The notes under the pieces: model-generated | What the model saw: only the letters and a program-made list of their open reading frames with translations | The model's database searches: none | Told to the model about the DNA's origin: nothing | Made by a program: the position numbers and the translations under genes | Shown here: piece after piece, positions 1 to 64,000 of the stretch | How positions within the stretch are numbered: the first letter of the stretch is position 1 | How the letters are laid out: every line of letters starts with the position of its first letter | Assembly (NCBI RefSeq): GCF_013376455.1 | Contig: NZ_CP045504.1 | Coordinates: 4,237,001-4,301,000, forward strand | DNA from: Desulfolutivibrio sulfodismutans DSM 3696 | GTDB taxonomy: Bacteria > Desulfobacterota > Desulfovibrionia > Desulfovibrionales > Desulfovibrionaceae | DNA length: 64,000 bases | Direction: 5' to 3'

Positions 1-941
1 ACCTTTGCACTCGATTCGGCGTCCCATTTGTACTATCCGGAAAATACGGTTCAGTTATTTCGCATCTTGAGCCCGAGCATTTTAGCGATTTGCTTGTTCC
101 TCGTCTCGACGCAGATATTGAGCAGAAGGCTCATGACTTTATTGAAGAATCAGCCGCATTTCTCGATAATTATCAAGCCAACTTAAATGACGCAACGGAG
201 CTCTACTTCGACTCCGTTGGCCTGAAGGACATTACTCCAAGCGAGTGGCATTCTTGGGGCTCAGACCTCGGTTTCACAGCCCCCACAAGTATTCAATCTC
301 TCCGAGCCCTAAACTTTAATCCCCGGTTTATTCGGCTTTGTGAACTAATCAAAAGCGGGCCATGGAAACCGCTGGGTAGCCTATGTATTCCCGGAACGCT
401 CAAACGGGGGAACCGCTTTAATCGAATCGATGCAGATCCTGAATACGCTTACAGATTGGTCGGACAAAAAGAACTCTTTTGGCTTCGCCCAGAAGGCCGT
501 TGGATCGCGAAAAAATTTGTTCCAGATGATGTTCTGGTAGAAAACGGATCGATTTTGGTTGCAGCAAGGGGAACTCTAGGGGAAAGCGAACTTTATTGCA
601 GGGCAACATTCATCCATGGAAAGTTGACAGAAAATGCGTACTCCGAGGATATCTTGCGCGTCATAGGCAATGAGAATGAAATTGAGCGTGGTGCACTCTT
701 TGCCTTTATGCGTTCCGAGTCCGCTTTCAGGATGCTCCGCTCCATTTCTGTCGGCAGCAAGCTGCAAGATCATCATTACACGATGCTTCCCTCTCTTCCC
801 ATTCCTTACCCGCCCAATGACATCAGAAAACGCTGCAACGATTTCATAATTGAAGCATACGTGGCAAGGGAAACGGCTTTAGAGCTGGAAGACCGTGCCC
901 GCTCTCTCGTCGAACGCGCCATCGAGGAGGGAGGCCGCTAA
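1..941 (+). CDS. mad5: MADS specificity subunit MAD5 (HsdS-like), 5' end missing
   Basis: The reading frame is open to the left edge of the window (first whole codon at position 3), so only the C-terminal ~312 residues are seen. It reads as a type I restriction S-subunit-like protein. A conserved segment ending GSVISHLEPEHFSDLLVPRL is followed by a helical spacer, then a second target-recognition half containing ILVAARGTLGE and a terminal helix rich in Glu/Arg. Such subunits give DNA sequence specificity to a methyltransferase. Its stop overlaps the next start by one base (TAATG), and the next three genes match MAD6-MAD8, so I place it as MAD5 of the methylation-associated defence system. The methyltransferase (MAD2) and other upstream genes would lie left of the window. 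Family is fairly sure; the MAD5 name rests on context. Confidence 0.75.
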   Translation, partial: LCTRFGVPFVLSGKYGSVISHLEPEHFSDLLVPRLDADIEQKAHDFIEESAAFLDNYQANLNDATELYFDSVGLKDITPSEWHSWGSDLGFTAPTSIQSLRALNFNPRFIRLCELIKSGPWKPLGSLCIPGTLKRGNRFNRIDADPEYAYRLVGQKELFWLRPEGRWIAKKFVPDDVLVENGSILVAARGTLGESELYCRATFIHGKLTENAYSEDILRVIGNENEIERGALFAFMRSESAFRMLRSISVGSKLQDHHYTMLPSLPIPYPPNDIRKRCNDFIIEAYVARETALELEDRARSLVERAIEEGGR

Positions 942-3900
942 TGGCAAAGGTCATACCCATCGGCCAGCCCGTAAACGACTCTGAACGCCAAGCTATCGGT
1001 TTTCTCCGGGATAATCTTCCTGATGGCTGGCTGATCTTCCACAACTTCGAGATGCGACAGGGTGAGGAGGTGTTCGAAATCGACATCGCCATCCTCGCGC
1101 CTCACGCTGTGTACCTGGTGGATGTCAAAGGGACGCGGGGCAACATCGATGTGTATGGCTCCAAGTGGTATCCTGATGGACGCCAGCCGTTCTTCTCGCC
1201 GTTGGCCAAGCTGCGCAGTCACGCCAAGACCATGGCCACCATCATCCGCGAGAGCAACACCGGCCAGATCGAGCTGCGCAAGGCTCATGTGCATGCCACC
1301 GTGCTGCTCACCGCCGATGACGCCGCAGTGTTCGATCAGGCAGGTATCGACAGTCCGGACGTGACAGACTTCAAGCACTGCTTGAAATATTTCCGCGATG
1401 TGAGCCGCATTCCTGACAATCGGCTGAATAACATTACACGCTTCCACTCCCAGATCGCCAAGGCGATCACAGGCAACGCCAAACCCAAGAGCGCAGCGCT
1501 GGTGTTCCGAGACTGGCAGGTGGAAGAAAAACTGGGCGGCACCGACCGCTACACCGAATACCGAGCCAAGCACAACCTGTTGGGCAAGAGCGGCGGTATG
1601 GCGCGCCTGCGGGTCTACCAGGCAGATCCTTACCAAGACGAAGCCACACGCAAGGAAGAGTTCAAGAAGATCAGCAACGCCTATCGCGCCGTGGCTCACA
1701 TGCCAACCCACGCCAACGTGCTGGCAGTGAAGGATCTGTTTGTCTCCGACGATGAAGATAGGGTGGTGCTGGTCACTGAAGACCTGCCCGGCCAGGCCCT
1801 GCGCCTGCACATCAACAAGGCCTCCCTTGCGCTGACCTTTGACCAGAAGCTCCAAGTGATGCGTGACGTGCTGTCGGCTCTTGACCACGCGCACCGGCAC
1901 GAGGTGATTCACCGCAATCTCACTCCAGACGCCATTCTGGTGACCAAAGGTGGCCAGGCCCGGGTGACGGGTTTCGATTACGCCCGCGTGGGCAAGAACC
2001 GCACCTCCACCATCGCCAGTCAGGTGGTGGATGATCTGGAGGCCACCTATCAGGCTCCAGAGTGCTTCAAGGACCCGACCCAGGCCAGCATCGCCTCCGA
2101 TCTCTATGCCGCCGGGCTGATTATCTACGAGCTGTTGACCGGCGAACTGCCCTTTGAAAGCATCGACCAAATGATGGAGGCCGATGGAAAATTCCCAATC
2201 AAGCCCTCGGAGCACAAGCCAGACCTGCCCAATGGGATCGACGAGTGGCTGCAAAAATTCTGCGAGTTTGACCCGGAGGAGCGTCACGCCAGCTCGGCCA
2301 TCGCCCGCAAAGCGCTGGACGATCTGATTCTGCCTGAAGCCAAGAACGACACTGCTCAGGTTGTGAGCAGCCCGGCTGTGCCACAGCTTTCCGATAACCT
2401 GACCGACCTGCCGCAGGATTTTATCCTGGCGGATCGCTTCCGCATTCAGCAAAAGCTGGGCAGCGGAGGCTTTGGGGTCGCCTACAAGGTATTCGATTCC
2501 CTGGGGGATGTGGTGCGGGTCATCAAACTGGTGACCAAGGACCGCCGCAGCGTATATGAACGGCTTCGCCGCGAATACAAAACATTGACCAATCTTCCAG
2601 ACCATCCGCATGTGGTGAAGGTAATCTGGGCGGATCGCATGACGGACGCCAAGCAGACTCCGTACATAGTCTTCGAATATGTGGAAGGTTTGGATGTCTC
2701 TGATCTTATCGATGCCGAGGCGCTATCATTGGATGATTCCGTGCGCATCGTGCATGAGGCTGCGGAAGGGCTGGCTCACCTGCATAAGAACGGTGTATAC
2801 CATCAAGACGTCAAACCCTCCAATCTGCTGTGGACCAACAAGGGCGTCCGTATCATCGATTTCAACGTCGCTGTATCCGAGAACGACGAGGAGCAAGGTG
2901 GTGGCGGAACACGCCGTTATCTGCCGCCGGATTACGATTATTCATCCGAGCCGGATGCCTCGGATCGCATGGACCGCGACCTCTATGCCCTGGGCATCTC
3001 CTTCTATGAATGCCTGACCGGCAAGTATCCTTTCGACGACCCCACGCCGCCGATCAAGACTCAGCCCAAGGCCCCCAAGCAGTTCAAAGGATGCGCCGAC
3101 CTCAGCTCGTCGCTGGTCAATGTGTTGGTGAAGATGATTGCGCCGGAGCGCAAGGATCGCTTCGCCTCAGTAGATGAGTTCTTGACCGCCATTTCTGAGG
3201 TCAAGCGCCTGCGCTCGGTGCTGACCACAGGGGAAATCGGAGCAGGATCAAAAGTGTTGAGCAAGCTGGGCTTTGAGCCAATCAAGCCCAACACCAACCC
3301 ATTTGTCACCCACCTACTGACCCTCTACAGCCAGAGCCAGGTATCAAATGCGGGTACCCGTGGACTCGACGAGGTTGGCAAGGCCACCTATGTGCCGACC
3401 TATCTGGACGAGAAGCTCAAGCCCGCGCTGCTCAGAGGTGATTTCCGTCTGGTAATCATCAGCGGTAACGCTGGCGACGGCAAGACGGCGTTCATTCAGC
3501 AGTTTGAGGCCGTTGCTGAAAGCAAGGGCGCGCAGGTGCAGCGTGGCGCGAATGGGGCTGTTTTCCAGCTTAAGGGGCATACTTACCAGAGCAATTATGA
3601 CGGCAGTCAAGATGAAGGCGACGAGCGCAATGACGACGTGCTGAAGAAATTCTTCGCCCCCTTCGCGGGCAAGGACGTTTCCGGATGGCCCGACAATCAG
3701 ACCCGCCTGATCGCGATCAACGAGGGGCGGCTGGTCGATTTCTTCCTGGAGCATGAAGAGGAGTTCCCGCTGCTCGCCAAGCAGATCCAGCAGGGTTTGG
3801 CCGGAGCTGCTACGGGAGGCGGTATCGCGGTCATCAACCTCAACCTGCGCTCGGTGGTCGCCGAACCCGTGGAAGGTCAGCCTTCGATTCTGGAGCGACT

Positions 3901-5089
3901 AATTGCACGCATGACGCAGCAGGAATACTGGCAGGCCTGCGAGAAGTGCGACCTCAAGGTCAAGTGCTTTGCCTATCATAACGCCCGGACTTTTCAGGAC
4001 CCAGTTGCCGGTCCCAAGGTGATCGAGCGTCTGAAGATGCTCTACATCATTACCCACCTGCGCGGACGACTCCACATCACCATGCGCGACCTGCGTTCGG
4101 CGCTGGCCTTCATGCTGGTAGGCACTCAGGGCTGCGACGGCATTCACAAGCTCTATCAGAACGGTGGTGAAGAGACCCAGAATCGCATCCTTGACGGCTT
4201 CTATTTCAACTCGTGGCTTGGCGGGGCGGAAGGTTCCAATGACCGGCTGATTGCCTTGCTGCGTGAGATCGACGTTGCCGAAGTCAGCAACCCCGATCTG
4301 GACCGCGAGTTTGGCTTCCTTAATCCCAAGACCAAGACCATGTGCCGCTTCTCGTTCGCAGAGCGGACCGGGTATGACAATGAGCTGATGGAGACGCTGT
4401 TCCGCAATCTGCCTCGTGATTACTCGTCGAAGAACCGAGCTCGATTGATCGCTAAGCATCGTAATTACCTCTCGCACATGCGCCGCCGCCATTTCTTTGA
4501 ATGCCGCGACAGTCAGGAAAATCGTCCGTGGGAAAAGATGCTTCCATATGGCCATATTGATCCCTTCTTAAGAGCCATCGAGGAATCTGGAGCGAAGAGT
4601 CAGGATGAGGTTACCACCATTCTCCGTGCCATCAACCGGGGCGAAGGTTTGAGCGATCCGGCGCGGCTGGGCAACCAGTTGGCGCTTCGTGTTCGCCAAG
4701 TAGATAAAGGCACCATCCGCAGTTACCGCCTCTTTGATGGCGACCATTTCACGCTGCGTACAGAGCAGGAAACGGCAGCTCATCCTTTCCTCGAGTGCTT
4801 GTCGCAAGCGCAGGTGCTGCTTTACGACTCCGGCGACGGGCACAAGGCCAGCCTGCGCATCAATCTCGACATCTATGAAATGCTGATGCGGCTCAACAAC
4901 GGCTACCGTCCCAGCATCGAGGAGCAGGAAGGTTTCTACCTGAGTCTGGCGGTGTTCAAGAACGTTCTATCCGCAGCTCCCTATCAGGAGGTGCTTCTCA
5001 CTGAATGCGGCTTCGAATTCTTCCAGATCCGGCGCGACGACAAAGGCATCCTGCATCTGGGAAAGGTAAGCAGAAGGGCTGAAGTATGA
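941..5089 (+). CDS. mad6: MADS protein kinase MAD6 (NERD + pseudokinase + kinase + P-loop)
   Basis: A 1382-residue multidomain protein. Residues ~10-130 form a NERD nuclease-related domain with EIDIAILAPHAVYLVDVKG, a PD-(D/E)XK-type active site. Residues ~195-465 form a kinase fold that looks dead: the catalytic loop reads HRNLTPDAIL instead of HRDxKxxN, and the DFG position reads GFD. Residues ~490-760 form a second kinase that looks active, with Gly loop LGSGGFGVAYKV, a Lys in RVIKLV, HQDVKPSNLL and a DFN metal motif. From ~840 a P-loop (ISGNAGDGKTAF) starts an ATPase region, with a CxxCxxxxxC cluster near 1005. PglW of BREX type 2 has a related NERD-kinase layout, but no PglZ or PglX is seen here, and the order S subunit-kinase-unknown-large ATPase fits MADS. 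The stop overlaps MAD7 by four bases (ATGA). Confidence 0.82.
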   Translation: MAKVIPIGQPVNDSERQAIGFLRDNLPDGWLIFHNFEMRQGEEVFEIDIAILAPHAVYLVDVKGTRGNIDVYGSKWYPDGRQPFFSPLAKLRSHAKTMATIIRESNTGQIELRKAHVHATVLLTADDAAVFDQAGIDSPDVTDFKHCLKYFRDVSRIPDNRLNNITRFHSQIAKAITGNAKPKSAALVFRDWQVEEKLGGTDRYTEYRAKHNLLGKSGGMARLRVYQADPYQDEATRKEEFKKISNAYRAVAHMPTHANVLAVKDLFVSDDEDRVVLVTEDLPGQALRLHINKASLALTFDQKLQVMRDVLSALDHAHRHEVIHRNLTPDAILVTKGGQARVTGFDYARVGKNRTSTIASQVVDDLEATYQAPECFKDPTQASIASDLYAAGLIIYELLTGELPFESIDQMMEADGKFPIKPSEHKPDLPNGIDEWLQKFCEFDPEERHASSAIARKALDDLILPEAKNDTAQVVSSPAVPQLSDNLTDLPQDFILADRFRIQQKLGSGGFGVAYKVFDSLGDVVRVIKLVTKDRRSVYERLRREYKTLTNLPDHPHVVKVIWADRMTDAKQTPYIVFEYVEGLDVSDLIDAEALSLDDSVRIVHEAAEGLAHLHKNGVYHQDVKPSNLLWTNKGVRIIDFNVAVSENDEEQGGGGTRRYLPPDYDYSSEPDASDRMDRDLYALGISFYECLTGKYPFDDPTPPIKTQPKAPKQFKGCADLSSSLVNVLVKMIAPERKDRFASVDEFLTAISEVKRLRSVLTTGEIGAGSKVLSKLGFEPIKPNTNPFVTHLLTLYSQSQVSNAGTRGLDEVGKATYVPTYLDEKLKPALLRGDFRLVIISGNAGDGKTAFIQQFEAVAESKGAQVQRGANGAVFQLKGHTYQSNYDGSQDEGDERNDDVLKKFFAPFAGKDVSGWPDNQTRLIAINEGRLVDFFLEHEEEFPLLAKQIQQGLAGAATGGGIAVINLNLRSVVAEPVEGQPSILERLIARMTQQEYWQACEKCDLKVKCFAYHNARTFQDPVAGPKVIERLKMLYIITHLRGRLHITMRDLRSALAFMLVGTQGCDGIHKLYQNGGEETQNRILDGFYFNSWLGGAEGSNDRLIALLREIDVAEVSNPDLDREFGFLNPKTKTMCRFSFAERTGYDNELMETLFRNLPRDYSSKNRARLIAKHRNYLSHMRRRHFFECRDSQENRPWEKMLPYGHIDPFLRAIEESGAKSQDEVTTILRAINRGEGLSDPARLGNQLALRVRQVDKGTIRSYRLFDGDHFTLRTEQETAAHPFLECLSQAQVLLYDSGDGHKASLRINLDIYEMLMRLNNGYRPSIEEQEGFYLSLAVFKNVLSAAPYQEVLLTECGFEFFQIRRDDKGILHLGKVSRRAEV

Positions 5090-6768
5090 GCATCAGAGGC
5101 AGAGACAAGGAGTTCCGCACTCCCAAGACCACCTACGTCGATTTCAAGCACATCGAGATGGATCGTGTGCTGACCATGCTCTTTCCCCGGCTGAAATACG
5201 ATGGCTATGCCAGCCGACGTCCACCCCGTGCTGGCGACCTGACCGTTGAAGAGTTCATCGGGGACTTCCTTGAGCATCCCGAATGGTTTGCGGGCTTTGA
5301 TCGCTTTCCACAGGTGGTACACCGCTGGGTCGAAACCGATCTGATGGATGTGGTCAATCGGGGCAAAGCCAATCAGGCCGTGGCCGCACCTAGGCCGCTG
5401 CATGGCAATACCTATAAGTTCCGCAACGCCAAGCATACCCGTGACTACGGCGCGGCCGAGCAGATTTACTGGATGCTTTTCTATGCCCGCAAAAGCAAGG
5501 GCCAAGCGGCGCGGGATGCCTTGAAGCGCTTTTTCTTCCCGGGAATCGACTTGGTGACGGACCGCTACGATCCCAACGCATCCGTGGATGTGGAAACGCA
5601 GGCCATCCTGCGTCTGGATCATCAGGTTACCCAGGATATGAAGGACTCCAAGGAGCCCTCGCGCTTCCAGCCGCTATGTATCGGCCAGGCCGATATTATG
5701 GCCGACGACATTCTGCGGCTACTGGCTTATGAGCCCTATATTCCGCGTTCGGTGCTGGTGGACTATTTCAAAACCCTGATGGCATTTCATCTGGCGCTTT
5801 ACCACCTCAAGCTGCTGCAGATGCTGCCCAAGCTGGTGAAACAGCGGTCCGGCTACGATCTCTGCACCACTAAAGAATGCCCGATCAACCCTGGCCTCGA
5901 CAATGCGCTGGAGGGCTGTTCTTACCGCGTGGCGCTGGTCGTGGACATGGGCGACGTCAACAACCCGCGTATGGCCGAGCTGGCTCGCAGGTCCACTGAC
6001 CGGCTCTATCGTCAGATACCGGCCTTTGTGCTGGCCAACTTCGTCGTCAAGAAGCTCGATGAGATGGCGGAATACCTGAGCAAGAAGGTGGGCAAGCTGG
6101 CGACCCCTGGGGGCGGCGTGTTCACCGTTGGCGATCTAGTATCCCTGCTTAGACCTGAGCACGACACCGAGCGTCAAGCCTACTTCAAATTCCGTCTAGC
6201 GAGCCTGATCGAGGAATCGACCTCCGGGAACGAGGACGTCGATCCGGAGATCCGGGAAGTCACTGGCATGGGCCTGGGCGAGTTCGAATCCTTCATCGAA
6301 ATCCTGATGGCGTATCGCGGCAAGTATCACCGCCAGTACATCACTGAGTGTCTGGACTCTCTGCTGATGAAGAACAAAGAGAACGGACTGCTGGCCCAAT
6401 CCCGGACCAAGGGAAGTCCTCGGCGATTTGTACTGGGAAGCAAGCTGCTCGAAGTGCTCCTCCAGGTGGCCGTGCTCACCCAGGACGGCGGGCGTTTTGT
6501 GACCCGAGAGGTCCGCATCGAGGAATTGCTGGCCTTTTTGAGAAACCGCTACGGCCTTCACATCGACCGGCTACCGGAAGGAGCACAGGCCAACAGCAGC
6601 ATCCTGGATAGACGCGCCCTGCGCCTCAACCTCGAAGCCTTCAAACGCCGCCTGCGTGAAATCGGGTTCTACGAGGACCTGTCGGATGCCTACGTGACCC
6701 AGAAGGTATCGCCCCGCTATGCAATTCAGAGAAATGACGGAACTGATAAGGACGGGAGGCACGCATGA
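5086..6768 (+). CDS. mad7: MADS protein MAD7
   Basis: A 560-residue soluble protein with no enzymatic motif I can recognise. It opens with basic MSIRGRDKEFRTPKTTYVDF, has a mainly helical middle with a CTTKECP segment near residue 264, and ends in a basic helical region suggestive of a winged-helix or nucleic-acid-binding tail (RLNLEAFKRRLREIGFYEDL). It starts at an ATGA overlap with the kinase gene and ends in another ATGA overlap with the large ATPase gene, so the three are translationally coupled and probably made in fixed proportion. Its place between kinase and ATPase matches MAD7 of MADS, whose molecular role is not established. The identification rests mainly on gene order and length. 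Confidence 0.7.
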   Translation: MSIRGRDKEFRTPKTTYVDFKHIEMDRVLTMLFPRLKYDGYASRRPPRAGDLTVEEFIGDFLEHPEWFAGFDRFPQVVHRWVETDLMDVVNRGKANQAVAAPRPLHGNTYKFRNAKHTRDYGAAEQIYWMLFYARKSKGQAARDALKRFFFPGIDLVTDRYDPNASVDVETQAILRLDHQVTQDMKDSKEPSRFQPLCIGQADIMADDILRLLAYEPYIPRSVLVDYFKTLMAFHLALYHLKLLQMLPKLVKQRSGYDLCTTKECPINPGLDNALEGCSYRVALVVDMGDVNNPRMAELARRSTDRLYRQIPAFVLANFVVKKLDEMAEYLSKKVGKLATPGGGVFTVGDLVSLLRPEHDTERQAYFKFRLASLIEESTSGNEDVDPEIREVTGMGLGEFESFIEILMAYRGKYHRQYITECLDSLLMKNKENGLLAQSRTKGSPRRFVLGSKLLEVLLQVAVLTQDGGRFVTREVRIEELLAFLRNRYGLHIDRLPEGAQANSSILDRRALRLNLEAFKRRLREIGFYEDLSDAYVTQKVSPRYAIQRNDGTDKDGRHA

Positions 6769-9700
6769 GTAACGCGTTCTCCAGGCTTTCCCAGGATAAA
6801 TTGAACGCAGCGGTCGCTGGTCTGCTGTGCCCTCGTATCGAAGCTATCCTGGGTGATCGTGGCCCAGGCCACTGCATGCGGGTCACCGATCTTGATGACG
6901 ATGTCATGGAGTCGGTATGCAAGGAACTGCGGCGAACCCGGCCCGTTGGAAACATCTTTATCCTCGGCAGCCATGACCAAGAAGGCATGCCAGTTCGGGT
7001 GACCTCCACCAAGCTGGTGGAACTTCGTAACCCTGACGCGAACGGCGAGTTGCGCCAGCCTTTGCTGGTCTTCATCCCCACCTCGCTTCGAACCAGCGCC
7101 GAGGACTCTTTTGGGGTGGCGACCTTCGAGGAATTGGCTTTCACCGGCATCTACGAGGACCTTATCGACTCGCTGCTTGACCGACTCCCGGCAACGCTGG
7201 TCGGCCATGTTCGCGATCTATTGGGCATCCTCAGCGAGGAGGAATGGCTGTTTGCCGACGATGTTTCCCGCGTGCGGTATCTGCTCACCGCGCTCGAAAA
7301 CGGGGTTGATGGAGAAACCCTTGGAGCCAGCCTGTATGAATTGACGTTGATTCCGGACTTCAAGCTCTTTGCCGATACCGGCATGGTCAATGGCAAGATT
7401 CGTCGTAACCTCGGCAGCGTCCGCAGTCTGATGACCTCGCACAAGTCGGTTCATGGCCGTATTGCCGATCTGGGGCTCAGCGACAAAGCATTGGAGTCAC
7501 GCCTATTCGCCTACTTTGAAAAATACGATGTCCAGGAGCCCGAATCCTGGACGCCGCCCATCGCGACCGACAAGAGCTGGTGGAGCATCTCTTTCGATAA
7601 ATGGTCGTTCCAGGAAGAGCTTTCGCTGGACAAGGTTCTTCTGACGGTGCTGGAGACAGACTTGCCGGTCGTTCAAGAGGATGAGACCGACAACCAACTC
7701 TCTGGCCTCATCGGGCAACAGGTTCTGGTCCCGAACGACCGCCGTAAAATGAACGTGGTGTTCGAGGTTAACCCTCACCCCGGCAAGGTCAGCGGGCTTG
7801 ACCATTTTACGGTTCAAATCATTTCGCAGAATGACGGCCCGGTAGGAAAATCCAAAAAGGTCAAAACCTGGACGCAGAACCGCCTGCAATGCACGACCAA
7901 CTTGGCCAAACTCAACAAGATCGAATTTGAAGAGGGATGGCATTTTATTCGCGTCCTACCTTGGACGGCCGATGGCGATCCGATCCCGTTGGAAGCGGAT
8001 TCCGGCTCCGAGTCTGCCAAACGTTCTTATGAAAGCGAACCTTTCTATGTTCTTCCCGGCGGGAACATCGAGGAAGAGCCTCCACAACGTGCAATACCTA
8101 TCGAGCAAAGCCTGGAGCACGCTCTGTTCCGTTTGCAACTGACCGCGCTGGGGGATGAGCGAAATCCGGAGGAAATAGCCATAAGCGGCGTTGCATGGGC
8201 TGAAGGCGGACGCTCCAAAAAAGCATCCCGCCAGGAAACCTTGCTGGCAAAATTCGGTCGTGAAGGCGCTGTGCAGATCCCACTCTCACGTATGCTCAAA
8301 ACCATTGAGCAGCGTATTTTGGCGGAGCCCAAACATCCCTCTGGCTGGCGAATGCAGATCAACCTGGATACTGCGGAGCCGCCTTCAGAAGTTGGGCTCA
8401 CACTGCCATCCTCAGCCGCAATGGCCTCGTTCTTGGCTGCTCGGGAAGAGCTGTTTGCCACGGTTCGCAAAGGCACTGCAGAGCTGATCATGCAGGGGCT
8501 TTCTTTCAGAGATGCCGAGAAGGAGTGCTTGGCATATGCCGACGCCTACCTTGATCTGGTACGGAACCTCATTCGCCAAGCCGAAACAACTTCCGGTGCC
8601 GAGAGACAGCAACATCTCCAGGCGCTGCGGAATGTGCTGGCCGTGGATTCCATTCACGTCATCTTGACTGATTTCCGGGGCAGGCATCGCGAGGCAGTCC
8701 TGGTTTCTCCGACGCACCCGCTTCGCGCCTTATGGCTGAGCAGTTGGGTGGCTTTGGGCAAGGATTGGATTGAAAAGATCAAGGCAGGTGGGAAAGATCA
8801 TATTCCTCATGTCCGCTCCGCGCTGCTGGATGGCCTTGTACCCTCGGCGTATCCAGTTGGGGTTCCCGTTGAAGATGGTCGCATTTTTACCCCGGTCGAT
8901 AACCTGAACGCTTTTTGGGCTCTGTACGCGCCCACGACGGAAAAAAACTCACGCGGCCTGATGGCGGAAATCTGCTCCGCTCTTGGCCTGGCCGAGCCAT
9001 CAGCAGCGGGAGCGGACATCTCCGGCAAGGTGATTGCGGACAAGATTGAACGCTATCTCTCTCAGCATCCTTACGTCCGTGAGTTGTCACTAAACGTCTT
9101 CAACCCGGGGGCCGGATCGGTGATAGCGGATGCCCTCTTGTCGCTACAGCAGAAACACGAGCATGCCGATCTGCGCTACGACATTCGACTATTTACATCA
9201 GATCCCGATTCTCCGGTGCTGGGCGAAGCCCTTGAGTCGATGGTTCGTCCAGGAGTCACGGTCAACGAGGCGGCTGATGCCTTTGCAACCTCGACCGGCA
9301 GCCATCTATTTTCAAAGCTGAATCTGGCCAAGCATGCACTTTCTGAATTCCACGCAAATGCCAAAGAATTCCCGGCCCACATTAGCGTCCTGCTGGATGT
9401 ATTCCCCGCTGAGGAGCTTTCCATTGCAGAGAAGCCTTTGGGGATCACTCCGCTCTATGGACTGATACAGGATTTCGACACCGAGTTTGTTGATGATGAC
9501 TCGGGAACTTTCTGGAACAAGCGTCCTGTGGTCGGCCGCCCGCTCAATTCAGACAGCCATGCGGCTTGTTTTGATCTGCTATCGAACCTGAGCCGTCAAC
9601 TCTGTTTCGCCACCTCAGCGGTTGCAGCGTCCGGAGCCAGCTTTAAATCCGTGCCCGTCGTGACCTTGGGCTTGGATGTCGCCCAGCGAGAGCTGATTTA

Positions 9701-12224
9701 TGAAGTTCATCAGATCAGTGATTGGGTGTTCACTATTGACCGCAATATGGGAATTGAATTCTTCGATCACGGCGGACGGAAGAACAGGCCGGATTACCTG
9801 ATTGATTATGTACCGGGGGCTAGTTCTCAGGCGACGCATAACCTGATCATCTCCTCGCGCTCCAACGATGAACTCGAGGCTATGTTGAAGCCGGTTCTGC
9901 TTGGGCAGGGTTTGTCCGCCGATGGCGAGCAATCAGTTCAGGTTCTGGCAAACCTGCGCTCGTTGTCGGGGCAGCTTGCGTTGAAACTGATCTCTGCGCC
10001 TACACAGCAAGCGGAGGCGCTCGGCCTGGCTTTGGCCCGGCTCTATCTCGAATACCAAGGAGCCTTAAGCAACCAAGTCATTGTGCCTTTGGATGCGCAC
10101 ACGGACCTTTACCGATCAAGCGGTGAACCTGACGATGTGAACGATGCCATCAGCCTGCAACGCACAGACCTGGGGCTGTTCGACTTGGACCTGAACACCA
10201 GGACGATCACTTGCAACTTGGTTGAGGTGAAATGCTATTCACAGGTAGGTGACTTTGCGGCCTTCAACCAACTGAAGGAGCGGATTTCCGCCCAAATCAA
10301 CCAGAGCGAGCGCATCCTGCAACGCCATTTTGATCCGGCCCTAAAAAAGCCAGACCGTCCGGATAGGTTGCTCAAGAGCCGGGAGTTGACTCAGATCCTT
10401 CGCTTCTATCTTGAGCGTTCCCTGCGTTACGGCATTTTCGACGTGACTGCCGCACAGGAAGCACGAGGTCTGCTGGGATCGATTGAGCAGGGTTACTCGC
10501 TTCAATTTCGTCGCTGCGCACTGATCTTTGACTTCGACAAGAATGGCACCGAGGCTCCCGACAACGAGGTCGGGATCGAATTCCATCGTATCGGTAAGGA
10601 CCTGATACATGCTTTGCTGGACAACTGCCGCAAGCCTGTATCGGTTGAAGTTGAGGATGAATCCATCGCGCACCTCCTCAGCGAACAGTTCATCCCAAAT
10701 GTGCCGAAAATCGAGACGGCTGCCTTTATCGCTCCCAAGCGCGAAAGATCAACTTCGTGGACCGTGGACGAGCTTTGGGAGGATGAGCCCGAAGAACCAA
10801 TCACACCCCCAGCCGCTCCGGCTGCTGAGAAAGGTCCCTCGTCTTCACTTGGAGAAGCAGGAAAATATGACGAGCCCGTCGAGCAAACACCTCGGGCTTC
10901 TATTGCTCCTGAAGAGGAAGAAGAAGACGAACGGCCTGTCGTGGCTGCCATCCCGGAAACACCTGCTGAATCTGAGCCAGAAGTGCCTGAACAGCCGGTA
11001 TCTGAGTCTGCGCCTCAAACCGAGGTCAGCTATGACGTCATACTGGGTGTAAATGGGGATTCCCCCCAGTATGGCCTGCTTGGAGAGGTGTCCGGCAGGA
11101 AGATCGCGCTGGACCTGAACCACACCCATACGATCAGCCTCTTTGGTGTTCAAGGCGGCGGCAAGAGCTACACGCTTGGCACCGTGATAGAGATGGTCTC
11201 CATGCCACTCCCGCATATCAATGTGCTACCAAGCCCGCTGGCTACAGTGATTTTTCACTACAGCCCGACGCAGGACTATGCGCCGGAGTTTACCTCGATG
11301 ATCAATGCGAACTCGGTGGGTGAAGAAATCCGCATCCTTCGTGAGCGTTACAAGGCCAACCCGGATGCTCTGAAAGATGTGCTGATTCTCACACCTGCAA
11401 ACAAGCTGGAGGATCGTCGAGCCGAGTACCCAGATATCGAGGTGAAGCCGATTGCATTCTCCGCCTCTGAACTTAAGGCCGCGCACTGGAAATTCCTGAT
11501 GGGCGCGATTGGCAGCCAGAGCATGTATATGCGCCAAATCAATCTCATCATGAGGGGCCTCCGAGATAACTTGACCCTGGACGCCCTCCGGACAGGTATC
11601 GATAACTCTGGCCTATCCGATCACCTGAAAGAACTGGCGCAGACGCGCCTGCTGTTTGCCAGTGAGTATGTCGATGATGGCCAGCGTCTACAGGATTTGA
11701 TTCGTCCGGGCCGCCTGATCATCGTCGACCTGCGCGACGAATACATTGAAAAGGACGAAGCGCTTGGGCTGTTCGTGGTGATGCTACAGATTTTCTCGGA
11801 AGCAACCTACCAGGGAAGCGCCTTCAACAAGCTGGTGGTTTTCGATGAAGCCCATAAGTATATCGAGAACGATGACTTGGTTTCCGGCTTGGTTGAGGTC
11901 GTCCGTGAGATGCGACACAAGGGGACCAGCATCATGGTGGCATCTCAGGACCCGCCATCGGTCCCGGTCTCTCTGATCGAGCTGTCATCGCAAATCATCA
12001 TGCACAAATTCAACTCGCCCGCCTGGCTGAAACACATCCAGAAGGCGAATGCCGCTCTTGGCGAATTGACATCCGACAAGATGAGCCATCTCGGAACCGG
12101 TGAAGCTTATGTGTGGTCGAGTAAGGCCTCCGATGATGCCTTCACAAGGGGAGCGGTGAAAATCAAATGCCGCCCTCGCATTACGCAGCACGGTGGCAGC
12201 ACCAAAACGGCAGTGGGCCGGTAA
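6765..12224 (+). CDS. mad8: MADS ATP-binding protein MAD8 (HerA/FtsK-like)
   Basis: An 1819-residue protein whose first ~1350 residues lack known motifs. A low-complexity acidic, Pro/Glu-rich linker (~1350-1425, including a run of EEEEEDE) precedes a C-terminal ATPase of the HerA/FtsK type. The ATPase has Walker A FGVQGGGKSYTLG at ~1457, Walker B-like RLIIVDLRDEY at ~1648 and a second acidic motif KLVVFDEAHKYI at ~1688. A sensor-like segment (GTSIMVASQDPPSVP) and an arginine-rich end follow. Such motors translocate or remodel DNA and commonly pair with nucleases. It is the last MADS gene; only 15 bases separate it from the DUF6361 gene, so transcription probably continues into the next three genes. 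Confidence 0.8.
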   Translation: MSNAFSRLSQDKLNAAVAGLLCPRIEAILGDRGPGHCMRVTDLDDDVMESVCKELRRTRPVGNIFILGSHDQEGMPVRVTSTKLVELRNPDANGELRQPLLVFIPTSLRTSAEDSFGVATFEELAFTGIYEDLIDSLLDRLPATLVGHVRDLLGILSEEEWLFADDVSRVRYLLTALENGVDGETLGASLYELTLIPDFKLFADTGMVNGKIRRNLGSVRSLMTSHKSVHGRIADLGLSDKALESRLFAYFEKYDVQEPESWTPPIATDKSWWSISFDKWSFQEELSLDKVLLTVLETDLPVVQEDETDNQLSGLIGQQVLVPNDRRKMNVVFEVNPHPGKVSGLDHFTVQIISQNDGPVGKSKKVKTWTQNRLQCTTNLAKLNKIEFEEGWHFIRVLPWTADGDPIPLEADSGSESAKRSYESEPFYVLPGGNIEEEPPQRAIPIEQSLEHALFRLQLTALGDERNPEEIAISGVAWAEGGRSKKASRQETLLAKFGREGAVQIPLSRMLKTIEQRILAEPKHPSGWRMQINLDTAEPPSEVGLTLPSSAAMASFLAAREELFATVRKGTAELIMQGLSFRDAEKECLAYADAYLDLVRNLIRQAETTSGAERQQHLQALRNVLAVDSIHVILTDFRGRHREAVLVSPTHPLRALWLSSWVALGKDWIEKIKAGGKDHIPHVRSALLDGLVPSAYPVGVPVEDGRIFTPVDNLNAFWALYAPTTEKNSRGLMAEICSALGLAEPSAAGADISGKVIADKIERYLSQHPYVRELSLNVFNPGAGSVIADALLSLQQKHEHADLRYDIRLFTSDPDSPVLGEALESMVRPGVTVNEAADAFATSTGSHLFSKLNLAKHALSEFHANAKEFPAHISVLLDVFPAEELSIAEKPLGITPLYGLIQDFDTEFVDDDSGTFWNKRPVVGRPLNSDSHAACFDLLSNLSRQLCFATSAVAASGASFKSVPVVTLGLDVAQRELIYEVHQISDWVFTIDRNMGIEFFDHGGRKNRPDYLIDYVPGASSQATHNLIISSRSNDELEAMLKPVLLGQGLSADGEQSVQVLANLRSLSGQLALKLISAPTQQAEALGLALARLYLEYQGALSNQVIVPLDAHTDLYRSSGEPDDVNDAISLQRTDLGLFDLDLNTRTITCNLVEVKCYSQVGDFAAFNQLKERISAQINQSERILQRHFDPALKKPDRPDRLLKSRELTQILRFYLERSLRYGIFDVTAAQEARGLLGSIEQGYSLQFRRCALIFDFDKNGTEAPDNEVGIEFHRIGKDLIHALLDNCRKPVSVEVEDESIAHLLSEQFIPNVPKIETAAFIAPKRERSTSWTVDELWEDEPEEPITPPAAPAAEKGPSSSLGEAGKYDEPVEQTPRASIAPEEEEEDERPVVAAIPETPAESEPEVPEQPVSESAPQTEVSYDVILGVNGDSPQYGLLGEVSGRKIALDLNHTHTISLFGVQGGGKSYTLGTVIEMVSMPLPHINVLPSPLATVIFHYSPTQDYAPEFTSMINANSVGEEIRILRERYKANPDALKDVLILTPANKLEDRRAEYPDIEVKPIAFSASELKAAHWKFLMGAIGSQSMYMRQINLIMRGLRDNLTLDALRTGIDNSGLSDHLKELAQTRLLFASEYVDDGQRLQDLIRPGRLIIVDLRDEYIEKDEALGLFVVMLQIFSEATYQGSAFNKLVVFDEAHKYIENDDLVSGLVEVVREMRHKGTSIMVASQDPPSVPVSLIELSSQIIMHKFNSPAWLKHIQKANAALGELTSDKMSHLGTGEAYVWSSKASDDAFTRGAVKIKCRPRITQHGGSTKTAVGR

Positions 12225-12239
12225 GGAGAGGTATCTGGT

Positions 12240-13469
12240 ATGCCTTCCGTCCTTGCATGGATTGATCATGACTCGAAAGCGAGGGAACGCACGCTTCGCA
12301 TCCTTTCCCTTTTCCAAGAAAAGGAAAGTCGTGACGAGCTTGGGCTCGGCTCCGTTCGGGACAGCTTTGCCGATCAGTTATTCCCAGGAACAAGCACGAT
12401 CCAGACGCGCCTCCGCTACATGCTTTTTGTGCCATGGATTTACCATTCCCTGGAAGAGAAGCGACTACCTGCGGAGAGTTTTGCGATCCAGGCCGACAAG
12501 CTGGAAAGGGACCTGGTTCAGCCATTGATGGACTCCGATGATCAGGCTGGCGTATTTGGCAAAACCGCAGGAAAGAGGCTCAAACGGTTGCCCAGCTCTG
12601 TCTACTGGGCCGGTCTCGGTGCCTGGGGAATACGCATTACGCCATTCTCGCAGGACGAATATCACAGGCGCATCGACGAAGCTTACCGTCGTCGGAATGC
12701 CCTGAAGGCTCTTGAGAAAGACGCAAAGGTACGAGGAGACGACATCGACGTTGAGCAGCGAGTGGCCTCTCTCAGTTGGCATCCGCGATTGCCCGCGTCT
12801 CCGGAAGATTTTCCTTCCATGGTAAACTTCGCTTTATCCCGGGAAGAAGCTGAGTTTATTCGGGATCGAATCCAGGTCGCTTGCCGGGGCAGCCTCCTCT
12901 CTTTCTTGGCGCTGCACTGCGATCCCGTTGACACCCAAGCCCCATGGGAACATCCGGATTACGGCCGCTTTTCCGAGCAGCATAAAGAACTCCTGACCCA
13001 TGCACGGCTGTTCTCGGAGGTGATGCATGGAGCGGCGCTCTCGTATAACGTTCAACTCGCCAGGCTTCGAAACCATGAAGACCTTGTCGCCGAGCATCAG
13101 GCAAGTTTCGACGAATGGACCGCAAATCTTCCCCTGGAGGAGATTCGCTCCTGGTCGGTGAGCCGCCTCTGGGAGTTGACCATAGACCATGGTCACACCA
13201 TCACCCCTCAAACGAGATCCTTTGTTCAGCAGTGGATCGACCATACCCGGCAGTCCCCCAGCGGCCTCCTTTCTAACGCCGATGCGCTCACCCTAATCAA
13301 AAGAAGGGAAATGAAACTCAAGGGCACGCGTTCCCGATTCAGGAACCAGAGGGCGCTCGAGCAGTGGGGCGGGTACTCCGGCGTCGGAAGACTTGTCTAT
13401 CGTTGGCCGAATGTGAAGGTGCTTTTGGACGACCTGTACCAGGGGATGAAACGGGAGGAGAAATGCTGA
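12240..13469 (+). CDS. DUF6361 family protein
   Basis: A 409-residue protein recognisable as DUF6361 from its N-terminus: SVLAWIDHDSKARERTLRIL, then DELGLGSVRDSFADQLFPG and QTRLRYMLFVPWIY. The family is uncharacterised; members often lie beside PLD nucleases and helicases. The ATG at 12240 is preceded by AAGGAGAG at good spacing, 15 bases after the MAD8 stop. Its end (ATGCTGA) overlaps the start of the PLD gene. No catalytic residues are evident. The conserved WIxH-D and FPGTSTIQTR segments may be adaptor or nucleic-acid-contact surfaces, which is a guess. A role as partner of the following nuclease and helicase is inferred from the overlapping starts. Confidence 0.78.
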   Translation: MPSVLAWIDHDSKARERTLRILSLFQEKESRDELGLGSVRDSFADQLFPGTSTIQTRLRYMLFVPWIYHSLEEKRLPAESFAIQADKLERDLVQPLMDSDDQAGVFGKTAGKRLKRLPSSVYWAGLGAWGIRITPFSQDEYHRRIDEAYRRRNALKALEKDAKVRGDDIDVEQRVASLSWHPRLPASPEDFPSMVNFALSREEAEFIRDRIQVACRGSLLSFLALHCDPVDTQAPWEHPDYGRFSEQHKELLTHARLFSEVMHGAALSYNVQLARLRNHEDLVAEHQASFDEWTANLPLEEIRSWSVSRLWELTIDHGHTITPQTRSFVQQWIDHTRQSPSGLLSNADALTLIKRREMKLKGTRSRFRNQRALEQWGGYSGVGRLVYRWPNVKVLLDDLYQGMKREEKC

Positions 13470-15277
13470 ACCCAAACTCCCGGAGTCTTTATACCTCTGC
13501 ATTAACCCCTCCGCCGGGGATGATTTTCGACGAGGCCGTTGCGACCACCTTTTCTATGGACCCAGCCTTACTACTCGAAACCCCTGTCTATCTGGCGCTA
13601 ATGGCTGCGGATGGTCAGACAGAACCTGACCCGTTGTCTGTGCTTGAAGCCATCCGCAGGTACTCGAAACGCATCACCGTCTATGTGCAACGAGGACGGA
13701 TTCAAGTGCCCCAGATTGCCAAGCCCAACCCATTGTTTGGGTTTCTGGAGGAAATGGTTGTCGAGGTAACGGCCCCTGGTGGAGGTGTTTTTCATCCAAA
13801 AGTCTGGGCAATTCGCTTTATCAGCCCTGACAAAAGCAACGCGATGTATCGTTTGGTGGTCCTGACGAGGAATATGACCACCGATCAATCCTGGGATCTG
13901 TCACTTCAGCTCGAAGGCACGATTGCAGGTAGAAAGTTCAAATCAAATAAACCGCTGGCACATTTCTTCAAGACGCTTCCTGATCTGGCCATCGGACCAA
14001 CAGAATCGGGAAGGAACGAACAAGCGCTCAGATTTGCGGACGAGCTACATCGAGTCCAGTGGGAGCTTCCCGACGGCTTTGACGAGCTGACTTTCTATCT
14101 TCCAGGAACGAAAGGGTTTGACTGGAAGCCTCCCACAGCGAATCGGATGGTCGTCATTTCGCCGTTCTGTTCCGACAAAGCCCTGGAGGAATTGACGAAA
14201 TATACCAAGGCCGCTGATGCTCTCATCTCGCGCCCGGAGTCATTGTCAGCCCTGAAGAAAGAGACTCTCGAGCTCTTCACGCAATGTCTTCATTTGGACG
14301 ACGCGGCAGAAACCGAGGATGGCGAGGAAGAAGAAGCCACCGAGCAGCCGCTTGCGACCGGCCTTCATGCAAAGGTTTATCTGTTTGAGACCAGATACTA
14401 TTCAGATTACACCCATCTAGTTATGGGGTCCGCAAATGCGACCAACCCGGCACTGAAAGCTTCGAAGAATATCGAGATCCTGGTCGGTCTGGTTGGCCGG
14501 AAGAGCAAAGTTGGCGGCATTGACGAGCTTCTTGGTGCTGACGGATTAGGAGAATATCTTATCAATTTCGACATGGCAAAGGCTATAGAGATTGATGCTG
14601 TTCGGCTGGAGGCTGAGAAAATCCTTGAGATGGCTCGCTCCTGCATATCTGAAGTAGCTTTGTCCATCGAGTGTAGCCCCGGATCGAAGGACGGTCTGTG
14701 GGCATTGGTGCTAGCCGGAGAGATCCCACGTCTTGAAGGGATTGTCGCAGCTTCGGCATGGCCGATAACCGTCACTACCGCTTTTGCGGTGGACATACTG
14801 GAGGGCGGTATTCATGGCTTGGTTAGGCTTGGTGAGTTATCCGCCTCTTCTGTTACAGGCCTTATAGCGTTTGAGCTTAAGACCAACCATCCGGATGTTA
14901 CGGCTAGATTCGTGCTCAACCTTCCCCTCAAAGGCATTCCCGAGGAACGCAACTCCGCTATTCTGCAAACCGTTATCCACAATCAAGAGGGATTCCTTCG
15001 GTATCTCCTGCTCTTGCTGGGTGATGGTGGGGTGCCTGAGCCTGGTCCGGGCAGTTGTTCCGGGTTTGCCAAATGGTTGGCCCGGTTGGCCGACGGTGAG
15101 GATATCCCGTTATTAGAAGAGCTGACCCGCACGTACAGCCGACACCCGGAGAGACTGGTGGAAATTTCGAGGCTGGTTCGTGATCTGTCCCAAGGAAGTC
15201 AGAATGCGATTATCCCCAAGGATTTTTTTAACCTCTGGACAGTCTTTGAATCTGCTATCGGGGGGCGTGATGCATAG
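13463..15277 (+). CDS. Phospholipase D-fold (PLD) family nuclease-like protein
   Basis: A 604-residue protein. The ATG at 13463 was chosen because GGGAGGAG lies just upstream and it overlaps the DUF6361 stop; the open frame extends further left without support. Two halves of a PLD fold can be seen. An N-terminal FHPKVWAIRF at ~113-122 and a second HKD-like motif at ~296-320 reading LHAKVYLFE, then GSANATNPAL, supply the His, Lys and Ser/Asn that PLD nucleases use. An acidic insert (EDGEEEEATE) precedes the second motif. The C-terminal ~200 residues are unassigned. PLD-type proteins with helicases occur in several anti-phage systems, for example DrmC in DISARM. It overlaps the helicase start by eight bases. 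Confidence 0.75.
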   Translation: MLNPNSRSLYTSALTPPPGMIFDEAVATTFSMDPALLLETPVYLALMAADGQTEPDPLSVLEAIRRYSKRITVYVQRGRIQVPQIAKPNPLFGFLEEMVVEVTAPGGGVFHPKVWAIRFISPDKSNAMYRLVVLTRNMTTDQSWDLSLQLEGTIAGRKFKSNKPLAHFFKTLPDLAIGPTESGRNEQALRFADELHRVQWELPDGFDELTFYLPGTKGFDWKPPTANRMVVISPFCSDKALEELTKYTKAADALISRPESLSALKKETLELFTQCLHLDDAAETEDGEEEEATEQPLATGLHAKVYLFETRYYSDYTHLVMGSANATNPALKASKNIEILVGLVGRKSKVGGIDELLGADGLGEYLINFDMAKAIEIDAVRLEAEKILEMARSCISEVALSIECSPGSKDGLWALVLAGEIPRLEGIVAASAWPITVTTAFAVDILEGGIHGLVRLGELSASSVTGLIAFELKTNHPDVTARFVLNLPLKGIPEERNSAILQTVIHNQEGFLRYLLLLLGDGGVPEPGPGSCSGFAKWLARLADGEDIPLLEELTRTYSRHPERLVEISRLVRDLSQGSQNAIIPKDFFNLWTVFESAIGGRDA

Positions 15278-18200
15278 AAGCCGCTTTTTTTCAGAGCCCG
15301 CTTTGGCCGGACTGAAAGATTTTCAGAGGAAGACCGTAGAATACGTCTTCAAGCGGCTCTATGGCAATGGCTCGACTTCCCGTTTTCTGGTTGCAGATGA
15401 AGTTGGGCTCGGGAAAACGCTTGTCGCCCGGGGAATTATTGCCAGGGCCTTAGAGCACCTCCAGGACGAGGTGGATCGGGTCGATGTGATCTACATCTGC
15501 TCCAATGCCGCCATCGCGACCCAGAATGTCAACAGGCTCAATGTCAGCGACACGGATGGTTTTTCAATCTCTACGCGACTCACTTACCTACCCAGACAAG
15601 TACGCTCGCTGCGAAAGAACAAGGTAAATTTCATCAGCCTGACGCCCGGCACCGCCTTCGACCATGCTCGCAGTCGAGGGGGGCACGCCGACGAACGGGC
15701 TATCCTCTATCGAATGCTGTACGACTTGCCTCTGGCGCAAAATGAACAGCGCAGAAGGCTGCGCGTAGGCCTCCTCAACATCCTTCAGGCGACAGCAGGA
15801 AAGGATAGCTGGCGAGCCAAAGCCAAAAATCTCCCAGCGGACGAGCTGGATGCAGACCTTTCCAAGGCCTTCCGACGGGCAGTTCTCGAGGATGCCGAAT
15901 TGTATGCGGCCTTGAAGGAGGGCTGTGAACGCTTTGATCGTTACCGGGACTACAGCAGAATCCCCGGGGAGGACTCTGAGCTTCGCTACGACCTGATCGG
16001 AAAACTCAGAAGCAAGCTGGCTTCAGTGTGCCTTTCCGCGCTTGAGCCCGATCTGGTCATCCTTGATGAGTTCCAACGATTTAAGCACCTGCTGGATGGC
16101 GATGACGAAGCCTCCATGCTGGCGACCGCGCTCTTTGAACATCCCAACGTTCGCGTTCTGCTGCTTTCCGCAACACCTTACAAGATGTTCACTCTCGACC
16201 AGGAGAATGACGAGGACGATCACTATCCAGATTTCATCAGGACACTGAACTTCCTCTTCAATGATTCCGGTAGGCTTGATGAAGTCAAAAGTCTTTTGTC
16301 AGAGCATCGAACGACGCTCCACGCCTGCGTGAAGGGCTCGGTATGTCATCCGGGGAAAAAGGCCGAACTTGAAAGCGCTCTCCTGAAGGTCATGTGCCGG
16401 ACGGAACGGGTCGCGACGACTCGTGATCACAACTCGATGCTGACTGAAATTGAACGGACGGCTCCCCTTACGCCAGCGGACCTTCAGCACGCCGCGACGG
16501 TTGACGCGGTGGCAATCTGCGTTAAGGCCGAGGAACCAATCGAATACTGGAAGTCTGCGCCTTACCTGATCAACTTCCTGAAACATTATGAACTGAGGCA
16601 TAAGCTGGATGCCCAGTTGAATGCTCCTTCAGATGCTCTTCGCAAAACTCTTTCATCGGCAAATGGGCAGTTGCTGACGAAGGACAAACTGGAAGGCTAT
16701 CAGGCTCTCGATCCTGCCAATCCGAGGATGCGCGTACTTTTCGAGGACACAATTGATAAGGGCATGTGGCAGCTTTTATGGATGCCGCCATCCATGCCGT
16801 ATATCGAGCCTGGTGGCGCATACCGGGACAAGGATGGCATCACTAAGGCCCTTGTGTTTTCCTCTTGGAGTGCTGTTCCGGACGCGGTTGCGTCAATCTG
16901 CTCCTACGAAGCCGAACGGAAGATGATCGCCGGAACCTCGGTTTCCCACAGCGAACTCTATGATAAGATTAAGCCATTGCTGCGATTTGCTGTGGCCTCA
17001 AACGATAATCGTATGACTGGCATGCCGGTCATTACCTGGTTGCTGCCGTCCCCAACCCTTGCCTCCAAGATTGATCCGCTCGAGATTGCACTGCGCCGTG
17101 GAAGCGGACCAGTGGAAGCCCAGGAACTGAGGAACGAGGTCAAGGCTATTTGCCGCAGTTTGGTCGAGACCCTGCCTGATGCCGGGGAAGGGACGCGAGC
17201 TGATGAGCGATGGTATTGGGCGGCACCCATTCTTCTCGATTCTCATAACGGGTTGCTGGACTGGTGTAAGAGCCATTCGGGGTGGAGATCCGCTACGCCG
17301 GACCATGAATCTGGCACCCGCTTCAAAGATCACATCGACCTGCTGGTCAGCATGGCGGAGGGCAAAATTCCTCTCGGCCCTCAGCCGGATGATCTGGTCG
17401 ATGTGCTTTGCGATCTCGCTCTTGCCGGTCCTGGCGTGTGCGCTTTACGAGCACTTCGCCGTATCGCTTCCGGGCTCGACGCATCCGATCCAAACCTGCT
17501 GTCAGCCGCAGCCAAAATCGCATCCGGCTTCCGATCTCTCTTCAACATGCCGGAAACGATTGCCATGCTGCGGGGCTCCGGCGAGGATACCTATTGGCGG
17601 TTGACGCTTCTGTACGGTATCGACGGAAATCTCCAATCAGTCCTCGACGAATATGTGCATGTCCTTCGAGAGTCTTTGGGTCTCCAAGAGCACTCACCAG
17701 AAAAACAGGTGGCTGGCATAGCCGAGTGCATCCAATCGGTGTTGTCACTGCGGACCGCTCAAATTCGAATCGACGAAATAAAGATGTCGGGCGACGGCTT
17801 TGCTCTTGATGATTTCAACACCCGCTGTCGTTTCTCGCTCCGGTTCGGGGATATTCGAGACGACAATAACCAGGCTCTCGTTCGCGCCGATTCGGTGCGA
17901 GATGCCTTCAACTCTCCGTTTCGTCCCTTCGTTCTGGCATCGACCTCAATTGGTCAGGAAGGGTTGGACTTCCACACTTGGTGCCATGCGGTGGTCCATT
18001 GGAATCTGCCCTCTAATCCCGTTGATCTTGAACAACGCGAAGGCCGGGTTCATCGCTATAAAGGCCATGCGGTCAGAAAGAATGTTGCGGAACGGTATGG
18101 TCTGACTGCTCTCTCTGGGGCTCATGAGGGTGGGGACCCGTGGCAGACTCTTTTCCAAGTCGCGGTCCGAGGCAAATCCAATGGGCATTCCGATCTCATC

Positions 18201-18500
18201 CCGTATTGGATCTTCGAGGATGGCTCTGCCCGTGTGGAGCGCCGTATTCCAATGCTTCCGTACAGTAAGGAGGTCGGGAAGCTCAAACGACTAAAGCAAG
18301 GTTTAGCTCTTTATCGGATGGTTTTCGGTCAACCCCGCCAGGAAGACCTACTGTTCAGCCTCAGCCAGAACGGCAACCATGAGTCAGCGGATTTGGCTGA
18401 GTGGCTGATTTCGTTGGAACCACCGGAAATAGGTCCGCTATCGGAACTGGAAGATCCGTTGAAGTTGGCCACGCAACTTATTTCAGCAGAAACCAAGTAA
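15270..18500 (+). CDS. SF2 helicase (SNF2/DEAD-type)
   Basis: A 1076-residue protein with start ATG at 15270, inside the PLD gene's end. The motor is complete. Motif I is VADEVGLGKTLVARGI near residue 50, and motif II is LVILDEFQRFKHLL near 260 (DEFQ in place of DEAH). Motif III is LLLSATPYKM, and the C-terminal lobe carries SIGQEGLDFHTWCHAVVHWN and NPVDLEQREGRVHRYKGHA (motifs V and VI with the arginine finger). About 550 residues of insert separate the lobes. This is typical of defence-island translocases that deliver DNA to a nuclease. It is the last large gene of the operon. The helicase assignment is firm; substrate and partners are inferred from context. Confidence 0.85.
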   Translation: MHRSRFFSEPALAGLKDFQRKTVEYVFKRLYGNGSTSRFLVADEVGLGKTLVARGIIARALEHLQDEVDRVDVIYICSNAAIATQNVNRLNVSDTDGFSISTRLTYLPRQVRSLRKNKVNFISLTPGTAFDHARSRGGHADERAILYRMLYDLPLAQNEQRRRLRVGLLNILQATAGKDSWRAKAKNLPADELDADLSKAFRRAVLEDAELYAALKEGCERFDRYRDYSRIPGEDSELRYDLIGKLRSKLASVCLSALEPDLVILDEFQRFKHLLDGDDEASMLATALFEHPNVRVLLLSATPYKMFTLDQENDEDDHYPDFIRTLNFLFNDSGRLDEVKSLLSEHRTTLHACVKGSVCHPGKKAELESALLKVMCRTERVATTRDHNSMLTEIERTAPLTPADLQHAATVDAVAICVKAEEPIEYWKSAPYLINFLKHYELRHKLDAQLNAPSDALRKTLSSANGQLLTKDKLEGYQALDPANPRMRVLFEDTIDKGMWQLLWMPPSMPYIEPGGAYRDKDGITKALVFSSWSAVPDAVASICSYEAERKMIAGTSVSHSELYDKIKPLLRFAVASNDNRMTGMPVITWLLPSPTLASKIDPLEIALRRGSGPVEAQELRNEVKAICRSLVETLPDAGEGTRADERWYWAAPILLDSHNGLLDWCKSHSGWRSATPDHESGTRFKDHIDLLVSMAEGKIPLGPQPDDLVDVLCDLALAGPGVCALRALRRIASGLDASDPNLLSAAAKIASGFRSLFNMPETIAMLRGSGEDTYWRLTLLYGIDGNLQSVLDEYVHVLRESLGLQEHSPEKQVAGIAECIQSVLSLRTAQIRIDEIKMSGDGFALDDFNTRCRFSLRFGDIRDDNNQALVRADSVRDAFNSPFRPFVLASTSIGQEGLDFHTWCHAVVHWNLPSNPVDLEQREGRVHRYKGHAVRKNVAERYGLTALSGAHEGGDPWQTLFQVAVRGKSNGHSDLIPYWIFEDGSARVERRIPMLPYSKEVGKLKRLKQGLALYRMVFGQPRQEDLLFSLSQNGNHESADLAEWLISLEPPEIGPLSELEDPLKLATQLISAETK

Positions 18501-18513
18501 ACAGGGGGCAACC

Positions 18514-18747
18514 ATGCCAAAGAAACCCGGATCACATCACGTAGTCCCCAACAGCGACGGCGGGTGGGACGTCAAAAAGGACGGCGCGACTCGTAGCAGC
18601 GGCCACTTCGACAAGAAGCAGGATGCTGTCGATGCCGGGCGCAAGATCAGCAAGAACCAAGATACCGAGTTTTACATTCACGGCAAAGACGGGAAGATCC
18701 AGAACAAGGACAGCCATGGGAACGACCCGTATCCGCCGAAGGGGTGA
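18514..18747 (+). CDS. DUF2188 domain protein
   Basis: A small basic protein of 77 residues. The pattern HHVVPNSDGGWDVKKDG, then SSGHFDKKQDAVDAGRKIS, then FYIHGKDGKIQNKDSHGND, is the classical DUF2188 fold: a short beta-hairpin, a helix and a second hairpin. The family has no established function and is common as a single small gene in accessory regions. It begins 13 bases after the helicase stop with AGGGGG as ribosome-binding site, so it is probably the last cistron of the defence operon. Confidence 0.8.
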   Translation: MPKKPGSHHVVPNSDGGWDVKKDGATRSSGHFDKKQDAVDAGRKISKNQDTEFYIHGKDGKIQNKDSHGNDPYPPKG

Positions 18748-18916
18748 GGCCATGTCAATTCGATTCCCGTTTTGGGAACCGAACCGGAGTCCGAAAACCG
18801 GATTCGAAGTTGTTGCGGCTCGACGCCAGGTACCTGGTTTTACAGCAAACCCGTCACCCTCGTCCTGTGCCGGGAAATCAGGAGGAAAAATCGTTTCTCT
18901 GGGTCACGTCCGTCAA

Positions 18917-20295
18917 CGTGGTGTAAATTCTGTTGGGTTTGAGGTGGCAATCGGTCAGGCTGCCCTGGGTGGAATTTGGGCTGGCTGCGCCTCGTTGAGT
19001 TGGGGATTGAGTTCGGCCATGGCCTCGACCTGCATGTAGCGGCTTTGCAGCTGCCACTCGTCGTTTTGCTCGAGCAAGATGGCCCCGATGAGCCGGATGA
19101 TGGACTGTTCGTTGGGGAAGATACCGACCACGTCCGCCCGCCTTTTCACCTCTTTATTCAACCTTTCTAGGGGATTGGTGCTGTGCAGTTTCACCCGGTG
19201 CTGTGTCGGGAAGCTCATGTAGGCCAACACGTCGTGCTCGGTTTCGTCCATGAAGCTGGCAAGGCGTGGCCATTTTCCACGAAGCTGATCGGCGACATGC
19301 CGCCAAGTCTGGCTGGCACTAGCCGCGTCCGGCTGCAGAAAGGCCTGGCGCAGGGCGGCTGAAACCATGGCGTGCTGGGACTTGGGAACCCGAGCCAAGG
19401 CGTTTCGCATCCAGTGGACTCGGCAACGCTGCCACGTGGCCCCGAACGTCTTGGCTATCGCGGCCTTGAGACCCTCATGGGCATCGGAGATGACCAGTTT
19501 CACTCCGCTTAAGCCACGGCGAAGAAGGCCTTTAAGGAAAAAAGACCAGAATGGCTCGGCTTCGCTGGGACCGATGTGCAGACCCACGATTTCTCGGCGG
19601 CCTTCCGTGTTAGCTGCCACGGCGATTATGGCGGCGACGCTGACCACCCGACCGCCTTCGCGCTGCTTGAGGTAGGTCGCGTCCAGCCACAAATAGGGCC
19701 ATTCTCCCGTTAGTGGCCTGGAAAGAAAGGCATGGACCCGTTCATCGATGTCCTTGCACAGCTTGGACACTTGTGATTTCGAGATGCCGGAAAGACCCAT
19801 GGCCTGGACGAGATCGTCCACGCGCCGCGTCGATATGCCGCCGATCCAGGCCTCCTGGATGACGGCCACCAAGGCGCGCTCACTGGTCTTACGCGGCTCC
19901 AGGAAGGGCGGAAAATAGCTGCCCTGACGCAGTTTGGGGACGCGCAGTTGCAGGGAGCCGACGCGTGTATCAAGGCTGCGGTCCCGGTAGCCGTTGCGGT
20001 AGCTCACTCGCTCAGGGCCTCGTTCGTGGCGGCTGGCCCCGATCAAGCCGTCCACATCGGCTTCCATGAGAAGCTGCAAAACAGCTTCCGCCAGGGAACG
20101 AAGAAAATCGCCGCCGTCAGCCTTTTGCATCAGCTCGATTAATGCCATGCTGTCCTCGGCCATCGTGGTCTCCTTTGGTTGCAGGTGCGGCTTCGCAACT
20201 TCACCTTACAGCCATTTGATCCGATGGCCACCTCGCCCATCCCGTCCAGGCTGGAGGCACCCCCCAGCCTGGACGACTACTGAATTTACACCACC
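18917..20295. mobile_element. IS256-family insertion sequence
   Basis: About 1.38 kb bounded by terminal inverted repeats GTGGTGTAAATTC at 18918-18930 and its complement at 20282-20294, enclosing one transposase gene on the minus strand. The flanks do not carry a perfect target duplication. Immediately outside, TCCGTCAAC (18909-18917) and TCCGTGGAC (20296-20304) agree at 7 of 9 positions, which could be a decayed 9-bp duplication or chance. The 18750-18917 flank has no convincing gene. Confidence 0.85.
18955..20163 (-). CDS. IS256-family (mutator-type) transposase
   Basis: A 402-residue DDE transposase of the IS256/MULE group. It has the family's typical N-terminal segment ([20 protein letters not shown], then [20 protein letters not shown]) and the catalytic core around [14 protein letters not shown] (first Asp), [13 protein letters not shown] (second Asp) and, near the C-terminus, [13 protein letters not shown] (Glu). 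Length and motifs are those of an intact enzyme. The ATG is preceded on the minus strand by AAAGGAGA. It cuts and pastes the element via the terminal repeats noted for the IS. Apparently functional. Confidence 0.93.
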
Positions 20296-20298
20296 TCC

Positions 20299-20541
20299 GT
20301 GGACTCTACCGCAGTCCTCCGGCGTTCATCGCCGACCTATCTTTACCTCAAAGGCAATCTCTATTATTTTCGATATGCTTTCCCAAAGGCACTTCGGGAT
20401 CTATTGGGTCACACTGAAATTCGCATCAGTTTGAAGACTGGATATGTTCGGGAGGCTCGACATAGTGACCTTCGCCCGCATGCGAAGTACTTCCGCTTCC
20501 CCCATCTTCCTGCGGATGTATCTCGAGTTATATTTTCTTGA
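20299..20541 (+). pseudogene. Tyrosine integrase N-terminal fragment
   Basis: Residues reading SPTYLYLKGNLYYFRYAFPK, then an IRISLKTGYVREAR stretch, match the N-terminal DUF6538-type domain of phage and island integrases (Y-L-x-G-x-YYFR-x-x-P, then SLKTG). The frame loses similarity after ~60 residues, stops at 20541, and there is no catalytic domain. The IS256 end lies directly upstream, so the IS probably separated this piece from its own start. It marks an older integration event inside the island. Confidence 0.6.
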
Positions 20542-20641
20542 AAAGACTTGTAAATTTATTGAGATATTTATAGTTTGACCTCAAACAGACTTTGTTAATG
20601 TTTGTTATAAAACAAAACTTCTCAACGCTCTTGGGGAATTT

Positions 20642-21329
20642 ATGCCAACTATTACCCTGAATTGGAAGGTAGTCGAAAAAGCGGAAGATTTTGATACGAA
20701 AAATGTCTCTAGCTATTTAACTTCACATGGATGCATATATATGGATTATAAATTCCAAACATGTTTGTTATGTAGGGCAAACAAAAAAATTCTGGAACAG
20801 GTTTGTTACGCATTTTTCAAATACTATATCAGGTCTTTACACATGTTATTACCCAGAAAAAGGATCTAATTTTATTGATTTTTTGCATCAAAATTACGCA
20901 GGCAAAGATTATTTCGATCTTGCAACAAATAATGTCAATATATATCTTCCTACAGCCAACTATCCAGCTATATTTCCTTCAGCTATTAAAAATACATTCT
21001 TTGACTTTTCAAGCATTGAAAGAAGAGTAAATTTTTTAAAAAGTTTGCAATTTGCTTTTGCATCGATAACTAATGGAGATACAATTGAAAAGATTCATTA
21101 TAAAGAGGTTGAATCTGCAATAATATGTGGGCTAAAAGAGCAATACGACCCAACAAACAAACTACGCCTAAGCAAAGGCTTGGCCTCTTCTGGACTTGAT
21201 AGAGGAGGCTATATCGGAAGGATTAGTAAGTATCCAGCAAGCAGTTTTGACATTATTCACATCAACGATCCTGCAAACCCAAGCATCATCCCCCCTGAGG
21301 TTTTTAAAATTGTTCGCTATGTTCTATAA
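20642..21329 (+). pseudogene. GIY-YIG nuclease gene, frameshifted at an AT repeat
   Basis: Two overlapping frames make one gene. Frame one from ATG 20642 gives ~35 residues ending SYLTSHGCIY; frame two from about 20742 continues WIINSKHVCYVGQTKKFWNR and runs to 21329. Together they form a textbook GIY-YIG motif (G-C-I-Y ... V-C-Y-V-G-Q-T), with a conserved Arg and a following His. The break falls exactly in an (AT)4 tract at 20735-20742, and one extra AT unit would give uninterrupted GCIYIWIINSKHVCYVGQTK. The C-terminus has a distinctive DRGGYIG...SKYPAS tail. Base composition is much lower in GC than the flanks. Either a recent pseudogene, a slippage-switchable gene or a sequencing error. 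Confidence 0.75.
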
Positions 21330-21478
21330 ATGTACGGTGAGTATTCACCTGGCACCGTCGTTCCCGGCGAGGTAGTGGTTTGAGTTTGACTTCTGATTTA
21401 TAATTAATTTCTTTTGATCAATCCGCAGCGCAGAAAACTGTCAATCGGCAGCTTAAAAATATTTTTTTGGAGCCTATC

Positions 21479-22018
21479 ATGATTGGTGTAGTTATCGATT
21501 TTGAAACCAATGGATTTTATGGCGCATCAGTTCTTTCTGCTGCCGGAATCTTGATTTCTGTCGACTGGGAAAGAAAAAAAACAACAAGACTAGATACATT
21601 TCTCCGGCATTATTATCCTGTTGAAAAATGGAACCCATATGCACAGGAAGTAAATGGACTATCCGCAGCTCAAATACAAATCCTTAGAGAAGACGGCGAA
21701 TACCCGTTATATTTTCGAGAAGATCAAAGTTTTTTTGAATTTTGTAGCAATGCCAATTTTGCGGTTGCCCACAATGCCAAATTTGATAGGAGTTTTTTAT
21801 CTCTATCTATTCCATGGTTATGTACTATGGAAATCTGTGGAGGGAAGTTGGTGGATGCAGTGAAACGTAGGGGTATTAAGGTAAAGGAGTCCGAGCTACA
21901 TCAAGCACTATATGACGCAAAAATGTGTCTTAAATTATTTGAATATGTTTTTGAACACCAACATAAATATTTAAAAAGTGCTATTATTAACAAATTGCCT
22001 GAAAGTTCAATAGTGTAA
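21479..22018 (+). CDS. DEDDh 3'-5' exonuclease (DnaQ-like)
   Basis: A 179-residue protein with all three exonuclease motifs: Exo I VVIDFETNGF (D-x-E), Exo II VAHNAKFDRSFL, and Exo III ELHQALYDAKMCLKL (H-x-A-x-x-D). It is a stand-alone single-domain member of the family that trims 3' ends of DNA or RNA. I chose ATG 21479 over the upstream TTG at 21467 because TTGGAGCC lies seven bases before it. The gene is AT-rich like the GIY-YIG gene before it, and the two may have arrived together. Exonuclease assignment is sound; the physiological substrate is unknown. Confidence 0.82.
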   Translation: MIGVVIDFETNGFYGASVLSAAGILISVDWERKKTTRLDTFLRHYYPVEKWNPYAQEVNGLSAAQIQILREDGEYPLYFREDQSFFEFCSNANFAVAHNAKFDRSFLSLSIPWLCTMEICGGKLVDAVKRRGIKVKESELHQALYDAKMCLKLFEYVFEHQHKYLKSAIINKLPESSIV

Positions 22019-22047
22019 ATCTTTTTTGAAAAATACATCACTCTACT

Positions 22048-23235
22048 TCATTTTTTACTGATCGACGAAATCCAATCGTGAACGGCGGCCATGGTTTCCT
22101 GTGACGGCTGGCGATTATGCGATAGCTTGCACTGTCCGAGCCGGACTTTGCCATCCGCAAGTCGATGAATTTCAACCGTCGCCCTCTCTGGTTTTCTCAT
22201 CGTGTAAATATATGTTCTCGATTCGCGAAGTGTTTCGATATAGCTTCCCACGCAGTGCTGCATCGTACGGCCTTCCTCGAGAAGCTCCGTGACGGTCGTG
22301 ATGGGGAAGATCGAATCCGTTCCCGGAAACGGAGGCTTGGGAAGATCGTCGCCATATCTCTCAATCATGCGCTGCGTGTGGGTCGCGTTGAGTTCCACGG
22401 ACCACCTTTCATGAACCTGAGCCACTTCATCAATGGTCGGCAGCGTCTCGACATACTCCAGCGCATGCCCCCGTCTCAGGATTTCCCCCAGGCGCAGCAC
22501 GTCACGCAAAAGACGCTCCACGTTCATAATGAGCCGATGCGGCGAATTCTCCGGCAGATTCCGCAGCAACTCCCGCACGGCCCGGAACCGGAAAAGCTCC
22601 GGTCTGCCCAGCAGAAACCGCAGGAGCGCCCAATCCACCGCAGGGAGATGTCTGAGATTCCAGGCCACCTCAGGTGCGGCTTTCAGCTTTTTGAGGGCGG
22701 TGAAGTCTCGCGGCTCGAAGGTTGGGTTACGTAGTTTGCCAAAGAACCGAACAAGGGACCGGCTCCCATGCCCGAAAAAGCGTTCCAGGATGCTGGCCCG
22801 GCGCTGGGAAAAGAGAGTGACGACATCCTTGCCGCCTGGCGCGCCCGGCAAAAGCGATGCCGCGATCCAGAAGATCAGGGGAGATTGGAGCGCCAAATCC
22901 GATGCTTGAGGATATGCGGCCAGGGCCTGCAAGACCCGAAGCTGGTGTTGCCGGAACGGCTTGGCCAGATCGGCCACGTTTTCAGGGATCGTGTCGTGGT
23001 ATGCCCGCAGGGGATGATCCGTCGGGAGGGCCGATATCTCTTCGGAAACAAGCACATAGTCGAAGGCTGCCTCGTCACGTCGCCAACACACGGCCGCCCG
23101 CTTTTCGACCCAAAGCCCTTCCTCCCAGGACCGCAGCCTGAAGACGGCCCACGGTGCGCCGTACACGCGGCGCAGATCGAAGCACAGACGTCGTGAATCC
23201 CGGAAATAGCGGCAATACGGCGGGTCTACAATCAT
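22048..23235 (-). CDS. PcfJ-like domain protein
   Basis: A 395-residue GC-rich gene. The C-terminal ~120 residues contain the PcfJ signature: PFPGTDSIFPITTVTELLEE, then GRTMQHCVGSYIET, then YIYTMRKPERATVEIHR and LGQCKLSHNRQP. PcfJ-like proteins are found on conjugative plasmids and islands; their activity is not established, though the conserved His-Cys and Cys residues suggest a metal or catalytic centre. The N-terminal 270 residues are helical and unassigned. A second, shortened family member lies at 26248-27483 on the opposite strand. No strong ribosome-binding site precedes the ATG. Confidence 0.7.
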   Translation of the reverse strand: MIVDPPYCRYFRDSRRLCFDLRRVYGAPWAVFRLRSWEEGLWVEKRAAVCWRRDEAAFDYVLVSEEISALPTDHPLRAYHDTIPENVADLAKPFRQHQLRVLQALAAYPQASDLALQSPLIFWIAASLLPGAPGGKDVVTLFSQRRASILERFFGHGSRSLVRFFGKLRNPTFEPRDFTALKKLKAAPEVAWNLRHLPAVDWALLRFLLGRPELFRFRAVRELLRNLPENSPHRLIMNVERLLRDVLRLGEILRRGHALEYVETLPTIDEVAQVHERWSVELNATHTQRMIERYGDDLPKPPFPGTDSIFPITTVTELLEEGRTMQHCVGSYIETLRESRTYIYTMRKPERATVEIHRLADGKVRLGQCKLSHNRQPSQETMAAVHDWISSISKK

Positions 23236-23356
23236 ATCGTTTCTTCTAGTTCAGCGTTGTATCGTATTGCTCGGGATTATCGATCTCTATAGCTCATTTC
23301 GCCTACTGCGTTTGGTTTTGAATCCACTTGAAATTTTATATCACTATAACAATAAT

Positions 23357-23995
23357 TTAATAACTGATTTCAAACTTACATTGTTTCCATGTATGGATTT
23401 CAGCCCAAATTGTTTTGATTCTAAGCATGTTTTTCCACGACAATCTTGGTGAACTATGATCGTATAGTGCGTGAAAAATACAAGAATGTGGTTTTGCAAT
23501 AGGAACTGTAATGTCTGAAAAATCAACATTTTTAAGCAAGTCATCAATCATTATTGTGTCTTCAAAAGAAACCAGAATGTTATCCGCGTCATCGGTCCAC
23601 TCTGGGTCACCCTCCCCAATATAACCTGTAATAAGTACCGGCAATTCGTAATCTCGAAAAGATGCCTTTGAAGGCTTTTCTAACCATGACATAACCTCCA
23701 CGGAAGAGGCTTTATACATATCTAACAGTTCAGACTGAATTTTATGGCAAATTTTATTCAGAATATTCAGTTTTTTAACATCATCATCACTCATGTCAGC
23801 CCATGATAAAAAATCAGAATTGCAACATTTTCTTGTGCTTATCACTGTTTTAAGATACAAAATTTGATTTTCAAGGTGATAAAATTGATTTTGCATGGCA
23901 ACAATATCCGTATCATTTGTCATCACTTTAATGACATCGAGCATGGTGGATATTTGCGTGATAATTTCATTAACCTTGGAGTCTTTCATATTCAA
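23357..23995 (-). CDS. Hypothetical protein
   Basis: A 212-residue AT-rich gene of unknown family. The N-terminal half is helical. The C-terminal half carries ITGYIGEGDPEWTDDADNIL and a closing segment rich in aromatic residues (LSWKNMLRIKTIWAEIHTW). The pattern resembles small immunity-type or phage accessory proteins, but I cannot name a family. It lies 57 bases downstream of the DUF6915 gene on the same strand and may be co-transcribed with it. The codon use contrasts with the GC-rich PcfJ-like gene downstream, implying separate origins. Confidence 0.6.
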   Translation of the reverse strand: MNMKDSKVNEIITQISTMLDVIKVMTNDTDIVAMQNQFYHLENQILYLKTVISTRKCCNSDFLSWADMSDDDVKKLNILNKICHKIQSELLDMYKASSVEVMSWLEKPSKASFRDYELPVLITGYIGEGDPEWTDDADNILVSFEDTIMIDDLLKNVDFSDITVPIAKPHSCIFHALYDHSSPRLSWKNMLRIKTIWAEIHTWKQCKFEISY

Positions 23996-24052
23996 ACATC
24001 TCCATGATAGCGAGAAACGGCCAGTCTGACGGCAACATTATCCTGCGCAAGG

Positions 24053-24343
24053 TCAGAAAAGCCCCATTGCCACATACTGCTCGCTGTCTCGCGGGAAGGG
24101 ATCGTTACTGGTCCATCCCTCTTGCCTGAGGTCCGACTCAATGTGCTGTCGGGCTGCTCGTGCGGCCTCCGGGCCGAAAAGGGCCTCCACCTGCCGCACC
24201 CCGGCCGCATGATGCCGGAATCTGCGGTGTCGCATGCCGTGGGGAGGCTTCCCGGCAAGCTCATCCAGCCACAGATGCACCTCGCGAAACGGCCTACCGA
24301 ACAGTCGTACCGACTCCTGGCAATGCTCCTCAAAGCTGGACAT
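24053..24343 (-). CDS. DUF6915 family protein
   Basis: A 96-residue protein starting MSSFEEHCQESVRLFG, with family features VHLWLDELAG, GMRHRRFRHH, GPEAARAARQHIESDL and the terminal PFPRDSEQYVAMGLF. This agrees throughout with the DUF6915 family as I recall it. The function is unknown; the His-rich RHRRFRHH segment could bind metal or nucleic acid. Start chosen at 24343 rather than the upstream ATG at 24370, because similarity begins there. Often found in accessory regions near WYL regulators or recombination genes. Confidence 0.65.
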   Translation of the reverse strand: MSSFEEHCQESVRLFGRPFREVHLWLDELAGKPPHGMRHRRFRHHAAGVRQVEALFGPEAARAARQHIESDLRQEGWTSNDPFPRDSEQYVAMGLF

Positions 24344-24850
24344 GGCGGGCCTCCTGACGGGAACGGGCAAGGTCTTCGTGCGTTATGACCGCATGCGGCA
24401 CCATGCGCCAGTCATGTTCCAGAATCCGGAATCAATCCGGGCCACGGCCAGCTTCAGCTCAAGACTGAAGCCCAGCGGCCCATCCCTCAAAGGTTCAATG
24501 CTTTTTCTTTGCACGATTCCTTTTTTTGGAACGTCTTGGTTCCATCCTGCCCGCACATGACCAAGGCGAGCAGTCCGCAGGCCGTCCGCCATGGAAATCG
24601 CATGGAGTCGGCGGGCCGAGGTCAGGGAAGGCTTGTGCGAGCCAGTGATGCGCACGGAGATGGCCTGGAATCGGTTCAAGCAATGGAAGCGCTCTGTCGC
24701 CTCGCCCCTTCTGATTGTCCCGGGAGTTGTCCGGGACGGCGGCGTTGCATGTCAGGAGATAGCGATCAGATTTCTTTGATAGTTCGGATACGTAAAGCCT
24801 GAGCATGCCGCAGACAGGACATGCCGCAAACGGCGAGAGGAGTGCCGAGG
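24344..24850. other. Intergenic stretch, no supported gene
   Basis: Several short overlapping frames exist on both strands (longest about 100 codons), but none has a ribosome-binding site plus a recognisable protein pattern, and they overlap one another heavily, as expected for GC-rich noncoding DNA. The minus-strand piece around 24383-24500 reads GFSLELKLAVARIDSGFWNM, which looks protein-like and may be the tail of a degraded gene. I could not extend it to a family. Confidence 0.4.
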
Positions 24851-25066
24851 ATGACTCACCTACGATGTGCGGATTGCCAGTACGCCGACTTGTGCGGCGG
24901 GTGCGACTATTATCGTTACCAGTCGCGGGTTCCGGACGCCCCGCACGCCGATCTTGTGGCGAAATACTGCCACGGTGACCATGCCAAGTGCCTGCGGCGG
25001 CTGGTGATGAAGTACTACTTTGTCCGGCCGAACCTCCTCATCCCGCCGGAGCGGGATTCGTCATGA
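24851..25066 (+). CDS. Small cysteine-rich protein
   Basis: A 71-residue protein beginning MTHLRCADCQYADLCGGCDY, with Cys spacing C-x2-C-x5-C-x2-C, then a later YCHGDHAKCLRR. Six Cys and two His suggest a zinc or Fe-S knuckle. ATG 24851 follows GAGGAGTGCCGAGG; an in-frame ATG at 24821 would add ten residues. It lies convergent to the WYL regulator, whose stop is 18 bases away. Family unknown; a small metal-binding adaptor is the likeliest reading. Confidence 0.6.
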   Translation: MTHLRCADCQYADLCGGCDYYRYQSRVPDAPHADLVAKYCHGDHAKCLRRLVMKYYFVRPNLLIPPERDSS

Positions 25067-25083
25067 AGCAGGCGGCGGGAGGT

Positions 25084-26085
25084 TTATCCTTTCTCCGGGG
25101 CGTAGCGCTCGGCCATGTGCGCCAGTTCGTCCCGCACGGCGTCGCGAAACGCGTCCGGGGCCTCCACCACGGCCCGCTCGCCGAAGCTCAACACCCACGA
25201 AAGGGCCTCGGTCTCGTTGGCGGCGGTGAACCGCAACCGGACGCCGCCGTCTTCGAGGCCTTCGACCTCCTGGTCCTCGCTCCAGATGCGTTCCCGGACA
25301 TATGTCGCGGCGAAGCTGTCGAACCTGATCGTAAGGCGCACGGGACTCCGGTGCATGATCCCAAAGCCTGAACGATCCGGATCGGGGTCTTCGTGTTTGT
25401 GGTGCTCACCGGTCGGCTCCAGGCTTGAAATGCGGTGCAGGGCCAGCATCATGGGGCCGACGGGGGCGGCGATGTCGTCGTCCTTGACCTTCACACCGTA
25501 GATGTACAGCGCCTCCCGGTAGGACACGCATTCCAGCGGCGCGAAGAGATGCTCCCTGGGCTGCGTCTTGCCCACCCCGGTGTAACGCACCCGGCAGATG
25601 CCGTGCCCCTCGATGGCCTGGCGCGCCGCCGCGAGCATCTCCACATGCCCTGAATAGTCGATGCGGCCCTTGCATTCCGTGCGCCAGTGGCTTTCGAACG
25701 CCTGGGCGCGGGTGTCGAAGTCGGGCAAAAGCGTGGTCGTGGCGGCCAGGGCATGATCAATCGTATCCCGGATGGCCTTGGGCACAAGGTGGCTCACCAT
25801 GTCCCGGCACATGACCAGGTTTTGCAACTCCTGCGTGGAGATGGCGAGGTGCGGCTTGTGTGCGGGGGTCTTGATCTTGTACCAGCGCTCCCTTCCCTCA
25901 AGGCCCATTTCCAGGCTGTCGCCTCGAAGTTCCATGTCGCGGATCAATCGCAGGATCGTCTGCTTCGAGCAGGCCATCTTCTCCGCCAGCGCCGTCAGCG
26001 TGTAGCGCCTGCCCGTGAAGAGCAAAAGGGAATACAGGGCCAGGGCCTTCTGGCCCGGGGTGGCGTCGTCGTGTTTGGGCGGCAT
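25084..26085 (-). CDS. WYL-domain transcriptional regulator
   Basis: A 333-residue regulator. Residues ~8-65 are a winged HTH (KALALYSLLLFTGRRYTLTA, then KMACSKQTILRLIRDMELRG). Residues ~140-320 are a WYL domain with RVRYTGVGKTQPREHLFAPL, ECVSYREALYIYGVKVK and the C-terminal WCX extension ending in GERAVVEAPDAFRDAVRDEL. WYL domains sense nucleotides or nucleic-acid ligands and often control defence islands. ATG 26085 was chosen because AGGAGG lies immediately upstream. The gene is divergent from the PcfJ-like gene at 26248, so the 162-bp gap probably holds both promoters and its operator. Confidence 0.85.
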   Translation of the reverse strand: MPPKHDDATPGQKALALYSLLLFTGRRYTLTALAEKMACSKQTILRLIRDMELRGDSLEMGLEGRERWYKIKTPAHKPHLAISTQELQNLVMCRDMVSHLVPKAIRDTIDHALAATTTLLPDFDTRAQAFESHWRTECKGRIDYSGHVEMLAAARQAIEGHGICRVRYTGVGKTQPREHLFAPLECVSYREALYIYGVKVKDDDIAAPVGPMMLALHRISSLEPTGEHHKHEDPDPDRSGFGIMHRSPVRLTIRFDSFAATYVRERIWSEDQEVEGLEDGGVRLRFTAANETEALSWVLSFGERAVVEAPDAFRDAVRDELAHMAERYAPEKG

Positions 26086-26247
26086 GGCGGGAACCTCCTG
26101 GGTTGGCATGTACGTCATATGCTGCCTCATCGTTCCGAGATGTGGAATCAATGTCAAGTAGTGAAGGCAGGGCCTGAGACGGCACGATATCCTGTCAGGC
26201 GGATACGCCTGGATGACCGCCCGGGCAGCGCCTCCGCAGGTCGAAAT

Positions 26248-27483
26248 ATGACGCAACGCACCAGACCGGCCTTCGCCATCATCGCCAGCGACCGCCACCC
26301 GCTGACCGGCACGCTGTCGCTTAAGCTCTACGACTATGCGGAGCACAGCACCCGGGCCTATCTCCTCGCCGCTCCAGAGCAGGGCATGAGGGTCACGGAG
26401 TCGCAGCCGGGCCAGGCCCATGCCCCGGGATACCATCTTCCCTATGCGCTCATCGACGCCCCGGCGCGGACTGCCGCCGCTGCGCACGGGTTACGCGATT
26501 ATCTGGCCAGACTTTCGCCGGAGGCCGTCCAGGCGGCCCGGGGTGTCGGCCATGCGCAGTATCCCTGCCTGGTCCTCATGAGCCGCTTCGAGGAGGCTAG
26601 GCAGTTGTGGCGAACCTGTTCGCCGCTTCTGTGGTTCCTGGGAGAACGCCTGGGGTCGGCTCAAGTGTGCGATCAGGAGATCATCCGGCTGCTGCGGCTG
26701 CCGCTCAAGGGGCTTTTCCGAGAGCTGTTTCCCGGAGTCGAGACGCGGGGCCTGACGATCCTGCGCCGGATCAAGGGAATGCGCTACACCCTGGAGGACG
26801 CCCGGATCGTGCGGCAGCTTCTGCGAAGCCAGGATTTTTTGGAACGCGGGGGGCATGTGCCGGTGTTCGCCTGGTCCAGACTTCGGGAAGTTGGGGCGGC
26901 CATTTGCAGCGACAGGGTTCTCATGGAATCTGTGGTGTTCCGGAGATCGCTGGAGAATGAATTGGAACCGCAGACTTCAGACCCTTTCCACCGCCTTGTG
27001 GAATATCTCAAGGACTGTGTCCGGCTGGGTAGGCAACTGGATATTCGGCATCCCGTCCGCGCCGTTTGCGCCTGCGCAACCATGGAGCAGGCAGGGCGCC
27101 TCCACGACAGGTGGAGCCGCCGGTTGAACGAACGCGCGGCGTTGGCCACGCTTGGCGGGAAAAACGAGGACTTTCCGCCGCCGCCCATTCCGGGGACAAA
27201 CGCCATCATCCCCATCCGCACCGCCATGGAGCTGCTTCTGGAGGGCAGGGAGATGCGTCATTGCGTGTTTTGTCATCTTCCGGAGGTTCAGGCCGGTGAG
27301 GCGTATGTCTACAAGGTGCTTTCGCCGGAGCGCGCGACCTTGATGATCGCGCGCTCACGGTATGGCGGCTACCGGATTGAAGATATCAGGCTGGCCTGTA
27401 ATGCGGAGCCTTTGCAGGGGACGGCGGTGTCAGGTGAATACTATCACTGTACAAATACACGTACGCAATGCTGTCATTTTTGA
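26248..27483 (+). CDS. PcfJ-like domain protein, C-terminus replaced
   Basis: A 411-residue relative of the minus-strand PcfJ-like gene at 22048-23235. It shares PPPIPGTNAIIPIRTAMELL, EGREMRHCVFCHLPE and YVYKVLSPERATLMIARSRY. The first copy has ~50 residues after this core including the conserved Cys; this one keeps RLACNAEPLQGTAVSG and then runs into unrelated AT-rich DNA (EYYHCTNTRTQCCHF, stop 27483). Base composition changes sharply near 27435, so the true C-terminus was probably lost at a recombination junction. The start at 26248 is the first ATG consistent with family similarity; the frame remains open upstream. Confidence 0.6.
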   Translation: MTQRTRPAFAIIASDRHPLTGTLSLKLYDYAEHSTRAYLLAAPEQGMRVTESQPGQAHAPGYHLPYALIDAPARTAAAAHGLRDYLARLSPEAVQAARGVGHAQYPCLVLMSRFEEARQLWRTCSPLLWFLGERLGSAQVCDQEIIRLLRLPLKGLFRELFPGVETRGLTILRRIKGMRYTLEDARIVRQLLRSQDFLERGGHVPVFAWSRLREVGAAICSDRVLMESVVFRRSLENELEPQTSDPFHRLVEYLKDCVRLGRQLDIRHPVRAVCACATMEQAGRLHDRWSRRLNERAALATLGGKNEDFPPPPIPGTNAIIPIRTAMELLLEGREMRHCVFCHLPEVQAGEAYVYKVLSPERATLMIARSRYGGYRIEDIRLACNAEPLQGTAVSGEYYHCTNTRTQCCHF

Positions 27484-27595
27484 TGACGAACAGTTTGCAG
27501 GGGCTATTCTTATAAATTCTAAAAATTTTCTTTCACTATGTATTGCAAATTTTGGGAAAAATTTTTATTATATACCAAGATATTATACTGCATAA
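27437..27595 (+). pseudogene. Probable 3' remnant of an AT-rich gene
   Basis: In the frame ending at 27595 the translation VRNAVIFDDEQFAGAILINS, followed by SLCIANFGKNFYYIP, looks like the end of a genuine protein. It begins exactly where the GC-rich PcfJ-like gene gives way to AT-rich DNA. No start or upstream portion exists, so I read it as the tail of a gene cut by the same recombination that shortened the PcfJ-like gene. Confidence 0.3.
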
Positions 27596-27633
27596 TAAAT
27601 GATTCTATACGCCCTAACACGTTGAGGACTCCC

Positions 27634-28251
27634 ATGAATCGCGACCTTGCATGTAAAATTTTTGAAAAATCTTTTTTATTTTGCCGAGAACGTTACCCTG
27701 AAGAGATAGACTGGGCAAAAAATACCAATGCAAAAATTTTCAGAAACATGAAATCTAAACAGTTTTTATCAGAATATTGTTGGGTCGTCTACGCAAGCGG
27801 TTTCAAAGAATCCATACTAAGCAAATACTTCCCGTCAATTAAACTAGCATTTAAAAATTTCGACCTTGAATCTTTGTCTCGAATGAGAGGAATTTCCCGA
27901 GTTCTAAATGTTTTTAATAATGAAAAAAAAGCATCATGGTTTTTGAGCGGATCGAAGCTAATAGCAAATGAGGGATTTACGAGCTTCAAAAAAAGGTTAA
28001 AAAAAAACGGAATAGATGTATTGAAAGAGCTAGATGGAATTAGTGATGTAACAAAATTCCATTTAGCAAAAAATATTGGCCTAGTCGACACAGAAAAGCC
28101 AGACAGATGGATTGTTCGTATTTCTGAAATGTGCAACTCCACAACGGAAGAGCTATTTGAAATGTTATGCAAATCTTATAATCTTTCTCGCCATGTCGTT
28201 GACGTTGTGCTCTGGAGATATGCTTCCCAAAACAGTATTGAACACTTTTGA
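27634..28251 (+). CDS. HhH-GPD-like DNA glycosylase-related protein
   Basis: A 205-residue AT-rich gene. The segment LDGISDVTKFHLAKNIGLVD followed by TEKPDRWIVRISE corresponds to the helix-hairpin-helix and GPD loop of base-excision glycosylases (L-x-G-I-x-x-x-T-A/K-x-x-A-K-N-x-G-x-x-x-x-KPD), the Asp of KPD being the usual catalytic position. The rest is helical, as in the superfamily. ATG 27634 is preceded by TTGAGGAC. It would excise damaged or modified bases, which on a defence island could also mean phage-modified bases (speculation). Superfamily call is moderate; substrate unknown. Confidence 0.5.
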   Translation: MNRDLACKIFEKSFLFCRERYPEEIDWAKNTNAKIFRNMKSKQFLSEYCWVVYASGFKESILSKYFPSIKLAFKNFDLESLSRMRGISRVLNVFNNEKKASWFLSGSKLIANEGFTSFKKRLKKNGIDVLKELDGISDVTKFHLAKNIGLVDTEKPDRWIVRISEMCNSTTEELFEMLCKSYNLSRHVVDVVLWRYASQNSIEHF

Positions 28252-28509
28252 ATCAATTAGCAATGGTGTAGATTCATACATCCTCTATGATAATGTTTGG
28301 CCTGCGATAATACTTAGAAAAAAAACAATACAATCTAAACAATCTAATATGCTTAAAAAAGCAATAGCCTTTCAGGCGTCAACAGAGGTGGTTATCTTGG
28401 AAAGACTAGCAAGTATCCGGCTAATAATTTAAAATTATTCACATCGATGATTGCAAAAACTCAAAAAAATTCCTTCTAAAGTTTTTAATATTGTTAGCTA
28501 TAACACATC
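28246..28509 (+). pseudogene. C-terminal remnant of a second GIY-YIG gene copy
   Basis: Translated in shifting frames this region mirrors the C-terminus of the GIY-YIG gene at 20642-21329: SISNG against SITNG; VWPAIIL against VESAIIC; SGVNRGGYLGKTSKYPANN against SGLDRGGYIGRISKYPASS; IIHIDDCKN against IIHINDPAN; and IPSKVFNIVSY against IPPEVFKIVRY. At least two frameshifts are needed and no nuclease domain remains. It starts at the end of the glycosylase-like gene. It explains most of the otherwise empty 28252-28594 interval. Confidence 0.65.
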
Positions 28510-28594
28510 TACAGTCACTATTTAGTCCCTCTAAAAAAATCCTGGGTTTCATCACACAAAAAGATGCATTACTTCTAAATATTGATTGTGAAAA

Positions 28595-28921
28595 TTAGAT
28601 GTCATATGAAATGTGAAAATATATTTGCTCTTCTTGGTCTGAGTAAACAAGGATCAATTCTTTCTCCCCTTGAAAAAAATATAGCTTGAATTCTTCTTCT
28701 GGGTCATCATGTGCATCACTCTTGAATATAAAACTATTTCCAATCTGCTTTATGACGACTTCAAATGTTTCGTCAGCATTTTTAAGCGAAAAGCGCAAAG
28801 ATTTATGCCTAGCGTTTTTGTTTGTCGAGCCATCTACAATAGTGTATTTATATAGCTCGTTGTCTTCGATGTTTCCCCAAAAGCAAACTATATCTTCTAC
28901 GTCTATTTCTGAAATATTCAT
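28595..28921 (-). CDS. Hypothetical protein
   Basis: A 108-residue acidic AT-rich gene, predicted mainly beta-strand: VCFWGNIEDNELYKYTIVDG, then a Lys-rich turn, then FIFKSDAHDDPEEEFKLYFF and LILVYSDQEEQIYF. I do not recognise the family. The strongly acidic, small, beta-rich character would fit an inhibitor or immunity-like protein but nothing proves it. It lies downstream of, and on the same strand as, the PD-(D/E)XK-like gene. Confidence 0.5.
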   Translation of the reverse strand: MNISEIDVEDIVCFWGNIEDNELYKYTIVDGSTNKNARHKSLRFSLKNADETFEVVIKQIGNSFIFKSDAHDDPEEEFKLYFFQGEKELILVYSDQEEQIYFHISYDI

Positions 28922-28991
28922 ATACGTATTCTCATCGTAATATCCAATACGCCAGGGCGATTATAATAATTCAAACGCGCACAAGTACAAA

Positions 28992-29480
28992 TTATACAAA
29001 TTCACATTTTAATTTTCGTCCTAACTGTCTCCGTTTAACATGATCATAAACGAAAGACACCCTGTCAAAGTTGACAATTTGCATTTTTGACAACTTTATT
29101 GTGACAAAATTATCGTTAGAGAAATACGATAATAAATCTCTTGTAGTGCCAAGGCATTTTTTCGCATGAGAAACGCTGCAACTTGGAACAACAAGGAATG
29201 CCTTTATTGTTATACCATTATTTGAATTCTCTCTTATAAATTTCATCAAGCTTGATATAGACTTAAATATTGTATTATTGTTCACTGTTGCCTCTATTTC
29301 ATAAACAAACTTGCATTTATTTTTTCTTGCAACAATATCTGGATAAAATGACTGATTCTTCGAGCTTTTATCTTTACATCTACATGTGACGTGGTCGTTG
29401 TCGAAGTCATAATGATTCAATATCGTTACAAGTCTGTTTGAAATTGTTCTTTGACTGGCAATTGTCTTCCTTTCCATCAT
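28992..29480 (-). CDS. Hypothetical protein with possible PD-(D/E)XK-like core
   Basis: A 162-residue AT-rich gene. After an N-terminal helix (TISNRLVTILNHYDF) comes a short Cys pair, then FYPDIVARKNKCKFVYEIEA, whose PD...ExE spacing resembles a restriction-endonuclease-like core in which Lys is replaced by Glu, and a helix-strand alternation (ITIKAFLVVPSCS). The core could be inactive or simply coincidental. It has a strong AGGAGGAGGG before ATGATGG. It diverges from the tandem AAA ATPase gene, so the gap 29481-29619 likely carries promoters for both. Confidence 0.5.
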   Translation of the reverse strand: MMERKTIASQRTISNRLVTILNHYDFDNDHVTCRCKDKSSKNQSFYPDIVARKNKCKFVYEIEATVNNNTIFKSISSLMKFIRENSNNGITIKAFLVVPSCSVSHAKKCLGTTRDLLSYFSNDNFVTIKLSKMQIVNFDRVSFVYDHVKRRQLGRKLKCEFV

Positions 29481-29619
29481 TCCCTCCTCCTGAGCTAATT
29501 ATCGTGTGGGACAAGTACTGTTGAGCAAAAATATAATCTTCGCTTTGTATTCCGCAAAATGGAACGATCCCATCCTACCCTCCCTCCGAAGTCACCACAG
29601 AACCCTTCGGAGACCCGCC

Positions 29620-31659
29620 ATGTCCACCTATTCCACACGCCTCGTCGTCGGCTACATCCATAACCTTCTCGCCAAGACATCCAGAACCTCGCCCATGGCC
29701 CGCAACCTCGTCTCATGGCTGGACGGGAATCTCGAATCCCTGGGCATCGCCCCGGGCTTCGACTGGGAAGAGGCTATCGATCGAAGAAACACACTATCTG
29801 CAAAGAATTGGCAAGCATTTTATGATACGGTGGCACGCCGCCGCAACCAACTGCGGACCAAACCGGACCGCCTCTGGCTGAACCTTCGCGAACTCGCCGC
29901 TGAAACGCATCTTGACGACCTGGAATTCCAGATTCTGGAATTGCTGCTTCTCAAAAGAAAGGACGATTACGGCATAGCGTGTCTGCTGGAAGCCAACGAC
30001 GACACGGGACCGTTTTACATGCCGAAATTCATCGCCTCACTCCTCGGCGTATCAATGCAAAACGTACAGCGCGCCCTGAGTCCGACGGCCCGGCTTCTGA
30101 CCACAGGACTCGTGACCGACGACGGCTCATATTCCGGATGGACGCACGAGATGCCAAGCTACCTCGTCGCTGGTCTGTTGCCGCCCAATACCGGGATGAA
30201 AGACCTGCGAACCTCCATCCTCGGCCCGAAAGAGACCACCGAGCTAGGCTGGGACGACTACGAGCATATCGCCAGGGATCGCGACCTCGTCGGTTCCGTG
30301 CTCAGCGGGGCAATGAAAGAGCGTGCCCGGGGAGTGAATATCCTGATCCATGGCCCCACCGGGACCGGGAAAACCGAATTCTGCCGTATGATCGCCAAGC
30401 GGTTGCGCTATCCCCTGCACAGCCTGGGAAACAAGGCGATGCCTCAGAGGTTCAGAGAAAGCGGGGACCGCTGCTCGCAATTGCAGCTTGCCCTAAAAAT
30501 CGCCCAGGCCGGGACGCTGCTGCTCTTCGACGAGATGGAGGACATCCTGGATGCGGGCGAGGGCCTGGCGCAGCTTCTTGGGCATGGCCGGATGAAGATG
30601 GACAAATCCAAAGCCAACGCGACCCTGGAGAACAACGCCCTGCCGGTCCTGTGGACCAGCAACAACATCGAGGCCTTTGACGAGGCGTTTTTGCGCCGCA
30701 TGACCATGGTAGTGGAGATCGGCCCCCCGCCCGCGAAGGTGCGGGAGCGCATCCTGCGCCGGTCGCTCGGACGGCACAACCTCTCGCTCGGCGACGCCGA
30801 CATCGCCACCCTGGCCAAGAGCTACCCCGCAGCCCCGGCCCTGGTGGTCAATGCGGTCAAGGCCGCCAGCCTGGCAGGAGGCAAGACCATGTCGGACATC
30901 CGCCACCTCCTGGGACTTTCGCTCAAGGCTGTCCATGGCAAACCGCCCATTGTGGTCGCCACAGGACTGCCGGAGTTCTCCATGGATCTGATCCACCCTG
31001 ATGCCGATCTGGTCACGATCACCGAACGCCTGGCGAAGCACGGGGAAGGAAGCTTCTCTCTTCTTCTCTACGGCCCTCCGGGGACCGGCAAGAGTTTCTA
31101 TCTGCGGCACCTCGCGGACAGAATGGGCATGGAGGTGCTGCTCAAGCGGGCCTCGGACCTGAAAAGCAAGTACGTGGGCGAGACGGAGCAAAACATCGCC
31201 AGGGCCTTCACAGAGGCCAGGGATACGGGGGCTTTTCTCATCTTCGACGAGGCGGACTCGCTCCTTTTTACACGGGGCATGGCGCATCGGTCCTGGGAGA
31301 TTTCCGAGGTCAACGAGATGCTGACCTGGATGGAGCAACACCCGCTTCCGTTCGGTTGCACCACCAACCTGCTGGACATCGTGGACGATGCCGCCATGCG
31401 GCGCTTTCTGTTCAAGGTGAAGTTCCATCATCTCCCCAGGGCCAAGGTGGCCGCAGCCTTTCGCCATTACTTCGGGATGGACCCCGATGGCTGCATTGCC
31501 CTGGACAACCTGACGGCCGGGGATTTCGCCGTGGTCAGCCGCAAGGCCGCGCTACTCGGCAAATCACGGGACGCCAAGGCGCTCATGGAGCTTTTGGGGC
31601 AGGAAAGCCGGGCCAAGCCAGGGGCCGGTAAAAGAAAAACAGGGTTTACGGTCTCGTGA
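29620..31659 (+). CDS. Tandem AAA ATPase
   Basis: A 679-residue protein with an N-terminal helical region (1-220) and two AAA modules. Module one: Walker A GPTGTGKTEFCR (~243), Walker B TLLLFDEMEDIL (~298), sensor VLWTSNNIEAFDEAFLRR. Module two: Walker A YGPPGTGKSFYLR (~482), GETEQNIARAF, Walker B AFLIFDEADSLL (~537), sensor CTTNLLD. The double module resembles Cdc48/FtsH-type unfoldases without protease or membrane segments. ATG 29620 follows CGGAGA. The gene is GC-rich, matching the WYL/PcfJ-like genes rather than its AT-rich neighbours. Substrate unknown; protein remodelling in defence or conjugation is possible. Confidence 0.75.
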   Translation: MSTYSTRLVVGYIHNLLAKTSRTSPMARNLVSWLDGNLESLGIAPGFDWEEAIDRRNTLSAKNWQAFYDTVARRRNQLRTKPDRLWLNLRELAAETHLDDLEFQILELLLLKRKDDYGIACLLEANDDTGPFYMPKFIASLLGVSMQNVQRALSPTARLLTTGLVTDDGSYSGWTHEMPSYLVAGLLPPNTGMKDLRTSILGPKETTELGWDDYEHIARDRDLVGSVLSGAMKERARGVNILIHGPTGTGKTEFCRMIAKRLRYPLHSLGNKAMPQRFRESGDRCSQLQLALKIAQAGTLLLFDEMEDILDAGEGLAQLLGHGRMKMDKSKANATLENNALPVLWTSNNIEAFDEAFLRRMTMVVEIGPPPAKVRERILRRSLGRHNLSLGDADIATLAKSYPAAPALVVNAVKAASLAGGKTMSDIRHLLGLSLKAVHGKPPIVVATGLPEFSMDLIHPDADLVTITERLAKHGEGSFSLLLYGPPGTGKSFYLRHLADRMGMEVLLKRASDLKSKYVGETEQNIARAFTEARDTGAFLIFDEADSLLFTRGMAHRSWEISEVNEMLTWMEQHPLPFGCTTNLLDIVDDAAMRRFLFKVKFHHLPRAKVAAAFRHYFGMDPDGCIALDNLTAGDFAVVSRKAALLGKSRDAKALMELLGQESRAKPGAGKRKTGFTVS

Positions 31660-31700
31660 AATGCGGCCGTCAGCTATTCAGTTATAAAAATAATGTCGTA

Positions 31701-32093
31701 TCATGTTACGCGCTCGAAATAAGCACAACCAATTCTTCCTTCCCCATCTTTATCCTCATAAAAAGAGTATGTTGCGCCATTGAAATCTTTTGATTTATAT
31801 ATATTCCCAATAACAAAATGGCTACAACATGCTATAAAAGCATTTTTCTCCTCATCCCATCGTCCAATATATCTTAATTGTCTTTCACATGGCCTAACCA
31901 TGAACAAACAAGAATCTAATTTTGGTGAAAAAAAACGTATGATGGAGTGCAACTTTCGCGCATTAACCCGTTTCCAAACATAGCCAAGATATATTAGCAG
32001 CAAATGGAACACCCATTCCCTTGAAAAACCCTCTTGGTGGCGTAATTTTTTCATTAAGTTTTCTCGATGTGTTGTATTAAAATCTGTAACCAC
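31701..32093 (-). CDS. Hypothetical protein
   Basis: A 130-residue AT-rich gene. The segment SREWVFHLLLIYLGYVWKRV is hydrophobic but probably a buried helix rather than a membrane span. Later segments are Cys- and aromatic-rich (CERQLRYIGRWDEEKNAF, IACCSHFVIGNIY). No family recognised. The start is uncertain (GTG at 32093 or ATG at 32054). It follows the FtsZ-C-like gene by about 30 bases on the same strand and probably shares its transcript. Convergent to the tandem AAA gene. Confidence 0.45.
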   Translation of the reverse strand: MVTDFNTTHRENLMKKLRHQEGFSREWVFHLLLIYLGYVWKRVNARKLHSIIRFFSPKLDSCLFMVRPCERQLRYIGRWDEEKNAFIACCSHFVIGNIYKSKDFNGATYSFYEDKDGEGRIGCAYFERVT

Positions 32094-32121
32094 AATAAGG
32101 CAAATACTATTGCCATATAAT

Positions 32122-33078
32122 TCAAGAATTGACGATAATCGTCAATTCAAACGTATTAATTGATGCAGGCAAAAGATTGCCTGCTGCGAAAAGAATTTCC
32201 GCCTGCGTCGCAATATTTTCTAATTGTGTTATTACATAGTCAGTTATCTTAATCAACTCTGGAGAGTCCTCATCGAAAGACATCACGATAAACAACCTCG
32301 GAGAATTAGCGATGAGATCGTAATGCATTGTTATAAAATTCATAAAATTATTGTAATACTCACTTAGTTCACATGAAAAGCTCAGGCAGGCAGAAACATT
32401 ATTTGCGATAACTCGAGATAAATCTTCCACATCGATGCATATTAGCCCTCTCATTAAAATGGCAGCAGATATTCGGTCCAGGGCCATATATCTTTCATGC
32501 GCATTTTCCTGGTTTATAAATGCTAAAAATCCTAAATAATTGATATTACGGTTAGCCCTTTGCATCACTTGTGCGCATTGCAAGCTGTCTGCAATACCAA
32601 CAACCAACCGTGACTTGATATGATTGCCAAGGATTGCAGCTATTTCGTCGTTGTATATGCAATGAGAGAATTCTATAAAAACAATTTCAAACTCACCAAG
32701 ATTTAATGGAATTTTGCTTGCCATTGCATCATGATAACGCATGGATGTTTTTCCAATCTCGAATTTGTCAAAAAAGTTCCAATCAACAAGCCATTGACGC
32801 CCAGTTTCTGAGTATTTCGATTCATATTTATACTGTGAAATCAGGCTAGAATTGGTAGAAAATAAATCTTCATTACTATTTTGAAAAACATCATCTAATA
32901 TATTTACCCCGATAAGGCCAACTTTTCCATATGCCAGTGCTGTTCGTCCAAATCCAATATGGATAGCCAACTTGTCCGTACCTACGTATTGGTCATGCTT
33001 GTCAATATCAGCCAATATAAACCGGGACGTCATGGTGTTTAATACAAACTGTTTATGAAAATAATACATTTCTGACAT
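32122..33078 (-). CDS. Uncharacterised protein with FtsZ-C/tubulin-like C-terminal half
   Basis: A 318-residue AT-rich gene. The C-terminal ~150 residues read like the second half of FtsZ: SRLVVGIADSL (end of the GTPase strand), a linking helix, GLICIDVEDLSRVIANNVSA (compare INVDFADVRTVM), then RLFIVMSFDEDSPEL with a closing helix and EILFAAGNLLPASINTFELT (compare IIFGAVIDE...IRVTVIATG). The N-terminal half lacks the tubulin GTP signature GGGTGTG; at that place it has FIEFSHCIYNDEIAAI. It may be a non-GTPase member of the fold or a remote look-alike. ATG 33078 follows AAAAGGA. Upstream by 50 bases is the 33128-33673 gene, so the two form an operon. Confidence 0.5.
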   Translation of the reverse strand: MSEMYYFHKQFVLNTMTSRFILADIDKHDQYVGTDKLAIHIGFGRTALAYGKVGLIGVNILDDVFQNSNEDLFSTNSSLISQYKYESKYSETGRQWLVDWNFFDKFEIGKTSMRYHDAMASKIPLNLGEFEIVFIEFSHCIYNDEIAAILGNHIKSRLVVGIADSLQCAQVMQRANRNINYLGFLAFINQENAHERYMALDRISAAILMRGLICIDVEDLSRVIANNVSACLSFSCELSEYYNNFMNFITMHYDLIANSPRLFIVMSFDEDSPELIKITDYVITQLENIATQAEILFAAGNLLPASINTFELTIIVNS

Positions 33079-33127
33079 TACATTCATCCTTTTGACTTCG
33101 TGTTTTCAATGTTGTTATGTGCAAAAG

Positions 33128-33673
33128 TCAAAGAACAAGAATTTTACATGCCTTTTCGGCTATGAACTTATGCAACTCTTTTAATATATTAACTACTTGC
33201 GACACATCGAAATCTTCGAATGTTTCTGCATAAATTATATCATTATTAAGGAAATGTGCCCTGGGTAAGATGTTCTTATTTAAAGCATGACACAAGCGTA
33301 CTCTTTCTTGTAGAATCATTTTTTTAAACTTTTTGTCTAGTTCGCAATACAAGACAGCAAAAAAAATGCTATTATTCCACATAAAACTAGAGAAGGTAAA
33401 GTCGACAACTATTTTTCTAATACTTTCTTTTTTTAAAACACTGTCTGTCGATGAATTTTTTGTTTGCAAAGAGTCTTTATTTTCATACACAATTTCACAG
33501 TGATAATAACATCCACCTCCCCCCCAATTTTTTAGATATGGAGAAGATAAAATTTCTGAAGAGTTAAAAAGGTGTTCAGCCAACTTCGTCGTAGAGGAAC
33601 CCGCGGCATTACGAGCCTTTATTGCTTCCGATAGTTGCACAAATTCTGTTTTGAAATCTAGATCTTGAATCAT
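33128..33673 (-). CDS. Hypothetical protein
   Basis: A 181-residue AT-rich gene, first of a three-gene minus-strand unit with the FtsZ-C-like gene and the 31701-32093 gene. It contains a Gly-rich turn SPYLKNWGGGGCYYHCEIVY and a central beta region (IRKIVVDFTFSSFMWNNSIF). I see no known domain. The run of small AT-rich genes encoded together and bordered by an IS3-family element suggests a transferred cassette; protein function cannot be assigned. Confidence 0.5.
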   Translation of the reverse strand: MIQDLDFKTEFVQLSEAIKARNAAGSSTTKLAEHLFNSSEILSSPYLKNWGGGGCYYHCEIVYENKDSLQTKNSSTDSVLKKESIRKIVVDFTFSSFMWNNSIFFAVLYCELDKKFKKMILQERVRLCHALNKNILPRAHFLNNDIIYAETFEDFDVSQVVNILKELHKFIAEKACKILVL

Positions 33674-33872
33674 AGATCGAATCCCTTAGATACCAGATAG
33701 TTAAACTTATTCCAACCGTTTGCAAGCAATCTTGAGCGCTAGTCTATTAAGTTTAGATTCCAGAATCAGGAATAATCACATTTATCCCAGGCCTATGGCT
33801 GTGCATTCAAGGCCGACTATTTTGGCGAGGCGTGTAGCGGTCCAGGGTTTCTTGGACAGTTTCTGGTCTAAT

Positions 33873-34763
33873 TCAGGCCGCCTTGCCCATGGCTGAAAGG
33901 AGTTTCTCCCGGTACTGCTCCGGGGTCCTGTAGCCGTGCCGCCCGACCCTCCAGCGGGTGGTGTAGGTCTCCTTGAAGGATTGTAGGCCTTGGCGCAGAT
34001 CCTCGACGGTCTGAAAGCCACGCACCCAGAGCAGGTTTTCTTTGAGGATGCGCACGAACCGCTCGGCGATGCCGTTTCCCTGGGGTTCGCGTACGTAGGA
34101 TGGCGAGTCCTTGATCCCCAGAAAGGCGATTTCCCGTTGGAAGTCCTCCGAGATGAACTGGCTGCCGTGGTCATGGCGCAGGGTCAGCCCGTCCGCCACA
34201 TCCTTGCCGAACGCGCCAAAATTGCGGCGCACGCCTTGCCGGATCGGCTCCAGGGCTTCGAGCCTGGTCCCGCGCTTGGCGGCATGGATTCCGACCAGCT
34301 CCAGCGAGCAATGATCAATAGCGAAAAATATCGAGGCGTTTCCTTCCGAGAGGGTCATGGTCGTGGTCATGTCCGTGCCCCACATCTCGTCCACGCGCTC
34401 GGTTCTGATCGTCCCGTTGTGCGCCTTCGGGCCATGAGGTCTGCCGGGGCGCTTGACCGCCAGCAGGCCGTTCTCGCGCATCAGGCGTAGAGTACGCTCC
34501 TTGGAGGTGCGGACGTCCTTGTCGCGCAGCATAGCCCAGACCTTGCGGTAGCCCTCGCCGGTGAACGGGCTTTCCGTGAGGACACCCTTGATCACTTCCA
34601 CCAGCTCGGCGTCGGTGTGAAAACCACAAGGACCGCGACGCCTGGGTTCCATGCGTGAGGGCTGACGTCGCCAGTACACCGTTGAACGGGCCATATCCCA
34701 GATGCGACAGACCCTGGCCACGCCGAAAGGCTTACCGGTGAAGGCGGAAGAGGTACGGCTCAC
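33873..34763 (-). CDS. IS3-family transposase OrfB (DDE integrase domain)
   Basis: A 296-residue IS3-type OrfB. An N-terminal HTH_21-like region (FTGEGYRKVWAMLR, then TSKERTLRLMRENGLL) precedes the catalytic core with EMWGTDMTTTMT (first Asp), LRHDHGSQFISEDF (second Asp) and REPQGNGIAERFVRILKENL (Glu). The reading frame opens with GTG overlapping the OrfA stop (GTGA), giving coupled translation or a frameshifted fusion as usual for IS3. Intact by inspection. Confidence 0.9.
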   Translation of the reverse strand: MSRTSSAFTGKPFGVARVCRIWDMARSTVYWRRQPSRMEPRRRGPCGFHTDAELVEVIKGVLTESPFTGEGYRKVWAMLRDKDVRTSKERTLRLMRENGLLAVKRPGRPHGPKAHNGTIRTERVDEMWGTDMTTTMTLSEGNASIFFAIDHCSLELVGIHAAKRGTRLEALEPIRQGVRRNFGAFGKDVADGLTLRHDHGSQFISEDFQREIAFLGIKDSPSYVREPQGNGIAERFVRILKENLLWVRGFQTVEDLRQGLQSFKETYTTRWRVGRHGYRTPEQYREKLLSAMGKAA

Positions 34764-35080
34764 TTCCTCAACCGCCTGTGGGCCAAAGGGCGGTTCTGCT
34801 CCATGCGGGTGATCTTCTCCCGCAACAGCTCGATCTCCATGGCCTGTTCGCCGATCTTGGACTGGAGCCGGTCCACCTCGACGCTTTCCCTGGCGGGACG
34901 AGGTTTCAGCCCGGATTCACCGCCCTCAAGGAACGTGTCGCGCCATTCGCTGAGTTCCGCCGCCGTGACCCCAAGCTCCCGACTGACGTGTTCCAGGTCT
35001 TCGCCACGAAGAAGCCTGAGAACCACCTGCGCCTTGTGCTTGGCCCAATACCGCTTCCGACCCGTCGACTCGCTGCCCAT
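34760..35080 (-). CDS. IS3-family transposase OrfA (HTH)
   Basis: A 106-residue DNA-binding subunit: basic RKRYWAKHKAQVVLRLLRGE, then an HTH (VSRELGVTAAELSEWRDTFL) and a coiled-coil with leucine-zipper spacing (VDRLQSKIGEQAMEIELLRE). It binds the IS ends and pairs with OrfB. I chose ATG 35080, which has GGAGG upstream, rather than the ATG at 35107. Confidence 0.88.
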   Translation of the reverse strand: MGSESTGRKRYWAKHKAQVVLRLLRGEDLEHVSRELGVTAAELSEWRDTFLEGGESGLKPRPARESVEVDRLQSKIGEQAMEIELLREKITRMEQNRPLAHRRLRK

Positions 35081-35361
35081 CTGACACCTCCAGGACGTCC
35101 GTTCCATACGTCCAAGTTGGTGTCCAAGAAAACCCTAGGGCAATCCACTACGATGAAATTATTTCAAAGATCGACTACGCATTGACTTGTCTTTAATTGT
35201 CTCAAAAAAGTATTTTGTAATCAAGTAAATTTTTCGTTGTGCTGACTGATGTTGTTCAAATTATTTCAGCTATATATTATTGATTCGAGTTGAATGATAG
35301 TATCCGATCGTACGCCAGTTGAGGCGACACAAGGGAGAACATTTAGACAAGTAGGTGTAGT

Positions 35362-36081
35362 ATGGATGACTATCAGTCGTCAGAGATTTCAGAATTGGCA
35401 AAGGCTCTCATTAACGTGCAAAGAACAATCAAGCCAGCGGTGAAGGATGCCACCAATCCTTTTGTTCAAAATCGTTATGCAACGCTCAACAGTGTGATGG
35501 ATTCTTGCCGTGAAGCCCTGCTCGGCAACAGCATTTGGATGACGCAATTCCCGGTACCAGCCGAGCCTGGGTACCTGGGGCTGGTCACGAAGTTGACTCA
35601 TGCTGAATCCGGCCAATGGCAGTCTTCACTGGCCGTGGTGCCACTCCCTAAAGCAGACCCGCAGGGCATGGGCAGCGCCATGACCTATGCCAGGCGGTAC
35701 GCACTGAGCGCCATGCTGGGCATCGTCACGGATGACGATGATGGCGAAGATTCAAAAATACCCACGAAAACGGCCAGTCCTTCCAGAAGGCCGCAAAATG
35801 CCTCTCTGGCGCACAAAGACACATCGTGTGATGTACGCCCTGGTCAATCCGACAAAAACGCCTCAAACTCGAAGCCTGTCGTTCCGAACCCATTGTCTAA
35901 CCCATTGCCTACTCTGCCCAGGATCGACGGCATCACCTACCAGACCGTGTCCGCCCAGGATGGTCGGCCCTGTGTGGTAGCCACGGGCAATACGGCAGCA
36001 AAAAAAGAACTCCTCTCCGGGGCGGGTTTCAAGTGGAACCCGCAGCGCAAAATGTGGTGGATGTATGCCGATGTATCCTGA
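35362..36081 (+). CDS. ERF family single-strand annealing protein
   Basis: A 239-residue protein. The N-terminal ~130 residues match the ERF superfamily (ISELAKALINVQRTIKPAVK, NPFVQNRYATLNSVMDSCRE, GMGSAMTYARRYALSAMLGI and a D-rich tail), which anneals complementary single strands in phage-type recombination. The C-terminus is a Pro/Ser linker followed by a small domain reading LSGAGFKWNPQRKMWWMYAD, a pattern seen in other phage proteins. It heads a plus-strand run that continues with a PD-(D/E)XK nuclease, the natural exonuclease partner. A strong terminator-like hairpin lies between the two. Confidence 0.88.
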   Translation: MDDYQSSEISELAKALINVQRTIKPAVKDATNPFVQNRYATLNSVMDSCREALLGNSIWMTQFPVPAEPGYLGLVTKLTHAESGQWQSSLAVVPLPKADPQGMGSAMTYARRYALSAMLGIVTDDDDGEDSKIPTKTASPSRRPQNASLAHKDTSCDVRPGQSDKNASNSKPVVPNPLSNPLPTLPRIDGITYQTVSAQDGRPCVVATGNTAAKKELLSGAGFKWNPQRKMWWMYADVS

Positions 36082-36106
36082 TTTCACACCGAAAATCCGA
36101 ACGTAA

Positions 36107-36140
36107 GCGGGCTGCCCCAAAAGGGCAGCCCGCTTCGTTT
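36107..36140 (+). terminator. Terminator-like hairpin after ERF gene
   Basis: Perfect 11-bp stem GCGGGCTGCCC / GGGCAGCCCGC around CAAAA, followed by TTCGTTT. It sits only 15 bases before the next start, so it may attenuate rather than end transcription. Confidence 0.75.
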
Positions 36141-36154
36141 ATGGAGGCTACCCC

Positions 36155-37441
36155 ATGTCCCAAACCGCACCGCCCAGTCTGGACCCAGGCACGGGATTGC
36201 TGTCCATCCTCGCCTCAGGCTTGCAGCGACACGCCGAGATCGCCACGGCAGTGACGCTTGGTGATCGCAGCCGGTATATCGGCCTCAGCGACATCGGCCG
36301 TGGCCTGGATTGTTTCCGGGCCACCGTGGCCGACAAACTTCCTACCGCCCATCCTCCTTTCACACCGTCAGCTCGTGCCCAGGCTGCAAGCCTTTCCCGG
36401 CAGCTGACGCTGCAGCGTGGGCATTGCTTTGAAAGCTTGGTCGGCCAGGCCCTGGCGAGCCACCGGCTCAATACGCTGCACCAACTCGAGATTGACGTTG
36501 TCTACCAGGGCACACCCATCAAGGCCCATCTCGATTTTGTCCTGGTGAGCGATGTCCCTGGTCCTACGGTGCGCATCCTGGAATGCAAAAGCACCAAGCA
36601 TCTGCCGGAAACGCTCTACGCCTCCTACGAATCCCAAGTGTACGGCCAGGTTGGCTTACTCAAGGCAGCCTGGAATAGCCCGGCCTTTTATCTCCGGGAT
36701 CCGAAGGGCACCGTGCTTCACGCTGGCTTGACCTTCCCGGAACTTTGCCACGTGCAATTCGGTCTCACCCTGCCGAACAACCCCAACCAAGTCGACCTGG
36801 AAGCCTGGGTGCTGTGCCTCTCCATGACAAACGCTAAGGTTTTCGGTCCTTACCGGCCGCATCAAGCCATGCTGGCGCTGTGCCTCAAGACAGCGGGAAC
36901 AATCTGGCAGCATCTCCAGGATTGTCTGGCAGGTACTCGCGACATCGACAGCCTGCCGACGGCCACCGGCTGTCATCCGCTTTGCTCCTTTTGTGACTGG
37001 AATACTGACTGTCCGAAATTCGATGGCCCTGACCAGCCTGGCTGGGAAGGGAATCTTCAAGAACTGGTCTCCCTCAAGGCCGTTCGAAGCGCTTTGGCGG
37101 AAGCCATCCAGGAGAAGGAAGAGGCCGCTAAAACCGCCTATGCCCTCACACCGACCCAGGGGGGCTGGATACGGGCCAACTCCTATCGCTTCAAAGTCGC
37201 ACAACAAGCCGGACGCCGTAGTCTGGATAAAGACAAGCTCCGACTGGAACTTATCGGCCTCACCGGCTCCCATGACGAAGCGGACCAACTGCTCGCCCGT
37301 TGCCAATCACAAGGCCAACCTTGTGACCGCCTGACGATCAGCCCGATCAACAGCAAATGCACGGCCACCCCGCAACGGGTGGCTCCTTTGTTTCAAAACC
37401 CCGAAATGATGGAGACAGCCCATGCACGACAGCCTGTCTGA
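36155..37441 (+). CDS. PD-(D/E)XK nuclease (RecB/Cas4-like)
   Basis: A 428-residue protein. The nuclease core has QRGHCFESLVGQALA, a strand with IKAHLDFVLVSD (catalytic Asp) and VRILECKSTKHLPE (E-x-K), then a YESQVYGQVGLLKAAW helix typical of RecB-like exonucleases. A CHPLCSFCDWNTDCPKF cluster near residue 274 supplies four Cys that could hold an Fe-S cluster, as in Cas4/AddB. The C-terminal region is unassigned. Together with ERF it forms an exonuclease-annealing pair. Its 3' end overlaps the ATPase gene by 20 bases. Confidence 0.8.
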   Translation: MSQTAPPSLDPGTGLLSILASGLQRHAEIATAVTLGDRSRYIGLSDIGRGLDCFRATVADKLPTAHPPFTPSARAQAASLSRQLTLQRGHCFESLVGQALASHRLNTLHQLEIDVVYQGTPIKAHLDFVLVSDVPGPTVRILECKSTKHLPETLYASYESQVYGQVGLLKAAWNSPAFYLRDPKGTVLHAGLTFPELCHVQFGLTLPNNPNQVDLEAWVLCLSMTNAKVFGPYRPHQAMLALCLKTAGTIWQHLQDCLAGTRDIDSLPTATGCHPLCSFCDWNTDCPKFDGPDQPGWEGNLQELVSLKAVRSALAEAIQEKEEAAKTAYALTPTQGGWIRANSYRFKVAQQAGRRSLDKDKLRLELIGLTGSHDEADQLLARCQSQGQPCDRLTISPINSKCTATPQRVAPLFQNPEMMETAHARQPV

Positions 37442-38399
37442 ACTGAGCCTCCTTGTGCCAACCGAACTGGACGCCGGCCAGGTGTTTAGCGGTACGCCCT
37501 CCGGCAAACCCGTCCAGGGATTTGCCACCCCGTGCTCCTACACACCCATGCCGTCCTCGGATTACATTTTCCACGAATCCAGCCGGGACATCATCGTCTG
37601 GTTTTTGGAACGCAGCGATCCGCTATACGTGTTTGGCCCGACCGGCTCCGGCAAGACCTCGCTGATAAAGGAGTTGGCCGCCCGGCTTCACTATCCCGTC
37701 TTTGAGGTGACCGGCCACGGTCGCATGGAGTTTGCCGATCTGGTCGGCCACTTGGCCGTGCGCGACGGTTCCATGGAATACGCCTACGGCCCCCTGACCT
37801 TGGCCATGCGTCATGGCGGCCTCTTTCTGCTCAACGAAATCGACTTGGTCAGCCCGGACGTGGCGGCTGGCTGCAACGGCATCCTGGACGGGCAGCCCCT
37901 GTGCTTGGCCGAAAACAGTGGGGAACTCATTACGCCGCATCCGCTCTTTCGGTTTGTGGCGACGGCCAATACCAACGGGTCGTTTGACGAAACCGGCCTT
38001 TACCAGGGAACGCTCCAGCAAAACCTGGCCTTCATGGACCGCTTCTGGCTGTGCGAAGTCGGCTACCCGGATACGCAAGCGGAATTGGGCCTGCTTGAAA
38101 GCCGGGCATCGCTCCTGCCGGAGGATGTTCGAGCTCGTATGGTAAACTTCGCCAATGAAGTTCGTCGGCTATTCGTGGGCGAAGCGGCCGGGGAGATCAC
38201 CAAGACCATCGAAGTGACATTTTCCACCCGCACCTTGCTGCGCTGGGCCGATCTGACCGTGCGCTTCCAGCCTTTGGCCAACCAGGGCATCCAGCCGGTG
38301 ACCTACGCCCTGGACCGGGCTCTCGGCTACCGGGCCAGTCGGGAAACCCGGGCCTTGCTGCATGAACTGGCCCAGCGAATTTTTCCTCATACCGTTTAA
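37422..38399 (+). CDS. MoxR/CbbQ-type AAA+ ATPase
   Basis: A 325-residue AAA+ protein with Walker A YVFGPTGSGKTSLIKELA (~67), a MoxR-type segment GRMEFADLVGHLAVRDG, Walker B GGLFLLNEIDLVSPD and sensor FRFVATANTNG, then LDRF-like MDRFWLCEVGYP. This is the MoxR/CbbQ/GvpN class, which acts with von Willebrand A proteins as metal-dependent chaperones or remodelers. The ATG overlaps the nuclease end with GGAG six bases before. The VWA partner is encoded two genes downstream, so a MoxR-VWA complex is very likely. Confidence 0.85.
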   Translation: MHDSLSELSLLVPTELDAGQVFSGTPSGKPVQGFATPCSYTPMPSSDYIFHESSRDIIVWFLERSDPLYVFGPTGSGKTSLIKELAARLHYPVFEVTGHGRMEFADLVGHLAVRDGSMEYAYGPLTLAMRHGGLFLLNEIDLVSPDVAAGCNGILDGQPLCLAENSGELITPHPLFRFVATANTNGSFDETGLYQGTLQQNLAFMDRFWLCEVGYPDTQAELGLLESRASLLPEDVRARMVNFANEVRRLFVGEAAGEITKTIEVTFSTRTLLRWADLTVRFQPLANQGIQPVTYALDRALGYRASRETRALLHELAQRIFPHTV

Positions 38400-38425
38400 A
38401 TCCAAACAATCAATGGGAGATAGCG

Positions 38426-39475
38426 ATGGATACTCCGGTTCTCTCCGACATCCGCGTTCTGGACAACCTCTTGGCCGTCAACCTCAACATCACGCTGTGG
38501 TCTGCCCGCAAAAAGCTGACCCTGGAAGACTTCGGTCCGGTGGATTTGCCGCCGGAAGATCTGGCGACCCTTGGCAGCAAGCGCATCGCGCCGCCGGAAA
38601 GCCTGCGCATCTTTGCCACGCTCAAGGCCCGGGCCTTTGCCTTTCTGGATCGCCACGGCATCCGCTTCCTGGGCGGCTGGGCCATCCCCGAAGACAAGGC
38701 GACCGAGATCGTCCGTGAACTCTGTTCCATCCGCGACGAATTCACGGCCCAAAAGGAAGCGTTCCTGACGGAATACGACACCCTGGTGCAGGACTGGATC
38801 GCCAAGCATGCGGATTGGGCCGATCTGATTGCCAATTCCACAGTGGGAAGCGAATATGTCCGCGCCCGCCTGGGATTTTCCTGGCAGCTGTACAAGGTGG
38901 CTCCGCTCATGGCCCATCCCGACGCTGAGACCATGATCGAATCCGGTTTGTATGAGGAAGTGGAGGGATTAGCCGGTACGCTTTTCACCGAAATCGCCAA
39001 GTTCGCTGATGAGACCTGGCGCAAGGTGTACGCTGGCAAGACGGAAGTGACCCACAAGGCGCTGTCGCCGCTGCGCACCATGTACCACAAGCTCATGGGC
39101 CTGACCTTTGTCGAGCCCCATGTGGCTCCGGTGACGGAGATCTTGCACATGGCGCTTTCGCGCCTGCCCAAGAAGGGCACCATCGTGGGGACGGACCTGC
39201 TCATGCTCCAAGGGCTGGTCTGCCTCCTGCGTGATCCTGATGCTCTCATTGAGCATAGTCAAAAGGTCATCGAGGGCTACGGTCCGGCCACGGTGCTGGA
39301 TTCGATCCTGCGTGAGCCGCTGGCCCTAGTTTTGGAGACGCAAGGTCCGGTGGATATCACCGGACTCCTGGACGCGCCGGATGGTGATGATCCGGCCCCG
39401 GTGGATATAACGGATGCCACGTCGCGTCCGTACTCTGGGACGCGGGTACAAATTCCCAGCATGGGGTTGTGGTGA
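38426..39475 (+). CDS. DUF3150 family protein
   Basis: A 349-residue protein recognised as DUF3150: VLDNLLAVNLNITLWSARKK, LGSKRIAPPESLRIFATLKA, FLDRHGIRFLGGWAIP and the helical central region. The family recurs between MoxR-type ATPase and CobT-like VWA genes on plasmids, phages and islands; the biochemical role is unknown. The C-terminal 40 residues are a Pro/Asp-rich flexible tail. The stop overlaps the GTG start region of the VWA gene, indicating coupled translation. Confidence 0.82.
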   Translation: MDTPVLSDIRVLDNLLAVNLNITLWSARKKLTLEDFGPVDLPPEDLATLGSKRIAPPESLRIFATLKARAFAFLDRHGIRFLGGWAIPEDKATEIVRELCSIRDEFTAQKEAFLTEYDTLVQDWIAKHADWADLIANSTVGSEYVRARLGFSWQLYKVAPLMAHPDAETMIESGLYEEVEGLAGTLFTEIAKFADETWRKVYAGKTEVTHKALSPLRTMYHKLMGLTFVEPHVAPVTEILHMALSRLPKKGTIVGTDLLMLQGLVCLLRDPDALIEHSQKVIEGYGPATVLDSILREPLALVLETQGPVDITGLLDAPDGDDPAPVDITDATSRPYSGTRVQIPSMGLW

Positions 39476-41217
39476 GCGCCATGGTGCCCATCCGTCATGT
39501 CATGCGGTCTTTGCCGCTCTTGGCCGCTGTGCTCGGCGACGCTTATGGCGTCGAAGTCGTAATCGGCGGCGATTTGGCCCACACCGACGGGAAAGCCATC
39601 CATCTGCCAACCCTGCCCCTGGAGGGTGACGCGACGGTGCTGGCATTGGCCCGGGGGCTTTTGGATCATGAGGCGGCTCATATCCGGGAGACGGATTTCG
39701 AAGCCCTGCGCCATTGGTCCTCCACACCGTTTGCCCATCACATCTGGAATTCGCTGGAAGATTGGCGCGTGGAGCAACAGCTGGCCGATCGCTTTCCAGG
39801 CTGCCGACAGAATCTTAGGTGGCTCATCGAGCATTATTTTACAGGCACAGGCACAGCAGACAGGGCCGGGGACCAAAACCCGGCCCTGTCCATTTTAAAC
39901 GCCATCCTGCTCACGGTGCGCGCCTGGGACGCACCTGGCGTCCAGGCAAATCGTGACGCGAAAATCAAGGAGGTGAACCAAGCCTTTCCCGGATTGTGGG
40001 CGCAAATCCAGGCCGTACTGGAAGAGGCCAGGGGGGCGTGCCGCAGCACTCAGGATGCCATCCGCTTGGCAGAGGCAATCGTTGCACTGGTCCAGGAAGA
40101 ACACCGCCGACAGCAGCGCTCTGGGGAGAGCCAGGAGCATGAACAGGAGCATGGAGACGCTGCAGTTGGGCAACGCCAATTGAAACCAGAGGCGGATCGC
40201 ACGGAGGGAAAAGAGGACCGGGGTCAACTCGCCGGGGACAGGCAAACGGAACCGGATGCCTGCGCTGGCGTAAGCGCAGGTGAACTCATGAACGATGCGC
40301 CTGCAAGCGGCTGCGTCACGACAGCGGCGAAGGATTCACTGGCGGAGTTGCTGGAAGCCGCTGCGCCAACGGATTGGCCGCAGCATTTGGGGGAGCGGTT
40401 GGCGCAATCCCTGGGTGAGCATCCCATCGAATCTTCGGACCAGGGCCTGACCGTGGCTCGGCTTGGCAGCAAAATGGCCAAGGCGCTGGAGGCGGCGGAG
40501 CGAAAAGCCTGTCTTCAGGCGTCGGTTGCTCTGCGTACGCGATTGTACCGGTTGCTCCAAGCCAGCCGGTTGGTGCGCAGCCAGCCCGGCCGTCACGGTA
40601 AGTTCGACCCCAAGCGTCTCCACGGTCTGGCCGTGGGCGACGCCCGGGTGTTTCTCAAGCTTGGCCAGAAGGCAGTCATCAACACGGCCGTACACATATT
40701 GCTCGATAGCAGCGGCTCCATGTCGGGTGCGCCTATCAAGCTGGCGTCCCAGGCCTGCTACGCCGTGGCGACAGCCCTGGAGAGGATCAAAGGGATAAAC
40801 GTGGCGGTCTCAGCCTTTCCGGCTGGGACAGCCCATGACGGTGTCACCGTGGCACCGCTGATCAAGCATGGAGAGAAGGTGCACGCCGAGCTCGACATCT
40901 TGGCGGAAGGCTACACGCCTTTGGCTCAGGCTTTGTGGTGGGTGCTCCAGCAGATGGTGTTGCTCAAGGAGGACCGAAAACTGGTCGTCATCGTGACGGA
41001 CGGCGAGCCAGATTCCGTTCCGGCCACCCACACGGTGCTGCGGACAGCTGAGGCGCTGGGATTGGAGGTCTACGGAATTGGCATCCAGTCGGAAAGCGTC
41101 CGGAGTCTGCTGCCGAGATCCAGCGTCAATGTAAAGTCGTTGTCGGATTTGCCGGAAGCGATGTTTTCGTTGCTGTACAATGCCTTGGCCCAAAGGCCGG
41201 CAGGAGGACGGCCATGA
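39469..41217 (+). CDS. VWA domain protein, CobT-like
   Basis: A protein of up to 582 residues. The N-terminal region contains LARGLLDHEAAHIRETDF, a HExxH-like zinc motif seen in this CobT-like group. The centre is acidic and Gln/Glu-rich (linker ~205-275). The C-terminal ~200 residues are a von Willebrand A domain with a complete MIDAS: HILLDSSGSMSGAPI (~409), the Thr in YTPLAQAL and VVIVTDGEPD. It resembles the CobT subunit of cobaltochelatase and probably works with the MoxR ATPase, but no CobN is present. Start uncertain: GTG 39469, GTG 39472 or ATG 39481. Ends in an ATGA overlap with a tiny ORF. Confidence 0.82.
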   Translation: MVSAMVPIRHVMRSLPLLAAVLGDAYGVEVVIGGDLAHTDGKAIHLPTLPLEGDATVLALARGLLDHEAAHIRETDFEALRHWSSTPFAHHIWNSLEDWRVEQQLADRFPGCRQNLRWLIEHYFTGTGTADRAGDQNPALSILNAILLTVRAWDAPGVQANRDAKIKEVNQAFPGLWAQIQAVLEEARGACRSTQDAIRLAEAIVALVQEEHRRQQRSGESQEHEQEHGDAAVGQRQLKPEADRTEGKEDRGQLAGDRQTEPDACAGVSAGELMNDAPASGCVTTAAKDSLAELLEAAAPTDWPQHLGERLAQSLGEHPIESSDQGLTVARLGSKMAKALEAAERKACLQASVALRTRLYRLLQASRLVRSQPGRHGKFDPKRLHGLAVGDARVFLKLGQKAVINTAVHILLDSSGSMSGAPIKLASQACYAVATALERIKGINVAVSAFPAGTAHDGVTVAPLIKHGEKVHAELDILAEGYTPLAQALWWVLQQMVLLKEDRKLVVIVTDGEPDSVPATHTVLRTAEALGLEVYGIGIQSESVRSLLPRSSVNVKSLSDLPEAMFSLLYNALAQRPAGGRP

Positions 41218-41345
41218 ACGGAGGGAATGGAGGGCAGGAGCAGTGTGGGCCAGGGTGGCGTCGTGAGGTGAAAGTGCCCAACTGGTTTATTTGGTTGGGA
41301 CGAGAGTCGTATTGGCTTATTAAAGATAGAGGAGGTGTGAGGTGA
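41214..41345 (+). CDS. Small ORF of 43 residues, coupled to VWA gene
   Basis: The ATG overlaps the VWA stop by four bases with AGGAGG seven bases upstream. Translation MNGGNGGQEQCGPGWRREVK continues with an aromatic-rich VPNWFIWLGRESYWLI stretch. No family is recognised. The arrangement, not the sequence, supports that it is translated. Confidence 0.5.
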   Translation: MNGGNGGQEQCGPGWRREVKVPNWFIWLGRESYWLIKDRGGVR

Positions 41346-41413
41346 ATGTGTTTTCATGGTTGCCGGTCGTCATCGCATTGCTCGAGATAGTCAAAAGTCA
41401 AATGGAGGATTAG
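41342..41413 (+). CDS. Micro-ORF of 23 residues, hydrophobic
   Basis: GTG start overlapping the previous stop (GTGA), preceded by GAGGAGG. Translation begins VNVFSWLPVVIALLEIVKSQ, a likely single membrane helix. Too short to prove, but the strong Shine-Dalgarno and overlap argue for translation. Confidence 0.4.
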   Translation: MNVFSWLPVVIALLEIVKSQMED

Positions 41414-41420
41414 GGGCGTA

Positions 41421-41483
41421 ATGAGATCGTTAGTGGAAACGCTAAGATGGATATTTCGGCTTGATTTTAAACCTGGAGGATAG
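41421..41483 (+). CDS. Micro-ORF of 20 residues
   Basis: ATG seven bases after the preceding stop, with GGAGG and GGGG upstream. The peptide MRSLVETLRWIFRLDFKPGG is amphipathic and basic. It ends five bases before the next ATG. Weakly supported and listed because of the tandem arrangement. Confidence 0.3.
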   Translation: MRSLVETLRWIFRLDFKPGG

Positions 41484-41487
41484 AAAT

Positions 41488-41652
41488 ATGAGCAAAATTG
41501 GCTGTTTTGCTGTTGGTTGGTTGGCTGGGGTGGCTAGTGTGGTGACGGCAGCCGTCGTCGCAGACGCCGTGGAGCAGGAGGACGTCATTCTCGGCGGGGG
41601 GGAAACGGCGAAGGAGGTCGAAGGAGGCGCTGGGTCGGGAGGTGAGGAATAA
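41488..41652 (+). CDS. Small single-pass membrane protein (54 residues)
   Basis: ATG 41488 follows CTGGAGGATAGAAAT, a good ribosome-binding site. MSKIGCFAVGWLAGVASVVT and the following AAVVADAV form one hydrophobic helix, followed by an acidic Gly/Glu-rich cytoplasmic or periplasmic tail. Family unknown. It closes the run that begins with the ERF gene. Confidence 0.55.
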   Translation: MSKIGCFAVGWLAGVASVVTAAVVADAVEQEDVILGGGETAKEVEGGAGSGGEE

Positions 41653-41675
41653 TAGGCCGGTGAGATGCTGGATGT

Positions 41676-41850
41676 GGGACGCTCGGCTTTTGGGCTGGGC
41701 GTCCCCGCTAAGACTCTCCTAGCTTTTCCACGGATGCTTAGACCGCAGTTTTCGCCCACGAGCTAGTGATGGGATACCTTTTGGGGGAAAGGTCACAGCC
41801 ACCCCGGGTACTTGAGCTTACACCGTATTAAGCTCGTCCACTTTACCACG
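41676..41850 (+). ncRNA. Candidate structured RNA, unnamed
   Basis: The 477-base interval 41653-42130 has no well-supported long gene but holds consecutive inverted repeats: GGGACGC/GCGTCCC (41676-41705), CTAGCT/AGCTAG (about 41718-41767), ACCTTT/AAAGGT (about 41777-41794) and GAGCTT/AAGCTC around ACACCGTATT (about 41814-41836). Several stems in 175 bases, upstream of regulatory and replication genes, suggest a regulatory RNA or cis element. Strand and ends are guesses; no known RNA family was recognised. Confidence 0.3.
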
Positions 41851-41886
41851 CCACGGTCCGGGCAGGTCAAGGAGTCGCGAATAAAT

Positions 41887-42003
41887 ATGTGTGATCATCT
41901 TGGTCACCCTCCGGGAAGAACCATAGATGGGGTTTGTCCGTATAAGACTCTAAAATACAACATTTTTTGTGACGTTCAGGCAGGCAACGCGACTTCATCT
42001 TAA
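41887..42003 (+). CDS. Possible small ORF (38 residues)
   Basis: ATG preceded by AAGGAG at 11 bases. Translation MCDHLGHPPGRTIDGVCPYK, then YNIFCDVQ. Three Cys and two His could form a small metal site. No similarity recognised and no overlap with neighbours, so this is tentative. Confidence 0.25.
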   Translation: MCDHLGHPPGRTIDGVCPYKTLKYNIFCDVQAGNATSS

Positions 42004-42130
42004 TGGTCGAAACAAGGGGCCGCTAATTTAAAAAAAGTTGCGTGGAAGACCTGCCCCCTGGCCTAGGCTAGTTGTCGCTCCAACGCTCAACTCGGCAAGA
42101 AAACGAAAAATATTGGGCGCTGGAGGTATC

Positions 42131-42355
42131 ATGGATATTTTGAGTTCAATGAGAGAATCATGCCCATTGCTGGTGACTCGGGTGGAAGCGCAAAGGATCA
42201 CCGGAGGCCTTGTGAAGGCACGGACCTTGGCAAATCTGGATTGTTTGGGCAAAGGCCCCTCTGTTAAGGTCAAGCTGGGACGCATCGTCGCATACAGCAA
42301 GGACTCCTTTCTGGAGTGGCTGTCCGAACGGCTTCAGGAGGCTGAAAATGTATAG
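42131..42355 (+). CDS. AlpA-like helix-turn-helix DNA-binding protein
   Basis: A 74-residue protein with an excisionase/AlpA-type layout: VTRVEAQRITGGLVKARTLA forms the winged HTH, followed by KVKLGRIVAYSKDSFLEWL, the typical wing and closing helix that reads the minor groove. ATG 42131 follows GGAGG. Such proteins activate or direct excision of islands carrying tyrosine integrases, and one lies downstream (46116-47333). It overlaps the DUF3987 gene by eight bases, so both are co-expressed. Confidence 0.7.
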   Translation: MDILSSMRESCPLLVTRVEAQRITGGLVKARTLANLDCLGKGPSVKVKLGRIVAYSKDSFLEWLSERLQEAENV

Positions 42356-43763
42356 CTTGCAGCCTATTCATCCATCTGAGGCATTGCGCGGCCAGTCGAG
42401 GTGTTGTTGTTGGAAACTTGCAGCCGAACATAATGTCAATCCTGATTTGGTGGCAAGCTATATGTTTGGCTTGGTCATGTCGTCGACATTCGGTAATGTT
42501 GTGTGCGAGGTGCGTAAGAATCATGAAATCTCATCGGTGTTGTGGATAGCTGTAGGGACTGGCTCAGGATCAGGAAAAACTCCAGTTCTGCGTAGGTTGC
42601 AAGATCCTCTTAACACTGCATTTGAATCTGAGCTGTCGCTCAGTCAAGAAGACATTTCGCGTATAAATGCGCAATTGAAGGCATTACAAGCTCGGAAAAA
42701 GGTCCTTCTGAAGGAGCTTGAGAAGGCTAATGGCGAGAGCGCCCACGCACAGGAAGAGCTTTCGAAGGTTCTTCTCAGCCTGTCTAGGTCAAGATTGCCC
42801 ATCTCGCCGTTGTCCGGCTCGGTTACGCCATATGGGTTAGCCCAGGAATTGGAGAAGAGTGGGGGGTATCTCGCTTCGATTAGCTCTGAAGGTGGTATCT
42901 TGGCTACGCTCTTATCTGTGCCCAACGAGTATCTTGGTCCACTTATGGACGCGTGGAGCGTGCAGCGCATCTCGGTGGTAAAGAAGGGGGCACGCATTGA
43001 TGTGCCGCGCCCAAGGTTTTCTGTTTGTGTTTCCTGGCAGCCAGAAAATGCTCGGAAGATCTTATTCACAGAGAAAAGAGCATGTACTGGTTTGACTGCG
43101 CGATTCCTCTACTGCGAAGTGCCTCGTATGGCTCATTCATACTATTTTCCGGTGGCTGAGAATGTATCAGATAAATGGTGGGAGGATCTCATGTCGTCAC
43201 TTGTCGGGCGATACGTGGGGAGCCACGAGGATTCGCCGCGTAAGATACGTCTTGACGGCCAGGCGCTTGATTATTTGAGGGCGTTTTGTGTGTCCATTGC
43301 TGGGGAACTGTCAAATGCCCGGGGGATGTCTGAATTCTCTTCAAAGGCTATGGATCACGTTGTGCGTTTGGCAATTGCGCTACATTGTCTCGACGGGGAT
43401 CATATGAATTCTGACGTAATTGGATATGATCAGATAATGCGCGCCTGTGGCATGGTCGTATATTTTGCGCAACAGCATGGACGGTGTTGGTGCTTGGAGT
43501 ATGAGAAGGATGTCAGGGGGAGGGCTAGAAAGATTGGAAGCTATTTCGCAAAGATACCGACGCCGTACCAAGCCCTTCCATGTATATCAACGGAGGATAT
43601 CGCCATAAGTACGGACATTCCCAAAAAGAAAGTTCTCCAGGCGATGCAGTGGATGGCTGCGCGGGGTTGGGCTAGATGTATACAGATGCAAGGTGCCAAT
43701 AAAAAGATGATAGATTGTTGGCAAGCGCAAGTATACCTGGGTGCTGTTGATTATGAAGCCTAA
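42348..43763 (+). CDS. DUF3987-type replication ATPase
   Basis: A 471-residue protein of the DUF3987/YfjI type found on phage satellites and islands. It has a P-loop WIAVGTGSGSGKTPVLRRL (~66-84), a coiled-coil helix (~100-145), PYGLAQELEKSGGYLASISSE with the acidic Walker B region, and a C-terminal winged-helix region (ISTDIPKKKVLQAMQWMAAR). Such proteins act as replicative helicase/primase-associated ATPases for mobile elements, though direct evidence for this subgroup is limited. It may drive autonomous replication of the excised island. Confidence 0.7.
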   Translation: MYSLQPIHPSEALRGQSRCCCWKLAAEHNVNPDLVASYMFGLVMSSTFGNVVCEVRKNHEISSVLWIAVGTGSGSGKTPVLRRLQDPLNTAFESELSLSQEDISRINAQLKALQARKKVLLKELEKANGESAHAQEELSKVLLSLSRSRLPISPLSGSVTPYGLAQELEKSGGYLASISSEGGILATLLSVPNEYLGPLMDAWSVQRISVVKKGARIDVPRPRFSVCVSWQPENARKILFTEKRACTGLTARFLYCEVPRMAHSYYFPVAENVSDKWWEDLMSSLVGRYVGSHEDSPRKIRLDGQALDYLRAFCVSIAGELSNARGMSEFSSKAMDHVVRLAIALHCLDGDHMNSDVIGYDQIMRACGMVVYFAQQHGRCWCLEYEKDVRGRARKIGSYFAKIPTPYQALPCISTEDIAISTDIPKKKVLQAMQWMAARGWARCIQMQGANKKMIDCWQAQVYLGAVDYEA

Positions 43764-43797
43764 CGATAGGGCGCGCCGAGAAGGTGTATAGTCAAAT

Positions 43798-43837
43798 AGC
43801 CACACCCGCCTTAAGGATGTTGAAGACGGGTGTGGCT
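43798..43837. terminator. Hairpin between convergent genes
   Basis: AGCCACACCCG and CGGGTGTGGCT form a perfect 11-bp stem around an 18-base loop, in the gap between the DUF3987 gene end (43763) and the convergent hypothetical gene end (43880). Probably terminates from both sides. Confidence 0.65.
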
Positions 43838-43879
43838 GTGGTTTATGCTCTAGATTCTAAATGTCGTGGACTGTGCCGG

Positions 43880-44887
43880 TTAATTTCTTTGGAAAGCCAG
43901 TACGCTACGCTCCAGAATGCATTTGTTTGTGTGGTTCAATATCTTGTTGCGTTTATGCTGGTCGGGTTGGTCTTGCGCAGGGATTCCAGCCTTATCGAGG
44001 ATGTCGTCCAGTTTATTGTGCACTTTCCCGCTTTTTCTTCCGTATAAGGTCTTTTGATCCCATAAAAACAGCCCGATTGCCCTGTGCATACGAGACTTTG
44101 CCGTGTCTTTGAACGTAGTGTGGTGTGCACTGTTGTGCGCCTCGACAATTTCTATAATTTCTTGGCGCGTTATTTTGTTCCCTATGTTGGCATGGTTAAG
44201 ATTTAATCTGCGGTTTTTTGTTAGGTTATATATCTTGAAAAGCTTTTCACGTTGCTTTGGATCGTCGATGTCGTCAATGCCGGATAGTTCTTCATGAAGC
44301 ATTCCCGCCATCGTTTGCTTGTATATGGCGTCAATGTTTTTGTTTATTCCTTCTGTGCCCACTGGGAAATACTCTACGTTGTAGAGATGATTAACGAGGT
44401 CGCTGGCAAACGCCGCCTCTGGTTTGTTGCGAATAAGGAAATGGCGCGGGGGGAGTGGGATTTTCCCGGCAAGTATATCCTTGAGAAGAAGCTTTGATCT
44501 TGGTGGTTCAACCAAGTCCGGTAGTAAGTATTCGTGTTTGAGTGATATCTCGTATGCACGCATGCAGTAGGGCATGGACGACATGGGAATCCAGTCAATG
44601 TCGTACGCGCAGGATCCAATGTTCTCTACTGATAAAATTGCGTTACATATGTATCGTAATGTGTTTATGTGCCCAACTTTCTCATCGTGGAGAGACAATG
44701 CCTGCTCGGCTACGTATCGCCAATCTGTCTCCCCGTTAAGTAGGGCGAATCTTTTACAATATTGGAATCTCCAAAAAAGAAAGTTACTCATTTTGGCCGT
44801 CAAATCATCTACTGTAACCGAAATGCCCTGGCCGTCCCTTTGAAGTCTGTCGTGCTCAGGCTGGTCGCGACCTTGTTTGCCTGTCAT
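43880..44887 (-). CDS. Hypothetical protein
   Basis: A 335-residue protein of unknown family, mostly helical. A central PPRSKLLLKDILAGKIPLPP and a C-terminal region with NHANIGNKITRQEIIEIVEA resemble DNA-binding or replication-accessory regions of phage proteins, without any definable motif. ATG 44887 has AAGAAGGAAC upstream and was preferred to ATG 44911. It is convergent with the DUF3987 gene and separated from the toxin-antitoxin block by about 180 bases. Confidence 0.55.
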   Translation of the reverse strand: MTGKQGRDQPEHDRLQRDGQGISVTVDDLTAKMSNFLFWRFQYCKRFALLNGETDWRYVAEQALSLHDEKVGHINTLRYICNAILSVENIGSCAYDIDWIPMSSMPYCMRAYEISLKHEYLLPDLVEPPRSKLLLKDILAGKIPLPPRHFLIRNKPEAAFASDLVNHLYNVEYFPVGTEGINKNIDAIYKQTMAGMLHEELSGIDDIDDPKQREKLFKIYNLTKNRRLNLNHANIGNKITRQEIIEIVEAHNSAHHTTFKDTAKSRMHRAIGLFLWDQKTLYGRKSGKVHNKLDDILDKAGIPAQDQPDQHKRNKILNHTNKCILERSVLAFQRN

Positions 44888-45066
44888 GTGTTCCTTCTTC
44901 AAGATCGACATTTTTTGGAGTTAGTGATATTTTCCTTGGCTTATGTCACATCTTGTATGCGTAGTCGATCCTGTACGAGATCGCGTGCAGTTCATTCCGC
45001 AATTCCCGCTGATGGACCGTCTTGGCCCCAGGCCCTAACCAACTCGCCTGCCCCTCATCGGGTGAA

Positions 45067-45354
45067 TCAGCTCGAAACAAACTCCACCTTGACCTTGTAG
45101 CCGTTGGCGTGGGCGTAGCGATTGAGGGTGTCGAAGCTCACGTTGGACTTGCCGCCCTCAATTTTAGCCACCACGGGTTGCTTCACGCCCATGCGCTCCG
45201 CAACCTGGGCCTGAGTGAGCCCCGCCTTTTGCCGGGCATCCAGCATGGCCCCGATCAAAGCGAACTCTTCTTCAAGAGCGTCGTACTCTCTGGCGTATTC
45301 GGGATCTTCGCGCATCATGCGTTCGTGAACGGCTCGCGCATTAACTCGGGCCAT
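45067..45354 (-). CDS. XRE-family antitoxin-like regulator
   Basis: A 95-residue protein with C-terminal HTH_3 (IGAMLDARQKAGLTQAQVAE, RMGVKQPVVAKIEGGKSNVS) and a small beta tail (YKVKVEFVSS) as in HigA/HipB-type antitoxins. The N-terminal half is a helix with REDPEYAREYDALEEEF. ATG 45354 has AGAGGAAG upstream; the open frame extends further (ALPRVEITPDENGTLIAVLP) and could be an extended N-terminus. No toxin gene is directly linked, so it may be orphan or co-opted. Confidence 0.72.
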   Translation of the reverse strand: MARVNARAVHERMMREDPEYAREYDALEEEFALIGAMLDARQKAGLTQAQVAERMGVKQPVVAKIEGGKSNVSFDTLNRYAHANGYKVKVEFVSS

Positions 45355-45433
45355 GTTCTTCCTCTGACCTGCCGGGAGCACGGCAATCAAAGTGCCGTTC
45401 TCGTCGGGAGTGATTTCGACGCGCGGTAGTGCG

Positions 45434-45727
45434 CTATTGCCCTGCCAGCACGCGCCGCACGGTGTTGGGCTCGCGGTCGATGACCATGAGGTAGGCCCTG
45501 GCCGGGCCTTCTGGAATCCGGGACTTCTGCTCCCAATGACGAAGTGTCGCCAGCTTAAAACCGAAGGTTCGAGCGAAGTCCGCCTGGGTCATGTGCAACT
45601 TCTCGCGGATGCCTTTCACGTCCACCGTCTCGGGCACATGGATGGCGTATTCGCTCAGGTCCATCTCCCCGGAGGCGATGGCAAGGGCCTCCTTTGCCCC
45701 CTGGATGATTCTGCTACCGTTTCCCAT
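45434..45727 (-). CDS. HigA/NadS-like antitoxin
   Basis: A 97-residue XRE protein: SEYAIHVPETVDVKGIREKL, then TQADFARTFGFKLATLRHWE, the HTH that reads the operator, then RAYLMVIDREPNTVRRVL. It pairs with the RelE/HigB-type toxin whose 3' end it overlaps by 14 bases. As in most type II systems, it would neutralise the toxin and repress the pair. Confidence 0.82.
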   Translation of the reverse strand: MGNGSRIIQGAKEALAIASGEMDLSEYAIHVPETVDVKGIREKLHMTQADFARTFGFKLATLRHWEQKSRIPEGPARAYLMVIDREPNTVRRVLAGQ

Positions 45728-46079
45728 GGCTGATGCCCTCCTTGTACGCCTTGACGATCCTAGGCATTATCTCACGCAGTTCGTTCCGCTCCGCCGGGGT
45801 CAGGTTGGCCTTCTCGTTTTTGGCGAAAAGGGCCATGACGAACAACGGAATGCCCATGTCGTGGAAGTAGTAGACCACGCGATACCCGCCGCTCATGCCC
45901 GTGCCTTCCCCAGCGAAGCGTACCTTCCGGACGCCGCCGGTTCCTTCCATGATGACGCCCGCCGTGGGGTTTGCCGCTAGAAAGTTGATGAGGCTCCGAC
46001 GCTCCTCTTCGTCCAGGCCCGCCCGCTTCACATCCTTGAGGAATGTGGGCGTCTCAATGACTATCAACAGCTTCGTCAT
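45714..46079 (-). CDS. RelE/HigB-type toxin
   Basis: A 121-residue toxin of the RelE/ParE superfamily: VIETPTFLKDVKRAGLDEEE, VIMEGTGGVRKVRFAGEGTG, SGGYRVVYYFHD and FVMALFAKNEKANLTPAERN are the typical strand and basic positions of NadS-linked toxins that cleave mRNA on the ribosome. ATG 46079 is the likely start; the ATG at 46112 adds unsupported residues. Toxin precedes antitoxin, as in higBA. Such a pair would stabilise the island. Confidence 0.8.
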   Translation of the reverse strand: MTKLLIVIETPTFLKDVKRAGLDEEERRSLINFLAANPTAGVIMEGTGGVRKVRFAGEGTGMSGGYRVVYYFHDMGIPLFVMALFAKNEKANLTPAERNELREIMPRIVKAYKEGISHGKR

Positions 46080-46115
46080 GGCTTGCAGTAATCCATTGGC
46101 GTTGTGAGTCAAGGG

Positions 46116-47333
46116 CTACCCGTTGAGCGCAACGACCTTGCCGGGCGTCTTGCCCCTGATCGCTTCCAGGGAGTCCACGGCAGCGACCAAGTCATTCGGG
46201 GCCAGGTGGCTGTACCGCTCGGTCATGGCGGTAGTTGCGTGCCCCATGAGGCGGGCTACGGTGATGAGCGGAGTTCCCCGGCGAACAAGCCAGCTTGCGA
46301 AGGTATGCCGGAGTGAGTGGAAAACCACGCGGTCCCGTGCATCCTCAACGCCCATGTTGAAGAGTTCGTCCGCCGTCTTGATGAAGGTTTGCGAGACTTG
46401 GCCGATGCGGGTTCCCTTCTCGGAGGGGAAGACCAAATCCGAAGGGGCGGCATCGTCGAGGCGGCGGGCTTCGAGCATTTCCCGCGCAGTGCGGGTCAAA
46501 GGCACGACACGGTTCTTGCCGCTCTTGGTGTCCCTGACCTTTAATCCGTCGTGGGCCACATCCGCCCAAACGAGGGAGAAGATTTCGCCGGCCCTCAGTC
46601 CGGCGTTGAGGGCAAGAAGGGCCTGGTCATGAACTGTCCGGCTCTTTTCAGCCAGGGCTTCCAGGAGCCGTTGTGCTTCGTTTTCTTCCAGGAAGCGGTG
46701 ACGCCGGTTGTCCTTGGCCGGGCGCTTGACTAGGCGGGTAGGGCTTTCGCTCTGGTAGAGCCCGCGTTGCCGGGCGAGGTTCACAATCTGGCGGATGACG
46801 GCGAAGGCGTACTCGATGGTTCGGGGGGAACGCCCGGCGTCGAGCATCGCTTTCTTGACCCGTTGGACATGCAGTTCCCCCAGGTCCTTGACGCGTGTCT
46901 TCCCTATGGCCGGGCCGATCCAGACGCGAAACATGATCTCTTCGCGTTTCACCGTGGACGGACGCTTGTGGTCAATGGCCTGTTGGGGAAAGTATACTTC
47001 ATGAAAGAAGTTGGCGAGGGTGACGGCTTCGTGGGCTTTCAGGACTTCGGCTTCTTCGCGGGCCTTCCGGTCGGCATCGGCCAGGGCGCGTTTTTCAGCC
47101 AGCGAAACCGGGCCTTCGCCCGTGGCGTGGGCCTTCTTGAGGTCCGAGAGGACCGTGGCGGCCTTCTGCTCGGACCAGCCCTCGGACGCCCACCCAAGAC
47201 CTTCTTCTCGACGCTTGCCGCCCACCTGGGCGCGGATGGCGAAGTAACGGTCTAACCGCACGCCGTGCTTGCGGCTGGCGTGTTCGTAGTACCGAACGCC
47301 GGGGAACTTCGAGGAAACCCATTTGACCGCCAT
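46116..47333 (-). CDS. Tyrosine-type site-specific integrase
   Basis: A 405-residue island integrase. It has an N-terminal arm-binding domain, a core-binding domain (LANFFHEVYFPQQA to PRTIEYAFAVIRQIVN) and a complete catalytic domain: first Arg in LNAGLRAGEI, Lys in TKSGKNRVVPL, HxxR in FHSLRHTFASWL, His in LMGHATTAMTERYSHL, and the Tyr nucleophile in ERYSHL. Start ATG 47333 is the first consistent with family length. It faces the tRNA-Lys attachment site 158 bases away. It recombines island and tRNA attachment sites; excision would depend on a directionality factor such as the AlpA-like protein. Confidence 0.92.
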   Translation of the reverse strand: MAVKWVSSKFPGVRYYEHASRKHGVRLDRYFAIRAQVGGKRREEGLGWASEGWSEQKAATVLSDLKKAHATGEGPVSLAEKRALADADRKAREEAEVLKAHEAVTLANFFHEVYFPQQAIDHKRPSTVKREEIMFRVWIGPAIGKTRVKDLGELHVQRVKKAMLDAGRSPRTIEYAFAVIRQIVNLARQRGLYQSESPTRLVKRPAKDNRRHRFLEENEAQRLLEALAEKSRTVHDQALLALNAGLRAGEIFSLVWADVAHDGLKVRDTKSGKNRVVPLTRTAREMLEARRLDDAAPSDLVFPSEKGTRIGQVSQTFIKTADELFNMGVEDARDRVVFHSLRHTFASWLVRRGTPLITVARLMGHATTAMTERYSHLAPNDLVAAVDSLEAIRGKTPGKVVALNG

Positions 47334-47399
47334 GTCCGCCACCTCCAATTTCTCTCCCCACTCTCTCCCCACTTTTATGCAGAAATGGGGTGTTATCGA

Positions 47400-47479
47400 G
47401 TGAAGCCCTGTGAAGAAAAATAGGTCTGGAAGTAAGGACAGTCAACGGATTTCATGGAATCCAGTGAAGTCGGGTGAAG
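47400..47479. repeat. Four GTGAAG repeats, probable integrase arm sites
   Basis: GTGAAG occurs at 47400-47405, 47410-47415, 47464-47469 and 47474-47479. Within each pair the starts are exactly 10 bp apart, one DNA turn, and the pairs are 64 bp apart, between integrase start and attachment core. This is the layout of arm-type sites bound by the integrase N-terminal domain. Direct sequence observation; role inferred. Confidence 0.55.
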
Positions 47480-47490
47480 GTGCCAAAATG

Positions 47491-47538
47491 GGACTCTTAA
47501 TCCGTTGGTTCAAGGTTCGAGTCCTTGATGGCCCACCA
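47491..47538 (+). other. Island attachment site: 3' part of tRNA-Lys(CUU)
   Basis: Sequence from the anticodon stem (GGACTCTTAATCC, anticodon CTT) through an intact T arm (CAAGG TTCGAGT CCTTG) to GATGGCCCACCA. The matching 5' half (acceptor GGGCCAT, D arm) is absent upstream; left of GGACTC the DNA is island sequence. The fragment is therefore the integration scar. The complete tRNA gene is expected at the other island end, outside this window. Crossover in the anticodon stem-loop is typical of tyrosine integrases. Confidence 0.8.
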
Positions 47539-47548
47539 GAAATTTCAA

Positions 47549-47583
47549 GGGGTCAGGTGAAAATCACCTGGCCCTTTTGCTTT
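47549..47583 (+). terminator. Terminator behind tRNA-Lys site
   Basis: GGTCAGGTGA and TCACCTGGCC pair (one G-T) around AAA, followed by CTTTTGCTTTT. It is probably the native terminator of the tRNA gene retained next to the attachment site. Confidence 0.7.
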
Positions 47584-47682
47584 TGGCGAGGTTCTGGTCC
47601 CGCTCTGGTCCCGCTTTTTTTGATGATGGGCGACAGTTTGGCGCTCCTAGATGGGGGTGTTCGTCTGCGGACATCGTCCATT

Positions 47683-47815
47683 TCATGGGCTTGCATGGCT
47701 GCAAACCGTTGTCCCAAAAAGCACCTTGTACCCGACGCCAAGCGCCGTCCCCAGATGCCTGGCCATGGCCTTGCCGATGGGACGCTTGCCATTCTTCATC
47801 TCGGAGATGCAGCGA
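47683..47815 (-). pseudogene. Remnant of an XRE-type regulator
   Basis: Minus-strand translation ISEMKNGKRPIGKAMARHLG followed by TALGVGYKVLF matches the end of an XRE helix-turn-helix antitoxin domain (IS-x-I/M-x-x-G-K-R-x-I-G-K-x-M-A-x-x-L). No start or first helices are found upstream, so the gene is a fragment beside the tRNA insertion hotspot. The rest of 47584-48018 holds no convincing gene. Confidence 0.5.
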
Positions 47816-48018
47816 GGGGGGGGCTGGCCAGACCCCGGCGACGGTGCGCCCATGACACGCGCCGCGCAATGGACAGCGGCGATATGCTCGACTATAGCCC
47901 ACGTATCGGAAGCCTACGCGGGGGAACGGCTGTCGATCTCCGGACGCATCTGGCGCGTACTGAAAGAAGCCCGGTTCGGGCCGGTCCCCGCGTGCACGTT
48001 TTCCCCCCAGGAGCCAGC

Positions 48019-48612
48019 ATGTCACGACTGCCGCTGCCGAAATACCAAGACCTCCCGCCCGAGACCCGGGCCCTTTACGACCAACTGGCGGCCAAACGGG
48101 GTCGCATCGACGGCATGTACCAGACCCTGCTCTCCCATCCGGCCCTTCTGGAAAAGGTGTCCGCCCTGGGCGGCTATCTGCGTTTCGGAGAAACCGCCCT
48201 GCCGCCCGAGGCCAGGGAACTGGCGATTCTGGCCTGCGCCCGGCGCATGGGGGCGGGATACGAATGGGTGAAACACCTTGGTCCGGCCAGACAGGCCGGG
48301 ATTCCGGACCCGGTCATCGAAGCCCTGCGCACGGGGCGAGAGCCGGAGGGGCTTGCCCCTGGGCTGCGTGCGGTCCTCGACGCGGCGGGCTGCGCCCTGG
48401 CCCGGCGGACGATCCCGGCCGGGGTCCAGGACGAGGTGGCCAGGGCCTACGGCGTCGAGGGTGTTGTGGAACTGGTGGTGCTGTGCGGGTTTTACGCCAT
48501 GATCGCGGGGGTGATCTTTGCCTTCGACGTCCCGCTGCCCGAGGGCGCGCGGGATCCGTTCGCGCCGCAGGCCGACGAAAATGAACCGACGACCGGAGGG
48601 GAAAGCGCGTGA
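48019..48612 (+). CDS. Carboxymuconolactone decarboxylase family protein
   Basis: A 197-residue AhpD-like all-helical protein: YQTLLSHPALLEKVSALGGY, ETALPPEARELAILACARRM, GAGYEWVKHLGPARQAGIPD and VVELVVLCGFYAMIAGVIFA match the family. The usual Cys-x-x-Cys of AhpD is replaced by GYEWVKH, as in the CMD-type subgroup, so lactone or quinone chemistry is likelier than peroxide reduction. ATG 48019 follows CCAGGAGCC. It overlaps the thiamine-diphosphate enzyme gene (GTGA), so both act in one operon, possibly on one substrate. Confidence 0.8.
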   Translation: MSRLPLPKYQDLPPETRALYDQLAAKRGRIDGMYQTLLSHPALLEKVSALGGYLRFGETALPPEARELAILACARRMGAGYEWVKHLGPARQAGIPDPVIEALRTGREPEGLAPGLRAVLDAAGCALARRTIPAGVQDEVARAYGVEGVVELVVLCGFYAMIAGVIFAFDVPLPEGARDPFAPQADENEPTTGGESA

Positions 48613-50336
48613 AGACGACGGCCTATTATCTTGAGGCGCTGGCCCGGGAAGGGCTCACGCATGTGTTTCTCGTGCCCGGGGGGCTCATTGATCCGTTCCT
48701 GGAGGATCTGACCCGGACGTCCGGGCTCACGGCGGTGGTGGCGGCCCACGAGGGCGGCGCAACCTTTATGGCCGACGGCTACGCCCGTGCCTCGGGCCGC
48801 TTCGGGGCCTGCCTGTGCATCGGCGGGCCGGGCGTCACCAACACCCTGACCGGCGCGGTGGCCGCCTCCACGGACAACTCGCCGGTGCTCATCCTCTCGG
48901 GACAGGTGCCCACCGATTGGGAGGGGCGCGGCGGCTTTCAGGATTCCTCCCCGGCCACCCTCAACGATCTGGCCATGCTCGACCCGGCGGTTCGCAAATC
49001 CCTGGCCGTGGAAAACACCCATCTGGCCGCCCACCATCTCCGTTCGGCCCTGACGGCCATGCTGGCGGCCCCCCAGGGCCCTGTCCACCTGAGCCTGCCC
49101 ACGGACGTCCAGCGCGGGGATATCGCCACGCCGTGGACGCCGCTCGATGCGACCCTGTACCATCCCCGGGTTTACGACCCCGTGGCCATGGAGCGGGCCC
49201 TTACCATCCTGTCCCCGTCCGGAGGCGACCCGGCCCCGCGCCGTGTGGCCATCCTGGCCGGGGCGGGCGTGGAGAAATCCGGCTGCGCCGACGAACTCCT
49301 GCGCTTCGCCGAGCGCTACGCCATTCCGGTGGCCACCACGCTTCGGGCCAAGGGGGTTTTCCCCGAGGACCATCCCCTGTCGCTCGGGGTCTTCGGCTAT
49401 GCCGGGCACCGACATGCCATCGAGGGGCTGCTTTCGGGCGGCGTGGAGGTGCTTGTCGTGCTCGGGTCGGGACTCTCCCAACGCGACACGCTGTTTTGGG
49501 ACCGCAAGATGCTCCCGTCCAGGGCGCTCATCCATGTGGACATCGACCCCCGGGTCATCGGGAGGACGTGGCCGGCCGAGGTCTCCCTGTGCGGGGATTG
49601 CGGCGAAATCCTGCGCCTTGCCCTGGCTGCGGACAGTCAGCGCCTCGGAGGCCTCGAGCGCTCGGTTCCCGAGCGGCGACAGTGGCTCGACGGCATCCGG
49701 GCCGCGGGACCGCGCTGCTACGATGCGCAAAACCAGGAGTGCGCGGACGTACCGCTGCATCCGGCCCGGGTGCTGGCGGCGCTTCGCCGGGTCATGCCGC
49801 GCCAGGGCGGACTGGTGGTGGATTCCGGGGCGCATCGGGCCTTTTGCGGCCATTACTGGCAGGCCTACGCCCCCCGGACCTATTTTTCAGCCACCAACAT
49901 CGGCCCCATGGGCTGGGCCATCCCGGCGGCCTGCGGCATCAAGGCGGCGCGCCCGGACGTGCCGCTGGCCGTGGTCACCGGGGACGGCTGCATGCTCATG
50001 CACGGCATGGACATCCAGACCGCAGCCAGGTACGGCCTGGCCGTGGTGTACGTGGTGATCAACAACGCCGCGCTCGGCAACGTCTGGCTGCGCGCGCACC
50101 AGGAGGGCCCGGGACCGGCCGCGCTGACGGAAATCCCCAGGCGGGACTGGGCCGGGATGGCCAGGGCCATGGGGCTTGGGGCGGCCGTGGTCGAGCGGCC
50201 CGAGGAGTTGGAGCCGGCCTTCGAAAAGGCCCTGGCGTCGGGGACGGCGTATCTGGTGGATGTGCGTTGCGACAAGCGGTTCGCCACGCCGGTTACGCCC
50301 TATGCCCAGGCCAAGGCGGTCTGGCACGACGACTAG
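48609..50336 (+). CDS. Thiamine-diphosphate enzyme, acetolactate synthase-like
   Basis: A 575-residue three-domain TPP enzyme. N-terminal PYR domain with catalytic Glu in VVAAHEGGATFMADGYARAS; central DHS-like fold (LAGAGVEKSGCADELLRFAE); C-terminal PP domain with VTGDGCMLMHGMDIQTA and VVINNAALGN (GDG-x-NN, Mg/TPP site). It resembles acetolactate synthase or sulfopyruvate/phosphonopyruvate decarboxylase relatives, and no regulatory subunit is nearby. GTG start overlapping the upstream stop. Substrate cannot be assigned; the CMD-family neighbour suggests a small catabolic or biosynthetic unit. Confidence 0.85.
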   Translation: MKTTAYYLEALAREGLTHVFLVPGGLIDPFLEDLTRTSGLTAVVAAHEGGATFMADGYARASGRFGACLCIGGPGVTNTLTGAVAASTDNSPVLILSGQVPTDWEGRGGFQDSSPATLNDLAMLDPAVRKSLAVENTHLAAHHLRSALTAMLAAPQGPVHLSLPTDVQRGDIATPWTPLDATLYHPRVYDPVAMERALTILSPSGGDPAPRRVAILAGAGVEKSGCADELLRFAERYAIPVATTLRAKGVFPEDHPLSLGVFGYAGHRHAIEGLLSGGVEVLVVLGSGLSQRDTLFWDRKMLPSRALIHVDIDPRVIGRTWPAEVSLCGDCGEILRLALAADSQRLGGLERSVPERRQWLDGIRAAGPRCYDAQNQECADVPLHPARVLAALRRVMPRQGGLVVDSGAHRAFCGHYWQAYAPRTYFSATNIGPMGWAIPAACGIKAARPDVPLAVVTGDGCMLMHGMDIQTAARYGLAVVYVVINNAALGNVWLRAHQEGPGPAALTEIPRRDWAGMARAMGLGAAVVERPEELEPAFEKALASGTAYLVDVRCDKRFATPVTPYAQAKAVWHDD

Positions 50337-50478
50337 CGGTGCTTTCATTATAAATACTCCGATTTCGCGGGCATGGCCCGGGCAGAGGATCGATCAAAGG
50401 CCGAATCGGCGCTCACGCCTGTGGGCCCGGGAAGGATATGAGGGTGGACATGTGGCGGATGGCGGCGGAGAGCTTCCC

Positions 50479-50898
50479 ATGAGCGGGCGGTGGGCGATTT
50501 TTTCGCGGGGCGAGGGGGCCGTGGGGCGGCCCCTGGCCGTGGCGGCGCTTCTGGTCTGGGCGGCGTCCATGGCGGCGGTGGTCTACATGTCGCTTCTGCC
50601 GGACGTGGAGATGCCCGGCGACTACCCCGACATCGACAAGCTGTACCACATGGCGGGGTATGCCTGGCTGGCGTTTCTGCCGTGTTTCGGATTCGCCCGC
50701 AAACGGGTGGGGCTTGCGGCCTCGTTGTCCATGATCCTTTTGGGCTGCGCCCTGGAATACGTCCAGGGCTACGTGCCGGGCCGCATGCCCTCGCTTGGGG
50801 ACATGGCCGCCAACACGGTCGGTGTGGCGCTTGGCGTCGCGGCCGGGCGGCTTTTGCGCTACCGGCTGATCCCGGCCTTCCGGCGGGTGGTCTTTTGA
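50479..50898 (+). CDS. VanZ-like membrane protein
   Basis: A 139-residue protein with three to four membrane helices. The family marker DIDKLYHMAGYAWLAFLPC and later LEYVQGYVPGRMPSLGDMAA correspond to VanZ (D-K-x-x-H...GYA; E-x-x-Q...R-x-x-x-x-D). Function of VanZ-like proteins is unclear; some give low-level teicoplanin resistance. ATG 50479 is the first start inside the conserved region. It lies between the TPP enzyme and the ThrE pair on the same strand. Confidence 0.75.
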   Translation: MSGRWAIFSRGEGAVGRPLAVAALLVWAASMAAVVYMSLLPDVEMPGDYPDIDKLYHMAGYAWLAFLPCFGFARKRVGLAASLSMILLGCALEYVQGYVPGRMPSLGDMAANTVGVALGVAAGRLLRYRLIPAFRRVVF

Positions 50899-50934
50899 TG
50901 ACAAGCCGGGCCGTTTCGTCGTAGGCCTGCACCC

Positions 50935-51729
50935 ATGGACGACGCCAGCCAGACCCAGCCGGACATCCCCCGCGAGCACGCCAGCCTGGAGAAGGCCCTG
51001 ACCCCGGCTATCCGGGCCGGGGCCATCATGTTCGCCTCGGGCGGCGAGATCGACAAGGTGCGCCGCGCCATCGCCAGCATGCTGCGCGGCCACAGCCTGG
51101 AACACATCCACATCCTCGTGGCCCACAACGCGCTCATGGTCACCGTGGTGCATCACGGCGAGGTCATGACCCAGGTCCAGAGCATCGATGGGCATGGCGT
51201 GGACTTCAACAAGATCGCGGCGGTCTACCGGCTGGCCAAGAAGGCCCACCGGGGAAACTATCCGCCCGATGCCCTGCGGGGCAAGGTGGAGGCCATCCGG
51301 CGCCTGGGGCGCGTCTACCCCCGGACGCTCGCCGCGGCCTGCGCCGCCCTGGCCTGCGGCGCCTTCGCCGTGATTTTCGGCGGCGGCGTGGCGGCGTTTC
51401 TGGTCACGGCCCTGGCGGCCTTCCTGGGGGCCTGGACCCGGTTTCTTCTGGCGGGCATGCGTTTCAACGTGGTGCTGGTTTTTGGCCTCAGTTCGTTTGT
51501 GGCCACCTATGCCGCGCTGGTGTTGTCGGAGTTTCTTCCGGATCGGCAGTATGCGGAGATGGCGGCGGTGCTGTTTCTCATTCCCGGCGTGCCGCTCATC
51601 GATGCCTTTGAGGAGATCATCCGGGGCTATTTCACGGTGGGCCTGACCCGGGCGGTGATGGGGCTCATGATGATCCTGGCCCTGTCGGCGGGCATGACGC
51701 TGGCCCTGGTGGTCAAGGGGCTGTGGTGA
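50935..51729 (+). CDS. yjjP: Threonine/serine exporter subunit, YjjP/ThrE N-terminal type
   Basis: A 264-residue protein: soluble N-terminal region with AIMFASGGEIDKVRRAIASM, ILVAHNALMVTVVHHGE and a DFNKIAAVYRLAKKAHRG segment, then five membrane helices (from RTLAAACAALACGAFAVIFG to LSAGMTLALVVKGLW) with IPGVPLIDAFEEIIRGYF. This is the ThrE N-terminal half, in the split YjjP-YjjB form. It would export small metabolites such as serine, threonine or succinate. The stop overlaps the yjjB start (TGATG). Confidence 0.85.
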   Translation: MDDASQTQPDIPREHASLEKALTPAIRAGAIMFASGGEIDKVRRAIASMLRGHSLEHIHILVAHNALMVTVVHHGEVMTQVQSIDGHGVDFNKIAAVYRLAKKAHRGNYPPDALRGKVEAIRRLGRVYPRTLAAACAALACGAFAVIFGGGVAAFLVTALAAFLGAWTRFLLAGMRFNVVLVFGLSSFVATYAALVLSEFLPDRQYAEMAAVLFLIPGVPLIDAFEEIIRGYFTVGLTRAVMGLMMILALSAGMTLALVVKGLW

Positions 51730-52193
51730 TGCCGGGCATGGCGGCGGATGTGGCCGTGAAGGCCCTGCTCGGGGCCGTGGCCGCCACGGGATTTGCGGTG
51801 CTTTTCAACGCCCCGCGCTACACGCTGGTCTGGTGCGCGGCCTGCGGCGCGCTGGGGCTGACGCTGCGCACCCTGGCCATGGCCTGCGGAATCGGGGTGG
51901 AGCTGGCCACGCTTTTCGCCTCAACCGCCGTCAGCGCCTTCTCGTTTTGGCCGCACAACCGGCTGACCCTGCCCACCCACATCTTTTCCATCCCCGGGGT
52001 CATCAACATGGTGCCCGGGGTCTACGCCTATCAGGCCATGACGGGGTTTCTGCGCTTCGTCCAGGAAAAGGACCAGGCGATTTTTCTTTCGGCCTGGCAT
52101 GACCTGTTGACCATGACCACCATCCTCATGGCCCTGGCCTTCGGGCTGGTGCTGCCCAGCCTGTGCCTGCGCATCGAAAAAAAGACCCTGTGA
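51729..52193 (+). CDS. yjjB: Threonine/serine exporter subunit, YjjB type
   Basis: A 154-residue membrane protein with four to five helices and the YjjB marker LPTHIFSIPGVINMVPGVYA, then QAMTGFLRF and a terminal LMALAFGLVLPSLCL. ATG 51729 chosen; GTG 51723 is in frame. Overlap with yjjP means coupled synthesis of the two halves of one exporter. The next 298 bases contain no gene I can support. Confidence 0.85.
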   Translation: MPGMAADVAVKALLGAVAATGFAVLFNAPRYTLVWCAACGALGLTLRTLAMACGIGVELATLFASTAVSAFSFWPHNRLTLPTHIFSIPGVINMVPGVYAYQAMTGFLRFVQEKDQAIFLSAWHDLLTMTTILMALAFGLVLPSLCLRIEKKTL

Positions 52194-52491
52194 GGGCGGC
52201 GGGCGGCGACCCCGGCCCGCGAGAAGAACCATTCAGAAACCCCGGCCTTGTGGCGTGTGGGCAGGGGCATTTTTGATTGGCGAATCCCTCTCGGTCCGGC
52301 CCCCTGGTCCCCCTGCGCATGGGTAACTACCCCCTCCAACCTGGAGTTGCCCTCTTTCCGGGCTGAATGTTCCCTGGCCCCACGGACGTTGGAATGGCCG
52401 GGTTCGAGCAGCGCCCACGCGGTTGCCGCCCCGGGGTGGTTGACGCTTTGTCATACAGCGAATACATGTCTTACAAAGAAGGAGGAGGCGT

Positions 52492-52716
52492 ATGTTGACC
52501 ATCCGGCTTCCGGCTGAACTTGAGTCGCGGCTTGCCGTCCTGGCCGAGACGACCAAGCGGCCGAAAAGCTTCTATGTGCGCGAGGCCCTGGAACGCAGTC
52601 TGGCGGACATGGAGGACGTGTATCTTGCGGAGGCCGCCTTGGAGCGGTTTCGGGCCAGCGGCGAAAAGGCCGTGACCTTGGAGGAGATGGAGCGCCGCCT
52701 TGACCTGGGCGATTGA
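52492..52716 (+). CDS. RelB-like ribbon-helix-helix antitoxin
   Basis: A 74-residue protein beginning MLTIRLPAELESRLAVLAET, the RHH strand and first helix, then KSFYVREALERSLADMED. The C-terminal part (LEEMERRLDLGD) would wrap the toxin. Strong AAGGAGGAGG before the ATG. Type II antitoxin and autorepressor; its end overlaps the toxin start by 17 bases. Confidence 0.85.
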   Translation: MLTIRLPAELESRLAVLAETTKRPKSFYVREALERSLADMEDVYLAEAALERFRASGEKAVTLEEMERRLDLGD

Positions 52717-52975
52717 GTTGACGCCCGAGGCGGCGAAGGCCCTGGCGCACCTGGGGAACGAGGCGGAGCGGCGGGTTGTGAGGTTTTTGCGCGAGCGGGT
52801 TTCCCGGCTGGACGACCCGCGCACCATCGGCGAACCGCTCAAAGGGTCGCAGTTCGCGGGGCTGTGGCGCTACCGGGCCGGGGACTATCGGATTTTGTGC
52901 GAAATCCAGGATGAGCGGGTCACGATTCTGGTGGTGCTGGTGGGGCACCGGCGGGAGGTGTATAAAGGGCGGTGA
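52700..52975 (+). CDS. RelE-family toxin
   Basis: A 91-residue toxin: WAIELTPEAAKALAHLGNEA, VSRLDDPRTIGEPLKG, LWRYRAGDYRILCEIQDERV and VLVGHRREVYKGR contain the RelE basic residues and the terminal Tyr. It starts at TTG 52700 within the antitoxin gene. Likely ribosome-dependent mRNA endonuclease held in check by the RHH partner. Confidence 0.85.
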   Translation: MTWAIELTPEAAKALAHLGNEAERRVVRFLRERVSRLDDPRTIGEPLKGSQFAGLWRYRAGDYRILCEIQDERVTILVVLVGHRREVYKGR

Positions 52976-53131
52976 CTATATCCTTGCGTGATAACTGTGA
53001 GGCAAATTTTCTGCCGTCGTTCATGGCGGCTATCGGGCGAAAGGTGGATTTTGGTTGCTGTTTTTCGAAGGGTGAGATAGTTTTATAAATATATATATCT
53101 TGCTTTTAAGGTTCTGGCCGGGGAGAACGCC

Positions 53132-53887
53132 ATGGCAGATCATCCTTCGATAGAGCTTTTCAAGAAATGCACTGAAATAACGGGGAAGAGCTATCCAGGA
53201 GTCGTTGAGGCAATTCCCGAGCAGTTAGGGTGCACCGCCTTTTTTCCAGGGGGATATGGGCTATGGTTGGAGGAAGAGAACAATAGTCCGGATACGTTGC
53301 CTGATTTTCCTGTAAATGGAGTTATGTTGTTAGCAGATATTTTTGATTCATATGACGCTTATTGTAGACTTCACGACGAATATCATTTGAATAACAACGT
53401 ACGCTGCAGTAATATCGATGGCAGGTTTTGGGCTGGGCTGCGTGATATTGTGAAAAAATCCGGATGTGGATTTGCCAAAATTTTCTTCTCAAATGTATAT
53501 ATGGGTATTTTTCATTGCGAAAAGACATATTTTCATAAGAAGGCAAAAATTAATAAAGAATACATTGATAGCTGTAATGAATTTTTGCTTCAACAAATCT
53601 TAATGCAGCAACCAAAGTTAATTTTTGCCGTTGGATTAAAGTCTGCGGAATGTTTAGGTAGTTTGTTCAATGTACAAACGTGGAAAAATCCAAGCATAGC
53701 CTCGATGAATGGTCCTGGAACATTTTCTGATTCGAAGACGTATGGTGATGTACAATTTAAGTTAGGATATATCGCTGACCCAACGTATCCTGTTAACGAA
53801 AATAAAAGAACATACGGCGATGAAGAAGGAAGAAATGCAAATGTTAAATTTTTTACAGAAGCTTTGAGTCTGTCAAATATTTCTTAG
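53132..53887 (+). CDS. Uracil-DNA glycosylase-like protein, AT-rich
   Basis: A 251-residue gene, far poorer in GC than both flanks, so probably acquired singly. It reads like a UDG-superfamily protein: NGVMLLADIFDSYDAYC (place of the GQDP-type motif), a central KIFFSNVYMGIFHCE strand and LQQILMQQPKLIFAVGLKSA, the conserved helix-strand of the fold. Catalytic residues cannot be assigned with confidence. ATG 53132 follows GGGGAGA. Fold call moderate; could instead be an uncharacterised accessory protein. Confidence 0.45.
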   Translation: MADHPSIELFKKCTEITGKSYPGVVEAIPEQLGCTAFFPGGYGLWLEEENNSPDTLPDFPVNGVMLLADIFDSYDAYCRLHDEYHLNNNVRCSNIDGRFWAGLRDIVKKSGCGFAKIFFSNVYMGIFHCEKTYFHKKAKINKEYIDSCNEFLLQQILMQQPKLIFAVGLKSAECLGSLFNVQTWKNPSIASMNGPGTFSDSKTYGDVQFKLGYIADPTYPVNENKRTYGDEEGRNANVKFFTEALSLSNIS

Positions 53888-53909
53888 TGAAATGGGGAGA
53901 AAGACAAAT

Positions 53910-54164
53910 ATGCGCCAAGTGTCTCTCTCTTATGTTAAAAATCGGTTATCTGCCATCATGGATCAAGTCTACGCTGACGGCAAACCAATCGTCATCACCA
54001 GACCGGACGGCCCATCCGTCGTTCTGATGTCCCTGCCCGGCTACAACGGCCTGGAAGAGACGCTCTATCTCTTGGCATCGCCAGCCAACGCAACCCGGCT
54101 GCGGGCCAGTCTGGCCCATGCGCGTTCGGGCGAGGTCTGCGAAAAATCCGGTATCCCGCTGTAA
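53910..54164 (+). CDS. Phd/YefM-family antitoxin, no toxin adjacent
   Basis: An 84-residue Phd/YefM antitoxin: MRQVSLSYVKNRLSAIMDQV, then KPIVITRPDGPSVVLMSLPG and a C-terminal helix that normally binds YoeB. No YoeB/Txe-type gene follows; a hairpin and then the convergent uvrA come next. ATG 53910 preferred to the upstream ATG at 53892. Orphan antitoxin, or partner of the AT-rich gene just upstream. Confidence 0.78.
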   Translation: MRQVSLSYVKNRLSAIMDQVYADGKPIVITRPDGPSVVLMSLPGYNGLEETLYLLASPANATRLRASLAHARSGEVCEKSGIPL

Positions 54165-54177
54165 CTATTACGGGATT

Positions 54178-54199
54178 CCAAAGGGCTTGAGCCCTTTGG
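54178..54199. terminator. Hairpin after orphan antitoxin
   Basis: CCAAAGGGC and GCCCTTTGG form a perfect 9-bp stem with TTGA loop in the gap before the convergent uvrA end; no long T run. Confidence 0.6.
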
Positions 54200-54302
54200 C
54201 CCCCGGAGGGTTCCCTTCACCCCCCTGTCGCCGTTCACTCCACACACTTGCCGCGCGCCTCACGCCCTCTGCGCATCTGGCGCATCACCAACGCCGCCAA
54301 CC

Positions 54303-57071
<2,769 letters not shown>

Positions 57072-57192
57072 GTTTTTCTCCAGAAAAGGGCCGGTCTCCC
57101 GGCCCTGCCGCATAGGCGGCTTTGTTGTCGGCAAGGGCTTTCACATAAGGACTTGGGGGCGAAAAGCAAGGGGGGCAAATAGTGCGGGGGGG

Positions 57193-57256
57193 CCGGGGGG
57201 AATGGATTCCCCCCGGTCAGAGGAGGGGGATGGGGAGGAGGCGACGCCTCCTCCCC
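57193..57256. repeat. Two adjacent strong palindromes
   Basis: CCGGGGGGAAT GG ATTCCCCCCGG (57193-57216) and GGGGAGGAGGCG A CGCCTCCTCCCC (57232-57256) lie between nifB and uvrA, both on the minus strand. They would fold in RNA as terminators without T runs, or act as repeat elements. Confidence 0.7.
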
Positions 57257-57269
57257 ATAAACAAGAATC

Positions 57270-58547
57270 TCACCCACATCCCTCGCCGCTGCCGCCGCTG
57301 CACCGGCAGGCCCCGGACAGGCCCTTACGGCGCGACTTGAGGCTGGTCAGGTCGCCGGTCCCGAATATTTCCTCCACCCCGTCTTCGACGAGGCCCGAGC
57401 AGCCGTGGACCATGATGCCGCGTTCCATGAGGAGCTTGGCCGGGGTCTCGCCGTAGGACGAACACAAGACGGCGCGGCAGTCCTTAAGCACCCGGGCCAA
57501 CTCCTCCCAGCGGCGCGGGCCGCCGCCGGGCTCGGGCGCGGCGCGCTCCTCCACCAAAAAGAGGCCGCCCTCGTTTTTGCCGTAAATCTGAAAGGCCCAG
57601 GCCTCGCCCAGGTGCAGGTTGATGAGCATGCCTTCGCGGGTGGCCACGGCCACGTAGGGCCGACTCTCGTCCGCCCCGGGGACGACCTTGGAGCAGGCCC
57701 GCAGCATGTCGCTGAATTCCCCCGAGCGGTCGGAACACAAAAGCCCCACGGCGTCGGCCCGGCAGCGGCGGCAGTGGGTCATCTGGGGCAGGTACGCGGC
57801 CGAGAGCTGTCTGGCGGCGGCGATCTGGTCCTTGGTGGGCTCGGGAATCTCCGCGAAAGGCGTATTGGGCGTGGGGAACATGGCCATGATGTTGTGGATG
57901 TTCGCGCCAAGCGCAGCCACGGTCTTGGAAATCTCGCCCACATGGTGGTCGTTTATGCCCGGGACCACGATGGTGTTGACCTTGACGGTGATGCCCTTGG
58001 CGGCGAGCAGGCGCACGGATTCGAGCTGGCGGCTGATGAGCAGCTCGGCGGCGGCCCGGCCGCGCAGGATGAGCTTGCCGTCGCGCACCCAGGAATAGAC
58101 CTTCTCGCCCACGTCCGGGTCCACGGCGTTGATGGTCACGGTGACGTGGGTGGCCCCGACCTCGGCCAGTTCGTCCACATGGCCGGGCAGGGCCAGGCCG
58201 TTGGAGGACAGGCAAAACAGCAGGTGCGGGAAGCGTTCCTTGAGGAGTTTCAGGGTGTGGTGCGTCTCGGCCCAGTTGGCCATGGGGTCGCCGGGCCCGG
58301 CGATGCCGGCCACGGTGATGCGCGGCTCTTTTTCCAGCACCTCTTCCATGTAGGCCATGGCCTGAACCGGGGTGAGCACGGCGCTGGAGACGCCGGGCCG
58401 GGACTCGTTGACGCAGTCGTGCTTGCGATCACAGTAGTTGCACTTGATGTTGCATTTGGGGGCTATGGGCAGATGCACCCGTCCGCACTGTCCCGAGGCT
58501 TCCTTGTTGAAACAGGGGTGGCGGGAGAGATCCCTTTGGATATCCAT
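57270..58547 (-). CDS. nifB: Nitrogenase cofactor biosynthesis protein NifB (NifB-NifX fusion)
   Basis: A 425-residue radical-SAM protein that makes NifB-co, the Fe-S core of FeMo-co. SAM cluster motif PKCNIKCNYCDRKHDC is present (C-x3-C-x2-C), with upstream HPCFN and the family's GIAGPGDPMAN segment. Residues ~310-400 form the fused NifX-like cofactor carrier domain (YVAVATREGMLINLHLGEAW, GIMVHGCSGLVEDGVEEIF). The protein ends in GACRCSGGSGEGCG, a Cys-rich tail. It lies 20 bases after nifN with AAAGGAGC upstream, so nifE-nifN-nifB is one transcript. Confidence 0.96.
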   Translation of the reverse strand: MDIQRDLSRHPCFNKEASGQCGRVHLPIAPKCNIKCNYCDRKHDCVNESRPGVSSAVLTPVQAMAYMEEVLEKEPRITVAGIAGPGDPMANWAETHHTLKLLKERFPHLLFCLSSNGLALPGHVDELAEVGATHVTVTINAVDPDVGEKVYSWVRDGKLILRGRAAAELLISRQLESVRLLAAKGITVKVNTIVVPGINDHHVGEISKTVAALGANIHNIMAMFPTPNTPFAEIPEPTKDQIAAARQLSAAYLPQMTHCRRCRADAVGLLCSDRSGEFSDMLRACSKVVPGADESRPYVAVATREGMLINLHLGEAWAFQIYGKNEGGLFLVEERAAPEPGGGPRRWEELARVLKDCRAVLCSSYGETPAKLLMERGIMVHGCSGLVEDGVEEIFGTGDLTSLKSRRKGLSGACRCSGGSGEGCG

Positions 58548-58567
58548 CGCAAGCTCCTTTGCGGTTT

Positions 58568-59923
58568 TTACAGGTAGCCGTAGCCCACGGGACTGACGTC
58601 TTGTTTGCGGCCAAGCACGGCGTTGACGATGCGGTCGAACATGGCCTGGGCCCCGCCGTAGGCGACATGGCGCAGGCGCTGGCCGCCGAAGCGGTCATGG
58701 ATGGGGAAGCCGACCCGGATAAGCGGCACGTTCCATTCCCGGGCGTAGCGGTAGCCCTTGCTGTGGCCGACCATCAGATCCGGGGCCAGCTCCCCGGCCT
58801 CGGCCGCGATGTCGAAGAAATCCACGCCCTCGCGGATGGACGGCAGCTCGGGGACCATGTCGCCGCAGGCCTCGGCGATGGCGGCCTTCAGGCGCTTGTC
58901 CTTGCCGCCCGTGGCCACCAGGACCGGATGCACGCCGATCTCGGCCAGAAAGGCGGTCAGGCCGACCACCAGGTCTTCCTCGCCGTAGACCACGGCCCGC
59001 TTGCCCGAGACGTATTTGTGGCCGTCCACCAGGGCGTCCACGTAGCGGCCGCGTTCGCGGACGTAGCGGCTAGGCGTGGGACGTCCGGAGACCTCTTCCA
59101 GGGCCGTAAACAGGGCGTCGGTCTCGCGGATGCCCATGGGCAGGCCCAGGGAGATGCACGGCACGCCGAAGCGGCGCGACAGCACATGTCCGGCGCTTTC
59201 GGCCAGCCCCAGCACGCGGCCGAATTCCAGGGTGGCCCTGGCCCCGGACATGGCATGGATGTCCGCCAGCGGGGTGCCGCCGGAGGGGATTTTCTCGTAG
59301 TCGAGCAGGGCCGGGCCATCCATGGTGTCGGAGATGTCGGGCAGGATGGTGGCGGTGAGGCCGAAGTCCTCGAAGATGTCTCGTAAGTGCCGGATGTCCT
59401 CGGGGGAGATGAGCCCGGGCAGGACGTTGATGCCGTCGTGCTTCGGGGCGTCGGGATCGGCCAGTTGTCCGGCCGTGGCCGCCACGGCGGCGTGCCAGCC
59501 GTCCATGTGGGTGCCGGAATAGCTGGGGGTGGCCACGGTCACGATCTCGGGCAGGGGCAGGTCCGCGAATTCCTTCTTGAATTCGTAGACCAGCCGGGGC
59601 ACGTCGTCGCCGATGGTCTCGGTCAAGCAGGTGGAGGCCACGCCGACCATGGTGGCCCCGTACTTCTCCATGACGTTTAGGATGCCCTTTTTGAGATTGG
59701 GGCCGCCGCCGAAGACCGCCTGCTTTTCGCCAAGCGCCGAGGAGGCGATGTCCATGGGCTCGCGGAAATGGCTGATGATGTAGCGGCGCATGTAGGTGGC
59801 GCAGCCCTGGGAGCCGTGCAGGAAGGGGATGGCCCCCTCGATGCCCCGGAAGGCCAGGGCCGCGCCCAAGGGCGTACACAGCTTGCAGGCGTTGGTGGTG
59901 GAGACGAAGGGCGCGTCTTTCAT
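58568..59923 (-). CDS. nifN: Nitrogenase cofactor biosynthesis protein NifN
   Basis: A 451-residue NifK-related scaffold subunit. FVSTTNACKLCTPLGAALAF and IPFLHGSQGCATYMRRYI carry the conserved cluster-ligand cysteines, followed by GVASTCLTETIGDDV, typical of NifN. It pairs with NifE to convert NifB-co into FeMo-co. Start ATG 59923 overlaps the nifE stop by four bases and replaces a longer, unsupported frame. Complete protein; assignment separates it from NifK by length and the C-terminal sequence. Confidence 0.94.
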   Translation of the reverse strand: MKDAPFVSTTNACKLCTPLGAALAFRGIEGAIPFLHGSQGCATYMRRYIISHFREPMDIASSALGEKQAVFGGGPNLKKGILNVMEKYGATMVGVASTCLTETIGDDVPRLVYEFKKEFADLPLPEIVTVATPSYSGTHMDGWHAAVAATAGQLADPDAPKHDGINVLPGLISPEDIRHLRDIFEDFGLTATILPDISDTMDGPALLDYEKIPSGGTPLADIHAMSGARATLEFGRVLGLAESAGHVLSRRFGVPCISLGLPMGIRETDALFTALEEVSGRPTPSRYVRERGRYVDALVDGHKYVSGKRAVVYGEEDLVVGLTAFLAEIGVHPVLVATGGKDKRLKAAIAEACGDMVPELPSIREGVDFFDIAAEAGELAPDLMVGHSKGYRYAREWNVPLIRVGFPIHDRFGGQRLRHVAYGGAQAMFDRIVNAVLGRKQDVSPVGYGYL

Positions 59924-61284
59924 GATTTTCTCCCCCGAATCTCGCGCCGGGGCACGAAGCGCCACACCGGGCTTGTGACCGAGGCGTGGATTTCTTTGGC
60001 GAAGTTGAGCATGCCCACGAAGCCTTCCAGGGCCTCCTTGCGCTCGTGGTTGTGGTCGCAAAAGCCGACGCCGAGCTTGAAGGCGATGGGCCGTTCCTTG
60101 ACCCCGCCCACGAACACGTCCACATCCTTTTCCTTGATGAAATGCGACAGTTCGAGCGGGTTGGTGTCGTCCACGATGATCGTGTCCGGGTCGCAGATGG
60201 CGGCCAGTTCCTCGTAGTCCTCCTGGGTGCCGGTCTGGGAGCCCACCAGCACCACGCGCATGCCCAGGTGCTTGAAGGCCTTGATCAGCGAGAAGGCCTT
60301 GAAGGCCCCGCCCACGTAGATGGCGGCCTTTTTGCCTTCCAGGTCTTTGCGATACTTTTTGAGCTCGGGCAGAAGCTTCGAGAGTTCCTCGCGCACCAGG
60401 GCCTTGGTGCGGGCCACGATGCCCGGGTCGCGGTCTTTGAAGTGTTCGGCCACGGCGTAGAGCGAGTCGGCCATGTCCTCAATGCCCAGGTACGAGGCCC
60501 GGATGAACGGGATGTCGTATTTGTCCTGGAGCATCTTGGCCAGCTCCATGGTGGCCCCGGAACACTGCACCACGTTTAAGCCCGCGCCGTGCGCCCGGCG
60601 GATGTCGTCCACCCGGCCGTCGCCGGTGATGTTGGCCACCACGGCCACGCCCATGCGCTCGAAATATTCCCGGATGATCCAGATTTCCCCGGCCAGGTTG
60701 AAGTCGCCCAGGATGTTGATGCTGACCTTGGGCACATCCGACACGTCGCCCGTGCCCACAAGCGTAAACATGGCCTTGCAGGCGGCGGCGTAGCCCTCGC
60801 GCTTGTTGCCCTTGAAGCCTTCGGACTGCACCGGGATGACCGGGATGCCGGTCTCCTCGGCCACCTGGCGGCACACCGAGCCCACATCGTCGCCGATGAT
60901 GCCCACGATGCAGGTGGCGTAGACAAAGGCCGCCTTGGGGCTGTGGCGGGCAATGAGTTCGAGCAGGGCGGCCTTGAGCTTTTTTTCGCCGCCGAAGATG
61001 ACGTCGCGTTCCTGAAGGTCGGTTGAGAAGCTGAGGCGGTGCAGCTCCGGCCCTGACGACAGGGCGCCCCGGATGTCCCAGGTGTAGACCGCGCAGCCGA
61101 TGGGGCCATGCACCAGATGCAGGGCGTCGGCGATGGGGTAGAGGACCACCCGCGACCCGCAGAACACGCAGGCCCGCTGGCTCACCGCCCCGGCCAGGCT
61201 GTCGCGGTTGCAGGCCATGGCGAAGGGGCCGCTGCCCTTGACGTGGACCTGATCCTTTCGTTCTTCGAGGATGGCGTGTTCCAT
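59920..61284 (-). CDS. nifE: Nitrogenase cofactor biosynthesis protein NifE
   Basis: A 454-residue NifD-like scaffold subunit. SQRACVFCGSRVVLYPIADA and HLVHGPIGCAVYTWDIRGAL with AFVYATCIVGIIGDDV contain the Cys ligands of the P-cluster-like site. VIPVQSEGFKGNKREGYAAA is the NifE version of the switch segment. With NifN it forms the E2N2 scaffold for FeMo-co. GGGAGA precedes the ATG, and a sigma-54-type promoter sits about 50 bases upstream. First gene of nifENB. Confidence 0.95.
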   Translation of the reverse strand: MEHAILEERKDQVHVKGSGPFAMACNRDSLAGAVSQRACVFCGSRVVLYPIADALHLVHGPIGCAVYTWDIRGALSSGPELHRLSFSTDLQERDVIFGGEKKLKAALLELIARHSPKAAFVYATCIVGIIGDDVGSVCRQVAEETGIPVIPVQSEGFKGNKREGYAAACKAMFTLVGTGDVSDVPKVSINILGDFNLAGEIWIIREYFERMGVAVVANITGDGRVDDIRRAHGAGLNVVQCSGATMELAKMLQDKYDIPFIRASYLGIEDMADSLYAVAEHFKDRDPGIVARTKALVREELSKLLPELKKYRKDLEGKKAAIYVGGAFKAFSLIKAFKHLGMRVVLVGSQTGTQEDYEELAAICDPDTIIVDDTNPLELSHFIKEKDVDVFVGGVKERPIAFKLGVGFCDHNHERKEALEGFVGMLNFAKEIHASVTSPVWRFVPRREIRGRKS

Positions 61285-61333
61285 GCAGTCTCCCTTTCCG
61301 GCCGTCTCGGCGGGCCGGATGCGGGAGGGGGAT

Positions 61334-61349
61334 TACAAGGGGCGTGCCA
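61334..61349 (-). promoter_or_regulatory. Sigma-54 (-24/-12) promoter of nifENB
   Basis: Minus strand reads TGGCACGCCCCTTGTA, matching TGGCAC-N5-TTGCW with one change in the -12 element and correct spacing, 50 bases before the nifE start. NifA-dependent transcription under nitrogen limitation is expected. A classical TGT-N10-ACA site was not found. Confidence 0.75.
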
Positions 61350-61383
61350 TGAAGTTATCTGACTGATATAAAAGGATATCGTC

Positions 61384-61442
61384 TGTTTTCGGACAGGCTT
61401 TGCGACAACAAAAACGTAGAAGGAAGGCTACAAAATTGTAGG
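61384..61442. promoter_or_regulatory. Two dyads upstream of nifENB promoter
   Basis: CTGT TTTCGG ACAG (61384-61397) and CTACAA AA TTGTAG (61429-61442) lie 35-95 bases upstream of the -24 box, where NifA or another regulator would bind. Neither matches the enterobacterial NifA consensus. Confidence 0.4.
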
Positions 61443-61985
61443 GTGTTTGGAGGGGGGAGAGGTGTCGGGAGGTGCGGAGAATGTGGAGGGGAAGGGCTGC
61501 GGGCGGAGGGTCATTCTTGACAAGGATGCTTTCAATGACGGAATGATCACATCGGGACGATTGAAGACTTGATCGTCACTCGTGACAAGGGTATGTCCGT
61601 CGCGACCATCGGCGTGGGTGGTTTTTGGGGAATGGCGCCACGATGTCGCCATCCGTGTCAATCATTGCAAAATGGCAAACAATCGCATACTCTTTCCTGG
61701 TGCAAGCAAAGAAACTGTCAAAGCGATGCCGAATTCAAATATGCCGCTGAAATGTTTTTTCTTTTCGCGCCATCATGCTTCTCCAGGCGTAAGGGCACTT
61801 GCCAAAAAAAGTTGGACGTTTTTTGCCGTCACTTCGTGCGCCAGGAACCGTTCACTGTTGTAGATGAAAGAGTATCGTCTCTTTGCGAAAGTGCTGGATC
61901 ACTTTGCGCTGATTGTGTAAATCATATGCCAGGCGACGTGCATGCCCGTGATGAATTGTCAGCTACGTAGAATGTCGAGGAACGT
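61443..61985. other. Intergenic stretch, no supported gene
   Basis: The frames here (for example plus 61569-61970) lack a good ribosome-binding site, conserved pattern or codon bias and overlap frames on the other strand. The segment likely carries control DNA for the divergent nifE and the secreted-protein gene at 61986. Nothing else recognised. Confidence 0.4.
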
Positions 61986-62372
61986 ATGAAGCAGTCACAC
62001 AGAAGTCTTTTGTTTCCGTATTTTTGTTCGCTGTTCGTTGTTGTTGTGTTTGTAGGTTTTATATATACAGCGCAAGCTTACGCAAAACTGTCCATAAATC
62101 TCTCCGTCGAGGGCGAAATACATAATACTCCGGAGACGTTCACCGGAAAGGCCACGGCGTACTTCAGCGGCGGAGGCATATTAACCCTCACGACGAACCA
62201 GGGCGTGACCTGCCAGGGCGAATACATCAACACGGACGATAACCAAGGAAACGGAACGGTTGTCTGCGAAGATGGTCGGTTGGGCTCTTTTAACTTTGTC
62301 GCCTCTGGTTTTAGTGGCAACGGTGAAGGATTGATAGATACGAAGCCTTTTGCGTTTCGCATCGGAAAGTAG
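61986..62372 (+). CDS. Small exported protein
   Basis: A 128-residue protein with N-terminal signal or anchor (basic MKQSHRSLLFPYF, then a hydrophobic stretch to YTAQAYA). The mature part is beta-rich with repeated Gly: SVEGEIHNTPETFTGKATAY, TLTTNQGVTCQGEY and VVCEDGRLGSFNFVASGFSG, probably with one disulfide. It resembles small secreted bacterial proteins with a CxDGRxGxF motif; function unknown. It stands alone between the two nif operons on the opposite strand. Confidence 0.65.
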   Translation: MKQSHRSLLFPYFCSLFVVVVFVGFIYTAQAYAKLSINLSVEGEIHNTPETFTGKATAYFSGGGILTLTTNQGVTCQGEYINTDDNQGNGTVVCEDGRLGSFNFVASGFSGNGEGLIDTKPFAFRIGK

Positions 62373-62560
62373 TGCGTGCGGCCAATCTGGACAGCCAGTT
62401 GCCCACTGAACACATTGAAAAACAAAATCTTGTTCCAAGTCGGCCGTATTGATTTCATCCTGCAATACGTCATTGCACGAGTGAAAGACTGACAGAGCGA
62501 ATAGTATTTTTTTGAGAAACGAAATCCAGCGGGACGACCACCGCCAGCGGCACAAACGAA

Positions 62561-62592
62561 AAGGCCCCCCGGGATATGTCCCGAGGGGCCTT
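62561..62592 (-). terminator. Strong terminator
   Basis: AAGGCCCCcCGGGA / TCCCGaGGGGCCTT stem with TATG loop. On the minus strand it is followed by TTTTCGTTT and would end the nifK-ferredoxin transcript; it may also stop the plus-strand gene. Confidence 0.8.
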
Positions 62593-62612
62593 TGATGCGT
62601 TCAAAGTCGCTG

Positions 62613-62900
62613 CTATTTCGCCACGCGCACCAGTTCGGCCAGATTCGGACTGAACATGGCGATGGCCACGAGCGCCAGGATGATGAGCAGTTTTACCTGC
62701 ATGGCCAGCTTGTCGATCTTGCCGTCGAGCTTGGCGATTTCGATTTTGACTTCCGCCAGGTCGGTCTTGGTCGCAACTTCGGCCCGCAGATCGTGAAGGG
62801 TTCTGGCGTCAACACCGTTGATGGCGTCGATGACGGCGCGTGCCGCCTCTTCACCGAGTGTCTTTTCCAGCTTTTTGGTATCGTCGAATAAAAGCGTCAT
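62613..62900 (-). CDS. Small coiled-coil protein with C-terminal membrane helix
   Basis: A 95-residue protein: N-terminal helix MTLLFDDTKKLEKTLGEEAA, a coiled-coil (LRAEVATKTDLAEVKIEIAK, LDGKIDKLAMQVK) and a membrane helix LLIILALVAIAMF. This resembles the short DUF1640/CCDC90-like proteins often found beside toxin or accessory genes; function unknown. ATG 62900 starts the conserved part; a longer frame begins at 63041. Sits between the ferredoxin gene and the terminator, so possibly co-transcribed with nif. Confidence 0.65.
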   Translation of the reverse strand: MTLLFDDTKKLEKTLGEEAARAVIDAINGVDARTLHDLRAEVATKTDLAEVKIEIAKLDGKIDKLAMQVKLLIILALVAIAMFSPNLAELVRVAK

Positions 62901-63065
62901 GGTTTCTTCTTGGGCAAAGGCGCGTAGGATGTCAAGGGATTCTCGGCGTGGGGCGGCGCATCGGCGGCCTCTGCCTCTGCTATGGCCCCCAAAAAAGCCG
63001 CCCCGTCGGCGCGGCGTTCCAACGGGGCGGGGGTTGGGCAATGGCCCAATTGCGGAGGGGTGTCG

Positions 63066-63371
63066 TTAGGTGAACAGACGCTCTTCGGCGGCCTCGCCGC
63101 CCTCCAGCGCGTCCAGGATCTCATCCACGGCGTCCTCGCTGTCGATGCCCTTGTACCAATAGTTTTCGGGCATCACGATGACCACCGGGCCGTCCTCACA
63201 CTGCTTCATGCAGCCGGTGCTGATCACCCGGGCGTCGATATCCCGGTCCAGCACCCCTTCTTCCATATATCCCAGAAGCGAATGCGAACCCTTCTTGTGG
63301 CAGATGCCCTTGGGTTCGCCCTTCATCCGGAAGCTGGCGCAGCACAAAATGAGATGTTTCGGCTTCTCCAT
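63066..63371 (-). CDS. Thioredoxin-like [2Fe-2S] ferredoxin
   Basis: A 101-residue protein with HLILCCASFRMKGEPKGICH, then STGCMKQCEDGPVVIVMPEN. The four Cys (one in each arm of C-x(n)-C and C-x3-C) ligate a 2Fe-2S cluster in a thioredoxin fold, as in NuoE or Shethna-type ferredoxins. Genes of this kind commonly follow nifHDK and may give electrons to nitrogenase or protect it. It lies 68 bases after nifK on the same strand. Confidence 0.85.
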   Translation of the reverse strand: MEKPKHLILCCASFRMKGEPKGICHKKGSHSLLGYMEEGVLDRDIDARVISTGCMKQCEDGPVVIVMPENYWYKGIDSEDAVDEILDALEGGEAAEERLFT

Positions 63372-63439
63372 GCGTGGCGTTCTCCATCTCGCGACAAGCG
63401 CGAAAAGGGGAGGGGGCCTCCCCCCTCCCCGGTTGGTCG

Positions 63440-64000
63440 TTACATTTGCAGTTCGAACTTCGTCTCGGGGCAGTCGCGATCCATGCGGTCCATGATGGCC
63501 CCGGTGATCTTTTCGATCATCCTAAGCGCCCCCTTGTAGCCCACGGTGGGGAAGTACTGGTGCCCCATGCGGTCCAGGATCGGGAAGCCGTGGCGGATCA
63601 GCGGAATGTCCTCGTCCCGGGCGATGTATTTCATGTAGGTGTTGCCGATCAAAAGGTCCACGGACTCCGTTTTGATCCACTGGTGCAAGAGGTACATGTC
63701 CGCCTGCTCGCCGTTTTTGAACTTGCAGGGGTAGGGCACGTCTTTGAGCAGGGCGTTCATGCGCTCTTCGAAGAGCTTGCCGCCGGTGCCCGTCACCACA
63801 TAGGCCGGGATCATGCCCAGGGTCAGGAGCATCTCCACCATGGGCAGGAGCTGGTCGGGGTCGCCGGCCAGGGCCACCTTCTTGCCGTGCAGGTACTGGA
63901 TGTAGTCGGAGATGGCGTCCACCACCTGGCCGCGCTCGAAATCCACGGCCGTGGGAACCGCGACCCCGGCCATTTTGCGCAGGGCGTCCACGAAGCGGTC
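63440..64000 (-). CDS. nifK: Nitrogenase MoFe protein beta subunit NifK, C-terminal part
   Basis: The open frame continues past the right edge; only the last ~186 residues are visible. DFERGQVVDAISDYIQYLHG, VALAGDPDQLLPMVEMLLTL, LLIGNTYMKYIARDEDIPLI, RHGFPILDRMGHQYFPTVGY and KGALRMIEKITGAIMDRMDR are strongly NifK. The visible region has no active-site cysteine but the C-terminus is complete. nifH and nifD are expected just outside the window. Confidence 0.95.
   Translation of the reverse strand, partial: DRFVDALRKMAGVAVPTAVDFERGQVVDAISDYIQYLHGKKVALAGDPDQLLPMVEMLLTLGMIPAYVVTGTGGKLFEERMNALLKDVPYPCKFKNGEQADMYLLHQWIKTESVDLLIGNTYMKYIARDEDIPLIRHGFPILDRMGHQYFPTVGYKGALRMIEKITGAIMDRMDRDCPETKFELQM

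Follow-up and report, generated by a model that had tools for sequence, protein, structure and literature searches.

The DNA preceding the integrase gene in the stretch analysed here (the window: 64,000 nucleotides, G000:C1:4237001-4301000 of a 4.44-Mb genome) can be taken, with good confidence, as attR, the right-hand attachment site of a 100.9-kb prophage that has integrated into a tRNA-Lys(CTT) gene, in its anticodon half; the same confidence covers the mechanism proposed below. The island end is real and ordinary. The arm sites had been misassigned in the initial annotation of this DNA, and the part worth following is the arm code: the bases of 11-bp tandem repeats covary with residues of the integrase N-terminal domain, as though one face of the N-terminal beta-sheet carried a recognition code.

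The attachment region had first been recognised from the order of integrase start, GTGAAG repeats and tRNA-Lys 3' fragment, all of which were located as described. It and its surroundings comprise the following features:
46116-47333, minus strand: tyrosine integrase, 405 aa, with an N-terminal domain of arm-binding type (PF00589, E 7.3e-32).
47351-47372, plus strand: integrase-side arm pair, TCTCTCCCCAC twice in tandem, predicted Int arm sites (tandem-repeat reading; matching pair at the far end).
47400-47415, plus strand: first GTGAAG pair, predicted excisionase operators (count and spacing, family comparison).
47417-47445, minus strand: predicted int promoter, TTGACT-17-TATTTT, between the GTGAAG pairs (consensus match only, without a null).
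47464-47479, plus strand: second GTGAAG pair, predicted excisionase operators (count and spacing, family comparison).
47491-47553, plus strand: attR core, tRNA-Lys 3' part plus 15 bp (exact copy at G000:C1:4183585-4183647).
47554-47693, plus strand: remnant like the left tip of another, G033-type element, with the arm pair TCTGGTCCCGC x2 at 47593-47614 (95% over 151 bp from 47491; 88% over 204 columns).
47977-50011, no strand assigned: chromosomal right flank common to the same-genus genome G033 (90% over 2038 columns, a match bounded by the stretch fetched).

The 3' part of tRNA-Lys(CTT) occupies 47491-47538, and identity with the intact gene of the same genome extends to 47553, giving a 63-bp exact match between 47491-47553 and C1:4183585-4183647, inside and just after the tRNA-Lys(CTT) gene at C1:4183557-4183632, upstream of the window. 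The two core copies are separated by 100,906 bp, and the other end lies 53.4 kb left of the window. The expectations that this end would fall beyond the window, and that an intact tRNA-Lys(CUU) gene upstream would share 47491-47538, are thus borne out; the second core copy on which the initial reading depended exists at C1:4183585-4183647. A complete tRNA spanning the scar at 47491, the alternative named at the outset, was rejected, a tRNA search of the window having returned no complete gene. With an integrase gene flanked by an intact tRNA and, at the opposite end, a displaced 3' fragment, the arrangement is that of island-type tRNA integration, as in the tRNA-integrated islands catalogued by Islander (PMC4383910), from which it does not differ in any essential respect. 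No empty tRNA-Lys site was seen, all three same-genus genomes (G000, G033 and G034) being occupied.

The integrase most likely starts at 47333, an ATG that its relatives favour over the GTG at 47372. Residues R247, K270, H339, R342, H365 and Y374, which we take to be the catalytic set of tyrosine integrases, are invariant among 18 aligned integrase proteins, and the catalytic domain has the conserved R, K, H, R, H and Tyr. The model of the protein (mean pLDDT 88.9) begins with strands 13-23, 26-37 and 40-48 and helix 55-71, and a like fold is obtained when the N-terminal domain is modelled alone (pLDDT 83.9). The three best structural matches of this three-strand, one-helix domain are arm-type binding domains of integrases, at Z 7.3, 6.8 and 6.4, all under 8 and not decisive; the best hit in a Foldseek search had E 0.11. 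For the whole chain, the best structural match is lambda Int (Z 19.2, 323 aligned residues, rmsd 15.3), and identity to lambda Int and to the arm-type binding domains of P4-like integrases is about 17-20%. Arm-binding domains are described as a hallmark of mobile-element integrases in the accessible part of PMC8138268. Matches in phage records reach 25-32% identity at best (best 15 of 539); a single-protein search of genome contigs found no relative, whereas an alignment search did. A second integrase of the same family, 40% identical, is present in the genome (L009, G000:C1:585201-586340 region), adjoined by a relative of the candidate excisionase discussed below. Directly downstream of the integrase gene, on the same strand, a RelE-like toxin match is found (PF06296; 45714-46112, minus strand).

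Within the window, the element carries three further gene blocks:
90-12224, plus strand: matches to mad5, mad6, mad7 and mad8 of MADS (system-gene matches).
12240-18500, plus strand: matches to zacA, zacB and zacC (system-gene matches).
35362-43763, plus strand: genes for ERF, a MoxR-type ATPase, DUF3150, CobT/VWA and DUF3987, adjoining int (family matches).

The left part of the element matches PHROGs for terminase, portal, minor head, head-tail adaptor, tape measure and tail proteins. Head, packaging and tail genes together with an integrase point to a prophage, and we read the 100.9 kb as a large prophage with defence cargo. The MADS gene set comprises mad1-mad8. Matches to mad2 and mad3 lie just left of the window; mad6, mad7 and mad8 are the best hits of their proteins, mad2, mad3 and mad5 are not, and the 10 proteins scanned, which matched mad2, 3, 5, 6, 7 and 8, gave no match to mad1 or mad4. 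Among the literature matches listed for MADS in prophages, nothing was to the point by title or start of abstract. The MADS and zacABC matches sit between the phage structural part and the integrase-side genes, and a Mutator-family transposase gene (PF00872; 18955-20163, minus strand) follows just right of zacABC. Two PcfJ-like proteins (PF14284) of different lengths are also encoded inside the prophage, at 22048-23235 (minus strand) and 25687-27483 (plus strand).

Everything left of 47491, including MADS, had been assigned to one or more nested mobile islands. The assignment to mobile DNA stands, in that the stretch back to C1:4183585 lies inside one att pair; the nesting appears less likely. 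Of 17 PF00589 matches in the genome, one falls inside the 100.9 kb, no serine recombinase was found there and no third core copy was detected (best 27/48 matching), so that a single element appears simpler than nested islands. GC content is 0.63-0.67 in the left 40 kb of the element and 0.49-0.60 in the rest, a step that makes the element mosaic and leaves room for a composite origin. Such a composite, made of a left-hand prophage and a separate defence island to its right with one pair of ends in common, would accommodate both the GC drop about 40 kb in and the Mutator transposase at 18955-20163; it is nevertheless unlikely in view of the one att pair, the one tyrosine recombinase, the failure to find a serine recombinase and the matched arm pairs at the outer ends. 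The large prophage with defence cargo is the reading retained here.

Two 11-bp tandem pairs, absent from the initial annotation, occur at 47351-47372 and 47593-47614, and the pair at 47351-47372 has a matching counterpart at the far end of the element, outside the window (G000:C1:4183689-4183710). Such pairs are a property of the integrase family. Among 71 loci read from the integrase matches (30 loci given, 40 fetched, plus L082), 62 have a period-11 tandem repeat (9/10 matching) within 150 bp of the int start, and 9 are without a clear pair; when periods from 5 to 20 were scanned, none besides 11 exceeded 5/71 loci. With a looser score, 65/71 loci have a period-11 repeat, compared with 1.2 in shuffles. 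At one locus (L152, G143:C6:499032-499072), four tandem 11-bp units rather than two lie beside the integrase. The arm unit varies between elements, CTCTCCCCAC, CTGGTCCCGC, TGTACAAC, GGTACCACTTT and TGTCCCCCA being examples. In six tRNA-Lys elements, the pairs at the two ends match, the true pairing being the best of 720, a figure that overstates the case, as a single contig spans both ends only for G000, G034 and G134 and pairing across contigs was assumed for G033, G166 and G195; G258 was left out of this comparison because its ends differ.

Searches with two arm patterns in 288 genomes point in the same direction. The TGTACAAC pair occurs at 38 sites, compared with 1 for the reversed pattern; 30 of these were fetched, of which 11 lie at an integrase start and 19 after a tRNA 3' end and hairpin, the tRNA genes or fragments being Lys, Leu, Phe, Ala and Thr (six fragments read by eye). 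For the TGTCCCCCA pair there are 18 sites against 0 for the reversed control; all 18 were read, of which 10 adjoin an integrase start and the other 8 follow a tRNA end, L335 among the latter in a badly degraded state. For both patterns, all 48 sites read thus adjoin an integrase start or follow a tRNA end. Arm type and tRNA target accordingly vary independently of each other. The 11-bp tandem pairs probably behave as arm sites: they match at both ends and covary with the integrase N-domain, which is predicted to bind them.

The GTGAAG repeats, which had been taken as arm-type sites, are four in number (47400, 47410, 47464 and 47474) and form two pairs at 10-bp spacing, one helical turn, as initially described; they are the sole such cluster in 137.5 kb, where neither strand has another four GTGAAG within 150 bp or another pair 9-12 bp apart. 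The arm-type label itself finds no support. In the 100.9-kb element, the repeats occur on the integrase side, flanking the int promoter, and none was found within 300 bp on the island side of attL; across elements, GTGA remains constant while arms and integrases change, and it is the 11-bp pairs that behave as arms. GTGAAG was rejected as the integrase arm site on account of this one-sidedness and constancy. If the repeats were nonetheless the arm-type sites, the 11-bp pairs would have to serve something else. Direct repetition, helical spacing and a position within the attachment region would suit that assignment, and many P' sides of relatives also carry a few GTGA copies; set against the concerted change of integrase N-domains and 11-bp pairs at unchanged GTGA, the empty island side of attL, and the confinement of two 11-bp patterns to element ends in 48/48 sites, it is improbable. 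In what follows, the 11-bp pairs are taken as the integrase arm sites, a role that the GTGAAG repeats probably do not have.

The covariation of arm bases with the integrase was followed in 103 aligned arm units, whose registers were fixed with training and test loci pooled, a mild leak. Arm similarity correlates with that of the N-domain (residues 1-72) at a Mantel r of 0.51 and with that of residues 101-225 at 0.39; the partial r is 0.39 for the N-domain versus 0.17 for the rest (0/2000 permutations). Of 649 residue/base pairs in 63 non-redundant loci, the strongest link residue 43 to position 4 (z 11.2), 41 to position 7 (z 10.1) and 36 to position 8 (z 6.8); next come 14 with position 5 and 34 with position 6. 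Counted among the 103 loci, D41 goes with G7 in 17/17 and T41 with A7 in 15/16; E43 goes with C4 in 52/58 and T43 with A4 in 13/14; K36 goes with C8 in 36/38 and Q36 with A8 in 13/17; R41 is looser, with C7 in 27/39. An earlier verbal rule (GKD means CCGC) was dropped after holding in 3/5 new loci (L203 and L257 failed). Along the strands, the covarying residues alternate: summed z is 13.4 to 26.2 for residues 32, 34, 36, 41, 43 and 45 and 2.0 to 6.7 for the interleaved residues 33, 35, 37, 42, 44 and 46. Since strong values fall on alternate residues, the pattern would fit one sheet face lying in a DNA groove.

The rules were trained on 62 loci and tested on 41 from other collections, with N-domains at most 79% identical to any training locus. 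The test loci derive from 160 further loci, of which 80 were taken into the test after loci with partial N-termini and most of the weaker viral loci had been set aside; removal of 4 without upstream DNA and of near-copies of the training set left 64. A tandem repeat was found in 54/64, versus 2 to 7/64 in shuffled windows, and the 41 with period 11 were used to test the code (L210 and L211 are identical as printed). The rule from residue 41 to position 7 was right in 20/27 test loci against a baseline of 6 (0/5000 shuffles), that from 43 to 4 in 24/28 against 20, and that from 36 to 8 in 23/35 against 19; the rule from 34 to 6 equalled its baseline (25/33). On a tree built without the N-domain, D41/G7 agrees in 9/9 independent pairs (p 0.004), and E43/C4 and Q36/A8 stay below significance (p 0.125 each). 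Shared ancestry, rather than recognition, would produce covariation of arms and N-domains as well, and the last two pairs and the failure of the rule from 34 to 6 to exceed its baseline are what it would lead one to expect. The independent D41/G7 pairs, the success of the rule from 41 to 7 and the better fit of arms to N-domain distance than to the rest of the protein make ancestry alone a poor candidate. We lean slightly towards a simple, family-wide code in which single residues on one face of the strands would each determine a single arm base (D41 to G7, T41 to A7, E43 to C4, T43 to A4, K36 to C8 and Q36 to A8, with residues 14, 16, 32, 34 and 45 probably contributing) and arm specificity would have changed repeatedly and independently of the tRNA target.

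The GTGA boxes are likewise common to the family. In 71 loci, there are 2.97 GTGA per locus, compared with 0.24 for the reverse complement and 0.86 in shuffled sequence, and 66 pairs at spacing 10, compared with 0.3; their offsets from the arm pair are mainly about 7, 17, 27 and 37 bp and about 91 and 101 bp, whatever the arm type. A promoter-like match on the int strand (TTGAC-16/18-NA, scored without a null) was found at 31/71 loci; at 23 of these it follows the arm pair by 42-47 bp and falls between the GTGA clusters. The boxes drop to 1.17 per locus in a more distant set of 41 loci. A protein that may bind them is encoded within the integrase-side genes:
42131-42355, plus strand: candidate excisionase, small winged-helix-like protein, 74 aa (common to 5/7 whole elements, weakly to the other 2).

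Relatives of this protein occur in 5/7 elements read whole, and the other two give weak matches (E 5e-6 and 4e-4) to a profile of which the protein is itself a seed. It reached no curated cut-off against curated families; 3/7 of the candidate relatives touch excisionase PHROGs (E 0.017-0.44). The GTGAAG boxes are likely excisionase operators. As far as the accessible parts of the sources go, phage 186 Apl binds 6-bp operators that are direct repeats 10-11 bp apart at att, as is usual for RDFs (PMC7498355), and in KplE1 attL overlaps the int promoter, which integrase and RDF both repress (PMC2951348); RdfS of ICEMlSym is described as a winged-helix RDF without a clear consensus (PMC11963761). 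The present boxes resemble the Apl and TorI/IntS systems in being short direct repeats 10-11 bp apart at an att site that overlaps the int promoter, and differ from what these accounts describe in their sequence (GTGAAG), their symmetric placement about the int promoter in two clusters and their constancy among differing arms; they are predicted operators. Another regulator of int, such as a phage repressor or a host protein, could bind the boxes instead: they flank the int promoter, library support for the candidate excisionase is weak, and the boxes thin out in the distant loci (1.17 per locus in 41). We consider this unlikely, though a good deal less so than the arm-site assignment, as PMC7498355 describes RDF operators at att as direct repeats, short and spaced by one turn, as the P4 and KplE1 RDFs overlap the int promoter (PMC7498355, PMC2951348, both in part) and as a small winged-helix-like gene is common to the elements. 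Excisionase operators remain the preferred assignment.

To judge by its matches, more than plain chromosome lies to the right of the scar. The segment 47491-47693 matches a G033 contig at its intact tRNA-Lys, including the TCTGGTCCCGC x2 pair, and the G033 integrase, on another contig, bears the same pair at its start; an earlier G033-like element therefore probably once sat here and left its left tip. The counterpart of 47977-50011 lies just right of G033's own attR, and left of the tRNA identity is 88% to G033 and 80% to G034. G034 carries, at the same tRNA, a 15.9-kb element whose integrase is 67% identical; there the tip right of the scar is of CTCCCC type and the right-flank genes are located elsewhere. 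In G258, different arms were found at two tRNA-Lys contig ends, CTCTCCCCAC at L079 (G258:C31) and ATTGCCAC at L080 (G258:C18), probably two elements stacked at one tRNA. In all nine readable cases, stacked neighbours differ in their arms (a count made partly by eye, without comparison to an expectation, from which we draw no rule). The G033 element at the same tRNA-Lys carries a CRISPR-like repeat array (GGATCATCCCCGCGAGCGCGGGGAACAC) in its left end, some 450 bp past the arm pair (L078, G033:C126); we guess it to be of type I-E. The right flank of the window also holds nitrogenase-type genes (57270-61284, minus strand), namely a radical SAM/FeMo-Co protein and two Oxidored_nitro proteins.

These features could cooperate in the following manner: The incoming DNA would have brought a copy of the tRNA 3' end together with a terminator-like hairpin, whereby tRNA-Lys(CTT) was rebuilt at the left end and the old 3' end displaced to 47491. 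In the manner of lambda Int, the integrase may bridge DNA, with the tRNA core held by its core-binding and catalytic domains and the 11-bp arm pairs to either side (47351-47372 and C1:4183689-4183710) by its N-terminal beta-sheet domain. The GTGAAG boxes one turn apart would be bound by a small excisionase, probably the product of 42131-42355; as these boxes lie on both sides of the int promoter, the excisionase could steer excision and also repress int. Both ends, the core, the gene content, the matched end pairs, the spacing throughout the family and the arm/N-domain covariation are visible in the sequence itself; the binding, the excision and the identity of the excisionase we infer. Related elements would be laid out alike, at this tRNA gene or at others, only with different arm sequences, and may stack; the DNA right of the scar would be the left tip of an earlier such element. 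A close parallel is the attP of Cluster K mycobacteriophages (CrimD and relatives; PMC3203893, in the portion accessible), which likewise has two 11-bp arm-repeat pairs flanking the core and a terminator between the core and one arm pair. The second pair of CrimD is inverted, whereas both pairs of the 100.9-kb element are direct. For Cluster K, N-terminal substitutions (positions 17 and 19) were suggested, from four phages, to explain arm differences; the covariation in the present family spans over 100 loci and three or more residues.

A residue-by-base arm code across a whole family was not found in the literature searched, most subscription papers lying outside it; on which residues choose arm bases, it held only the suggestion from four phages in the accessible part of PMC3203893. 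As matched tandem arm pairs mark element ends (48/48 sites read), they could help to find the borders of such elements, and the MADS and zacABC matches are placed here as cargo of a probable prophage. The natural variation of the family yields predictions of which N-domain residues choose which arm bases. If true, a change of arm code that is independent of the tRNA target would allow several elements to accumulate at a single tRNA gene without excising one another by recombination.
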